Shown: one piece after another, positions 1 to 64,000 of the stretch
Layout: each line of letters opens with the position of its first letter
Position numbering within the stretch: the stretch's first letter is position 1
Assembly: GCA_963971535.1 (NCBI GenBank)
Contig: OZ020591.1
Span: 16,912,823-16,976,822, forward strand
Reading direction: 5' to 3'
Origin: Notolepis coatsorum
Taxonomy: Eukaryota; Chordata; Actinopteri; Aulopiformes; Paralepididae
DNA length: 64,000 nt
Program-made: the position numbers and the translations under genes
The notes under the pieces: generated by a model
What the model saw: only the letters and a program-made list of their open reading frames with translations
Told to the model about the DNA's origin: nothing
Database searches by the model: none

Positions 1-56
1 CTCAATAAAGGAATCTGAATCTGAATCTGAGGGTTGTGACTATGGGCAATTCCAGC

Positions 57-812
57 GTTATGGATGTTACATTCAGAGAGAACATTGGAAACTTAACTTA
101 ACATTGACAAGGCATCGATTTCAATTGGAATTATAATTTACACATTTTAGTTACACTTATTGAGATAAAGATGAGCCTGCAGTAAGAAATGTTTTGACCT
201 TTTGGATTTTGAGATAGGTGACAAAATACACAGCGTTATGGATGTTACGGAAATTGACAAGCTTTTCGGACTCACTGAACACATGATGAAAACTCTGTGA
301 ATATCTTTTTCAAAGAATAACATGTTTACTATCACTTTGTAGGGAAGGCTTTGAGGTACCCAAAAAGCACATTCAGGAAAACCTGGCATTTCCTCTCAAG
401 GAATGAATCACAAAAAAGTGTTATTATTTGAAAAAGATATTCAGAGTTTTCATCATGTGTTCAGTGAGTCCGAAAAGCTTGTCAATTTCCGTAACATCCA
501 TAACGCTGTGTATTTTGTCACCTATCTCAAAATCCAAAAGGTCAAAACATTTCTTATTGCAGTGTAACTAAAATGTGTAAATTATACTTCAAACAAAGGG
601 GTCATAATCGGACTTAACAACACACATTCGCAATGTAACATCCGTCACTTAGTTGCAATGTAACATCCATAACGGTAACATCCATAACACTTGTAAATAA
701 TACAAAAAATAAGACCAGAATGACTAATTGTTGCTGTTAGGAAGTTTGGTTGACATTGCATTCCAGATGCATGTTTTATGACAACTTTTCCTGGAAAACG
801 TTATGGATGTTA
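57..812. repeat. Dispersed 14-bp motif GTAACATCCATAAC, both strands
   Basis: The motif GTAACATCCATAAC or its complement GTTATGGATGTTAC, with small variants, occurs about seven times (near 57, 235, 490, 647, 661, 678 and 799). Some copies lie in the arms of the adjacent inverted repeat and others outside it. It is probably a subterminal repeat of a degraded DNA transposon, but no matching ends or target duplication were found. Confidence 0.55.
131..586. repeat. Imperfect inverted repeat, arms 131-324 and 419-586
   Basis: The right arm is close to the reverse complement of the left over about 170 bases, starting from TTATAATTTACACATTTTAG. The left arm has about 20 extra bases near 159-178. A loop of roughly 95 bases separates the arms. 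Small open frames in the arms are mirror images and have no known homology. This looks like a foldback or MITE-type element; superfamily unassigned. Confidence 0.6.
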
Positions 813-1153
813 CATTTGCTGTCCCATAAAGGGGCATTATAACAGCATGCTTCACCTGCCAATGGAAAGACACAAAGTACATAATTGATTCGCATATTGA
901 TACAACAGCCCTTCATGACCAAAGGTGAGGTTAGAAAAATATCTGTTGATTTTCTTTTGCCATTCTGGCCATTCAGAAAGTCATACAATTAGGTTAATCG
1001 ATTTTTTTTACATCATTGTGTCTCCTCCTGTAGTGTGAAAAAACATGCATTCCCATAAATATTACGATCAAATCTATTTTGTACTTCAAAATATAGACCT
1101 TGATGATACATTTGAAATTGGTTTGGTTATGATCATGTTATTTAAATTTTTTC
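587..1153. other. No gene seen
   Basis: AT-rich sequence with three to four further copies of the ATCCATAAC motif. The open frame on the minus strand at 776-988 has no recognisable domain. Confidence 0.5.
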
Positions 1154-2216
1154 ATGGTGAGGTTGACATTTGCATGGAATTGCCCCTATGTAGCTGAGCA
1201 TGCAGCGGTGGTGGCGGCCATGTTAAGTGTACATGCCACTATACATGTCGCAGCGCCCCCCTGGGCGCCGGGCGCAAATGCTAAAATGGAGAAGCTAAAG
1301 CATCCCTCCATAGCACTGGCCGGAACAGGGCTGTACACTGCGACGATCTCGTCGCAAATTGCCCCTTAATTTGGCCGTTGCGAGTTGGAAATATTATTTG
1401 GGAGCAACGTTGCGAGTTGTGATTTCAACCCTTCATTCGCATTTCACTCCTAAATTAATCCATACAAATTATAAATTTTTTAAAAAACATTAGCCTACAA
1501 CCAAGGCTGTACAGTGCGACACAATGTTGTGGTGCTATGAAAGAATCTGTCGGCAATGAATGAACTTACTGCGATCACCGATAGCCTGAGTGAAAAAAAA
1601 GATTTGCGTGTGGAGTGAATCTGGGTCACGCTATATACTTGGTACTTGTAGTCTATCGTGCGATTAAAGACCATGTCCCTATCTGCGTAGTCTATACATC
1701 CAACACCAAATCCCATAATTCCTAGCAAAACGAAACTGAATGTGGCCTCTCTTCCTTTCAATATGGGCTATTGCATTGCCAAAGAAGCACCTCCTTTCAA
1801 TACATTTAAGACGCAAATTTTGCTCTGCAAGAACAACAGAGTGGATATCGGTCCCAGCGTTTCCGTTAGCCGGTAATTACCGGTATTTGTCCGGCAAAAT
1901 CTCTTGAAGTCCGACATATTTAATTTCTCCGGTCTTAATGTCCGGTGAAAATAATTCCCTGAGTCTAAGCACAATTTGATTATTTGAATTGTATTAAAAT
2001 AGGCTAAAATTAAATAGCCTATGCGATGAACGAAACGATCATTACATTTGTTTCCTCGTTGCTTCTAATAATGACAACGACGTTGTCAGCGAGAGATTTA
2101 AAAACGTAGGTCTCGGTTCGCTTCAGCGGACCAAACGCGAACCAAATATAGGAAGTGATTATTATTACCACTGCTCGCAGCACTCACTGCAAAACAAGCA
2201 CACTGCATCTAATCTC

Positions 2217-2259
<43 letters not shown>

Positions 2260-2281
2260 CTCTATCTATCTATCTATCTAT
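2217..2281. repeat. (TATC)n microsatellite
   Basis: About 65 bases of TATC repeats with two TCTC interruptions. They give a false open frame rich in SIYL on the plus strand. Confidence 0.97.
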
Positions 2282-2503
2282 GTCTGTGCATCTTGGGAAG
2301 AAGGAAGAAAAAACGCGGCTTATTATTATTACCGAGGCGCGCGGCTTATTATATTATTAATAAAACAGCTACTTGTGGGCACTCATAAAAACACCGTGGT
2401 CTACAAGTTGTTTAGCGAGAGGATGGTGGTAATAATGTGCTTCAATAGAACAATGGATCAATGCCATGTCAAAACTCGGCTCCGCTGATCTGGGCTCCGC
2501 AGT

Positions 2504-2543
2504 ACACACACAGACACACACACACGCGCGCGCGCACACACAG
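2504..2543. repeat. Mixed (CA)n/(CG)n microsatellite
   Basis: Alternating purine-pyrimidine tract: CA repeats, then CG repeats, then CA repeats. Prone to length change and to left-handed DNA. Confidence 0.95.
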
Positions 2544-3253
2544 GATCGCAGCCACACACACATTTCCACTGTCCAATAGACAAGCGCCCTTTTCGACCGC
2601 GTGACATTGAGGTGGAGAGAGTAGTCACGCAAACCACGATAATGTTGCCGTGTCTCTGCTTTCTCAGTTCTTCGCTTGATATAATTAATACAAATGTCCA
2701 ATATAACGGAATTCGTTAGCTCATAAAAATGTGATTATAACAGACTGCTGTTTATTGTCGGACCGACTGCCACATACGCGGTCTATTTTATTTCAAGTCA
2801 GCAGCAGCACGGAGACGGAGTATCGAGGGACTTATTTTATTTGGAATATATTAATGACTGTATACGCAAAAGTAGCCTAGTTTTAAGTAATAATATTATA
2901 AATCTACATGCCTTGAGGATGACATTCTTTATATAGCCTGCCTATCTCAATTGTTTTAAAGCTCAATAAACTATGACCGGAATTAATCTCATTTGTCCGG
3001 TAGTTGAAATCTTGCAGGTCACGGAGACCGGCAACAATTTTTTCTAACGGAAACCCTGATCGGTCCATCTTATGACAACCACGTCCGATGTGGAGAGATG
3101 ATAAGATGATGATGATTGACGTGATGATGTGATGATTGATTGACGGGGACACGGACACTTCTAACGTTCAGGTTCAGGCATGCATTAGGTGAGTAGTAGT
3201 AGCCCACTATTAGGACGTGAAATACTGTCTACTTAAATTTATAAAATATCAAC

Positions 3254-3284
<31 letters not shown>
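3254..3284. repeat. (TATC)n microsatellite
   Basis: About seven TATC units. A second tract of the same motif lies about 1 kb to the left. Confidence 0.95.
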
Positions 3285-4737
3285 ATAATGAGACAATATG
3301 CAAATAAGATAATACTAATAATTGTCAAGGTTCCCCGTATATGAAATGAAAGTGGCTTGCAACTTTACTGCTGGTAAAATCACTGTTTATTTCTCGTTTA
3401 GCATAGTATTACATTCCACTTCTATAAACAATCAAAGTCCTACCGTAAGAGCCTCATACGGGTCAATTAAACCTTTTTGATTAGTCTTTCCTTCGAGCTA
3501 AGTTGGACTGAACATTTCACTGTCAAAAGCGCAAATGTAAATAAGGTTGCGTCGCAACACGGTTTTCAAAATAAAGGTCACATATACAAATACCTCTCAA
3601 TTCTTATTAAAAAAAGTCCCGGATATACATAAACATTAATTGGCATAGATCTCTATAAACGGCCCAACACATTGATCACTTTAGGCACACACTGAAACCA
3701 GTAACATCACAAATATGAAGCAGGTAATTACCCATACAAATAATAAACCTTTCATCGGGTTATTTACAATAATAATTAATTTGATTTCTAAAGCACTTTT
3801 CATTGTGAAACAAATGTATGCAGAGATTCTTGTCCTCCTGATTAATGCAATGGTGTGTGTGTGTTGTGGTGATCTCATTCAAGGAGCACTACACAAGCGC
3901 GTGCACACACACACACAGTTTGTTGTTTTTGTTCTATTAGTGATTTACACACTTTCTCAGTTGGTTCATTATAAAAGATACAAACCTGAAAACAAACGCA
4001 CTTAAATGTTAAATAAAAGGACCACAGTAATGAGGCAGGAGGAACATATTTTTTTAATAATGGTAAAATTGTAAAAAATTTGCCCCTAAAAAATATTTTT
4101 TGCCCCTAAATTTCTCATTTAGGGGCAAGTGTGCCCCTAGTGAAAAAGCTTAGCGTACAGCCCTGCGGAACGGCGAGGCCTGGTCATTAGGGATGGGAAT
4201 CGATTCCTAATTATCCGATTCCTGGAATCGCATGCCTCCGTGACTATCGATTCCCTTATTGCTGCCAGGTTTTTCCTACAGTTGCGCATAATGTTAGCGC
4301 CACGCATGTAGCCATGGCAGACTATTTGATTCCTTAAGGCTCGAAATTGCCTGGGTTTTGGTCATATGCTCCCGAAATGCTCCCGCTGTTTGGCTGTTTC
4401 TATCTGCAGTGAAAACTACTCCAATGTTTTAGAACCTAGTCATTAACCTAAGATTAGCCGCAGAGCTAACGCTAGCTAACGCTAGCTAACGCTAGCTAAT
4501 CAAGCTCACAGAGAGAGATAAACAGCTGACAGCAGGTAGTAGAAGTACAAATACAATAAAAAGGGTGTGGGGGCTTTAGTTCACATATAATAAGAGACGG
4601 AGAGCGTGTGATGATCACGTTGACTGTTTACTAGTCGGTAAGCCAGGAAGTACTGTGCAACATACAAACATGTCCATGTAGCAACACAAGCCAATACCTT
4701 ACAGGACAGGGGCCCGGGGAGGGAGCTCTGTGCGTGC

Positions 4738-4762
4738 GTGTGTGAGTGTGTGTGTGTGTGTC
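4738..4762. repeat. (GT)n microsatellite
   Basis: A short GTGTGT run inside the hAT element. Confidence 0.85.
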
Positions 4763-4896
4763 TCTGAAAGACCAGAGACAGAGAAGACAGAGGAACCTGT
4801 TGAATGCAACTACGGTTCAATAGATTAAATTAGTTTAAGATATTGAACTGTAGTTACATTCAACAGGTCGTTATTCCATAGATTAAATTTGTTTAA

Positions 4897-6276
4897 AGGA
4901 AAACTCCAACATTTTGGGAAATTAGCTTATTTAACATCTTCCCTGGAGTTAGACAAGAAGATACATACCTTTTTTGTCTCTGTGCGTGCATTTAGCTTTG
5001 GGAACAGTCGCTCCGTTAGCGTAGCTTAGCATCATCACTGGAAGTGGGGGAGATCCGGAGCTTCATCACTGGAAGTGGGGGAGATCCGGAGCCTGACGTT
5101 CCCTTACACTGTATACAGTCACGAAATACACTCCAAATACAACTCCAAAACGTTCATGTAAACATGTTGTGACCTGTGTATTCACCACGTGGAGAAATAA
5201 AAAATAATTGAATTAGACAATTACGTTTTATAAGCAAATATACTCTGAACAATTTTTTGCCTAACCACTACTCTCTGAGCGCAGCCAGTGATTTCAACAT
5301 GTCGTCGTGATTGTTGACATTCTCATTCATTCAAAGGATCCGAACCGATTGAAGTTTATGGATAGTTTGGATACCATGACTTAAAATCCTCTTACCTTGA
5401 CGATTAAAAGCCTCTCCAATTTAGAAAACAGTAATCCAATGGCTGGTATTATACCTGACGCTCTGAGCTAACCGGAGCTAACACAGATCAGGATGGTAAA
5501 GCATATATAATGACTTCCTTTCTGGGGTTTTCAAAATAAAAGTGCAACGTTTATAGCAGCGGAAAACGTTTATTTTGTACATTATCTAACGTTAACACGA
5601 ACCTAAACTAACGTTACAACTAACCTAAAGTTAGTTTAGGTTCGTGTTAACGTTAGATAATGTACAAAATAAACGTTTTCCGCTGCTATAAACGTTGCAT
5701 TTGCACCTTTATTTTGAAAACCCCAGAAAGGAAGTCATTATATATGCTTTACCATCCTGATCTGTGTTAGCTCCGGTTAGCTCAGAGCGTCCGGTATAAC
5801 AATACCAGCCATTGGATTACTGTTTTCTAAATTGGGGAGGCTTTTAATCGTCAAGGTAAGAGGATTTTAAGTCATGGTATCCATAAACTTCAATCGGTTC
5901 GGATCCTTTGAATGAATGAGAATGTCAACAATCACGACGACACGTTGAAATCACTGGCTGCGCTCAGAGAGTAGTTCCGAGTATATTTTCTTATAAAACG
6001 TAATTGTCTAATTCAATTATTTTTTATTTCTCCACGTGGTGAATACATGAACGTTTTGGAGTTGTATTTGGAGTGTATTTCGTGACTGTATACAGTGTAA
6101 GGGAACGCCAGGCTCTGGATCTCCCCCACTTCCAGTGATGAAGCTAAGCTACGCTAACGGAGCGACTGTTCCCAAAGCTAAATGCACGCACAGAGACAAA
6201 AAAGGTATGTATCTTCTTGTCTAACTCCAGGGAAGATGTTAAATAAGCTAATTTCCCAAAATGTTGGAGTCTTCCT
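4897..6276. mobile_element. 1.38-kb TTAA-flanked palindromic element
   Basis: The two halves are near-exact reverse complements, with arms of about 680 bases around a short centre near 5610-5625. The ends AGGAAAACTCCAAC and (inward) AGGAAGACTCCAAC abut TTAA at 4893-4896 and 6277-6280, the target used by piggyBac- and Kolobok-type elements. There is no coding capacity. A half copy lies at 59893-61607 and a fragment at 19788-19951, so it is a mobile family and not a one-off inversion. The superfamily is uncertain because the terminal bases are not the piggyBac consensus I know. Confidence 0.8.
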
Positions 6277-6928
6277 TTAAGAATAAAACAATTCTAAAAA
6301 TAAATTTTCTTTAAGAGAATCTCAAATACATTATTTTATTTAAGTGTAGGCTATTAAATCTTATATATATATTTTTTTACAGTTTTTGTATTTTTCTGAC
6401 ATGGGGGCTCAACAATAAATGACAATCAGAAATGTCAAGTTGCATGTTGTTATTCTAACCAGCTTAGTTCTGTTGCATTTCCAATTTATTTATTTAAATT
6501 ATAAATTTAGCAGGAATCGATAAGGGAATCGATAAAGAATTGGATTGATAAGCAGAATCGATAATGGAATCGTATCGATAAAATCTTATCAATTCCCATC
6601 CCTACTGGTCATACTTCGTAACCCGCTGGGGTGAGTACAAAACAGGCACCAAGCTGGTGGGGCCCGACATAGTTTCAGGACCTTGCACGCACGGCGGGCA
6701 GTAGCCTAGCGGGCAATGGCGAGGAGGACGTCCTCGCTGCCATGAAGGCACTCGCTGTTCGTGCAGAGAACACCATCATGGTAGCTCGGGCAGCCCTGTC
6801 TAACATGCGGCAGGGATATGAAGAGCCCATCCGCCGGTCAAAACGGGTCACAGCTTATTTCGCAGGAGATTTTTATTTCTTTTGAAAAATCTTTCATTTT
6901 GTTCATACTATTCACATTGTCAGTTGAC

Positions 6929-6930
<2 letters not shown>

Positions 6931-7023
<93 letters not shown>
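6931..7023. repeat. (AAT)n microsatellite
   Basis: About 31 perfect AAT units. A plus-strand open frame crosses it as a long isoleucine run, which is an artefact. Confidence 0.97.
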
Positions 7024-7024
<1 letters not shown>

Positions 7025-8574
7025 GATTGGATTTTAAGAGAGAAGCGCCTTTCTCAGACTCAAGGACACTGTACAAGGAATGACATGTCGTCAGCTTGTG
7101 ACTGCAACTTGTTCCTGTTTGCGGACGACTCAGCCCTGCTGGTCTCTGACAAGAACAAGTTACAGGTTGAAAAAACCCTCAGCTCGGAACTAGGCAGAAT
7201 CTGCATATGGCTCGCTGATAACAAATTATCATTACACATGGGCAAAACAGAGTCCATTCTCTTCGGTTCAAATAACAAACTCAGCAAGACCGACGGCTTC
7301 TCAGTTACAGTGGGTGACAATATTGTCACAAGGAAAGATGAAATTACCTACCTGGGTTCCATCCTAGAGGCTAATCTTTCCTGTGACAAAATGGCATCCA
7401 ATGTAATAAAAAAAGTCAACCAACGAACTCGTTTCTTGTACCGGATCTCCTCTCTGGTAAACATACCCTGAAGACTCTGGCAGGAGCACTCATTCAAGGG
7501 TACTACGACTATGCTTGCACCTCATGGTACCAAAGCACCTCAAAGGCGCTAAAAACAAAATTACAAACATCTCAAAACAAACTGGTCAGACTACTGCTTG
7601 ACCTTACTCCTAGAACCCACCTCACCCCTGCCCACTTTAACAACCTAGGATTTCTTAGAGTAGACGACAGAGTACAGCAACTTGCAATGGGCCTGGTCTA
7701 CAAGATACACTACACGACCAAGGTACCCATGTACATGTCAAAATACTTCCCAAAGGTCAGTGAATACCACGATCACAACACCAGAGGGAGCTCCACAAAT
7801 CATGTTAAACCCAGATTTGGCTCAAACAAGGGACTAAACACGTTTCGCAATTATGCCACATCAATGTGGAACGCCCTACCCAAAGCTGTAAAGGAATGTG
7901 AATCACTACCCACTTTCAAAACCACTCTCAAGGAACACCTACGGGTGACTGCAATTCGAAACTGGCCCCTGTAAATGTCATAACCCAACCCCCTCCAATG
8001 TACAGTAATTTACCTAGTATGGTTGTCAATATTCCAATGTACAGTTTTGCTTGTTTGTACAATGTCCCCCCCCCCAACCCCCTCCAATGTAAATTACCTA
8101 GTATGATTGTCAATATCCCAATGTACAGTTTTGCTTGTACAGGTGTACAGTGTTTTCTCCCCCCAACCCCTCCCTACCTAACCCCCCCCACTCAACCCCA
8201 CCCAACCTCCTCCAATGTACAGTTTCTACGTCAAATGTATATACTCCCTTTTCTGGACTCTTTTTATATCACAAACGGTATTTGCAAATCTGGTATGTCA
8301 TAAATGTATAGATGTAGCAGTACTGTCTATCTGTATGTCATGTATAGGGCTGTCTTAAATACTTCGAAGCTTCGAAGCTTTGTTCGATGGCACAAGCTTC
8401 GAACATTAAAAAAAAATCGAAGTTAAAAGAAAAATCTAAAAAAAAAATTCAAATTTTTAATTTTTACTTCGGTGTGTGTGTGTGTGTGCATGGGGCCATT
8501 GGGTGGGGCCGGGGGACAAATACACTGCTCAGCTCAGCTCAACCCAGCTCAGCACTGCCCAAATTATATCATCA

Positions 8575-8745
8575 CTATTGCCTGTTTGAAGGATATCATC
8601 CTCAAACACATATACACCACCTACACGCCTATTCTCAGTCCTTGCCCCACAATGGTGGAATGAAACCACCCCAGTTAGGACAGCCGAATCCCGTCCAATC
8701 TTTCGGGGTCGACTAAAGACGCACTTCTTCAACCATTATCTGAAA
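8575..8745 (+). pseudogene. LINE C-terminal relic carried inside hAT A
   Basis: One frame reads a typical LINE C-terminus: a conserved tryptophan pair in VLAPQWWN, then TAES, then RLKTHFFNH near 8725. The downstream part of the element holds the fish LINE/SINE tail motif GTCGCTTTGGATAAAA (near 9840). The same block is at 34700-34895 in the second hAT A copy, so the capture predates their spread. Confidence 0.6.
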
Positions 8746-8798
8746 TAAAATTAAAAAAATAAAATTAAAAAAATCTAACCCTAACTAACCTTACTGTC

Positions 8799-9730
8799 AT
8801 AATAATAATAATAATACTTTGTTTTATATAGCGCCTTTCAAAGGACCCAAGGTTGCTTTACATAAGGGGGGGGGGGGGGGAGATAACAAATTAACAAACA
8901 TAGTGGACAGACACAACATATACATATAAAGTGAGAAAGTTAGGGGTTGAAGGCCAGGTTGAAGAGGTGGGTTTTGAGCAGATTTTTAAATGAGTCCAGA
9001 GTTGGGGCGGTGCGGAGTTCTGCGGGGAGGGAGTTCCAGAGGGTGGGAGCTGCCACACTGAAAGCTCTGTCCCCGAACGTCCGTAGTCTGGTTCGGGGGA
9101 TGGAGAGCTGACCAGTGTCCGTGGATCGCAGGGACCGTGACTGAGTGTAGGGGTGGAGGAGGTCAGTGAGGTACTGAGGTGCCAGGGCGTGAAGGGATTT
9201 GTAGGTGAGCAGGAGGGTTTTGTAGGTGATGCGGGATTTGATGGGGAGCCAGTGGAGGTGGATGAGGATGGGGGTGATGTGCTGCCAGGGTTTGGTGCGG
9301 GTTAGAACCCTGGCAGCTGAATTTTGAACATACTGGAGCCTGTCCAGGGTTTTGCTTGGGACCCCGGACAGGACCCCGTTGCAGTAGTCCAGGCGGGAGG
9401 TGACGAAGGCGTGGATGAGGGTCTCAGCTGTGGTGTCGGAAAGTGATGGTCGGAGTCTGGAAATGTTTCGGAGGTGAAAGAAGGCGGATTTGGTGAGGGA
9501 ATTGACATGGGATTGATAGGAAAGGGTGGAGTCCAGGATAACGCCCAGGTTGCAGACCTTAGCTTAGGGGATGGGGAGATGGAGCAGCCGTCAATGTTGA
9601 GGGTGAGATCCCCAACCTTCCGGAGCAGGGCCTTGGGTGCCACAACCATGAGCTCGGTTTTATTGTTGTTGAGTTTGAGGAAATTAGATGACATCCAGGT
9701 TTTTATTTCGTGAAGGCATCGACAAGGTCA
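8799..9730 (-). mobile_element. L2-like LINE, 5'-truncated, inserted in hAT A
   Basis: On the minus strand it encodes the end of a reverse transcriptase (MSSNFLKLNNNKTELMVV, near 9690), a frameshift near 9560, then the C-terminal region with LDYCNG and a final LLKTHLF. The 3' end on the left has AAT repeats, ATATAGCGCCTTTC and a poly-G tract at 8866-8880. The short copy of hAT A lacks this segment and reads CTTACTGTCCTAATAAAC straight across. A TGTC duplication flanks it. Confidence 0.8.
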
Positions 9731-10797
9731 TGTCCTAATAAACTAACCTACACTGTAACACGCAACACTTTGATGAATATTGTTAATCAGCTGATAGAGT
9801 TGTATCCTTCCTGATGACCTGTCGTACAGAACTTGTAAGTCGCTTTGGATAAAACCGCCAGCTAAATGCCTAAATGTAAATGTGAATGTAAATGCCTTGT
9901 AGAATTCCACACATAAGAAAGAAAGATACTGGGATGAATAAACAAAATAGGAAATAAAATGTAGAAATGCATGCAATACATAAATAAATATGAATCTATA
10001 TGAAATAGAACATTTAGATAAGGTGCTACTGAGATGTTTTGGTGAGTTCTTTGTTTTTTTGTGGAAGTAGCCCTTCTTAAAAATGCATGAACATTCACTG
10101 ATAATTGGTCTGTAGTGGAGTCTACAAGGTCTACATTGCCGGACCATGTAGAATCCGGACCTTGTAGACTGACATAATTCTGTGCATAGTTTAGTCTACA
10201 CAGGCCATATTTCAAATAATCAAAATCTTACTTCATTCATCTTAAACATTCTTGATTTGGGGGATTGGTAGTTCCCATGAAATCTGAAGTTGTTCAAACG
10301 ACAACAGCGATCCACCTTGAATTTAATCACACAGCCTAGGGCTGGGCGATATGGCCTAAATATGATATCACGATATTTTCTGACCTTTCGGCGATACACG
10401 ATACGCATCACGATGTTTTTCTTTTTTTCCCCAAAATTCATTATGATGCTTACCAAGACAGTATTTGAGTTTGCAAGCTAACATTAAAGACAAAATAAAA
10501 TACCCATGCATTTAGCATTTTTATATAGGGCTGTCAGTTTATCGCGTTAATTAGATTAATTAATTACACAGCAAATTATCGCGTTATGAAAATTGACGCA
10601 AAATTAATTACAGCCGACCTATATTTACTTTAGACAAGTGGCAAATCGGTGCGCTTTTATTTTGAAATCCACGCTTGAGTTGGGCGTATTAAACTTGGCC
10701 CATTGAATGACCCGTAGCCTACTTGATCGTCACTTCACACATGCGTCGTCTATCAAACAAAACAAACACACAAAGGAATTAGCTCAGCTGGAACAAG

Positions 10798-13384
10798 ATG
10801 TCAGCATCACCCGAGGCGATACTCCTGGGACCTATGAACGGCAAGTTCAATTTCAAAAAGAATATAGATGGGACAGTAAACAAGACCATTGTAATATGTA
10901 GCTTATGTCAAAAAGAATTTGCGTATCACCGAAGCTGCTCTAGTCTAACGTATCACATGAACGCTAAACATGTCCAGGCAAGTTGTTCGAGCAGCTCCAG
11001 TGTAGCTAACGTTAGCTCCAGAGCAACTCGCACGCTTCGTCAAACCACTCTTGGAGAATTACCGTTAGGCAAACGGTTGAGTAAATCCACCACAGACAAA
11101 CTAACCAACAGCGTCGCGAAGTGGATAGCAAAATATTGTAGGCCAATAGCTATAGTGGAAGATAAGGGTTTAGCGGAGTCATTTCGAATAGCGTCGTCTG
11201 ACCCAAATTACAAGCTACCCTCGAGAGCTACAGTGATGAAAAGGATCCACAACATGTATGACACAGAGAGGGAGGCGAGGGAAGAAGTGTTGGCACGGGC
11301 TGGCCCAATGGCCCTAACGGGTGATCACTGGACGTCGGTGGGCAATCATAATTATTTGGGTGTCACAGTGCACTTGATCGATACTGAGTGGAAACTGCAA
11401 TCATTTGCATTAACGGTGACCAAAACTGTGGGCCGCCATTTCGCCGATGCGTGTGCTGAACAGTTCAACACCGTAATAGAGGAGTGGAATATAAAAGATA
11501 AAGTCACATCTATTGGGACTGATTCCGCCCGTAATATGATAGCAGCAGCGCGCTATATGCCGTTCCAGCACATGCCATGTGCTGCACACGTGCTGCAAAG
11601 AACCATCACAGTCTCCCTTGAGGACAGAAGCCTTGACACCACCCTGGCAAAGTGCCGCAAGATTGTAGGCCACTTCAAGCACAGCCCTGCCAGTACAGAA
11701 GAACTGCAGCAGCAGCAGACTGCCCTCGGACAAGCAAAAGAGCCCATGATACAAGATGTATCCACAAGGTGAGACTGTTTAACTACCTGTTGTATGCTAG
11801 GGTAAATTTAGTGTGTGTGTGTGTTTATTTCTTTGTATTCTGTACAATTGCATCATGCTGCATTAACAACCCCCAGTGGGACTAATAGTTATTTTATTGA
11901 ATTGGAAGGTGGAATTCGACACTGGCCATGATCTCACGGTACCTGAGGAACCAGGAGGCTGTGACTGCCACTTTGGCCCAACAGAACCACAAGCTGTCCA
12001 TGCTGACCCCCACAGAGTGTGACAAACTGAAGAAGCTGGAGCTTGTACTTGAGCCCTGCAGGTAAGTGTCTCTCCCTCTCTCTCTCCCCCCATACACCCC
12101 CCTCCTCTCTCTCTCTCCCCCATACACACACCTCACACCCCACTCTCTCTCTCCCATACACACACCTCACCCCCCAATCTCCCCCATACACACACCTATC
12201 TCTCTCCCATACACACACCTCACCCCCCCCTCTCTCCCCCATACACACACCTATCTCTCCCATACACACACCTCACCCCCCCTCTCTCCCCCATACACAC
12301 ACCTATCTCTCTCCCATACACACACCTCACCCCCCCCCTCTCTCCCCCATACACACACCTATCTCTCCCATACACACACCTCACCCCCCCCTCTCTCCCC
12401 CATACACACACATATCTCTCTCCCATACACACACCTCACCCCCCCCCTCTCTCCCCCATACACACACCTCACCCCTCTCTCTCCCATACACACACCTCAC
12501 CCCCCCCCCTCTCTCCCCCATACACACACCTATCTCTCTCCCATACACACACCTCACCCCCCCTCTCTCCCCCATACACACACCTATCTCCCTCTCATAC
12601 ACACACCTTCACCTCTTTCTCTCTCGCTCTCTTGTTTCACTGCAGGTATGTGACTGAGCTCCTTGGAGGGGAAACCTACGTCTCATGCTCTGTGGTGCTC
12701 CCCGCACTCTGCCACCTAAACCGCATCATGGACCTCAACGAGGAGGATCCGGGCTACATGGTAAAGTTCAAGGCCAGCTTCACGAAGGACCTGGACGCAC
12801 GCAAAGCGACCCTCAACAACAGATGGCTGAAGCTGGCTACAGCCCTCGACCCGCGATTCAAGGACTTGAAGAGCGTACCAAAGGACGAGAGGGATGAGGT
12901 GTGTGTGTGAATGAGAAGACCAGTGTTAAGTCCTTAGGCTGTCATGAAAAGTCCTATGCAACTAATTAATTGTCCCTCTTATTAGGTGTGGACCTGGCTT
13001 AAAGAGATGCTGCCAGGACCAGAAGCAGACAAAGCTGCTCCACAAGCCACAGAGGACGAGCCACCAGCGAAGAGGACCCTCCTCCTGCTGTCTTCAGACT
13101 CTGATTCAGATGAAGTCAGGGTACTGTCAGGACAATTAGACCTCTACAAAGCTGAGCCCAGCATCGGAATGAATGACTGTCCACTGGAGTGGTGGGCAGC
13201 TCACGCAAAAGCCTATGGACAGCTGTCTCCTCTTGCTCGCAAATATCTGGCTACTCCTGCTACCTCTGTGCCATGTGAGAGGCTATTTTCACTTGCAGGT
13301 CACATAGTCCAAAAGAAGAGGGCAGCCTTACTCTCAGACAATGTAAACAAGCTTGTTTGTCTTAGCAATTGGCTCAAGGAATAG
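10798..13384 (+). CDS. hAT-superfamily transposase with BED zinc finger (4 exons, 591 aa)
   Basis: Exons are 10798-11768, 11909-12061, 12646-12898 and 12986-13384. All three introns are GT-AG, and phases 2, 2 and 0 keep one open frame of 591 codons from ATG to TAG. Residues 34-58 form a BED-type finger (C34, C37, H53, H58). The hAT catalytic acids are visible as D176 in LTGDHWTS, D242 in GTDSARNM and E557 in SVPCERLFS. RWNST begins exon 2. The last about 80 residues are the hATC dimerisation region (LARKYLATPATSVPCERLFS). The product should bind the element's ends and cut and paste it in the nucleus. The family is close to ZBED-like hATs. No stop or frameshift was seen. It could be an active, recently active or domesticated gene; its position between transposon ends favours a transposon gene. 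Confidence 0.85.
12066..12632. repeat. Pyrimidine-rich minisatellite in transposase intron 2
   Basis: Irregular units of about 30 bases, built from CTCTCTCCC, CATACACACACC and TCACCCC. They fill most of the 584-base intron. The open frames it gives on both strands are low-complexity artefacts. The run ends in a normal polypyrimidine tract and acceptor TGCAG at 12641-12645. Confidence 0.9.
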
Positions 13385-13403
13385 ATTTGTCATGCATACA
13401 GTA

Positions 13404-14619
13404 GACCCTGCACTAGACCCTGCACTAGACCCTGCAGTCATGCCCCAGACCCTGTAGTAGACCCTGTAGTCATGCCCCCAGAAACTGTAGTAGACCCTGT
13501 AGTCATGCCCCCAGACACTGTAGTAGACCCTGTAGTCATGCCCCCAGACACTGTAGTAGACCCTGTAGTCATGCCCCCAGACACTGTAGTAGACCATGCC
13601 CCCAGACACTGTACTAGACCCTGTAGTCATGCCCCCAGACACTGTACTAGACCCTGTAGTCATGCCCCCAGACCCTGTAGTCATGCCCCCAGACACTGTA
13701 GTAGACCATGCCCCCAGACACTGTACTAGACCCTGTAGTCATGCCCCCAGACACTGTAGTAGACCCTGTAGTCATGCCCCCAGACACTGTAGTAGACCAT
13801 GCCCCCAGACACTGTACTAGACCCTGTAGTCATGCCCCCAGACCCTGTAGTCATGCCCCCAGACACTGTAGTAGACCATGCCCCCAGACACTGTACTAGA
13901 CCCTGTAGTCATGCCCCCAGACACTGTAGTAGACACTGTAGTCATGCCCCCAGACACTGTAGTAGACACTGTAGTCATGCCCCCAGACACTGTAGTAGAC
14001 ACTGTAGTCATGCCCCCAGACACTGTAGTAGACCCTGTAGTCATGCCCCCAGACACTGTACTAGACCCTGTAGTCATGCCCCCAGACACTGTACTAGACC
14101 CTGTAGTCATGCCCCCAGACACTGTACTAGACCCTGTAGTCATGCCCCCAGACACTGTACTAGACCCTGTAGTCATGCCCCCAGACACTGTACTAGACCC
14201 TGTAGTCATGCCCCCAGACACTGTAGTAGACCCTGTAGTCATGCCCCCAGACACTGTACTAGACCCTGTAGTCATGCCCCCAGACACTGTAGTAGACACT
14301 GTACTAGACCCTGTAGTCATGCCCCCAGACACTGTAGTAGACACTGTACTAGACCCTGTAGTCATGCCCCCAGACACTGTAGTAGACACTGTACTAGACC
14401 CTGTAGTCATGCCCCCAGACACTGTAGTAGACACTGTACTAGACCCTGTAGTCATGCCCCTAGACCCTGTAGTCATGCCCCCAGACACTGTACTAGACCC
14501 TGTAGTCATGCCCCCAGACACTGTACTAGACCCTGTAGTCATGCCCCCAGACACTGTAGTAGACCCTGTAGTCATGCCCCCAGACACTGTAGTAGACACT
14601 GTACTAGACCCTGTAGTCA
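13404..14619. repeat. 33-bp minisatellite downstream of the transposase, block 1
   Basis: Tandem copies of a 33-bp unit (halves CCCTGTAGTCATGCCCCC and AGACACTGTACTAGA) begin about 20 bases after the transposase stop. Shorter CACTGTAGTAGA steps and unit deletions give higher-order variation. The unit length is a multiple of three and lacks stops in several frames, so long false proteins appear on both strands. The CCTGCACTAGACCCTGCA sequence at 13408-13437 looks like the seed of the array. Confidence 0.95.
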
Positions 14620-14930
14620 GTATATTAATATTTGAATAGTCATATTTGGCACTATATCGTCGAGTTGGACGTAGTCTATTAAGCTAATAATAGTCTGTTA
14701 ATATATAGTGCTTCGTGCGGTGAGAATACTACCGTAGTCAGTACCCCATCGTTTCGGGCAGAGAACTGGCTGCTTATCCAGGGTGGTTGACCCCACGTGA
14801 AGCTGCACCCGAGGAGCCCCAGAGCCGACGAGCGAGTGGACCTGTATACCGGATTATTCTGCCGACGACAGCCCGCCTTCCCAGGCACGGATTATGCTTT
14901 GTATACTTTGATTATTCCATGGATAAAGAC
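14620..14930. other. Non-repeat 311-bp block inside the minisatellite
   Basis: Unique-looking sequence interrupts the 33-bp array, which resumes at 14931. It begins AT-rich (GTATATTAATATTTG) and becomes GC-rich (GAGGAGCCCCAGAGCC). No target duplication, TIR or clear ORF was seen. It could be a small insertion, or original element sequence around which the repeats expanded on both sides. Confidence 0.6.
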
Positions 14931-15406
14931 CCCCGACACTGTACTAGACCCTGTAGTCATGCCCCCAGACACTGTAGTAGACCCTGTAGTCATGCCCCCA
15001 GACACTGTACTAGACCCTGTAGTCATGCCCCCAGACACTGTAGTAGACCCTGTAGTCATGCCCCCAGACACTGTACTAGACCCTGTAGTCATGCCCCCAG
15101 AAACTGTAGTAGACCCTGTAGTCATGCCCCCAGACACTGTACTAGACCCTGTAGTCATGCCCCCAGACACTGTAGTAGACCCTGTAGTCATGCCCCCAGA
15201 AACTGTAGTAGACCCTGTAGTCATGCCCCCAGACACTGTAGTAGACCCTGTAGTCATGCCCCCAGACACTGTAGTAGACACTGTACTAGACCCTGTAGTC
15301 ATGCCCCCAGACACTGTAGTAGACACTGTACTAGACCCTGTAGTCATGCCCCCAGACACTGTAGTAGACACTGTACTAGACCCTGTAGTCATGCCCCCAG
15401 ACACTA
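14931..15406. repeat. 33-bp minisatellite, block 2
   Basis: Same unit as the first block, about 14 copies, with the same alternation of GTACTAGA and GTAGTAGA. It ends at CAGACACT just before AGCTTGCTGTGGGC. Confidence 0.95.
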
Positions 15407-15429
15407 GCTTGCTGTGGGCTGTTTTGATT

Positions 15430-16130
15430 TTTGAGGATACTGTAGCTTAGTGTAAACTGTTATTGGCTGTATCAGCAACAAATGTTACCTTATTGAGAGG
15501 TATGTTTTCATTCATTTTATTTTATTCAATTTAATAAAATTGATTTCTAAAGCATTCTTCACTTGCAGGTCACATAGTCCAAAAGAAGAGGGCAGCCTTA
15601 CACACAGACAATGTAAACAAGCTGAAGCTTGTTTGTCTTAGCAATTGGCTCAAGGAATAGATGTCATGCATACAGTAGACCCTGTAGTAAACCCTGCACT
15701 AGACCCTGATTTTTGAGGATACTGTAGCTTAGTGTAAACTGTTATTGGCTGTATCGGCAACAAATGTTACCTTATTGAGAGGTATGTTTTCATTCATTTT
15801 ATTTATTTATTTATTCAATTTAATAGAATTGATTTCTAAAGCATTCTTCACTTGCAGGTCACATAGTCCAAAAGAAGAGGGCAGCCTTACACTCAGACAA
15901 TGTAAACAAGCTGAGGAATAGATGTCATGCATACAGTAGACCCTGTAGTAGACCCTGCACTAGATCCTGCAGTAGACCCTGCAGTAGACCCTGATTTGAG
16001 GATACTGTAGCTTAGTGTAAACTGTTAGCTGTATCAGCAACAAATGTTACCTTATTGAGAGGTATGTTTTCATTTTATTTATTTTATTTATTTAATAAAA
16101 TTGATTTCTAAAGCATTCTTCTTGGTGTAT
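15430..16130. repeat. Tandem ~283-bp duplications of the transposase 3' end
   Basis: GAGGATACTGTAGCTTAG recurs near 15433, 15715 and 15998, a period of about 283. Two of the units contain a copy of the last-exon segment TCACTTGCAGGTCACATAG, AAAAGAAGAGGGCAGCC and GACAATGTAAACAAGC (near 15555-15660 and 15848-15920), followed by TAGACCCTG repeats. These copies of the transposase C-terminal coding end are partial and would not extend the protein. Confidence 0.85.
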
Positions 16131-16363
16131 TTAATTGATCAGTCACCTGCTACAATAATGTAATGTCCTTGAATTTTAAATATTTATATGAATATGAAAT
16201 ATAAATATGCGATTAAAATGCGATTAATTAGATTAATTAATTACAAAACCTGTAATTAATTAGATTAAAATTTTTAATCGCCTGACAGCTATTAGATTTA
16301 GATTATTGGATTATTAGATTATATATTGCATATATTTAGCAATGAGATATTATATGATTTAGA

Positions 16364-16535
16364 TATGAAATATGATGAATTGAAAATGGGGGACCCTGAT
16401 GTAAACAAGACGAAAGTCTTTCTCTGGTCTGCATCCTCCAGTCCGCTGTTGACTGTTGTTGTATTGAGCTGTACTGTATTGTACCCATGCTGCAATCTTT
16501 TAATAACGTTCTCATTCATTCAGTCGGCAAACAGA
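16364..16535 (+). mobile_element. 3' fragment of the L2-like LINE, inside hAT B
   Basis: It matches 17480-17546 plus 18484-18540 (GGGGGACCCTGATGTAAACA, then TGAGCTGTACTGTATTGTAC) and ends in ATTC repeats. It is a short 5'-truncated insertion of the same LINE family that hosts hAT A. Confidence 0.75.
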
Positions 16536-17550
16536 ATAATTTTGATTGACAGTCGCGTCTGCCAATTACGTCACATCGCTTGCACCCGCCCTGCTGTTCT
16601 TAGCACCAATCGGAAAGCGTGTATTTATTTTTTACTTCCGCCATTGGAGAGCTCAATGACAATAACAATGGCAGCTCGCCGCGGCCGACGTTTAGCTTTT
16701 AGCTCCGCAGAAGGACTAAACGACTGGAGGCATAATGATTTTACTGCAACGGATGTTATAATAAAAGCCTTTCCATACATCTGTCTGATTGAAAACTTTA
16801 TTAACAGACCGCAGAATGGGCACAACTGAGTCAGCACGGGCTGAGATATGAACGAGCTTGCTATATCTAGGTCGACCTCGGTCGGCACTATGTAAATACG
16901 CTGATGTTATTGAAAGTGTAACTATATAGAGACCTCTGAACAGGTCCTGCATTATTATTATTATAACGTTAATGCCACAAAACGAATGCCTTTGTTATCA
17001 TAAGTAGTCACTTTTGATGCAGTAGTGTGTGTGGGGCGGCGCTGTTCAAAAGTGTCAACGTGTGGACCAGATTGACGCGACACAAGCCTCTTGGGCAAAA
17101 CATCACGATATCCACGATACGTTTAAAAAGTGTATCGTTAATGAACTGTACCCGATATTTATATAATATCGTCATATCGCCCAGCCCTAACACAGCCGTG
17201 TTGGCTGCGTCACAATCACGAAAGGGGCTACTTAATTCATTAATCCAATCCACTTTATTTATAGCGCACATTTAAAAACAACAAAGTTTACCAAAGTGCT
17301 GTACAAGTCCCACAACATAAGATAAAAAAAAAATATATATATATATATATATTAAAAAAAAAATTATAAAAAAAAAAAATTAAATTCGAAGCTTCGAATT
17401 AAAATCGAAGCTCGGCCCCGAAGCTTCGATTGCCAAAAAAAAAATTGAAGGTCAGCCCTAGTCATGTATGTCATATGTCCTGATGAATTGAAAATGGGGG
17501 ACCCTGATGTAAACAAGACGAAAGTCTTTCTCTGGTCTGCATCCCCTTAA

Positions 17551-18473
17551 CACTTTGCCTGCCACACACGAGAATACTCTGGTTTATTTAACACTCACGA
17601 GATTTCTCGGAATTATTATTATTGTTTTTTTTAGCGATCTGAAATCATATTGCATCACCCGAGCCTACCAGAGTATAGCCGAGCGGCGCCGGCGATCATT
17701 GTGGAAAAAAGCGCCCCCTGTCGTCTCCCAGATGACATAAGTGATTTTGGAATGGACTCAATGAAAATGAATGGGGAAAAAAATCCGGTACTCCACATTT
17801 TCCAGTCCACTGATGCAGCCGGGGTTACCACAGTTCATTCTGGATCCTCTGAGCCCCGCGGATCATGGAGTTCTACTGTATCGCGTTAGATTCATACACT
17901 TATTGATTTTTTCGAATGGTGATCAGGAATTGGAATATACCAGTTGGATACCATCTGATGTCAGGTAAGGACTCTATGTTATCAGTGTTAGGATAATCAG
18001 AGTAAGTTTGATGAAGTTATAAGCTGTTTTGTGAAATGTCTTCTTTCGGTTTCACTGTAAAAGTCTGAGAGGAAATCAACTGGGCGATTATCCGTGCGCG
18101 GCCGTAATGTGCTTGCGTGCACGTATAATATTGATCATCTAGCGTTTATTCGAAAACGATTCATAAAAAGGCAGACGAATATCAACGTTGTGGAATATTC
18201 CAGTAAAAGACTATTTTCATAGAATGCTCCAGAATGAACTGTTTTTTATCTGAAAACGGGTGCTTTTCTAAATGCTCTGAAACGGAAACGACGCGATAAA
18301 AAAACAATCTGCCTTGACAGCACTGACTGGAAAATAGTCTTTGATAATGCGATGGGCAGATTAGACACATAGCCATAATTTAAAACATAGATTAGGCGAT
18401 ATTAACGTTAACATTGGCGCCGATGGTGGCATTCAGCCGGTAAAAAGGAAAACCAGGCGTGGCGCTCAAAGTG
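17551..18473. mobile_element. piggyBac-like non-autonomous element, TTAA target
   Basis: The left end CACTTTGCCTGCCAC and the right end (inward CACTTTGAGCGCCACGCC) share CACTTTG and lie between TTAA at 17547-17550 and 18474-18477. There is no transposase frame. The LINE 3' UTR it interrupts is seen uninterrupted at 16364-16535, which fixes the insertion site. Confidence 0.82.
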
Positions 18474-18550
18474 TTAACAATTGTGTGTATTGAGCTGTAC
18501 TGTATTGTACCCATTCTGCAATCTGTTAATAAAGTTTTCAATCAATCAAA

Positions 18551-19793
18551 AGGATGGAAAAATTAAATGTTTGAAAAAAATAAAATAAAAGATAAAAAAT
18601 AATAAATAATAAATATCTGTGTATAGTAACAACAGGAAAAAACAAATAAGATAAAAGAGATAAAAAAAAAAGGAAGCAAGGTGCTGTCCAATTTGGATGA
18701 AGTGGTTGAAATTAACAAACAAAACAAACAACAAAACAAAACAACGGAATCTGTGGCTTAAAAGAGTCAGGGGTGGGCTACTTGGGAGCGGGGCCGTGTT
18801 GCGTGAAGGCAACAGGTGGGTTTTTAGCTTGGTTTTGAAGAGGTTGATGGTGTCAGAGCCTCGGATGAGGGGGGAGAGGGAGTTCCACAGTCTGGGGGCA
18901 GCTCGGTCTCCCAGTGTGGAACGCCTGGTGCGGGGGATGGTGAGGAGGTCGGAGTTGGAGGAGCGGAGGCCTCGTGCTGGAGTGTAGGGGTGGAGTAGGT
19001 TGGTCAGGTAGGAAGGGGCCAACCCGTGCAGGGATTTGTAGGTGAGGAGGAGGATCTTGTAGGGGATTCGGTAGTTGATGGGGAGCCAGTGGAGTTTTTG
19101 CAGGGTGGGGGTGATGTGCTGCCAGGGTTTGGTGCGTGTGAGGAGCCTCGCAGCAGAGTTTTGGATGTACTGTAAGCGATCAGAACCTTCTTGGAAGCAC
19201 CAAGAAGGATTCCGTTACAGTAGTCGAGGCGTGAAGTGATGAAGGCGTGAATGAGTGTTTCCGCTGAGGTGTCGGAGAGTGAGGGGCGGAGGCGGGAGAT
19301 GGTTCTGAGGTGGAAGAAGGCGGATCTGGTGACAGACTTGACGTGAGGGTGAAATGTGAGGGTTGAGTCCACTATTACGCCCCGGTTCCTTACCGCCGTG
19401 GAGGGGCAGATGGAGTAGCCATCCACGGAGAGAACAAGGTGGTCGATCTTTTGGAGGAGGGCTGGGGAGGCTACAACTATTAATTCGGTCTTCTTGCTGT
19501 TGAGTTGAAGGAAGTTGGTGGTCATCCATGTTTTTATGTCCTGGAGGCAGGCAGTGAGGGAGGCGGGAGGAAGGGGAGCCGAGGGTTTGGTGTGGAGGTA
19601 AAGCTGCGTGTCGTCTGCGTAAGAAAGGCAGTGGAGGCCGTGTTTCCTTATGATATCACCGAGTGGGAGGAGGTAAATCATAAAAAGGAGCGGACCTAGC
19701 ACCGAACCCTGGGGAACACCCTGTTTAACAAGTGCTGGAGCTGACCTGGACCCCCCGAGGGAAACATACTGCCACCTGTTGGTAGAGAGGAGT
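18551..19793 (-). mobile_element. L2-like LINE, 5'-truncated
   Basis: On the minus strand, from the right, it reads QGVPQGSVLGP (near 19720), the active site YADDTQLY (near 19620), NFLQLNSKKTELIVV, then LDYCNG. After a frameshift near 19190 the C-terminal region follows with SYLTNLLHPYTPARGLRSS and LKTHLLP. The left edge is an A/T-rich tail beside the end of the plus-strand LINE. The right edge ends abruptly at a fragment of the palindromic element. Confidence 0.8.
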
Positions 19794-19951
19794 GGTTAGG
19801 CAAAAAATTGTTCAGAGTATATTTGCTTAGAAAACGTAATTGTCGAATTCAATTATTTTTTATTTCTCCACGTGGTAAATACACAGGTCACAACATGTTT
19901 ACAGGAACGTTTTGGAGTTGTATTTGGAGTGTATTTTATTTCGTGACTGTA
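19788..19951. repeat. Fragment of the TTAA palindromic element
   Basis: It matches 5135-5280 in reverse and 61110-61250. Recognisable pieces are GTGGTTAGGCAAAAAATTG, TTTCTCCACGTGGT and GTTTTGGAGTTGTATTTGG. Neither end of the family element is present. Confidence 0.75.
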
Positions 19952-20240
19952 GGGTCAAATTGCAATGCAAAAATTTAATCTCAACATATCAATCTGTCTG
20001 GGGTTGCATTTTGTTCGGACAAACATGAAAATGATCTGTGCAAAGTTTGGGAAAGATTCGTTGAGATTTAGAGGTAGCACACAGCATGTGAAATATATGA
20101 AAATGGGCCTTTTTGGGCGTTTTACTAGATAACATGAAATAGTTTTTGAGAACAACATTTATTAACCCTAACATTTAAGAACAAAATGTTTGATAACAAC
20201 ATTGAAATAGTCTTTCAAACATGTCTCAAGCATCCTAGTC
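19952..20240. other. No gene seen
   Basis: Mixed-composition sequence between the palindrome fragment and a small open frame. No recognisable element ends. Confidence 0.5.
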
Positions 20241-20456
20241 CTAGACCTGGTCCAGCTTGCGCTTGCAGTAGCGAAGATTTGGCCGTGTTGAGCGGTCATG
20301 CTCAACTGCCTGTAGCACATTCTGCAGGTGCTCCTCGCTCCTGGCTGCTGCCACAAAGTCTGACGTCAGTTTGACGCCACGCTCGGCACAGTCATTCACA
20401 ACATTGATGGCACGTACATATCTATTATGAATCGCTACTCCAGACGAATTACACAC
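20241..20456 (-). CDS. Small unassigned ORF, possible element-derived gene piece (71 aa)
   Basis: An open frame with balanced amino-acid use. Its core INVVNDCAERGVKLTSDFVA is followed by a charged tail ending KRKLDQV. I have a weak memory of similar AERGVKL-type segments in uncharacterised, often element-associated proteins of fish and invertebrates, but cannot name a family. No splice context or partner domain is visible. It lies just left of an L1-like LINE on the other strand. It is probably a C-terminal fragment. Confidence 0.3.
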   Translation of the reverse strand: MCNSSGVAIHNRYVRAINVVNDCAERGVKLTSDFVAAARSEEHLQNVLQAVEHDRSTRPNLRYCKRKLDQV

Positions 20457-21837
20457 AGGAATACTGCAACATGTTTAGATTATGGCTAGTTTGAATATAT
20501 TGATTTGGAATACTGGGGGTCTAAACATGCAACATAAACGCAGAAGCGTGCTTACATTGATGAAAAGCAAACAGGTTGATGTGGCTCTTTTAAGCGAAAC
20601 GCACCTTTTATTGGCTGACAATGTAAAGCTGGCGGATAAAATATATCAAAACATAAGCTACTCATCTTTTGGAACTAGATCTCGTGGTGTAGCCATAATC
20701 TCACCACTTCCAATGATCAGAAACAGGCCTCTAATGCATTACAGGCTTGGGCCAAGGATACAGGTGTAAATGATCTGTGGCGATTACTCAACCCAACGGC
20801 CCGAGAGTACTCTTTTTTTTCTCAGCAAGACACAAGACATTTTCTAGAATAGATTATGTTTTTGCTTCCCCTAGACTATTTGATAGATTTGATGTGGAAT
20901 TGGGACCCAGTGCACTATCAGATCACAGCTATTTACTCCTAAAGGGCTCATTTAGTAGAATGACATCCCGAGCCCCAAGATGGCATTTTAACTCGACACT
21001 GTTGAAAAACACTGAATTCAATTTACAATTCAACATTAAACTAAATGAATTCCTGCAGATTAATGCGGGTTCGGTACAAGACCCCAGAATGTTATGGAGA
21101 TCGGTAAAGGGTTTTATTAAGGAAAACACTACTGTCTTTGCCTCCAACCTCCGCAAGAAACGTCAATCCAAATTGGTAGAACTGGAAACGCTTCACTCGT
21201 CGTTGTTCTCCTCTTTACAGCGCAGCTACTCATGTCGATTGGAGTCTCAAATTAGAGTGTTAAAAAGAGATTAACTCCATTTTAAGACAACAATCTGAAT
21301 TTCAAATACGCAGTACAAGACAACATTATTACTTTCATGGCTCTAAACCCAGTCACCTACTAGCTATGAAGATACGATCCAATGCACAATTTGCTGATAT
21401 ACCCGCTATTAAGGACCAACAGGGACTTGTTACAGACCCTAAGAAAATCAACAAGACTTTTAGGGTGCTTTCTCACTCACCATTCGGGTCCGTTCCGGTC
21501 CGTACCGTCTTCATTCCGGGTTAGGGTGCGAACTTCCCCCCTCCCTCAACCCCCTCTAGTTTGTGTACACACTTCAGTCTTGGTTCGCTCCGGGTTCTGT
21601 TTACGGTTTGCGTTTTGAGCGTGTGCGCTTGCCGTAGGCGATGATGTCACGCTCGAAAATGTAAACACAGGAAGATGTTAACACGGCGGTGGAGACTGGA
21701 TGCTGATATAAAATAAACAAATAACCAATAAATATGAAGTTATATTTGAACCTCTGTTGTCAAGCCGTGTCAATATAACCCACCCCCTTTTCTCACGAAT
21801 GGATGGTGTTGTAGAGTCCGCTTTTGAGCGTTTCCCA

Positions 21838-22446
21838 GGGCTAACGCTAAGCTAACGGCTAACGCTAGTTAGCTTAGCCTATTACTAGTAACATTGCCCG
21901 CATCAATTATATTGCATGTCATTGATCTACCGGTCGATCACGGCCGACTGGTTGGGTACCACTGGTCTATAGAAATAAATGCATTCGAACAAGAAAGTAT
22001 AGTAGACATAGCAATGGCAAACGCTAACGCTAAGTTAACGGCTAACACTAGTTAGCTTAGCCTGTTCAGCAGCTAACATTATCCGGGACATAGACATGCT
22101 CCCCATTATCCCATCGCTCGTGGCAATTATATTGAATGTCATTGATCTACCGGTCGATCACGGCCGACTGGTTGGGCACCACTGGTCTATAGAAATAAAT
22201 GCATTCGAACAAGAAAGTATAGTAGACATAGCAATGGCAAATGCTAAGCTAACGGCTAACGCTAGTTAGCTTAGCCTGTTCAGCAGCTAACATTATCCGG
22301 GACATAGACATGCTCCCCATTATCCCATCGCTCGTGGCAATTATATTGCATGTCATTGATCTACTGGTCGACCACGGCCGACTGGTTGGGCACCACTGGT
22401 CTAATAGAAATAAATGCATTTGAACAAGAAACAAATGTATAGACAT
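21838..22446. repeat. Three ~200-bp direct repeats, each with a GCTAACG-rich stem
   Basis: Units begin near 21838, 22023 and 22241. Each has GGCTAACGCTAGTTAGC-type palindromic sequence, then GATCACGGCCGACTGGTTGG and GAAATAAATGCATT. The third is cut by the hAT, and its end resumes at 23398. Confidence 0.85.
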
Positions 22447-23397
22447 TAGGGATGCCCCGATCGATCGGCCACCGATCGTTATCGGCCGATACTCAGTATA
22501 AATATGCAATCTGTGAATTCCGATAATTAGTCATATTCGCCGATAGCGGAAACCGATCAAGCGAAGCTCTCACTCGCTGTCTGTCTCAGACACACACGAC
22601 CTGCAAACTGCCGCTGCTCCTCCTCCCTAGCCCCGCCCGCCCCCGTGTAGAGTTTGTAAACAAAGAGGTGCGGCTCCTCTGCTCGAGTCTGTAGTGCACT
22701 GCATTCGACCTGCGCTAACGTTAGCTACCTAGCTATCGTTACTGTTTAAACAAAATTACCCAGTCAACTATTCACGTTTAGTAGGCATTGTCTAACGGTA
22801 TTTAGCCGGCTAGCTACCGATAGCTCCTGATATCAACAAATAATCCAGAAAGTCTAGTAGTTCATGTTCATACCTCAGTTAGCTTGCGTTAGCTGACGTT
22901 CGTTTACTGTTCAAAACGAAATGTCCCATTGAACTAAAGTTCTGTCTTAACGTCATCTAGCCGGCTAGCAGTAGCTACAGATAGCTCTTGATATCAATGT
23001 CTTATAACATTGATTTAATGCGTATTCGAGCTGAGGGCTTGCTGAATGTGAAACGACCAAAGCACTTAACGTTACCAATGGGGTCCCGCTGCAGCGCCGG
23101 AGAATCCTTTTGAGCTGGGCTACTAGAGTACACACAGACAGTGGAGCTGTTTGCAGATAGTGAGCATTTTGACTTGTTGCGTGGTGGCGATGTCTTGCAG
23201 TCGCAGATAATACAAGTACAAGTCTAATTATATAATATATATATTTTATAAAAAAAAAAAAAAAAAAAATTTATATAAAATAATTTTTAATTTCTTTTTA
23301 ATCAAAAACAATCGGTATCGGATCGGTATCGGCCGATATGGATCACGACGATCGGTGATCGGTATCGGTGGCAAAAAACGTGATCGGGGCATCCCTA
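22447..23397. mobile_element. hAT element, TIR TAGGGATGCCCCGATC, TSD ATAGACAT
   Basis: The left end TAGGGATGCCCCGATCGATC and the right end GTGATCGGGGCATCCCTA are flanked by the exact duplication ATAGACAT at 22439-22446 and 23398-23405. It is rich in CGGCCGATA and GATCGGTATCGG subterminal motifs. A poly-A tract of about 18 lies near 23252. Non-coding. Related ends occur at 49699-50059 and near 33904. Confidence 0.9.
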
Positions 23398-24048
23398 ATA
23401 GACATAGCAATGGCAAACAAAATTGCCAGGCCTAATGCGAGCCAGGGAAGTGTTGTGGTTTGTTGTGTTGTGGTTTGTTGTTTTGGTTGAGGTCTGAACT
23501 CGCAAATTGCCCATAAATATCGTTTTTGTGGGTATTGTCCAGTTGTTGCTGTGTGGTTTTATCTGCCCAAAATTCAAGCAAGCATGAAAGCATTACAGTA
23601 ACGACATTGTGTGTGTCACGCCCCCCGCTCCCACTAGCGCGCACCCGAGACCACCTATTTCATCGGTCCAGGTTCAGCGCCCCCGGGGAAGAAATCAGCG
23701 GGGGACGGGGGGGAGCGTTCTCACTCAGACGGACACACCCTTTTCTGGTTCGACCCGGAATGGTGAGTGAGAAAGGCCCCTTAGTGCGTTTTACTCTAAC
23801 CTGTACAAGTCAGAAGTGGTATTCGATCATAATAAACTTGATCAAATTAACCTACCTAAACTTTCAGAGGAAGACGATAAACAGTTAGATGCACCTATTA
23901 CACTAGAGGAACTTAGGGAGGCTATATCTGAATTGCAAAGTGGTAAGGCCCCTGGATGGGATGGTATCCCACCAGAACTGTACCTCATGTTGGGATGTAA
24001 TTGGACCCCTATTACTTGACATGATTTTATACTTTTTTTATATTTTAT

Positions 24049-25797
24049 ACCGTCTACAAGCACAAATGATGGAGCAAGCGCTCCAGAGGGTGACTCCCCA
24101 CTCTTCCACCCGGAGCTCCCGGAGATCATCACGACAAGGGTCGAGGGCACCTTCCCCTCCCCGACAAAGCTACACGGGACCCCGCCTACGGGAAGAACCT
24201 GCTTACGTTGCAGAGCAGCTAGCCGAGCGACTACAAAGCCTGACGGAGGACGAGGGAGGACAGAAAGCCCACCCGCACTACCCCATCTCAGACCAGGAGG
24301 CTCAGCGCAGCCCCGGTCTCAGTCCCGACACGCTGCGTTATGAACCCCCAACACGTCCCAGTGGGGAGTTCGAGCACCAGACGGCACCGAGGAATAGTGC
24401 CTGGGAACCCAGCCCCTGGTTCCCGCCCAGCACGAACCAACGACCCCACGTACGGGGAGACTCGCCACGGATGCCTCTCCCCCCACGTGCGTCAGTGTCA
24501 CAGCCATCCATGGCATCCTACATTGGGACACCCACATTCCCAGACTTCACAAGAGAAGACCGAGCGCAGTATACCGAGCTGCGTATGTGCCTAGAGACAA
24601 TTATGTCCGGAGTACAGGACGAGTCATACAAGTATGCCATTCTCCTTAAGCACCTCAAGGTAACTAGAGCGCACAACATAGCGCTGGCATACTCCAATTC
24701 ACAAACTCCCTATTCTGACGCCCTGGTTGCCCTCGACGCACGTTACGGACGTACATGGGACTATGTCATTCAGGAGATACGTGAGATCAAACGTCTCCCC
24801 CCAGCTAAAGACAACCGAGCCCTGGACGACCTATCCGTCAAAGTACAGTCCCTGGTAGGGATGCTCGGGTCCCAACGAGAGAAGGGGATGTACGAGTTGT
24901 ACGCCAACTCCAACGTGGAGCGCATATTGGAGAAGCTCCCCCCATTCCGCCAAGAACATTTTCGGCGGCAACGAAACTACTGTGACCCGAATGGCCCAGA
25001 ACAGTCACTGCTGGATCTTGCTGACTTCCTAGCCAGGGAGGTTAGCAGCCTAAGAATTGACACCTTCGCATGGGGTGGCTCGAACATTAAAGAGGGACCG
25101 AGGAGGTTTAAAGACCAAAGCAGGCCCATCACAGTGATGCACCAGGCCGAGTCGGTGTCACGACAGAAGAGTCACAACCCCCCGCCAAAGGGAAATGGAA
25201 GATCGCATGTCAATACTGCGACAACGAACACTGGCTGTCACAGTGCGACGCATTCAAGAAACTGACCACCGTCGAAGTAAGTCAGTGGATTAAAGCTAAC
25301 CGCCGCTGCTTCCGCTGCACGCGCGGCCACATGGCAGCAGAATGCCGCCTTAAGAAGAAGTGTGGCAAGTGTGACGGCGCTCACCTCGAAGCACTGCACG
25401 AGAGCAACAAGCGAAACCCAGTTCCACAAAGCAACTTGAGAACAGAAGTACTCCACATTGACCCCGCGAAGAGTGGGAGCTCCAGAGTGCTCCTCAAGGT
25501 GGTACGAGTACTCCTCAGTCACGGGGACAAGGTACTCGACACCTACGCCGTCCTCGACGACGGGTCGGAGAAGACACTCCTCCGCCGCGACCCAGTTGGA
25601 CCTGCGGGGTCCAGAGGAGACCATGACCCTCCGTACCATTCGTCGAGACTTAAAGACAATCAAAGGTGAAAACGTCTCGTTCACCATTGCAGAGATCGAC
25701 CAGCCTGAGAAGCGGTACAGCATCAGCAAGGCGTTCACAAGTTACGACATAGGTTTGTCACGCTACGATTACCCCATCCCACAGCTGAGGGAAAAGT
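24049..25797 (+). pseudogene. BEL/Pao gag and protease-like region (fossil)
   Basis: A Ser/Arg-rich segment (SARSSRRSS-like, near 24100) leads into a conserved gag core (TPTFPDFTREDRAQYTELRM near 24530, LDDLSVKVQSLVGMLGSQ near 24830). CCHC-type knuckles follow (CFRCTRGHMAAECRLKKKC near 25310), then a retropepsin-like DDGSE segment near 25555. The same order is seen in the minus-strand BEL copy. Confidence 0.8.
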
Positions 25798-25805
25798 ACG
25801 ACCAC

Positions 25806-27445
25806 CAGGGGAGGAAACTCACTTTTTGGCTTACCAGCCAACTGGCGAGTAGATGATTTTTTTTACCAGCCAAATGATTTTTTTACCAGCCAAAAATAAA
25901 TCGCTAATTGTGATAATTACTTCTTTGTATGTCTTCGTCTAAATTGATTTTCAATCATAGTAATAATAATCACACCGTGTCTCTACTCTTTAAAATATTT
26001 ATTAGCATAAAACATTAATAAGTGTCTCTACTCTCCACAATATTAGCATACAACATGTATTAATCACACTGTCTCTACTCTTCAAAATATTAGGATATCA
26101 CATATTAACATGAAAGAGGGAACTATTCTGGACTGGGTTGGGCTGAACTGGGCCGTGAAAGATGCTGGGCTGGACTGGGTTGGGCTGAACTAGGCAGTGA
26201 AAGATGCTGGGCTGGACTGGGTTGGGCTGAACTGGGCCGTGAACGATGCTGGGCTGGACTGGGTTGGGCTGAACTAGGCAGTGAAAGATGCTGGGCTGGG
26301 TTGGGCTGAACTAGGCAGTGAAAGATGCTGGGCTGGGTTGGGCTGAACTAGGCAGTGAAAGATGCTGGGCTGGACTGGGCTGGTCTAGGTTGGACTGGGT
26401 TGGGCTGGTCTAGGTTGGGTTGGGCTGGTCTAGGTTGGACTGGGTTGGGCTGGTCTAGGTTGGACTGGGTTGGGCTGGTCTAGGTTGGACTGGGTTGGGC
26501 TGGTCTAGGTTGGACTGGGTTGGGTTGGACTGGGTTGGGACCGTTGGACTGGTTTGGGCAGGTCTAGGTTGGACTGGGCTGGGCAGTGAAAGAACCAAGC
26601 ATTTCACTGTAATGTAATAGCTAAATAAAACAACTTGAACTTGACTTGTTACATTTGCACTCTGGTTGGATACCAAACGTATTCTGGTTGTGCTGTATGA
26701 TGACAATACATTGGAACCGAATCTCATGACAAGTTGACAACGCTAGGGGTTCAGCAGGTGTATTCTGAATGCCAAGTGTATGACAACATCACCGTTGTGA
26801 AGGGCATATGGGGGGGAAACCCGGTAATAATAAAATGTCACTCGGCTGCATTTAAGCAAAGCCGCTCAGTATAGTCCACTATGTTGAATGCGCGTTATGG
26901 TAGCTTGATGCTAGGTAGCTAGCCGGCTAATGCTGGTTAGCCTCACGTCCACTTGTCATTCTCATCCGACTCGAAGGAGAACGTCGTGTGCTGTTGTTCG
27001 TCCCCATGTCATACCGCACTGATATCCGAAAGCGACGACTCTACATGCAATTATTTTCATCCACAATGTGTTTTTGGTGTGTCTACATTGTCAAGCCGGT
27101 GACAGGAGTTTGTAGGTCTGCGCGCAGTGGTCTGTCCACTTCCCCTAGATGCGCGACATCTTCTAGAAAACGAGTGTTCATTGGAGGAGCTTAGAGCGCA
27201 TCTGTACAACGATGATGTTCATTGGTTATGGTCGGATTATTATGAGGCACAAATGGGAAGAATCAAGGGGGGAGTCAGATTTCGGCTTGTGCCAGTGAGC
27301 GAATCAGCAGATTGCAGAATGATTTTTTTGTTTTGTTTTGTAATTACTAGTACTCGCCAGACTGGCGAGTGCTCTTCATGAATCACTCGCCAAACGTAAA
27401 AAATACTCTCATTTGGCGAGTAAAGTGGCCTAATTTCCTCCCCTG
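25806..27445. mobile_element. hAT element in BEL, TIR CAGGGGAGGAAA, TSD ACGACCAC
   Basis: The left end CAGGGGAGGAAACTC and the right end (inward CAGGGGAGGAAATTAG) are flanked by the exact duplication ACGACCAC at 25798-25805 and 27446-27453. Subterminal TACCAGCCAA (left) and TGGCGAGT (right) motifs resemble those of the hAT at 35960-36814. The interior holds a GGGCTGGACTGG minisatellite and no transposase. Confidence 0.9.
26130..26585. repeat. Hierarchical minisatellite (TGGACTGGGTTGGGCTG)
   Basis: The first half has units of about 40-60 bases, GGGTTGGGCTGAACTAGGC then AGTGAAAGATGCTGGGCTGG. The second half has shorter units, TGGTCTAGGTTGGACTGGG. It lies wholly within the hAT. The strand is strongly G-rich. 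Confidence 0.92.
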
Positions 27446-27825
27446 ACGACCACCTACGCCAACTGCCCATACCGCTCATCAGCGGCGCTACGCCGACCCT
27501 ACTCATTGGCTCCGACCACGCGGACCTCATTGTCCCAACTGATGCGGTCCACATCGGACCCAGAGGATGCCCAGCCGCGGTTAAGACCCGACTGGGGTGG
27601 ACGCTCCAGGGCCCCCTCTCCGGGCCTTCCAGCCGACCAACATCCACACGCTGCCTTTACACCAAGGTGAGCGACACAGACAATACCCTCCTACAGCACG
27701 TTGAGAGGCTATGGACACTAGACTTGCTGCCATTCAAGAACGAACGCAAGATGGTTCGATCCAAAGAGGACAAGTATGCCATAGCTCTACTCGAGCAGAA
27801 GACTACGAGGGTCGAGGTCGACTGA

Positions 27826-30800
27826 GTGCTAAGATACGCGACCCCACTCTTGAGGCGGGAAGGGATGCCCACTCTGCATGTGCCTAAGGGAGCGACGCAC
27901 CACTACCTACAGAGTACTGAGCGGCGCCTCGCCAAGGACCCCCCCCAAGCAACGATCTATCGCACCGAGAACGAGAAGCTGGTAACGGCCGGCCACATAA
28001 AGAAAATCGATGACCACGAAGCAGAAAGGACGACAGAGTCATGGTACGTGCCCCACCACAAGGTCACCCACAACGGAAAGAACTGCATCGTGTTCAATTG
28101 CAGTTATCAGATTGGACAGCAGAATCTGAATAACCTACTCCTGCCCGGCCCGACACTCGGACCCTCCCTCCTCGGCGTCCTGATACGCTTTCGTCAGGAC
28201 AAAGTGGCCATCAGCGGCGACATCAAGGGGATGTTCCTACAAGTTCGACTGATGGAGGAAGACAAGCCTCTACTGAAGTTTCTGTGGAGGGAGAGGCCCG
28301 ACGACGAACAACCCTCGATATACCAATGGGAGGTACTCCCCTTCGGCACCACCTGCAGCCCGTGCTGCGCCACGTTCGCGTTACAGAAGCATGTGACCGA
28401 AGACCCCGGAGCCGACGATGATGTCCGACACAGCGCTGAACGAAGTTTCTACGTGGACAATTGCCTACAGAGCGTATCCACGCCAGAAGAAGCAGAGAGC
28501 ATCCTACTGAAGCTACGGGCTTCATTAGCCAAAGGTGGATTCGACCTCCGACAGTGGGCCAGTAGCGACCCTCAAGTTCTCCGGCACCTCCCCCCAGAGA
28601 CCAAGGCCGCGAGCAGCGAGACCTGGATGGCGCACACCCCAGGCGAAGCGCAAGAGATGACCCTCGGCCTCGTCTGGCGCTTCAAGACGGACTCGCTTCA
28701 CTACCGACACACACCTCTGAGGACGGATCAGGAGACGTCCACGACTAGACTGACCACTCGGCGGAGTGTGTACCGAACACTCGCCAGCCAGTACGACCCA
28801 ATGGGATGTATCCTCCCCTACACCACCCGGGCGAAGATGCTGGTGAGAGAACTGTGGGACAAGGAGCAGGGCTGGGACGACCCCATACCCGAGCACCTAG
28901 CTACCACATGGAGAGAGTGGGAGGATGAACTTGTCTTACTCCGCGAGGTGGCCATCCCGCGGACTTACTTCCCCCCTACAGTGCGGCTGGAGACGTGTCA
29001 GATAGACCTGCACGTCTTCAGCGACGCCTCTGAAGTGGCGTACGGATCAGTGGCCTACCTGAGAGCTCCAGAAGAGGGAGGAGAAGTCCACGTAGCCTTC
29101 GTCCTGGCCCGCTCGAGGATAGCTCCCCGCAAGCAGCAGTCGATCCCGCGACTAGAGCTCTGCGCAGCTCTGGTAGGCGCGCAACTCGCAAAAATGGTGC
29201 AAAGTGAACTCACCATACCGGTGCGTGAGATCATCCTATGGTCAGACTCCATGACCGTGCTCACCTGGATCCAGTCCGCCTCCTGTCGGTACAAAGTTTT
29301 CGTCGGAGTCCGAGTAACCGAAATCCAAGACCTGGTAGGAGCGGCATGTTGGAGATATGTTGACACCAAGCAGAACTCGGCGGATGTCATCACACGGGGG
29401 ATATCCCTAGCCGACCTCACCCGTCCTAACCCATACAGTGATGGCCCAGAGTTCCTCCAGCTCCCGGAGGAGAAGTGGCCTATCTCCACACCACGGGAGG
29501 CGAACCAAGACGAGTCAGAAATAAAAAGGTCTATGTTCTGCGGGCTGAGCCAAGCCCCGGCTCCAACAGGCCCGGACCTAGACGACTGTCAAACTCTGGA
29601 GAGTGCCCAGAAAAGGACATTCCTATGGCACCACCCGGAGCTTCCCCCCACCACAGACCTCGACGCACCTGCATACAAGGAAACGGAACTTCTTCTGCTG
29701 CAGAGAGCGCAGAGAGACTCTTTCCCAGAGGAAATAGAGTGTCTGACAGGACAAAGCCAGTCCCCTTCAGACAGTCGACTCCTCACCTTAGCCCCAGAGA
29801 TCGACGCCCAGGGCCTCATCAGGGTGGGTGGTCGGTTGAGACGGGCCCCGGACTTGGCCGAGGATGTTAAGCATCCCATCGTCCTAAGCAGCCGACACAG
29901 GATAACAGATCTGATCATTCAGAAATACGACGAGGTGGTGTGCCACGCGGGGGCCGAGCGAGTCTTTGCGGAGATCCGACGGCGCTTCTGGATACTCCAA
30001 GGGAGAGAAGCTGTACGCCGATTCCAACGAACTTGCCCGACCTGTCGCAAGTGGAGGGCACAGCCTATTGTTCCGAAGATGGCAGACCTGCCTCCCTGCC
30101 GCCTCCGACTCGGCGAGTGGGCCTTCCATTCCACGGGCGTGGACTGCTTCGGCCCATTCAACGTCAAGAGAGGAAGAGGAACAGAGAAGAGGTGGGGCAT
30201 CGTGTACAAATGCATGACCACCCGAGCTGTTCACATTGAGCTCCTCCAGTCGATGAGTACAGACTCGTTCCTCATGTCATTCCGGAGGTTCCAAGCGAGG
30301 AGAGGGACCCCATCAGTGCTATTGTCAGACCAAGGGACAAATTTCCGAGGAGGAGACATGGAACTGAGAGCGAGCTTCCTGACCATGGGTGAAGAACTCA
30401 AGATCCGCCTCGCTCCTGCTCAGGTCACCTTCCAGTTCAACCCCCCGAATGCCCCCCATTTCGGGGGAACGTGGGAGAGAGAGGTCCGATCAATAAAGAC
30501 TGCTATGTACACCGTACTTGGAGCCCAGACCGTGGGCGATGAAGTCCTGGCTACGGTCCTCACAGAGATTGAGGGAGTTCTGAACTCAAAGCCCCTCGGC
30601 TACGTTTCAAGCGACGTAGCTGACATCGACCCCATCACCCCAAACTACCTCTTGATGGGTCGGCTGGACCCTGCCCTTCCTCAGACGGTGTACAGACAGG
30701 ACGAGATGAACGGACGGAGGATGTGGAGACACAGCCAAGTACTGGCCGACCAGTTTTGGGCCCGCTTCCTCCTCCACTACTTACCCTCCCTTCAAGCCCG

Positions 30801-31050
30801 TCAGAAGTGGGTGAAAGACAGGGACAACCTGACCGTGGGTACCGTCGTGATGATCATAGACCAGTCACTACCCCGAGCTACGTGGCCAGCCGGCCGTGTG
30901 AGCAGAGTGATTAATGGTTCAGATGGGAAGGTCAGAGCGGCAGAAGTCATCGTCCAAGGGCGGACTTACACCAGACCAGTAGCTAAGTTGATAGAGCTTC
31001 CTGCGTTCCCTGACCCCCCTGACGACGACGATAACCCCCTGACTTTATAG
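27826..31050 (+). pseudogene. BEL/Pao pol region: RT, RNase H, integrase (fossil)
   Basis: One long open region of 1,074 codons. Reverse transcriptase signatures: SGDIKGMFLQVRL (near 28210), LPFGTTCSPCCATF (near 28340) and FYVDNCLQS (near 28450). RNase H: HVFSDASEVAYGS (near 29010) and LWSDSMTVLTW. Integrase: an HHCC-type finger (near 29910-30050, CPTCRKW), core VDCFGPF and LSDQGTNFRGG, then PPNAPHFGGTWEREV. The C-terminus is the conserved BEL tail (WPAGRVSRVI). This part looks well kept, which suggests the element is not very old, but the element as a whole is broken. Confidence 0.85.
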
Positions 31051-31160
31051 ATTATTCCAACCCCCCACAGCCCATTATGGAGAAGTTGACTTGACCCTTA
31101 ATATTAATCTGTGCCCCACATTTTATTTACTAATTAGGTTCGGACTAATTAGGGTGCGGC

Positions 31161-32246
31161 TGTTCTGAAGGTCCAGATTAACACTGAAAGTCTGCGTTTA
31201 TTATTTTGTATAACTTATATATTGTTTATATATATAAGATATATATCTTTACGTCATCTGTTTGCCTAACAGTATTCATCATTCGCTTATTGTATGTCCC
31301 ATTCTTAACGTCGTAGGCGCCAGGGCGCGCGCCCCCCTAGACAGGTTTTCAGAACATGTTCAGGCATGCCCGGACAATCGAGAGAGCGCATTGATCTGTA
31401 CAGGTGAACAGGCTGAGTCCACAGGGAACTAATATAGAGTGTGTGTGAAGAAGACGTGCAGCGGCAGCATTAACAGGAAAACTAACAGAGCGAGTGAGAA
31501 GACGTCTGGTGCAGTTGTACACAGACCGAGAGCAGTGTATCGTTATAGAGAGCCACAGGGCTAATTAGATACAACTATAATATTGTCGAGCCATTATTGG
31601 CACAGTATAGTGACTTAACGTATAACGTAACGTAAGCGAAGTAACGTGGAGAGGCTTATAGTTAAACCCAGCGACGTTCTGGATATAACTACTCATTGGA
31701 GACCGCCTGCGGGTTAGCTTCACGTACAAACTGAGCTAACTAGCTATCATCTATGCCAACGGGCTTTGGATTAATAGCTATTAACCCTGCCATCGGGCGC
31801 TAGGAATACAAGGACCGGTTCCGTATGAGACCCCTTCTCCCAGCGAAGACAGGATTATCCCACCAGTCTACAGTTTCTCTGGAGCAGGAGCTCTAGAGAG
31901 AACCAACCGTCTCCAGCCACCATCTTGCTTTTCCCTGTACCGCCTTGCTTCGTCTCACTCCATTCAGAGCTCCACCGGTCGAGTATCCGTAGTATAGGAA
32001 CTATCGTTACCGCTGACTTTGTTGCACTGACATTCTATTATTAAAGGAGAACCGTGATATATACTATGTATGTTTACTATTAACATTAAACTGATGCTTG
32101 TTCAACTTGTATCCCTGTCCCCGCGCAGTTAATGGAGTGTCCGCCATTTTGAGTAACTGTACTGTCTGGCTAAATTAATATTCTTTAGTAGTGGTTTAAT
32201 CTAACATATCTCAATACAGTCAGGGTTGTGTAGCCCCTTAGCTACG
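31161..32246 (+). repeat. 3' LTR of the plus-strand BEL/Pao fossil
   Basis: It starts TGTTCTGAAGGTCC directly after GGACTAATTAGGGTGCGGC, which corresponds to the sequence bordering the LTR of the minus-strand copy. Near its end, TAGTAGTGGTTTAATCTAAC and CAATACAGTCAGGG match the other copy's LTR end. The exact last base is uncertain, and no target duplication could be tested because the 5' LTR is missing. Confidence 0.65.
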
Positions 32247-32357
32247 CTTTTATTATAACATTCGTTGCAGTAAAATCATTATGCCTCGTTTAGTACTCCT
32301 GCGGAGCGCTGGTAGTCTACTCGTGGGCCGCGGGGAGCTAACTATTAGCTCCGCTAG

Positions 32358-33026
32358 TAGGCTTGGGCGGTATAATTTTTTTCATACCGTCATACCTTGC
32401 TGACATAATACCCCGGTATGGGTATTATGATGGTATAACTTTCTTTTTCATCAGCGGGGGGGCGGAGCTAACAATATACTCGTTATTACCATACATAAAT
32501 CTTATATTGAAACACGTTGACATTAGGGCCGTTCTTTCAACCTAAAAGTGCACTTTCTTCAACCTCGAACCTAAATTCCTTAGCAACCCGTGTTACCAAG
32601 TAAACAAATCACAGAACGATAGCCACGTTAGTTAGCCAGCACCAGCCTAGTACCGACGTTAGCTCCCAGAACGATAGCCAGTTAGCCAGCACCAGCCTAG
32701 TACCGACGTTAGTTCCCAGAACGATAGCCAGTTAGCCAGTACCAGCCTGGTACCGGCGTTAGCTCTCAGAACGATAGCCACGTTAGTTAGCCAGCACCAG
32801 CCAGATACCGACGTTAGCTCTCAGAACGATAGCCAGTTACCAGCCTGGTACCGATGTTAGCTCTCAGAACGATAGCCACGTAACCCTATGCTGGCGCGTG
32901 CTGTGCACTACAATCAACTCCGTGTCAGTGTAATAGCAGTCTGTGACGTCACGGTATTGAGAATCATACCGGCGGGATTTTGAAATATCCTGGTATACCG
33001 TAATACCGTTATACCGCCCAAGCCTA
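32358..33026. mobile_element. Short hAT element, TIR TAGGCTTGGGCGGTATA, TSD TCCGCTAG
   Basis: The left end TAGGCTTGGGCGGTATAAT and the right end TTATACCGCCCAAGCCTA are flanked by the exact duplication TCCGCTAG at 32350-32357 and 33027-33034. Positions 32615-32880 hold about five copies of a roughly 55-base repeat (AGAACGATAGCCA, AGCCAGCACCAGCC, TACCGACGTTAGC). Non-coding. Confidence 0.9.
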
Positions 33027-33034
33027 TCCGCTAG

Positions 33035-33908
33035 GTTTGTTGTGGTTAAAAATAAATCAATGGCGGACTTCCCGGAAGTAAAAAACGAATAAGCGCTTGC
33101 CAATTGGTGGTAAGAAGAGCAGGAGGTGGGTGCAAGCGGTGTGACGTAATTGGCAGAATCGACTGTCAATCAAAATTGACACGACACATGCATTGCAAAC
33201 TCAGATTATGGAGATATTACTGGAGAACATGGAGCTTTGTTTGATTGTTTGAGAGAGATACATGAGTGCTGTCTCTTAAACTCTTAAAACTCATAAACCT
33301 TTTAGTCAAGTTAGTCTGGTATTGTATGACTCAGACTTCAGCATAATCATGAGCATTATAAAAATATAAAAAAACACACTGGCATGATGGAATACCATAA
33401 ACATATATCTTGATGTTTCCTTTTTTAAGTAAGTAAAGAGGCCTATGTTCATATTGGTGAGCACATTTGTAACACAAAAAGAGACGTGTAGCCTATTTAT
33501 TATTTAATATTTTATTTATTCATTTTATTATTATTATTTTATTTGTTGCCATGCCTAAAATAATAGTCAAGCATAGGGCTAAAACATTTTCATAAACAAT
33601 AATATAATTTTTTGTTATATGGTTATAATAAAAGCTTTTCTATACATTTGTCTGATTGATTGCTTGAAAGCTTTATTAACATATTGCAGAATGGGTACAA
33701 TACAGTACAGCTCAATACAACAACAGATGAAGACCAGAAAAGACTTTTCAATTCATCAAAACTTTAGAGACATACAAATATACAGTAGTTTCATAAATAA
33801 TATATATATATTTTTTGCCACAAATATCTGTATCGGTATCGGCCGATTGTGTTAGTTGAACAATCGGTATCAGTATCGGCCGCAAATTTTCATCTGTGCA
33901 TCCTATTT
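33035..33908. other. Element debris, no gene
   Basis: 33045-33185 matches 16535-16660 in reverse (GTGACGTAATTGGCAGA, GACTGTCAATCAAAATTGAC). 33617-33760 is a reversed copy of the L2-like LINE 3' UTR (TGCAGAATGGGTACAATAC). 33830-33904 ends in CGGCC-rich sequence and GTGCATCCTA, like the right end of the TAGGGATGC hAT family. No coding frame was seen. Confidence 0.6.
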
Positions 33909-34440
33909 AACGGTGTCCGCCAAACGCATATATAAACGTGGTTGGCGTCCATTGAGTTAAGAACTAATTCAAGATTAACAAGGGCCTCCTGAAGAGCATC
34001 AAAAGAAAGCTGCAATTTCTCAATGGTCAACTGAACAGAATCAGCAGTACAGTACGCAATTGTATCATCAGAATACAAATGGAAATTACATCCGTACAAA
34101 GAAGAAACAATATGATTGATGTAGATCGTAAAAAGGACAGTACCCAAAATGGAACCTTGCGGCATACCTTTAGTTATGGACAGAAATTCAGATTGGGCTT
34201 GACCCAACTTCACACACTGACGTCTAGAAAATAGATAATCCTGAAACCAGACACAGGCATTACCATCTAAGCCCATGTTAGATTTTAGAAGCCGGTAGTG
34301 AGGTAGGCTTTTGACAAATCTACAAAGAGGGCAGCACAGTGTTTCTTCTTATCTAATGCTGAGATAATATAATTTGTAACCAGAGGGATGGCTGATGTAG
34401 TACTGTGTTTGGCTCTAAAACCAGATATAAAAACATATAA
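33909..34440 (-). mobile_element. Rex1-like LINE fragment (reverse transcriptase palm)
   Basis: On the minus strand it reads WFQDYLFSRRQCVKLG, then SITKGMPQGSILGTVLFTIY, then the active-site region HLYSDDTIAYC, where the usual A of ADD is S. Upstream sequence is degraded. The clade name Rex1 is from memory. Confidence 0.65.
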
Positions 34441-34481
34441 CAATTAACAATAAAGTAAAGAACAAATTACAGAATCAAAAA

Positions 34482-35802
34482 TAGGGCTGTCTTAAATACT
34501 TAGAAGCTTCGAAGCTTCGTTCGATGGCACAAGCTTCGAACATTAAAAAAAAATCGAAGTTTAAAAAAGTTTTTTTCAAAATTTTCTTTTTTCAATTTTT
34601 TTTTTTATTTTTATTTTTACTTCGGTGTGTGTGTGTGTGTGTGCATGGGGCCATTGGGTGGGGCCGGGGGACAAATACACTGGAGGAAAGTAACCCAGCT
34701 CAGCACTGCCCAAATTATATCATCACTATTGCCTGTTTGAAGGATATCATCCTCAAACACATATACACCACCTACACGCCTATTCTCAGTCCTTGCCCCA
34801 CAATGGTGGAATGAACTACCCACCCCAGTTAGGACAGCCGAATCCCATCCAATCTTTCGCCGTCGACTAAAGACGCACTTCTTCAACCATTATCTGAAAT
34901 AAAATTAAATTAAAAAAATCTAACCCTAACTAACCTTACTGTCCTAATAAACTAACCTACACTGTAACACGCAACACTTTGATGAATATTGTTACTCAGC
35001 TGATAGAGTTGTATCCTTCCTGATGACCTGTCGTACAGAACTTGTAAGTCGCTTTGGATAAAAGCGTCAGCTAAATGACAATGTAAATGTGAATGTAAAT
35101 GTCTTGTAGAATTCCACACATAAGAAAGAAAGATACTGGGATGAATAAACAAAATAGGAAATAAAATGTAGAAATGCATGCAATACATAAATAAATATGA
35201 ATCTCCATATATGAAATAGAACATTTAGATAAGGTGCTACTGAGATGTTTTGGTGAGTTCTTTGTTTTTTTGTGGAAGTAGCCCTTCTTAAAAATGCATG
35301 AACATTCACTGATAATTGGTCTGTAGTGGAGTCTACAAGGTCTACATTGCCGGACCATGTAGAATCCGGACCTTGTAGACTGACATAATTCTGTGCAAAG
35401 TTTAGTCTACACAGGCCATATTTCAAATAATCAAAATCTTACTTCATTCATCTTAAACATTCTTGATTTGGGGGATTGGTAGTTCCCATGAAATCTGAAG
35501 TTGTTCAAACGACAACAGCGATCCACCTTGAATTAAATCACACTGTTGGCTGCGTCACAGTCACGAAAGGGGCTACTTAATTCATTAATCCAATCCACTT
35601 TATTTATAGAGCACATTTAAAAACAACAACGTTTACCAAAGTGCTGTACAAGTCCCACAACATAAGATTAAAAAACCAAAAAAAATTATATATAAAAAGA
35701 AAAAAAATTTATAATTTTTTTTTTAATTCGGAGCTTCGAATTAAAATCGAAGCTCGGCCCCCGAAGCTTCGATTGCCAAAAAAAATTCGAAGGTCAGCCC
35801 TA
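34482..35802. mobile_element. hAT A, second and shorter copy
   Basis: Ends TAGGGCTGTCTTAAATACTT and GAAGGTCAGCCCTA match the copy at 8345-17460. It lacks the LINE and hAT B found there, giving the pre-insertion form of the family. It carries the same internal LINE end (near 34700-34895) and LINE tail (GTCGCTTTGGATAAAAGCG near 35048). The flanks are A-rich and no clean 8-bp duplication is visible. It ends 20 bases before the next hAT. Confidence 0.85.
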
Positions 35803-35856
35803 AAAAAATTATTCATCATAAGTAGGGATGCTCGATATTGGCTTTATTAACGATAC

Positions 35857-38064
35857 TGTAACTGAGGGGTACAATTCCCTGACTATTAAAGAGTATGATA
35901 TATTAAACCACTACTAGTTATGTACTTTAATTACTGGCCATACAGTACATGAATATATACAGGGAACAAACTTAACTTTTTGACTTACCAGCTATTTGGC
36001 TGGTAGATTTTAAAAACTACCAGCCAGGCAGATTTTTTACCAGCCAAAAATTTAAAATAGCTTTTTAGTATATCGCCATGTGTTATTATTACTATATAAT
36101 ACTCTCATATGCTATTTTCAATTAATATCATAAACAACATAAGGAATATTAGCATAATTTTGAGTGGACTGAAGGAATGAGTCAGCGTTAATAGTTTTAA
36201 ATGCAAATAATTTATTGAAACATAGAAGTGGGGTCGGGGACACACACTGTTTCAACTCACCACCCCCGCATCATATTGTAGTCTAGTCTGTCTTCAAACT
36301 TCCACTCCTCTCGAAACCTTTTTATATTTGAATATCAACATTATCTGTGCATCCTCAGTAATCCTCAGTTTACTACAATATACTCCTCTCCTGAGTCCTG
36401 ACTAGTGACTTCATCGTCTTTCCAAACGCACGCACACACACAGAGAAAGGGAGAGTGCCCCCCCCCCCCCATTTCCCCAGTCCACACTGTCTGCTGTTCT
36501 CTATGGCTCTGCCGCTGATCAGGATTAGCTTGTTAGCTTACGCTAACATAACGTTCATTTCGGGCGATATGGGCATAAAGGAATGGCGACGATGCAATGC
36601 ATGTTAGATGCATTTTACCCGTTGTGAAAAGAAGAAAAAACCACAGACTTATTTCGGCTCGCAAAATAGGCGCACTGCTGGGTAGCTCTGCTCTCAGGGA
36701 ACAAACTTAACTTTTTGACTTACCAGCCATTTGGCTGGTAGATTTTAAAAACTACCAGCCAGGCAGATTTTTTACCAGCCATTGGCGGTTGGCTGGTACT
36801 TATTTTGTTCCCTGAATATATATGGTGAACACCCACACAAGAATACGGCATTGACACATAAAGTACTATTTGGAGGGTATTTATTATTATTAAGCAACGT
36901 TAGGTTACAGATTGAGAATTAGGCTTGCGCTTGTATGGCGAAGAACACACGTAAAGTCAGTCAAGAGCGTAAGTCAATGAGAATAGTATGAATACTAGGA
37001 TGGGTCTAAACTGACGCCACCTGTGGTATAGCAATTACATAGGGCACACTGGTACCAGCTGGAGACACTGGGGGGTTCCCTCCGGGGTGTAAGGCCGGTA
37101 GGGGTAGAGGAATGTTCGGGTACAAAGTCTGGGTCAACGAGGAATAACGAGGCTCCAGATACAGGAGCCGGTGCATGTACTCCCTTGATCAGCAGACAAA
37201 GCAGCAGCTATAATCCAGTATGCTCGAATAGCATTGACGACAGCTAGCCAGCCTCTTCCTAGAGGCGGGCCCGAGTGATGATCCTCACGGGGGTAAATCC
37301 CAAACGACAGTGGGATCGACGGTTCTCTGCTCCAGCGGTCACGGTCCCAAAGCAATATAATCCAACCAGAAATGGTTCTGCAGTCGCCGGTGTAGGTTCT
37401 CCGGTGTACATATCCAACGGTTCTCGTCTAGGACTCCTCGGGTGGGGGCACGAGTTTAGGCCGCCCAGCCTGGATAAGTGCGCTAGCTATATACACGACG
37501 AACCGGTGGTAATGCTGGTCACTGAAGAACTGTAGCCGCACGATACACTATAAATGATAGACTATTACTTCACATTAGAATAAGTCGCACTCAACGTTAC
37601 TGCGTTAAACTCTGACACTAGCAATCTATTCGCACGCGGTTCTCAAGGCTCTATTTAGAGGCAAAGTGGCTCACTTCACTGCACGTTGTCTTGTGGTGAA
37701 GGCATCAAGGTTTGAACTGAACAAGTGACTAAGTGCTGCTGTTTCCACCTGCGCCGTATTTATACGTAAGGTGAATTATCTAGTGCCAACCTCAGTTCTG
37801 TCTCGTATTACTGCGCAGACTCTGGACATGTTGAGACATGCCCGGAGTTGCCTTTGAACTTGCCGTTGGGGGCTTGGTCGTTGGCGCCTAGGGGTCGCTG
37901 TCCAATAGGAGAGCGAATATTCCTCTGGTTTGTACCCAGGTAAAGGGATATTCCGTGTATATATACAAATAATATACAAGGGATATCAAACGATATACAA
38001 ATATTATACAAGGGATATCAAGCAATAAATATATATATTCGGTTTAATCTGACCCTTTGTAACA
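35857..38064 (-). repeat. 3' LTR of the minus-strand BEL/Pao element
   Basis: It is nearly identical to 42130-43478 once the hAT at 35960-36814 is set aside. The small open frames at 37134-37979 recur at the same place in the other LTR and are not genes. Confidence 0.92.
35960..36814. mobile_element. hAT element in the BEL LTR, TIR CAGGGAACAAA, TSD AATATATA
   Basis: The left end CAGGGAACAAACTTAAC and the right end (inward CAGGGAACAAAATAAG) are flanked by the exact duplication AATATATA at 35952-35959 and 36815-36822. The first about 85 bases recur near 36697-36780, an internal copy of the left end. TACCAGCC motifs link it to the hAT at 25806-27445. The other LTR lacks it, so it inserted after the BEL element did. 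Confidence 0.9.
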
Positions 38065-38160
38065 GCCGCCTCCTAATTAGTCCGCACCTAATTAGTTAAA
38101 GCAAAGACAGATTAATAGTCCTGTCAACTACTCAATGTCTGTTGTGGGGAGTAGGGCAAT

Positions 38161-41100
38161 CTACAAAGTCAGTGGGTCATGATCGTCATCAAGGGAGTCA
38201 GGGAGCCTTGGCAACTCTATCAGCCTCGCCACGGGTCGGGTGTATGTCCGTCCCTGGACAATAACTTCTGCCGCTCTGACCTTGCCGTCGGCACCAGTGA
38301 TCACTTTGCTTACGCGGCCGGCCGGCCACGCAGCTCGAGGTAGTGACTGGTCTATGATCATAACGACTGTGTCCACTTTTAAGTTGTCCCTGTCCTTGAC
38401 CCGCTTCTGACGGGATGGTAGGGAGCTTAGGAGGAAGCGGGCCTGAGACTGGTTGATCTGGGCTTGGCTGTGTCTCCACATCCTCCGTCTGTTCCTCTTG
38501 TTCGATCTGTACCCCGTCTGAGGAGGGGCCGGTTCCGGCCGCCCCATCAAGGAGTCGCTTGGGGTGCTGGGTTCGAGGTCAGCTACGTCGCTTGGAGCGC
38601 AGCTGAGGGGGGTGGAGTTCGGAACTCCCTCTTCTTCGGCCCACGGTTCTCTCACAGGCCTCTCGTCTAATGTCAATAGCCTCTCAACGGGCTGTACGAG
38701 AGAGTGGCCGGTGTCGCTCACCTTTGTGTGCAGGCAGCGTGTAGACGTGGGTTGACTGTCAAGTCCGTAGAGGGGGCCCTGGAGCGTCCACCCCAGTCGG
38801 GTCTGAACCGCGACTGGGCATCCTTTGGGCCCGATGTGGGCCGCCTCAATTGGGAGAATGAGGTCCGCGTGGTCGGAGCCTATGAGCAGGGTCGGTGTGG
38901 CGCCGTCGATGAGCGGTATAGGTAGTTGACGTAGGTGCACGTACTTCGCCATCAGCTGTGGGATGGGGTAGGTGTACTGTGACAGGCCTATGTCGTGGCT
39001 GGTGAAGACGTTAGTGATGCTATACTGCTTCTCGGGCTGCTCGACCGCTGCTATCGTGAAGGAGACATTTTCACCCTTTATGGTCTTCTGGTCTCTTCTA
39101 ATGGTACGGATTGTCATTGTTCCTTTGGCACCCCGCAGGCCCAACTGGGCTGCGGCGGAAGCGAGGAGGAGAGTCTTTTCAGACCCATCGTCTAGGACGG
39201 CGTAAGTGTCCAGGACCTTGTCCTCGTAGCTCAGGAGCACTCTGACCACTTTGATGAGCACTCGGGGGGTCCCGCTATGCGTGGGGTCTATGTGGAGCAC
39301 TCCTGTTGGTCGGTTGCCTCGTCGAGCTATTCTTCTCATGTTATCCTCGCACAGGAATCGGCGGTGACCGGCTTGTGGGGGGTCAGACGCAATCCACTGC
39401 TCCATTTCGGCGATGGTCAGTTTCGGGAACACGTCGCACTGGTCCAGCCAGTGTCCTCCGCGGCAGTACGTACAGGGGATCTTCCATACTTCCTTTGCCG
39501 GGGGGTTGTCACCTGTCTGTGGTGGTGCCGACTCGCGGTAGTCCAAGTAGCACCGTGACTCCCAGTGTCTGCTGTAGCAGTCAGGACACCAGGGGGCGGT
39601 CCTATTGATCTTTGGTAGTGGTGCCACCGCCTCGGCCTGATACATCACCGTGACGGGCCCACTTTGGTTTCCTGGCGGACGCTTGTTGATGTCGTGCAGG
39701 ACCTCCAAGTGGGCGCCGTCGCACTTGCTGCATTTCTTCTTTAAACGGCACTCAGCTGCCATATGGCTGCGCGCGCAGCGGAAGCAGCGGCGGTTGGCTT
39801 TGATCCACTGACTCACCTCGTCAGTGGTCAGCTTCTTGAAAGTGTCACATTGATACAGCCGATGTTCCTTTTCACAGTACTGGCATTCAATCTTCCACTC
39901 CCCCTTGGTCGGGGGGTTGCTGTGGTTCTCGTGCTGCGGCACTGACTCGGCCTGGTGCATAACAGTCACTGACCGGCGGTTATCATTAGATCTCCGAGGT
40001 CCATCTCTTGGGCTTGGTCCACTCCACACGAACGTGTCCAGTCGTAGGCTGCTGACCTCCCTGGCGAGGAAATCAGTTAGGTCTAGGAGGGATGCTTCTG
40101 GGCCGTTGGGGTCGCGGTGGTCTCTCTGCCGCCGAAAACGCTCTTGGCGGGCTGGAGGGAGCTTCTCCAGTATTCGCTCCACATTAGAGTTTGCATATAG
40201 TTCATGTCTCCCTTTCTCCTTTTGGGACCCCAGCATCCCTACTAGGGATTGTACCTTGATAGAGAGGTCATCCAATGCTCTATTGTCTTTGGCTGGGGGG
40301 AGGCGGTCGATATCTCTTATTTCTTGTATCACGTAGTCCCATATGCGTCCATAACGCTGGTCGAGGGCCACTAGAGACGCGGAGTATGGGGTACTTGAGT
40401 TGGAATATGCCAGCGCTATATTATGCGCTCTGGGCACCTTGAGATGCTTGAGGAGGATGGCATATTTGTACGACTCGTCGGGGACGTCGGACATCATAGT
40501 CTCCAAGCACATCCGTAATTCCGTGTACTGTGTTCTGTCCTCGCGCGTAAAGTCGGGGAACGTCGGTGTGCCAAGGTACGATGCCATGGATGGCTGGCAC
40601 ATTGGTGAGTGTAGGGGAAGAGGCCTCCTGGGCGAGTCTCCCCGTACGTGTTGTCGTGGGTTGGTACTCGGTGTACTGGGCCTCCTGGTCCAGAGTACGT
40701 TGCTGCTGGTGGGCTTGACATTCCTCCTCTTCCTCTTCCTCTTCTAGGTCCTGGAGTCTTCTAGTCAGTCTCTCGGCGACGTAGGCCGGTTCTTCCCGGT
40801 GGCTGGGTCTCGTATGGACCGGTCGGGGAGGGGGGTCGGAGACGTAGACAGGATCCTCTTGTTGGCCGGGTCCCGGGTCGCTTCGTCGGGTAGGGGAAGG
40901 TGCCCTAGACCCTTGTCGTGATGATCTCCGGGAGCTCCGTGCGGAGAGAGGGGGTGTCGCCCTGGCAATCAATTGTTCTATCATCTGCGCCTGCAGCCGG
41001 TCGCGCTCTGCTTCGTGCTGGGCATGGGCGGCGTCGCGCTCTGCTTCGCGCTGGGCATTGGCGGCGTCGCGCTGTGCATTGGCGGCGTCGCGCTGTGCAT

Positions 41101-42070
41101 TGGCGCGGTCTCTTTCAATGTTCTCTTCCGTCTGAAGGCGTCTCTCCTCTAGTCTTATGCGGTCGTCTTCACTCCTTTGTTGCGCCTGGAAGCGCTCTCG
41201 TTCGGTTGCAGAGTGTTTGCGTTCACTAAGGGCTTGCGCTTGGAGTTGCGCGTGAAGGCGCTCTCGTTCCGCTGCAGATTGTTCGCGCTCGCTTGCTTGT
41301 TGCGCCTGGAGGCGCTCTCGTTGTTCGCGCTCGCTCGTCTGTTGAGCCTGAAGGCGCTCTCGTTCCATGGCAGAGTGTTCACGCTCACTAAGGGCTTGCG
41401 CTTGGAGTTGCGCGTGAAGGCGCTCTCGTTCCGCTGCAGATTGTTCGCGCTCGCTCGTCTGTTGAGCCTGAAGGCGCTCTCTTTCCGTGGCGGAGTGTTC
41501 GCGCTCACTAAGCGCCTTTGCTTGAAGCCGGTCGCGTTCACCCTGAAGTCGGTCTCTTTCGGTGGAGGCTGCCAGTGTGGCGATCAAGGCTTGCGCCAGT
41601 ATCTGGTCCGCCTGGCTGGGGGATGACACTGACGGAGGTGATCGGCTTCTGACAGAGCTCGTTGGAGATCTGTTCTCCTGGCGCGCCCCGAGGTCCATCT
41701 CCTGGACGCGCTTCTCTTCTCTTGGTTGTGTGTCGGGTTCTGTCCCTGGAGCGCTTTCTTTATCCTGGAGCGCTCCGGGGACTATCCCGGTGACGTTGTC
41801 TGGAGGTATAGTCATGTCATGTCCCACCTGGTCCCCCCCGTGGGCTGAGTCGGTTTGGTCTGAACCCACTGGGGTCTCTACTGGTCCGGTCGCCTGGTCG
41901 ATAGGATTTGACATGCTTTGACTATCCGCTTTATCCGTATTTAACGTCTGTTTAGATAAGCTAGGTGGTAGAACGACAGCGAATTCCTCCAGATAGGGAG
42001 GTGGCTGACGTTTGCACTGCGGGCGGTCTAGCTTGGGAGAGCCGCTTGGGGAGTGTTCACCGCTGGCCAT
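38161..42070 (-). pseudogene. BEL/Pao gag to protease-like region plus pol tail (fossil)
   Basis: From the right: a proline/serine-rich N-terminal part, a long charged repeat region (SEREHSATERERLQA-type units, about 41160-41560, likely coiled coil), Ser/Arg-rich SARSSRRSSRQGSRAPS, gag core TPTFPDFTREDRTQYTELRM, CCHC-type knuckles CFRCARSHMAAECRLKKKC, further Cys/His clusters (CPDCYSRHWESRC, CTYCRGGHWLDQC), a retropepsin-like DDGSE motif, and a tail shared with the other BEL copy's pol end (WPAGRVSKVITGADGKVRAA). The extra Cys/His clusters are not in the plus-strand copy at the same place. Confidence 0.8.
41160..41560 (-). repeat. Coding repeats in BEL gag: ER-rich coiled-coil units
   Basis: On the plus strand, GAAGGCGCTCTCGTTCC recurs about eight times at spacings near 36-80 bases. 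On the coding strand these give ERERLQAQ and SEREQSAAERERLHAQ units. A second short array at 41015-41110 gives DAANAQR repeats. Confidence 0.85.
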
Positions 42071-42110
42071 GGTTAATATTAATATTATATTAAATATTAC
42101 ACTGATACCC

Positions 42111-42127
42111 TCCGGCTCGAAGGACCA
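42111..42127 (-). other. tRNA-Tyr-type primer-binding site
   Basis: TCCGGCTCGAAGGACCA on the plus strand equals the 3' end of eukaryotic tRNA-Tyr (acceptor CGAAGGA plus CCA), so the element's own strand is complementary to it. It lies two bases from the inner edge of the 5' LTR, the expected position for reverse-transcription priming. The tRNA identity is from memory of the tRNA-Tyr sequence. Confidence 0.8.
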
Positions 42128-42129
42128 AT

Positions 42130-43478
42130 TGTAACTGAGGGGTACAATTCCCTGACTGTATTAAAGAGTATGATATATTAAACCACTACTAGTTATGTAC
42201 TTTAATTACTGGCCATACAGTACATGAATATATATGGTGAACACCCACACAAGAATACGGCATTGACACATAAAGTACTATTTGGAGGGTATTTATTATT
42301 ATTAAGCAACGTTAGGTTACAGATTGAGAATTAGGCTCGCGCTTGTATGGCGAAGAACACACGTAAAGTCAGTCAAGAGCGTAAGTCAATGAGAATAGTA
42401 TGAATACTAGGATGGGTCTAAACTGACGCCACCTGTGGTATAGCAATTACATAGGGCACACTGGTACCAGCTGGAGACACTGGGGGGTTCCCTCCGGGGT
42501 GTAAGGCCGGTAGGGGTAGAGGAATGTTCGGGTACAAAGTCTGGGTCAACGAGGAATAACGAGGCTCCAGATACAGGAGCCGGTGCATGTACTCCCTTGA
42601 TCAGCAGACAAAGCAGCAGCTATAATCCAGTATGCTCGAATAGCATTGACGACAGCTAGCCAGCCTCTTCCTAGAGGCGGGCCCGAGTGATGATCCTCAC
42701 GGGGGTAAATCCCAAACGACAGTGGGATCGACGGTTCTCTGCTCCAGCGGTCACGGTCCCAAAGCAATATAATCCAACCAGAAATGGTTCTGCAGTCGCC
42801 GGTGTAGGTTCTCCGGTGTACATATCCAACGGTTCTCGTCTAGGACTCCTCGGGTGGGGGCACGAGTTTAGGCCGCCCAGCCTGGATAAGTGCGCTAGCT
42901 ATATACACGACGAACCGGTGGTAATGCTGGTCACTGAAGAACTGTAGCCGCACGATACACTATAAATGATAGACTATTACTTCACATTAGAATAAGTCGC
43001 ACTCAACGTTACTGCGTTAAACTCTGACACTTTAGCAATCTATTCGCACGCGGTTCTCAAGGCTCTATTTAGAGGCAAAGTGGCTCACTTCACTGCACAT
43101 TGTCTCGTGGTGAAGGCATCAAGGTTTGAACTGAACAAGTGACTAAGTGCTGCTGTTTCCACCTGCGCCGTATTTATACGTAAGGTGAATTATCTAGTGC
43201 CAACCTCAGTTCTGTCTCGTATTACTGCGCAGACTCTGGACATGTTGAGACATGCCCGGAGTTGTCTTTGAACTTGCCGTTGGGGGCTTGGTCGTTGGCG
43301 CCTAGGGGTCGCTGTCCAATAGGAGAGCGAATATTCCTCTGGTTTGTACCCAGGTAAAGGGATATTCCGTGTATATATACAAATAATATACAAGGGATAT
43401 CAAACGATATACAAATATTATACAAGGGATATCAAGCAATAAATATATATATTCGGTTTAATCTGACCCTTTGTAACA
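42130..43478 (-). repeat. 5' LTR of the minus-strand BEL/Pao element
   Basis: 1,349 bases. This is the uninterrupted LTR of the pair, beside the primer-binding site on its left and the GATAC duplication on its right. Confidence 0.92.
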
Positions 43479-43821
43479 GATACCGATATACCGATATTGT
43501 CCAACTCTTAATTTCCGATACCGATATCAACCGATACCGATATATGCAGGGTTTCCCCCCCAAAAAACTTAATAATTTCAGGTAATTAACATTACATATC
43601 TCTTGTTGTGGAATTAACACAACATTATGCATACTTTTGACAATAAATAAAATCAGAATTTGTTCTTACTTGCTTGCCTGGGTAAATAAAGGTTATAGAA
43701 ATGTAAAAAAAAAAAGAGAACAAAAAAAAATTGAAAACCGATACTGATATTTTCCGATATCACATTTGAATGCCGATATCGGCCGATAATATCGGTAGGC
43801 CGATAATATTGGACATCCCTA

Positions 43822-44200
43822 ATCACACGTCATCGACATCAGGGTTCATACAGGGGCAATATAAATCAGTCAAAACATCTGCACCCAGATGTCTCTGCCT
43901 CAAAGTCATTAAGAATAACTTTAAATGCATCCAATGAGACCACCTACCAAAGATTCTGATAATTTTGCAACTGTTTCCAAGTAGAGGGAGCAACATACTT
44001 AAACCCCCTTTTTCCCAATTCAGTACAGGCTTTAGGGACAGATAGTAGGCAGTAAAGAATGTAGATCCATAGGTATGATGGAAGCAAACCAAGAATAGCC
44101 TTTATAAATACAAATATGCTAATGAGTAGGGCAGACCATCCGACCCAAACATGCAAAGAGCCATGGTGAGTAAGGCGAAGCTACATGTTAGATCCTTGCA
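43822..44200 (-). mobile_element. Rex1-like LINE C-terminal fragment
   Basis: Minus-strand frames read KAILGLLPSYL, then VPKACTELGKRGFKYVAPST, then WKQLQ and, in a second frame, VVSLDAFKVILNDFEAE. This is the usual C-terminal block of fish Rex1-type LINEs as remembered. A frameshift and stop lie near 43945. The hAT at 35823-43821 abuts it. Confidence 0.6.
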
Positions 44201-45332
44201 CATTTGTGAATAATCATTGCCGTATATCATTGTTCTTTGCGGTTATACTTTCTGTCATTCTGTGCAAATGTTATGCTAAGATTGATTTTAGAGTGATTTG
44301 TGGGTCTTTAGGAGATCATCAAACGGAACCATCTCCCTGGTCTTTTCCATGCATCCCAAAAATGTGGAAAATAATTGACATAAGCCATCTTGCAATACCA
44401 CTTCATAGGGTTTTATGGGGTCGGGGGTTCCAGTGGTGACATTATTTTGGGGATTTGAGGTCACAGTCGCATTTTATTATTTGATGACTAAATGGAAAAC
44501 AATTATGATCATTTGTAGCAATTATGATAATTAGTTGAGTGAAGGTGAGGATCACAGTAGCTAAATTATCAGTGCACTGCACACTATTCTTTTAGTTTTC
44601 TTGTTAAACGATCAGTTAAACGATTAACCAATTTTTCTTTTATAGAATATTTGAAGATTAAAACCCATTAAAATGCCCATCCCATGTTTGAGCTCACTAA
44701 CCTGGCGTATTCCCTTTAAATTGTCTGTGGAAAAACAATACTGCTGTTGCCAAAATGTGTGTGCATCTTTGTGATGATGTTGATGACAAAAAGGTCTATC
44801 TATCGCAATTGAATTCCTTCAACTACTAAACATTATTATAATATTAATTAATGAGTAATTAACATAAATGTATCCAACCAATCCTTGGTAATCCTTGAAG
44901 TAGGCCTAACTAATAGGCTGTGTTTAGTTGTACACAGAGATGAAAGACTTCCGCCGATCCACAATGGTGCACATCATTCCTATTTCAATCTTTAATCTCG
45001 AAAGAACATTTACAATGATGTCGAGAGGTACAATACATAATACAAAAATAATATAGAAACATAAAAGTAAATCATTTAAACGATTTTAATTAATTAAAAC
45101 AAATGGTTGGCTATTATAGATTCAAACTGACCAATGGATACTCAAGTGTTGAGTTTAAACCCTCCTGCTAAGCATAGGAAAATAGGAAGTATTTATATTC
45201 TTCAACTCTCAATAATACTCATTCACAGTAGATACAGTATATGCAAATGTTCACAGACAGTACCTTTAGAGCATAGCTGTCAACATTGGGATATTAAAAT
45301 AAGCTAGATTTTCCAGAGAGGGAGGGAGGTAA
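44201..45332. other. No gene seen
   Basis: AT-rich sequence of about 1.1 kb. The open frame at 44185-44439 (plus strand) has no recognisable domain. A degenerate AAACGATTAACCAATTTTTC stretch near 44615 may be the edge of an old hAT. No target duplications were found. Confidence 0.5.
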
Positions 45333-45934
45333 GGTAAGGTACATTTTATTTATATAGCGCTTTTCCAGATTAAAATCACAAAGTGCTTTACAGGCAGTAA
45401 AAGGTTAATCAGAAAAGAATAACCACACATGTTACATCACATACAAGATTGTAGAATACTTCAAAAATAAATGAATTAAAATACAATCACACATACACAC
45501 ATGTTATACCACATACATGATCAATTAAAAGCCTCACTGTATAAAAAGGTTTTTAGACCTTGTTTAAAAGACTCTACACTAACAGCAGACCTGATTTCAT
45601 AAGGTAGCTGGTTCCATAGCTTGGGTGCTACGACTGAAAAAGCCTTGGTTTTTAGTTTGGTCCGGGGGACGACGAGCTCTCCTTGGTCAGAGGAGTGGAG
45701 AGCCCTATTAGGGCAGGAAGGGGTTATAAGCTCAGCAATGTAGCTTGGGGCTTCACCCTTTAAAGCCTTGTAGGTGGTGAGCTCAATTTTAAAATCAATC
45801 CTGTATTTTACAGGTAGCCAATGTAGCGTGGCTAATACAGGGGTAATGTGTTCTCTGCATTTGGTTCTGGTTAACAATCTGGCGGCCGCATTCTGAATGA
45901 TTTGAAGTTTAGCCAAAGCTGCTTTGTCAAGGCA

Positions 45935-46496
45935 ATTGTTGTTGTTTTATTGTGGATCCCCATTAGTCTACACCAAAGTGAGACTACTCTTCCTGGGGTC
46001 CAAACATTAAAAAAAAAAGAAAGAAAAAAAAAAAAAAAATATATATATATATAAAACCACAAACATTGAAGTACTCACAAGAAAACATCACAACGAACAA
46101 AACAGTGAATAAAAGTTAGATATCACAATTCTCAACCATAAAATACAAATTACATATTCAGTCCATAAGAACAAAACAGATCAAAATCATATATATGATT
46201 TGAACTCATATTATAGCATAACTTTTCTCAAGTCACCGATCACCTTTATATTTCCATACTAATTTCAAAAGTCAATGGCCAAAATGTAACTTATTATTCA
46301 TGAGCGCAATTTATAAACTTTTTTTTAAACATAAATTTGTTCCTTATCATAGTTATATTTCTGGGTATTTTATTCCAATAAGCAACTGCTCTATATATTA
46401 CCGTCTTTTTCAGAGCATTTGTTTTTGGTAGAGGTAAAGTAAAGCATGAATCTAATGCGTGCCTTGTGCTATATCCATGTCTCATATTAGTTGGGT
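45935..46496 (-). mobile_element. Rex1-type LINE 3' end, inserted in the L2-like LINE
   Basis: The left edge is a characteristic LINE 3' UTR (minus strand: TTTGGACCCCAGGAAGAG, then AATGGGGATCCACAATAAAA). The coding end at 46294-46485 reads GYSTRHALDSCFTLPLPKTN and YRAVAYWNKIPRN. The clade name is from memory. Confidence 0.65.
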
Positions 46497-47113
46497 TAGG
46501 GCTGGGCGATAAAACGATAACGATAACTATCGCGATAAATTATTTCCTCGAAATAAACATGAAACGTGGTCGCAAAGTTTCGATATATCGATTTTCCAAG
46601 CTTGGATATGAGCACTAACAACCATCAGTGAAGGAGATGGCCGATAGCGGAAGGATACCCGGAAGGAGACGCGGAGGTAGGACTCAGTAAACAAGGCTGG
46701 CTAGGGCTAATTAGCTTGCACGGTGCTATTTTACAGTTTACCTGCCGAGTTGGTGTGTGTTTTGAATTCTGAGGGTAACTGTTATAGTAGTGTGGGGTAT
46801 ACGGTGGACGTCGTTGCAATGAATTGGGCGGAACAGAGTATTTTAGGGTCATTTTTAGTACATTGTCATGAGATACTCCGCTTGCTTTGGCTAACTGCTA
46901 ACGTGCGCGGACTGATGACGACATCAACTCGACTCTCGAGACATTCACAGCAGCAAAACAAGTCTATTAATAGCCCGTCCATCGGCGCCGGGCATAATAA
47001 GTTAATTAAACTTGACAGACATTATATCGACGATAATTATCGATATCGAGTTATATGAAAATAATTTTATAATTTTATCGCGATAACGTTTTTGGCCATA
47101 TCGCCCAGCCCTA
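46497..47113. mobile_element. Short hAT element, TIR TAGGGCTGGGCGATA, TSD AGTTGGGT
   Basis: The left end TAGGGCTGGGCGATAAAACG and the right end CATATCGCCCAGCCCTA are flanked by the exact duplication AGTTGGGT at 46489-46496 and 47114-47121. Same TIR class as hAT B. Non-coding; GATAACGATAACTATCGCG motifs are subterminal. Confidence 0.9.
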
Positions 47114-47590
47114 AGTTGGGTACAGTTGGGTATTAGTTGGGTACAGGCAAGTGAACAGAGAATTACAATAGTCAATTTGTGAAGAAATAAAAACTTGAAT
47201 AACCTTTTCAAGACAGTGATATGGGATATTGGGGCGCAATTTTGCAATATTTCTTATTGGAAAAAACAAGACCGGGTTAGTGACTTTAAGTGCTCGTTAA
47301 AATTTTGAAACTGATCAAAGATGACCCCCAGATTTCTTGAGCTTGGCTTCAGGTAAGCGGCTAGTGGACCAAGTGCAGTTACAACATCAGCTTTTTGTGT
47401 GTCAGGCCCGAAGTATAGTAACTCTGTTTTTCCCCTATTCAGCTGTAAGAAATTACTATCCATCCATGAATTGATCTTGGAAAAACAATCAACAAGAGCC
47501 GACAGTTTATGAAAATTTTGGGGTTTAAAAGAAAAATATAACTGGCTGTCGTCAGCATAAAAATTATAGCAAATGTCATGGAGGGGAGGT

Positions 47591-48719
47591 AAAGGGGGTG
47601 TTTCCCCCCTTTGGTGGATTTTTTTGGTCAAATCAGTTGTGTGATTCACTTATGACATTTTGGTATGACACAGGACTACAAAAGCATTTAGTATAGAAAT
47701 GTGTCAACAGGAAGGCGGCTGGATGGCGCAGGGGAGATTGGGCCAGTCGTCATACTATCTCAATTGGCAGAGGTAGCGGGTGGAAGTCGATGGGTGGGGA
47801 TTGGCCGTTGTGGACTGCGACTCCTACAGGTCGGTTGGGGGACACCTGCACAGCAGAGACAGGAAGTAGCGGGGGTAGTGTGAGCCTCCCATGCGTTACA
47901 CCTCGCCACTGAAAGTCCACGCTGTCTCGTGAAAAGATGGGACAGGCTGCCTCCTCGTGTACCGGAGGGGACACGTGATGCAAGGCTTCTATCCTCCCTA
48001 CGACCGACCAGTGGGAGGCATAGTCGAGCAACGTTCAAGACAGGGGAGGGGAGAATTGGAAAATACGAAATTGGGATGGGAGAAAAATTGAAAATAAGGA
48101 TAAAAAACTAAACAAATTTGTCAACAGACTAAAGCAGGGAACCACAATATTTTGCATACAAATTATGCTGAGCAGAATGTAATATCATAACTGTCTTATT
48201 TTTCTTGCAATTGAGCCAATTTTCATTTGGTATGGTTTTGAGGTGTGTGTTCAACAGAATGTAGTATCAAAAACATGTTCACAAAAAGTATGGGTTACTG
48301 AATGCACTGTTATAATCACTAAGCCATTGTAAGACCTTACCTGTGTCCCTGTATCACTTGTCTCTGCTGCCCTTTGACTAAAAAACGTCCCTATGTCCAT
48401 TTTCCTTTTTTTTCTTTCTAGTCGCATATTTGAGTTAGTCACCCAGTAAAAGTGAGATAATTGACGATATCAAAACATGCTAGGGCTGTACCGAATAGTT
48501 CTGTTGTGGAATATTTAAAAAGAGCCATGACAGTAAGCTGTAGAAATTGAGATTGAGTCAGTTGTTGCAAAATATAGAAACATAGTTTATTACCCTCTAT
48601 CTTTTTTCTGCTCCAGATGGATAAATCCTCTTCATTTTGCTTGTTTATTATACGTAGGTATTGCTGGGAAAAACTGGAGGGTTGACTGGTATGCTTTAGA
48701 GTTTAGAGAAGAGCATGCA
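47591..48719. other. Unassigned, GC-rich element-like segment, no clear gene
   Basis: 47700-48060 is GC-rich, with small open frames on both strands but no recognised domain. It ends in AGACAGGGGAGGGGAGAATTG and A-rich sequence, a style seen in retroelement leader regions. 48120-48719 is AT-rich with nothing recognised. Confidence 0.45.
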
Positions 48720-49698
48720 CTCTGTTTGGTTTGAGTACCAGTTTAAGATTAACAGCGTATCCTGCAAAGTATTAAATGAGAGTTGTACATTTTTAATGGG
48801 TAGTTGTTAGGCGTGTAACGGTACACAAAATCCACGGTTCGGTACGTACCTCGGTTTTGAAGTCACGGTTCGGTATTATTTTCGGTACAGTGGGGGGGGG
48901 GGGGGGGGGGGGGGATACAACAATACAATACAACAAAAAAATTGCTTTTTATTTATCTATTTATTTATTTAACTGTATTAAACAATATAAAACGAATTGG
49001 CCATAATTTACTGAGCAAACTAATGCTTACTGCTGTAACCTACTAATAACACTTAAAGTAAATCTGAAGATTATATAGCAGATGCGTGATAAAGTTTGCA
49101 ATAAAGTTGAACAATGCCGGCACGTAGCCCCTTCCGAGACTGTGATGCAAGGCTTGCATCACAAGTGTGCATCACAGTCACGAAAGGGGCTAGCCGGCAC
49201 GTAGCTTTAGTGTGATCCACCTGTCTTTGTCCATTACTGTGGTTAAATGGGAATCCGAAATTATCCCAAACGGGAGACTTGAATGTTGTGGGAGCATCTT
49301 CTAGCTCTGGCTTGTCAGTTAGTATTGCACTCGTCATACTAAGGCTAATATGCTATGCTGAATTACAGCTATCGTTCAGCGTGGCTGCGTGGGATGAACA
49401 AACAACATCCGGTTAGTTGTGCACGTTATATTAGGGCCGAACAACATCTGGTTAGTTGTGCACGTTATATTAGGGCCGGGGGGATTTAAGTTCCGCAAAA
49501 AAAGGTTCCGTACCGTTGCAATCGGTGCACAGCGCGTACTGTACCGGAGGACCACATTGAGGCGGTACAGTACGTATTCGCGTACCGTTACACCCCTAGT
49601 AGTTGTACAGAGTCAACAACACAATAGACTATAGTGTCATCCGCATAGAGATGATCCTGACTATCAGAGACAATATCATTCATATAAATAGTAGGCGT
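48720..49698 (-). mobile_element. Rex1-like LINE fragment, opened by a hAT
   Basis: 49607-49698 on the minus strand reads TIYMNDIVSDSQDHLYADDT, the active-site segment, then IVYCVVDSVQL. 48720-48807 continues with LNWYSNQTECMLFS-type sequence and a frameshift. The hAT at 48808-49598 separates the two parts. Confidence 0.65.
48808..49598. mobile_element. Short hAT element, TIR TAGGSGTGTAACGGTAC, TSD GTAGTTGT
   Basis: The left end TAGGCGTGTAACGGTAC and the right end GTACCGTTACACCCCTA are flanked by the exact duplication GTAGTTGT at 48800-48807 and 49599-49606. It contains a poly-G tract of about 23 (48892-48914). Near 49125-49195 there is a small inverted pair around GTGATGCAAGGCTTGCATCA. Non-coding. 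Confidence 0.9.
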
Positions 49699-50059
49699 TA
49701 GGGATGCTCCAATCACGTTTTTTGCCACCGATCGTCTATGAGCCATATTGGCCGATACACTGCAGATACCGATAGTTTTTGGTTTTGTTATAGCAGCTGG
49801 CAGTATTATACTGTAGGTCTAACACAGGCATTCTCAAAGTCCGGACTCCGGAAGCATAACAGCATCTACCTTAATTTACTTCTGAATATTGGGGAGTATC
49901 GCCGTGCTTGTAGCCGCGTTTTGATTACGTCATCACAACAACATGTTAAGTAACGAACGTAACCCTGTTCTTTGACGTTCTTTGCCGAAAGCCGAAAGGG
50001 CCTTTTTTAACTACTTTCGGCCGATATGTTTCGGTGGCCGAATATTTGGTGCATCCCTA
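49699..50059. mobile_element. Short hAT-type element, TIR TAGGGATGCWCCAA
   Basis: The left end TAGGGATGCTCCAATCACG and the right end TATTTGGTGCATCCCTA match inward, and CGGCCGATA motifs are subterminal as in 22447-23397. The flanking eight bases (GTAGGCGT and CTCAATTA) do not match, so the duplication has decayed or one flank was lost. Confidence 0.7.
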
Positions 50060-50911
50060 CTCAATTAGTATCGACGTGGCACCTGTTAGACCCACGTTTG
50101 ATATTCTGGAAACTTGTGAACGCTTTCTGTTAATCTGGTAAACTGTTGGTTGTATTGCGGAGCTAAATGCTAATGTGGCTAACTAACAGTAAACTTTTGT
50201 ACATGAAATACAGCCCAAAAAACGTAAAAGACCCCGCTGAGAAACACTTTACAAATGTTTGCTTATTAAATAATTTTTAAAAGTAATTAAAAAAGAAAAA
50301 CTGTCGATAAAGTTGTTTAATTGACGGGAGAAAAGTTGCTAAAGTCTATGTATTGTGATGGGACCGGAAGAAGCCTACATGCGGAAGATTCAAGAGGTTT
50401 ATTATTTGTCACATTCATACCAGGGCATACAGTGACATAACCGGATATGCCGCCTCCACATTGTGCAAGTGGAGAATTGGCCCTGTTCGCAATTAAACAG
50501 CAACTTTTCATTCAGATTTCTAGCTTCAGAGTTCCAGGGTCCCTGTTTGCTTATTCAGTTATGAAAACATATGAATAATTTTCAATAATTAAATTTCTCT
50601 CTGCCTACATGTACAAAAGGCTGGGAGATTTAGGAGACTGTCCATTTAGACACTCGTTGAAAGTGAACATTGATTAACTTGAATAATTATTCCATGTTCA
50701 TTTATTAATCCTGTAAGATTCAGATTGTTAGAAGTCAATGTTGTAAAAGTAAGTGCCCGCAGTTCATTGTATTATATATCAAGTGTACTAGAAATTCTTT
50801 GCCATTTCTGGATTAATAAAGCATCCTCTATGACTTAATTAAAAACTGTAAATATGCCAACATTAGCAGGGTTGCTAGTTTTCAGTTGTAGTCCGTGAGC
50901 TAGTTGTTTAA
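50060..50911. other. No gene seen, one LINE-tail scrap
   Basis: Mostly AT-rich. 50390-50450 resembles a reversed LINE or SINE 3' tail (TTTATTATTTGTCACATTC). The rest shows no coding frame or element ends. Confidence 0.5.
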
Positions 50912-51125
50912 CAGGGGCAGGGCTAGGGGGTGGCTACTTGGGCTCAAGCCCCGAATGTTTTCTGAAAAGCCCCGAATCTATTTAAAAAAAAAAAAAAAAA
51001 TTGACAATTCATCCTTGTTACATGAAAATATGTTTGCACCAGATTTAGCAGAAGCTAATTTCCATCTGTGGTCTATCCAGCTGCTAACTGTATTTGAGTG
51101 AGTTAAGTCTTAATTAAGTCTTAAT

Positions 51126-51258
51126 TCTTTCACCTTAGAAACATAGCTAATGTACGGCCATTTATAAATCAAAAGGACGCTGAAAACCAGATCCATGCCT
51201 TTATCTCAAGCCAACTCGACTACTGTAATGCACTCCTTACCGGCCTTCCGAAAAAATA
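51126..51258 (+). mobile_element. L2-like LINE scrap
   Basis: It reads LRNIANVRPF and then QIHAFISSQLDYCNALLTGL, a conserved block of the L2-type reverse-transcriptase C-terminal side. Short and isolated. Confidence 0.7.
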
Positions 51259-51387
51259 CGATGATAACTATTTTATTGCAATGCACTATTGCATTATTTT
51301 ATTCTATTTTACTAACTATTTTATTGCACTGCACTATTTTACTTTGTATCAGTGATAATCAAACCGTAAACAAAGATGCATATTAAC

Positions 51388-51682
51388 GTTAGGTTATGGC
51401 TATAACCAAGTTCTGTTAGTTAGGGGTGACGCTTGGCATCACTACTGCACTCCCTCGCGTACGTGCACGCGTACTGAATAAAATTCCACAAAATATACCT
51501 TTAATACCAGTATTAGTCTGACCACACCCCTCATCAGCTTACCTTCATAAGCAGGTGTGTGGTCACCTGCTCTCCTCCTTCCCAAGCTTTCACCACAAGG
51601 TGAGGTCAAGGGCTGCAGCGGCCGTCTGATGCCAAGCGTCACCCCTAACTAACAGAACTTGGTTATAGCCATAACCTAACGT
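51388..51682. repeat. 295-bp block with ~55-bp inverted ends (DIRS-like terminus)
   Basis: Both edges carry TAGGTTATGGCTATAACC, AAGTTCTGTTAGTTAGGGG and TGACGCTTGGCATCA in opposite orientation. Between them lies the terminal repeat seen at 56563-56862 and 61613-61974. The right edge continues straight into GTTCTGTTCCGTTAGGGGC. Confidence 0.75.
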
Positions 51683-54600
51683 TCTGTTCCGTTAGGGGCT
51701 CTGCTTGGCATCACTACTGCACAAAGGGAGGCCAAGCGGAGCCGCTGGCTGACAAATACACCCCGCTGACAGCCCCCCACAACCATCAGAACAGGGAGGG
51801 CCGAGCCCCCCCGACCCCCCCTAATGGAGGGCATCCCCCCTATTAGGGGCTTCACGGGAGGGCGACGGACCCGACCGTGCGAAGAGGCACTCAAGCAACC
51901 CAACGCACAGGGCGAGCAGACCGTGGCTTGACCCCACGACTACACCCACGCACAACCCGCATGCCACCCGGGAACGAACGTAGGAAACAACCTCGTCACA
52001 GCCCCCAGAATCACGGGATCAAGGGCAAACCCAACCCCGTGGCAAGGCCGTAGCAGCGGAGCGTGAAGGAAGACCCAGACCCACCAAAAGGACTGGACTC
52101 CCTGGAATGGGGGCCCGGAGAAGTCCATGATGCCAGCATCAAGACCCCACCAGGTGGGCACCTAGTGACCCCGCCCCCCACATCGCCAGCGTATTCGGAC
52201 AAAGGCCCCTCAGCCGAGCGGGCCCTGTCCTCCCCAACAGCACACCGCCTGGAACACAGGCCCTGCAACAGGCAGACAGCATGGTCATAACACACAAGAG
52301 TTAACCAACGGAAGCAGGCAGTGCACCGGGGAAAAATACCAGGCAACAGGCTGTCAACCCAAGCCTGGAAACTGCGGACGAGGCAGGCGCCAGAAAGGAC
52401 AGCTGAAAACAGCCGCCCCGGCGGAAGGGGCGTATGCTGGCGTTGTCGCATAACCAAGCCTTTAAACAGCATGTCAGAAGAGGGATCCCTAGACCACTCG
52501 GCCCCTGACAGCTGCCCACAGAAAAAGCCCATACGATCGGCAGACGTCATGAACGTGCAGGGGCACCCTCAACCGGAGAACCGGGAGTTGACACTGCAGC
52601 AACACACCAGAGAACCAACCACCCAGGCATTACCCCATGCAATGGTTGGTCCCATAACCCCTCAGGAAAGAAACCCCAAAACACACCTGCGGCACCGCCG
52701 CAGCCCGCGTTCCGGGTTCCAACAGGGCTATCCCGGGCCTACGGGTCAACGAGCATTACCCCGGACCGGGCCCGGTGATACGGGGGGCACAGGGTCCCCC
52801 GAGGAGGTTAAAACCACCCCAACAGGCCCCTCAGCGCCAAGCGCAAGAGAAGAGCGTAAAAATGGAAGACCAGCCCCAGCACCCCGCACTCGGTATTCCC
52901 AGGAGGTCACCCAACCAAGTACCAACCAAGACCAACCCGCACAGCGGTCGAGATCCGACGAGATCGGGCGCGTACAGGTCGGCACGGCCGTAAGCCATTA
53001 CGACAGTGCAGAATACAACGCACCTAACAAGGGTCCCAAAACGCCCAACCCTGTGACACCCGGACCGACCTAGCATTTTTCCCCCTGAAAAAAACCCAAG
53101 TCCCTCAGGGTACCAGAACAGCAGATCTGCATCCCCAGCGGACAACGGGTGCAACTGATCTGGACCAGCGCGACCAGAACCAGTCCCGTGCCCTAATCAC
53201 GCCGACCTGCCAACCCCAGGAGAAGGGGCAGATATGCGTGTTGATCCCAACATAAAAAAGAAGGCGCCACCCAGACGTGTCGGTATGACCCGCGCCCGGT
53301 GGCCCACCCCTAGGGCGTGAGACCCTTCCCCATATGTCCAGACCCATTCCGTCATCATCCCCTGACATGAACGGGAACCCATCGATAACCACACAGGGTG
53401 TCGGAAGAGGAAAAACCCCCATCCCAATTGCTCCATAAAAACGCTGTTTCACCCAAGCAATCAAGGCGCGCTTAGTCAGCCAATGGCCCAAAAAGCACAT
53501 CCTGAGCTAGCACTATGTGTGCGTTTGGACATACCCACATCAACAATAGGCCGTTTAGACCACCATATTGAATCCCCAAGACGCCCAGGGAAACGACGAG
53601 AGGGGCGAGATGCAATCAACTCCATGAATGAATGAATGAAAAAATGTACCCAACAGACTGCAGAAAGGGTACAACCCAGTACGGCAATACACACAATAGG
53701 TTAAGGGGAGGCAGACCTGAGAAAGACGTTAGTCTTGTTTCCATCAGGGACCCTCATTTCCAATCCATCAAGACACATTCAACTCTTTATAAAAATAAAG
53801 AAAAGGCATCACCCGTATGACCCAACTGCACAGCTGGGAGTAAAAACCCTGTTTTTCACATGATTTCAATCCAGTCACTCCTTTTAAACAGAGTGTAAGA
53901 CCAGACCCTCCCAGAAACACCATCCCACATGAGACTATGGTCAAGAAAAAGATATGTAAACTGTGAGACACGTGACCAATTGACTCAAGTTTGACACATA
54001 AACCGGGCGCAGCAGGACTGTGAGCCCTGCGCCCAACCTCGACATCTTTAAGACACCAGCTCATGGAAGGCGTCGCCATAGCAACAACGCTACAACGGGC
54101 GGGGAAAACCTACCGGATCCTGTCATGTAACAGGAGTCGGTAGAATACCCCTTCCCCCCCCCCCCCCCCCCCCCCCTGCCAAGCACTGGCCTGGCCCTGA
54201 CTGGCTCAGCAGAAGAGATAAAAAAAAACCTAAACCAATCAAGTGGGAAAGGAGGGGTTTATTCGACACCCCCTCCCGAAAACACACCCTTTATCCCTAC
54301 ACACAGAAAAACAACCGTAGCCATCTTGAAAAACCTCCGGTAGAAAGCAAAGCATAGCGAAGCTAATACAATGCCCGCTACCCACAAAAAGTGTAAAAGG
54401 TTTTACAACAAAACACAAGTCGCCTGTGCGTGAATCCTATACCCGTTGCCTATGTCATACATAGGGAAAAACGCTGAACGAGAGTAAACGGCTAGGCCGT
54501 GAAATGTGTGCGTACGAGTATTACTGCAACTAAACAACACAGCATTGTGAAAACACATATACTTAGTTAAAGCAATGGAATAACACCAGTTCTAACTGCA

Positions 54601-54889
54601 TGTGGAGCATCAAGCTAAATAGAACCTATTACCGAGTGTACGTTGCAGACCTTGCTTAACCTCGTAACACAACACAACTCACCCCACAACGTAAAAAAGG
54701 GCAGATTCATATATACACAACCCCACCATATGATTTGTTTGAAGAAACACACAGTTTGTTCGGCCAAAACACAGTCCCCCTCCATCGGGGAACTTTTTTT
54801 ATTTACTAACTAAATAATGTCAAGGCACAAAATCATAGAGGGGCCGGGGAGGGTGTAGGAGAGGGGACACAGAGGGGAAAAAGTCACTC
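51683..54889. other. 3.2-kb interior of the DIRS-like element, no recognised gene
   Basis: 51700-53600 is C-rich on the plus strand, with long but overlapping open frames on both strands (for example 52011-52550 minus and 52321-53073 plus) that show no known domain. 54154-54176 is a run of 23 C. 54180-54889 is more AT-rich and empty apart from GGTTTTACAACAAAACACAA-type simple sequence. Confidence 0.5.
53622..53765 (-). mobile_element. 3' fragment of the L2-like LINE inside the DIRS-like element
   Basis: GAATGAATGAATGAA tail, then TGTACCCAACAGACTGCAGA and GAAAGACGTTAGTCTTGTTT, matching the complement of 17500-18540. It is a 5'-truncated insertion. Confidence 0.7.
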
Positions 54890-56560
54890 CTAACGGCGTC
54901 TGCCACCTCGCGCCGCTCGAGTCTTGCCACCCCGGGGAGCCCCGGAGGGACGGTAGGTTACAGTCTGCTGGACACGACGTTCCCTACCGTCTCCTCCGGT
55001 CAGGGATGGGCCGGCGGTGGCAGAAGCGCCGTTTCGTCCCCTGGCCCTCTTGGCAGGGCCAGCAGCGGCGGCGGAGGCAGTGGTAGCGGCGACGGAGACA
55101 GCTCGACGTCGCGGAAGCCTTCTGCCTCCACCGGCAAGGACGGGAGGCGGAAAATGGGGTTGGAGGATGGATCTCTCCTCTGCCATCTCTCTGCATGTTG
55201 AGGTCATCAACCGCGGGGCCTTCCCGAATAGGCCAGCGTCGGAGAGGGCGGCCGTCAGAAGAGGAGCTCTCTTCCTCTCTGGCACACGGGCCTGCTCCAG
55301 CCAAAGGTGACGCTGGCCCAGGGTGGCCAGGGCGCGCACTTTCCCCATGGCTATGGCCAGCACCTGGGAAAGATGCAGGACAGCTCCCGCAGCCTGGGTG
55401 ATCTGATCGCATTTCACCTCGGTCAGATCCGTGCCGCCCGTCATTAAATCTAGCCAGGTGGGCGATGTTAGACGCCGCAGCCAGCGATTGTGTACCAGCG
55501 ATAAATGACTGGTCACCCCAATAAGCCAATCGCCTAGCCGATTTCCCCTGGAGGACCGGCTTGCATAGTGGTTCCCACACCATATCCGGACAGAGGAGCG
55601 CGGCCATCGGACTGTCAAGCCGAGGCACGCCCTCCCCCATACCTTTGACCAACCCCGCTACCCGCGTAACTGGTACGTAGGTAGGAGTTAGTCCCATGAT
55701 GTTGGTCACCGCCTGACCCCGACGAACATAGGCCCCCATCGATGGGAAAAATGGGTAGACAACGTCCACCCCTCTCACTGGGGGACGCTGCCAGGGATGG
55801 CCTATGAGGTCATCAGGGACAGGTGCAGGCAATGGCAGCGGCAGCGGCACACCGTTTGCGGTGGCGGCTACCGCCATGAGCTCGGGAAACAAGGCCCGCA
55901 GTTCCCCCTGCGAACCTTCCTCCACCGACCCCGCATCCCTCACATACAGCAGGCTGCGACTGGTCAAGGAGCCACAATCCGATGCGGCCGACAGTAGGGC
56001 ATCCTGCCGATGAGGCCAAGGTGGTTCCTCGACATCCTCGAACAGGGCGCCCCATGGAGCCATTTCCCCCCCCTCCGGGGTCTCCTGAGGAGGGATACTC
56101 TCCTCCACGGTGCCCTCAAACAAAAATCCGTCCGCCTCGTCCATGAAGTCCTCAGTCTCCATCGGAAATCCCGAGCCGGACGCATCTTCGCTGGTCTCCA
56201 GCAGCTCCCCAAACCCAGGCCGTTCGCGTCTGCACGCCACCATCTTGCGACGCGAGCGAGCAGACGCGAAAAGTTTGCGTCGCAAATCCTCCGGCTCCAA
56301 AACAATCCCCCGTTCACCAACGGGCGATTCCCCAGAACCAGAGGAACCAGAGTCGAGATCAGGCCATCGCCGGAGCGACGGCACCGAACCCTCGGCTCTT
56401 CGGTGAGGAAAACTATCCACCGGCAGTCTCCCGGGCTGGGTCGGCAACCACGAGAGTGGCAACAGCCCAGCACCGAGGCGCACAACGGAGGCGGGAATGG
56501 AGAACCGGTGGTGAAGAGTAGGTCTAGCAGGTCTACTCTCCGCGGAATACATTATGACCC
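54890..56560 (-). pseudogene. DIRS-like gag region (fossil)
   Basis: An acidic, low-complexity N-terminal part (ETEDFMDEADGFLFEGTVEE) is followed by LDSPMAALLCPDMVWEPLC and then, further on, LGQRHLWLEQARVPERKRAP, ALSDAGLFGKAPRL and a Ser/Ala/Arg-rich C-terminus. The RHLWL and GLFG pattern matches gag proteins of fish DIRS elements as I remember them. The region is broken. Confidence 0.55.
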
Positions 56561-56984
56561 AACTTTTTCTTGTACAACAGATGTGAGAGAAGAAAAGATT
56601 AAGCACAATGTAAACCAGTCACAACTCTTTTCAACTAACAACACGTCAAGTGGGGTACTACCGAGGCACTTCCTTGTGGTGAAAGCGAGAAGGAGGAGAG
56701 CAGGTGACCACACACCTGCTTATGAAGGTAAGCTGATGAGGGGTGTGGTCAGACTAATACTGGTATTAAAGGTATATTTTGTGGAATTTTATTCAGTACG
56801 CGTGCACGTACGCGAGGGAGTGCAGTAGTGATGCCAAGCAGAGCCCCTAACGGAACAGAACACTTTCAAGGTGGTGGTATGAGTTAAAAATTGTGGTGTC
56901 GAAGTAAAAAAAATCCGTGCCCGCTAACGCGGGCACTTATCTGGGCTAAGCCCCGGATCTCCTACAATCCTAAATCCGCCCCTG

Positions 56985-58527
56985 ATGTTTAAGCCAGAAA
57001 GAAACAGAAAAATAGGACATTAAAGCGAATATATATTTAAACATACTACATTCATTCACTAGGCATTCATGCATCTATAAAAAAAAAACATAGTGTATAG
57101 GGACAAATCAAAGCCCCTACATGGACAAGCACTGTATAGGCAGGCATACATACTGCATACATCAAAAAAGTCAACCAACCAAACGAACAATATTCTTGTA
57201 CCGGCTCTCCTCTCTGGTAAACAAGAATACCCTCAAGTCAAGTCAAGAGTTTTATTTGTCACGGCATACAAGCATACAGTGAAGACTCTAGCAGTTTTGT
57301 TGAAAATGTCCGCTGATAACTCCATTGTCTTGTTTTCGAGATTTATGAGCGTCTGCTTGTTTTGTTTCGCTGGGGACTATAAACAGAACTGGGGGTGCCC
57401 GGAAACGGAAAGCCTGTAGCCGGTATTTCTGTATTTCCGATTCACACTTTAGGAGGCATAGCTTTACCAGCCTAAGGTTAAACTGGTCCTGGTGGTTAAT
57501 ATTTAGATCAAAAGTAATTTACTGTATTTCTATGGCATTTACACTTAACGCAATTTTTTTTACAGTGTAGGCTGATGAATGAACAATAATCCACTTGATA
57601 AAGTAAAATTGGATAAACGAATAACCACGACTTGGGTCGAGTGAAAACAGACGACTGACTGACTGATTTTATTCAACAAAAACACGATGCCGTTGCAGAC
57701 AACGCTCAGCGTTTGCTTAAAGTCGGGACATTTGCATGAGGTGCGCTTGATTTCCATCACAGGCCAGTTGAATTGCTCCTGGGTGAGGCAGCGGGCCGGA
57801 TGAAAATGCCAGGCGGGCCGGCATACGATTACTAGTAAAACATTTTAAAATATTAAATGGTAAATTTATAGTTTAGATGAATCGATAACAAAATAATGGT
57901 TAGTTGCAGCCCTAGTGTTGGTGCCGTGTACAGGAGTTCAGTCGTAGGTGAAGAGGTATTCAGTACATGGGTCTGGGTCTGTAGTAAGAAACATGAGCAT
58001 CACGTTCTGTTCAACGTTGCTTCCAAATAAAAAGAGAAAATGCCTTTCATTTGTATTTAGTTTAAACTCAGGATTATTCAAAAGTAGTCATGGATTATGT
58101 GGTTATTTTGTAGACCAATGTTTCATCCAATTTACAGAAAACATACTATATTGTGATATATATTGTTACAGACACCGGTATATGAAATTTCCCATAGTGT
58201 GATGTAATATTTTATCCATAAGGTGACACTTAAATCTGTCATAACCTGAGACTAAAGGGGCTTTAGTCCTGGACTAAATTAAACTGACCTTAACCATAGC
58301 CATGATGTAACCACTTCTGCTCCAGAAACTGTTGACTAACTGGTGCTTGAAACAAAGTGGTTTAAGTCTATAACTGTAGATGACTCTGGACTACACTGTT
58401 CTTAAACTATAAAACCAAGATACATACCATTATAAACCTCTTAGAATAGAAACTAAAGCTGAATAAAATAACCAATTATCTTTCTCTCCTTCCTCTGACA
58501 CGCTTCTCCATCACTATCTCCATCCAG
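56985..58527. other. Mostly empty; LINE scraps and one hAT end
   Basis: 57164-57300 resembles the L2-like LINE near 7400-7490 (TTCTTGTACCGG, CTCCTCTCTGGTAAAC), opened by 48 bases containing TTTTATTTGTCAC. 57840-57912 ends TGGTTAGTTGCAGCCCTAG, the right end of another hAT type whose left end was not found. Upstream of 58528, CTCTCCTTCCTCTGACACGC supplies a pyrimidine tract for the zinc-finger exon. Confidence 0.5.
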
Positions 58528-59583
58528 ATAGCTGTCCTGTCAGGCCTGGCAAGAAACCAAGAGGCTTGGATGGAAGAAAAGGTCTCTGCTGTGACCAGTG
58601 TGGAAAAAGCTTCAGTTCAAAGATGAATCTCAATAAACACCAACGCATTCACACAGGAGAAAAGCCCTACTCCTGTGACCAGTGTGGGAAGCGCTTTACT
58701 CAGCAACATAATCTGACAACACACCAGAGAATTCACACAGGAGAGAAGCCCTACTCCTGTGACCAGTGTGGACAGGGCTTTACTCAGCAACAGAGTCTGA
58801 AAATACACCAGAGAATTCACACAGGAGAGAAGCCCTACTCCTGTGGTCATTGTGGAAAGAGCTTTACTCAGCAACAGAGTCTGAAAATACACGAGAGAAT
58901 TCACACAGGAGAGAAGCCCTACTCCTGCGGCCAGTGTGGGAAGAACTTTACTCATCTGAGTAATCTGCAAACACACCAGAGAATTCACACAGGATGGAAG
59001 TCCTACTTTTGCGACCAGTGTGGAAAGAGCTTTACTCTGCAACAGAGTCTGAAAATACATGAGAGAATTCACACAGGAGAGAAGCCCTACTCCTGCGGCC
59101 AGTGTGGGAAGAGCTTTAGTCAACTGTCTGATCTGAAAAAACACCAGAGAATTCACACAGGAGAGAAGCCCTACTCCTGTGACCAGTGTGGACAGGGCTT
59201 TACTCAGCAACAGAGTCTGAAAAAACACCAGAGAATTCACACAGGAGAGAAGCCCTACTCCTGTGGCCAGTGTGGGATGAGCTTTAGTCGGCTAGATTAT
59301 CTGCAATCACACGAGAGAATTCACTCCACTCCTGTGGCCAGTGTGGAAATAGCTTTACTCAGCCACAGAATCTGAAAATACACCAGAGAATTCACACAGG
59401 ATGTAAGCCTCCTTCTGTGACCAGTGTGGGAAGAACTTTAGGATAAGTACACATCTTCTGATTCATCAGCAAATCCATACAGCAGAGAAGCCACATCATT
59501 GTGGTCTGTGTGAGAAGAGATTCAGTAAATTAGAATATTCGAGAAAACATGCGAAAATCCACTTGGGAGAAAAGATTCAATGA
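58528..59583 (+). CDS. C2H2 zinc-finger protein, terminal exon (9 intact fingers, then frameshifted)
   Basis: A likely 3' splice site (CATCCAG, ending 58527) opens an exon whose frame gives [13 protein letters not shown] and then C2H2 fingers. Nine fingers of the form [21 protein letters not shown], with TGEKPYS linkers, run to about 59310. The frame then shifts and stops at 59375. Further fingers (CGQCGNSF near 59335, CDQCGKNF near 59420, CGLCEKRF near 59500) lie in two other frame steps, and the last ends in TGA at 59581-59583. Fish zinc-finger genes of this type bind DNA in the nucleus. The upstream exons are not in the window or not recognised. Finger 5 has an altered linker (GWKSYF). It could be a live gene with a shortened array or a decaying copy. 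Two frameshifts near the end support decay of the tail. Confidence 0.75.
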
Positions 59584-59592
59584 AATGTCAAA

Positions 59593-59888
59593 CCTGTCAA
59601 TAGAGTCATCCATAGTATTTTGTTAATCCTGGCTACAGTCATCCACAGTATTTAGTTAATCCTGTTCTACAGTCATCCGCAGTATTTTGTTAATCCTGGC
59701 TACAGTCATCCATAGTATTTTCTTAACCCTGGTTACAGTCATCCACAGTATTTTGTTAATCCTGGCTACAGTCATCCATAGTATTTTGTTAATCCTGGCT
59801 ATAGTCATTCACAGTATTTTGTTAACCCTGGCTACAGTCATCCACAGTATTTTGTTAATCCTGTTCTACAGTCATCCACAGTATTTTG
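59593..59888. repeat. 33-bp minisatellite after the zinc-finger exon
   Basis: About nine units, GTCATCCACAGTATTTTGTT plus AATCCTGGCTACA, with AATCCTGTTCTACA variants. It begins about 10 bases after the last finger's stop and abuts the palindromic element. Confidence 0.9.
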
Positions 59889-59892
59889 TTAA

Positions 59893-61607
59893 AAGAAAAC
59901 TCCAACATTTTGGGAAATTAGCTTATTTAACATCTTCCCTGGAGTTAGACAAGAAGATCCATACCTTTTTTGTCTCTGTGCGCGCATTTAGCTTTGGGAA
60001 CAGTCGCTCCGATAGCGTAGCTTAGCTTCATCACTGGAAGTGGGGGGGGGGACAATAGCCTGACGTTCCCTCACAGTGTATACAGTCCAGGGTTTCCGTT
60101 AGAATTTTTTTTTGCAGGTCTGAGTGTCCGGTAGATTTCAATCTACCGGACAAATGGGATAAATTCCGGTCAGAGTTTATTGAGCTTAAAAACAATTGAT
60201 AGGCCTATATAAAGAATGACATCATAAAGGCATTTATAATATTTTAACTTAAAACTAGGCTACTTTTGCGTATACAGTCATTAATATATTCCAAATAAAA
60301 TAAGTCCCTCGAGACTTCGTGCTGCTGCCGACTTGAGGTGTCGGTGGGCAGTCTGCCCGACATTAAACAGCAGTCTGTTATAATCACATTTTTATGAGCT
60401 AACGAATTCCGTTATATTGGACATTTGTATTAATTATATCAAGCGAAGAACTGAGAAATTTGGCAGAGAGAGACGGCAACATTATCGTGGGTTTGCGTGA
60501 TGACTCCACCTCCCAACGACTTGGTGCTGGTCATAATGTCCTGTGAAAATAATTCCCTCTAAGCACAATTTGATTATTTGAATTGTATTAAAATAGACTA
60601 AAATTAAATAGCCTATGCGATGAACGAAACAATCATTACATTTGTTTCAAAGCAGCCGGTCTAATAATGACACCGCTGTGTCAGCGCGAGCTGGCTGTTG
60701 TTAGATTTACGTGAAGCATGGAGCTGCAGACCGACAGAGCAGCGGTGTTTTTAGGTCCGGTCCGGTCTGGGCTCAGCAGCGCCGCCCACCCAACAGCTGA
60801 ATTGCCAATGGCTGGATTGGAGTATTGCATTCTGTGGGGCTGCAGATGGATGCTTCTCACAAATCTAGCAGCAGCAAGCTCGCGCTGACACAGCGGTGTC
60901 ATTATTAGACCGGCTGCTTGGTGAAGCAACGATGAAACAAATGTAATGATTCATCGCATAGGCTATTTAATTTTAGTCTATTTTAATACAATTCAAATAA
61001 TCTAATTGTGCTTAGAGGGAATTATTAAAGAGATTAAATATGTCGGACTTCAACAGATTTTGCCGGTCAAATACCGGTAATTACCGGCTAACGGAAACGC
61101 TGATACAGTCACCAAATACACTCCAAATACAACTCCAAAACGTTCATGTAAACATGTTGTGACCTGTGTATTTACCACATGGAGAAATAAAAAATAATTG
61201 AATTAGACAATTACGTTTTCTAAGCAAATATACTCGGAACAATTTTTTGCCTAAGCACTCGTCTCTGCGTGCAGCCAGTGATTTCTACGTGAAGCCGTGT
61301 TTGTGGACATTCTCATTAATTCAAAGGATCCAAACCGATTGAAGTTTATGGATACCATGACTTAAAATCCTCTTACCTTGACGATTAAAAGCCTCCCCAA
61401 TTTAGAAAACTAATCCAATGGCTGGTATTGATAATATAATACTAACTACTGCACGTAGCTAACCGGAGCTAACACAGAACCGGACGGTCAGTAAAGTAAA
61501 TATAATGACTTCCTTTCTGGGGTTTTCAAAATAAAAGTGCAACGTTTATAGCAGCGGAAAACGTTTATTTTGTACATTATCTAACGTTAACACGAACCTA
61601 AACTAAC
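59893..61607. mobile_element. Half copy of the TTAA palindromic element, opened by a hAT
   Basis: It begins AAGAAAACTCCAACATTTTG after TTAA at 59889-59892 and matches 4897 onward through the arm to the centre (CACGAACCTAAACTAAC), where it stops at about 61607. The other arm is missing. The hAT at 60088-61102 lies inside. Confidence 0.8.
60088..61102. mobile_element. hAT element, TIR CAGSGTTTCCGTTAG, TSD ATACAGTC
   Basis: The left end CAGGGTTTCCGTTAG and the right end CTAACGGAAACGCTG are flanked by the exact duplication ATACAGTC at 60080-60087 and 61103-61110. Same family as 1855-3058. The interior has an inverted pair around GCTGACACAGCGGTGTCATT (near 60660 and 60890). Non-coding. Confidence 0.9.
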
Positions 61608-61612
61608 TTCAA

Positions 61613-61974
61613 ATAATTTACGGATTTTTTTTACTTCGACACCACAATTTTTAACTCATACCACCACCTTGAAAGTGTTCTGTTCCGTTAGGGGCTCTGC
61701 TTGGCATCACTACTGCACTCCCTCGCGTACGTGCACGCGTACTGAATAAAATTCCACAAAATATACCTTTAATACCAGTATTAGTCTGACCACACCCCTC
61801 ATCAGCTTACCTTCATAAGCAGGTGTGTGGTCACCTGCTCTCCTCCTTCTCGCTTTCACCACAAGGAAGTGCCTCGGTAGTACCCCACTTGACGTGTTGT
61901 TAGTTGAAAAGAGTTGTGACTGGTTTACATTGTGCTTAATCTTTTCTTCTCTCACATCTGTTGTACAAGAAAAT
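61613..61974. repeat. Inverted copy of 56563-56915 (hAT/DIRS-like junction)
   Basis: The sequence is the reverse complement of the right DIRS-like terminus and continues about 55 bases past its outer edge (TACTTCGACACCACAATTTT, CATACCACCACCTTGAAAG), matching 56863-56917. So both the terminus and its neighbouring sequence are shared. Confidence 0.85.
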
Positions 61975-61998
61975 TTTTCTTTCTCAAAATAATTTTTG

Positions 61999-62184
61999 TC
62001 TTTTTTTTTTAATTTTTTTTATTGGTTTGTACTACCGGGCAGTCCGGTAGAGAGAGAGGGAATGGGACACAGAGCATGGGCAAGACATTTGGCAAAGGAC
62101 GCTGGGTCCGGGAGTCGAACCCGTGTCGGCCGTTTCGCTATGCAGCGCGTTGCCGTTACATGGTGTGCTACTAGAGCGCCAGGG
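61999..62184 (-). mobile_element. tRNA-derived SINE
   Basis: On the minus strand the head has an A-box-like TAGTAGCACACC near 62165 and a B box GGTTCGACTCC near 62115. The body follows with CTTTGCCAAATGTCTTGCCC, CCATTCCCTCTCTCTC and an A-rich tail. Order and body fit a common fish tRNA-SINE. The tRNA part is too degraded to be a working tRNA gene. Confidence 0.75.
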
Positions 62185-62234
62185 TTTCTCTCATTTTAAT
62201 GCTAATTATACCACTAGTTCAGACGTCTCGTTAC

Positions 62235-63780
62235 ATTCCAACAAGTGCCAACATGTCCTGATAATGCTATGACCCGCAAGAGAGACCACATCACCCCTAG
62301 GCCTGCCACGATAACACATTTTGCTGGGCGATTAATTGCCCCCGAAAATATCGCGATAAGCGATATTATTGCGACCGGTTAGAGAATTTTTTTTTGAGAA
62401 ATGTATTTCCCAAAACTTTTATTTTGAAGCCCACCGCTCCGTCTTTTCCGGTGTTTTAGACTTTTATTTTGAAGCCCACCGACCGGACCGGAAGTATTGT
62501 TGTGATTATCCTAGCAGATAGCAGCACGGTTCTGTGTTTTTGAGCTAATGATAAAACAAATATTGAGATTGTTGGTGAACAACTAACTTTAGGTTAGTTT
62601 TAACGTTAGCTACTAACGTTAGATGCAGCTACTACAGGCAATCAACGATGAGGAGGAAGCGTCAAAGCAGTATATAATAGAATAGCTGTGGTGCGTAGGC
62701 ACTGCAGCACGACTCGAAACTACCTACTACGTTATAATAAATGAATTCATGTTTAACTTGTCCCCGTGTCCAGTCCTTTGACTAGCCCCACCCGTTCATT
62801 GTAAACAATGATGCATGTAATTGTATTAACGTTATTCTGTGTTGTAGCTATGCTATACGTTGTATTTCGTTTGTTAGCTATTTAGCTAATGTTGTTAGCA
62901 TTGAATGAGAATCAACACTCGATCTTTCATCTTTATTTAGCAGTCCAGTTTCTCCGGGCAGTAGCGAGTAACTACTTGGGTCTAAAAATAGCTAACGTTA
63001 CACTATAAATAACGCTACTTGGTTAAAAGGAGCAACACCATTGAGAAATGTAGTTAAGCTATATGTGGCGTTGCTACTGCCCCACGGAGCTCCCGTGCTG
63101 TGCTCTGTAGTAAGGCCAGCGGCCCCCCACACGGAGAGTGACTGACGAGGGGTACTGGTTCCGCCTCATTAAAACAAACGCGCAAATAGCAATTAATCGC
63201 GCCCGTCAAAATCATTGCATTAATTTTAATTATCGCGGCAATTAATCGATTTATTGCTTATCGCGGCAGGCCTAATCACCCCTGTCCTTGCCTCCCTTCA
63301 TTGGCTTCCAGTACGCTACAGGATAGATTTGAAGGTTCTCCTATTTGTTTTTAAAGCCCTTAATGGTCACCCCCCCCCCTCCTACATCTCAGACCTCCTA
63401 TCCCCCTATTCCAACACCAGGTCCCTCAGGTCAGCCGATCAGAGGCTCCTGACAGTCCGGAGGTCTAACCTCAAGCTCAGGGGGGGCCGTGCCTTTGCTG
63501 TCGCAGCCCCTGAACTGTGGAACAGCATCCCCACCTCCATTAGGCTTGCCCCCTCGATAGATGCCTTCAAATCTAGGCTCAAAACCCACTTCTACCTACT
63601 AGCCTTTCCCGTTCACTGACTCATGCCCTGTTTTCCTATGTGTTTGCCTGTGTGCCCTCCCATAAAACGGAGTGTGATTGTTGTCAATATGTATCCATGT
63701 GTATCTACCCTCTGTACAGCATGTTGGTTGACACGTGTCATGTTAAATGTGCTATATAAATAAATCTGATTGATTGATTG
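62235..63780 (+). mobile_element. L2-like LINE 3' end, opened by a hAT
   Basis: A short segment before 62298 reads TRKRDHITP, and after the hAT it continues VLASLHWLPVRYRIDLKVLL, PPPSYISDLLSPYSNTRSLR and a final FKSRLKTHFYLLAFPVH with a stop at about 63619. The 3' UTR ends GTGCTATATAAATAAATCTG and TGATTGATTGA repeats. Confidence 0.82.
62298..63274. mobile_element. hAT element, TIR TAGGCCTGCCRCGATAA, TSD ATCACCCC
   Basis: The left end TAGGCCTGCCACGATAA and the right end TTATCGCGGCAGGCCTA are flanked by the exact duplication ATCACCCC at 62290-62297 and 63275-63282. Subterminal ATTAATCGC and CGCGATAAGCG motifs. Non-coding. Confidence 0.92.
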
Positions 63781-64000
63781 AAGAAGGCATGAAATAGGTT
63801 TTTTTGTGGTTGAACTGTGGTATAATAGCAATAACATGCTTGAGGTTGTGTATCACAGTACTGCACTACCTCATTGCTGTGCATTATGTTTGAGTTATTC
63901 TATTGTTTGCAAATCTTTTGATAAAATGGTCAATTCTGTTAGTTTTTTGTTTTTAATCTTTTATTTTATTTATTTTGAACGGACAAAAAAAGTAACACAC
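63781..64000. other. No gene seen
   Basis: AT-rich sequence after the LINE tail to the window edge. No element ends were recognised. Confidence 0.5.

Follow-up and report, generated by a model that had tools for sequence, protein, structure and literature searches.

The window analysed here is a stretch of 64,000 nucleotides from the genome of Notolepis coatsorum (C23:16912823-16976822; genome 3.42 Gb in 4,787 contigs), and it contains a four-exon hAT transposase gene within an element that itself lies inside two further hAT-type elements. Its main features are:

8345-17460, plus strand: outer host hAT-type element, ends TAGGGCTGTCTT and GTCAGCCCTA, perfect 8-bp duplication GTCATGTA on both sides
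10337-17189, plus strand: middle host hAT-type element, ends TAGGGCTGGGCGAT, perfect 8-bp duplication ACACAGCC on both sides
10526-16289, plus strand: inner hAT element, the subject of this study, 5,764 bp, its left end common to all aligned copies
10526-10612, plus strand: left end of the inner element, starting TAGGGCTGTCAG, about 87 bp of it common with non-coding elements
10798-11768, plus strand: exon 1, with the BED finger (C34-C37-H53-H58), D176, D242 and CxxH at 261
11769-11908, plus strand: intron 1, 140 bp
11909-12061, plus strand: exon 2, its start within TRWNST
12062-12645, plus strand: intron 2, 584 bp, for the most part tandem repeat
12646-12898, plus strand: exon 3, GT-AG spliced frame
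12899-12985, plus strand: intron 3, 87 bp, giving an in-frame stop if retained
12986-13384, plus strand: exon 4, with E557, the hATC domain and the stop codon
13415-15405, plus strand: minisatellite array, presumed 3' UTR, broken by a non-repeat segment at about 14620-14930
15429-16121, plus strand: tandem unit of about 289 bp carrying the end of exon 4, 2.5 copies, with CACTTGCAGGTCACATAG at 15558 and 15847
16206-16289, plus strand: right end of the inner element, without the final ACTA of other copies

The borders of the inner element follow from the ends of its aligned copies, which its right end matches up to CTGACAGC. Complete copies begin with TAGGGCTGTCAG and finish with CTGACAGCACTA, these terminal inverted repeats being complementary at 11 of 12 positions, and after them the 8 bp of the left flank recur. 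An earlier note on this DNA had described the gene at 10798-13384 as buried three elements deep; gene and threefold nesting both hold, the whole element (5.76 kb) being over twice as long as that span. Its further statement that almost everything around the gene is decayed fails for the direct host, the middle element, of which seven compared sequences are only 0.4-1.6% apart. Within the outer element an open frame of 207 codons (8940-9563, minus strand) presumably resembles the end of a LINE reverse transcriptase, and a scan of 8300-17500 for RNA families gave none at gathering scores.

Joined at GT-AG junctions, the four exons give a hAT transposase frame of 591 codons and a stop. The best match with a solved structure is the Hermes transposase (E 6.7e-22), aligned over most of the protein length, and in this alignment the TRWNST motif spans splice junction 1, which therefore has independent support. 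D176 (GDHWT), D242 (TDSARN) and E557 (CERLFS) align to the catalytic residues of Hermes, which we take to be D180, D248 and E572. In Pfam the hATC region matches Dimer_Tnp_hAT (E 4.6e-18) and zf-BED lies just above its cut-off (20.9 versus 20.6 bits), with DUF659 matching below cut-off only. Splicing, Pfam and the Hermes alignment thus bear out the gene model first proposed from the letters alone (four exons, 591 codons, BED finger, three catalytic acids and hATC), and no stop arising from a different exon structure was found. Scanning the left 275 bp for promoters with a tool that models bacterial ones found nothing. Downstream of the stop codon the first AATAAA lies at 15533, with the minisatellite between the two. 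Copies with both ends in view hold between 6 and 39 occurrences of the word GTCATGCCCCC, and they range from 4,084 to 5,982 bp in length (6,319 bp in the composite copy L025). As such counts and lengths differ among near-identical copies, repeat number varies faster than sequence, a pattern that repair or recombination within the tandem array would be expected to produce. The non-repeat segment near 14620-14930, a candidate for captured host sequence, is found in 15 of the 19 two-ended copies. The duplicated exon-4 ends are candidate alternative 3' exons, for which a CAG acceptor context is all that was seen.

The genome search for near-identical copies that the earlier note had proposed was productive: the coding stretch is matched over its full length, at an identity that rounds to 100%, by at least 40 sequences, the window included (best 40 of 753 candidates), and one 32-mer of exon 1 is found without mismatch at 226 places (128 forward and 98 reverse, against none for the reversed control). 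Of the 28 loci fetched first one (L004) is the window itself, and another 27 copies enter the alignment of 10526-13400 (2,875 bp each), from which two partial rows were left out, the non-coding element L018 at 1629 and the fragment L025 at 2328. These 27 copies, which are biased to youth in being drawn from the best 40 of 753 candidates, hold 13 substitutions in total and 0-2 each, namely 4 in the 5' stretch, 3 in coding sequence (where ranking by a coding query both favours young copies and lowers the count), 1 in intron 1 and 5 in intron 2. Several of them (L002, L003 and L005) show no difference from the window, and a 1-bp difference at 11797 in intron 1 divides the 27 copies 19 to 8. Frames are open in all 27, and the protein is that of the window in 25, with S333L and G508R in the other two. 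In a second sample of eight exon-1 stretches outside the 40, chosen by the exact 32-mer and so with a milder youth bias, seven have 0-2 substitutions in 971 bp. Three of these seven have T225T in common, and the eighth stretch, L049, has an exon-1 deletion of about 60 bp and 63 differing positions, of which the 25 listed are deleted bases. The 5' stretch, which lies outside the ranking, has 4 changes in 27 x 272 bp, or about 0.05%. Animal mutation rates are about 1e-9 to 1e-8 per site and year, and combined with this divergence they suggest, if a clock is assumed, an age no greater than tens to hundreds of thousands of years.

These counts bear on why the gene is intact, for which the earlier note had offered youth, recent activity or selection. 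The 226 exact words and the 0-2 substitutions per copy speak for the first two, and selection is not needed. We ascribe the intact state of the gene to the recent origin of this copy. The proposed check by non-synonymous change likewise reveals no constraint, with 4 of 6 coding changes non-synonymous against 77% among random changes, although the number is tiny.

That the copies arose by transposition is indicated by their flanks. In 18 of the 19 gene-bearing copies with both ends in view the 8-bp flanks are identical, and the nineteenth (L017) lies inside a TA repeat with its duplication shifted out of register. Among 26 flanks (18 two-ended and 8 left only, with L017 and the window excluded) position 2 is T in 24 and position 7 is A in 25, so that the targets fit the Ac-family pattern nTnnnnAn. 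When eight joined empty junctions were searched, L009, L023 and L024 were matched continuously across the junction at 98-100% by uninterrupted paralogous sites (L023 with one additional match at 88%), the other five being uninformative, with no match among the best 40 of 6,213 candidates. Some loci are also broken. At L028 the match ends near 15744, and no right end follows within the 7.2 kb examined past the left end. L025 (2328-8647) is a composite: its first left end leads into part of the gene, a complete second left end lies in intron 1, and the one right end is flanked by sequence that matches the flank of the outer left end (one duplication). We read L025 as a self-insertion followed by recombination between right parts. 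At L026 two copies lie head to tail with a short AT repeat between them.

The window copy is itself damaged. In all seven compared genomic copies of the middle element (L042-L048) the sequence continues without a break across the site where the window carries the inner element. Judged against these and complete inner-element copies, the window copy has lost 17 bp at its right junction, made up of the terminal ACTA of the inner element (4 bp), the entire 8-bp duplication and 5 bp of host sequence. The deleted right junction leaves the window copy with no 8-bp duplication. As hAT transposases need both tips and the right one is lost here, this copy is probably immobile in cis and a dead end, and its enzyme could act in trans.

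The ends of the element are far more widespread than its gene. A 32-bp left-end word has 3,925 exact occurrences in the genome (1,957 forward, 1,968 reverse; control 0), and among the first-listed 100 such places the exon-1 word stands at the expected distance in 8. As a non-coding sample 12 other left ends were fetched from the start of C1. All 12 match the left end of the element over 69-88 bp (91-99%), and the interior of the element found no match in them beyond short or repeat-like pieces. The right end is matched in nine, over 81-125 bp in eight and over 35 bp in L040; L029, L031 and L037 have no true right end within the fetched stretch. Perfect duplications flank eight of the 12 (L038 has 5 of 8 bases), as well as the non-coding element beside L018, so that 9 of 13 sampled carriers have both ends and a perfect duplication, although the flanks of L029-L031 are alike, as are those of L039-L040, and these insertions are possibly non-independent. 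Their typed flanks have T at position 2 in 11/12 and A at position 7 in 9/12 (one of the 13 excluded). Ten two-ended carriers measure 553-826 bp and differ pairwise by 2.0-9.9%, and with 2-10% between them against under 0.1% they are far older than the gene-bearing copies seen. From these shared ends and duplications it is well supported that such non-coding elements were moved by a transposase of this family, and the simplest reading is that earlier family members were the movers. The suggestion that this gene could move non-coding hATs gains ground genome-wide and finds no support in the window, where BLAST of both ends found no further copies, a word search with 2 mismatches gave 5 matches against 4.8 expected by chance, and no terminal-repeat and duplication pair has these ends.

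Several other repeats were observed alongside. The window holds other inverted-end pairs at 4188-6604, 22447-23397, 25806-27445, 35960-36814 and 46497-47113, with duplications of 7-8 of 8 bp, the last sharing its ends with the middle host element, and a weaker pair at 50912-56984 (10 of 14 end bases). A SINE-like piece recurs in the window at 16372, 17483, 18474, 33653 and 53625, and also occurs within the 806-826-bp subgroup of non-coding carriers, whose members are 2.0-4.7% apart, the shorter carriers mostly differing more. At G000:C1:24448325-24581847 four exact left ends lie on the same strand at a spacing of 43.7-44.9 kb, which is perhaps a large tandem duplication.

Taken together, our observations suggest that the locus very probably holds one copy of a young autonomous Ac-type hAT DNA transposon family. 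We assign it to the hAT superfamily by its 8-bp duplication, terminal inverted repeats, hATC domain with catalytic acids, and BED finger, and its placement in the Ac family would follow from the target pattern nTnnnnAn and from Hermes as nearest solved structure. This is a known kind of element; what is unusual is the number of intact near-identical copies. The family has probably spread recently through the genome in dozens, probably hundreds, of near-identical copies; its recent activity is well supported and its present activity likely. Genomic sequence directly shows the gene anatomy, the ends and duplications, the near-identity of dispersed copies, the empty target sites and the ends held in common with non-coding elements; we infer from it that the gene is expressed and spliced, that the enzyme is catalytic and recognises the non-coding elements, and that movement is recent or continuing. 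In the mechanism that we propose, the 591-residue BED/DDE/hATC transposase would bind the left and right ends of its own element, excise it and integrate it into 8-bp targets of the form nTnnnnAn. A tentative extension is that an autonomous form came back into a genome where thousands of old non-coding elements already carried its ends, either because a hidden master copy was reactivated or through horizontal arrival, that it is now transposing, and that it has set those old elements moving again. This reading predicts the gap between under 0.1% and 2-10%, and the gene-bearing family may instead have persisted steadily at a low level. A pattern scan of viral contigs for relatives, as a possible vehicle, gave one pattern match and none that was confirmed.

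Alternatively the burst might already be over, with an expansion dating back tens of thousands of years and a family that is now silenced. We consider this possible although on balance doubtful: the private changes in copies (such as the 4 substitutions in the 272-bp 5' stretch) agree with it, as does the fact that current movement is deduced, whereas the complete identity of several copies to the window over 2,875 bp and the same protein in 25 of 27 argue against it. A transposase kept by selection at its locus as a domesticated, ZBED-like host gene among relics would be in keeping with the open frame, with the conserved catalytic and BED residues, and with a lower frequency of changes in coding sequence than in the 5' flank of the top-ranked copies (3 versus 4; Fisher p 0.008, with denominators for 25 and not 27 copies). 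Yet a lower coding rate is expected where copies are ranked on the coding query itself, and we reject host-gene selection as the cause of intactness, and hold it very improbable, given dozens of dispersed near-identical copies with their own duplications and the predominance of non-synonymous changes. Least probable is that the copies are segmental duplications or assembly artefacts with no transposition, as the small unplaced contigs that carry some of them and the 44-45 kb spacing of left-end matches at one C1 place might suggest, since borders are clean, copies lie on many large contigs, and for copies with both ends in view the differing flanks and duplications refute it. We favor a young and probably still mobile family. 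Its many near-identical copies with defined ends and targets open it to direct activity testing, and since a very young coding element occurs here together with thousands of older non-coding ones, the family lets mobilisation be studied. Known active vertebrate hATs have become gene-transfer tools.

Among known systems are the active fish hATs Tol2 (medaka) and Tgf2 (goldfish), which have a multi-exon gene and make 8-bp duplications. The present element would resemble them as another autonomous fish hAT, and unlike them it has many more near-identical copies. Active hATs are described as rare in vertebrates in a passage of PMC4890040. As a text string, the end sequence TAGGGCTGTCA is contained in 14 papers, and none of the titles listed for them concerns transposons. 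The housefly element Hermes, of the Ac family, shares the catalytic acids, CxxH, TRWNST and hATC in alignment as well as the 8-bp target pattern nTnnnnAn, which passages of PMC10368747 give for Hermes and passages of PMC8961557 for the Ac family as its mark. However, Hermes is distant, and the element here differs in its four exons, long 3' minisatellite and other terminal sequence. Human ZBED1 (2ct5) has a similar BED finger (E 0.0038), and ZBED genes descend from Ac-family hATs according to part of PMC3606216, but ZBED1 is a domesticated gene whereas the element here is mobile and multicopy. Lastly, hAT MITEs such as BuT2 share ends and duplication type with an autonomous partner (in the portion of PMC3942097 on which we draw), similar to the short non-coding elements found here, which have both ends and the duplication type of the coding element. 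Unlike BuT2 MITEs, the carriers in this genome number in the thousands and are far older than the coding copies sampled.
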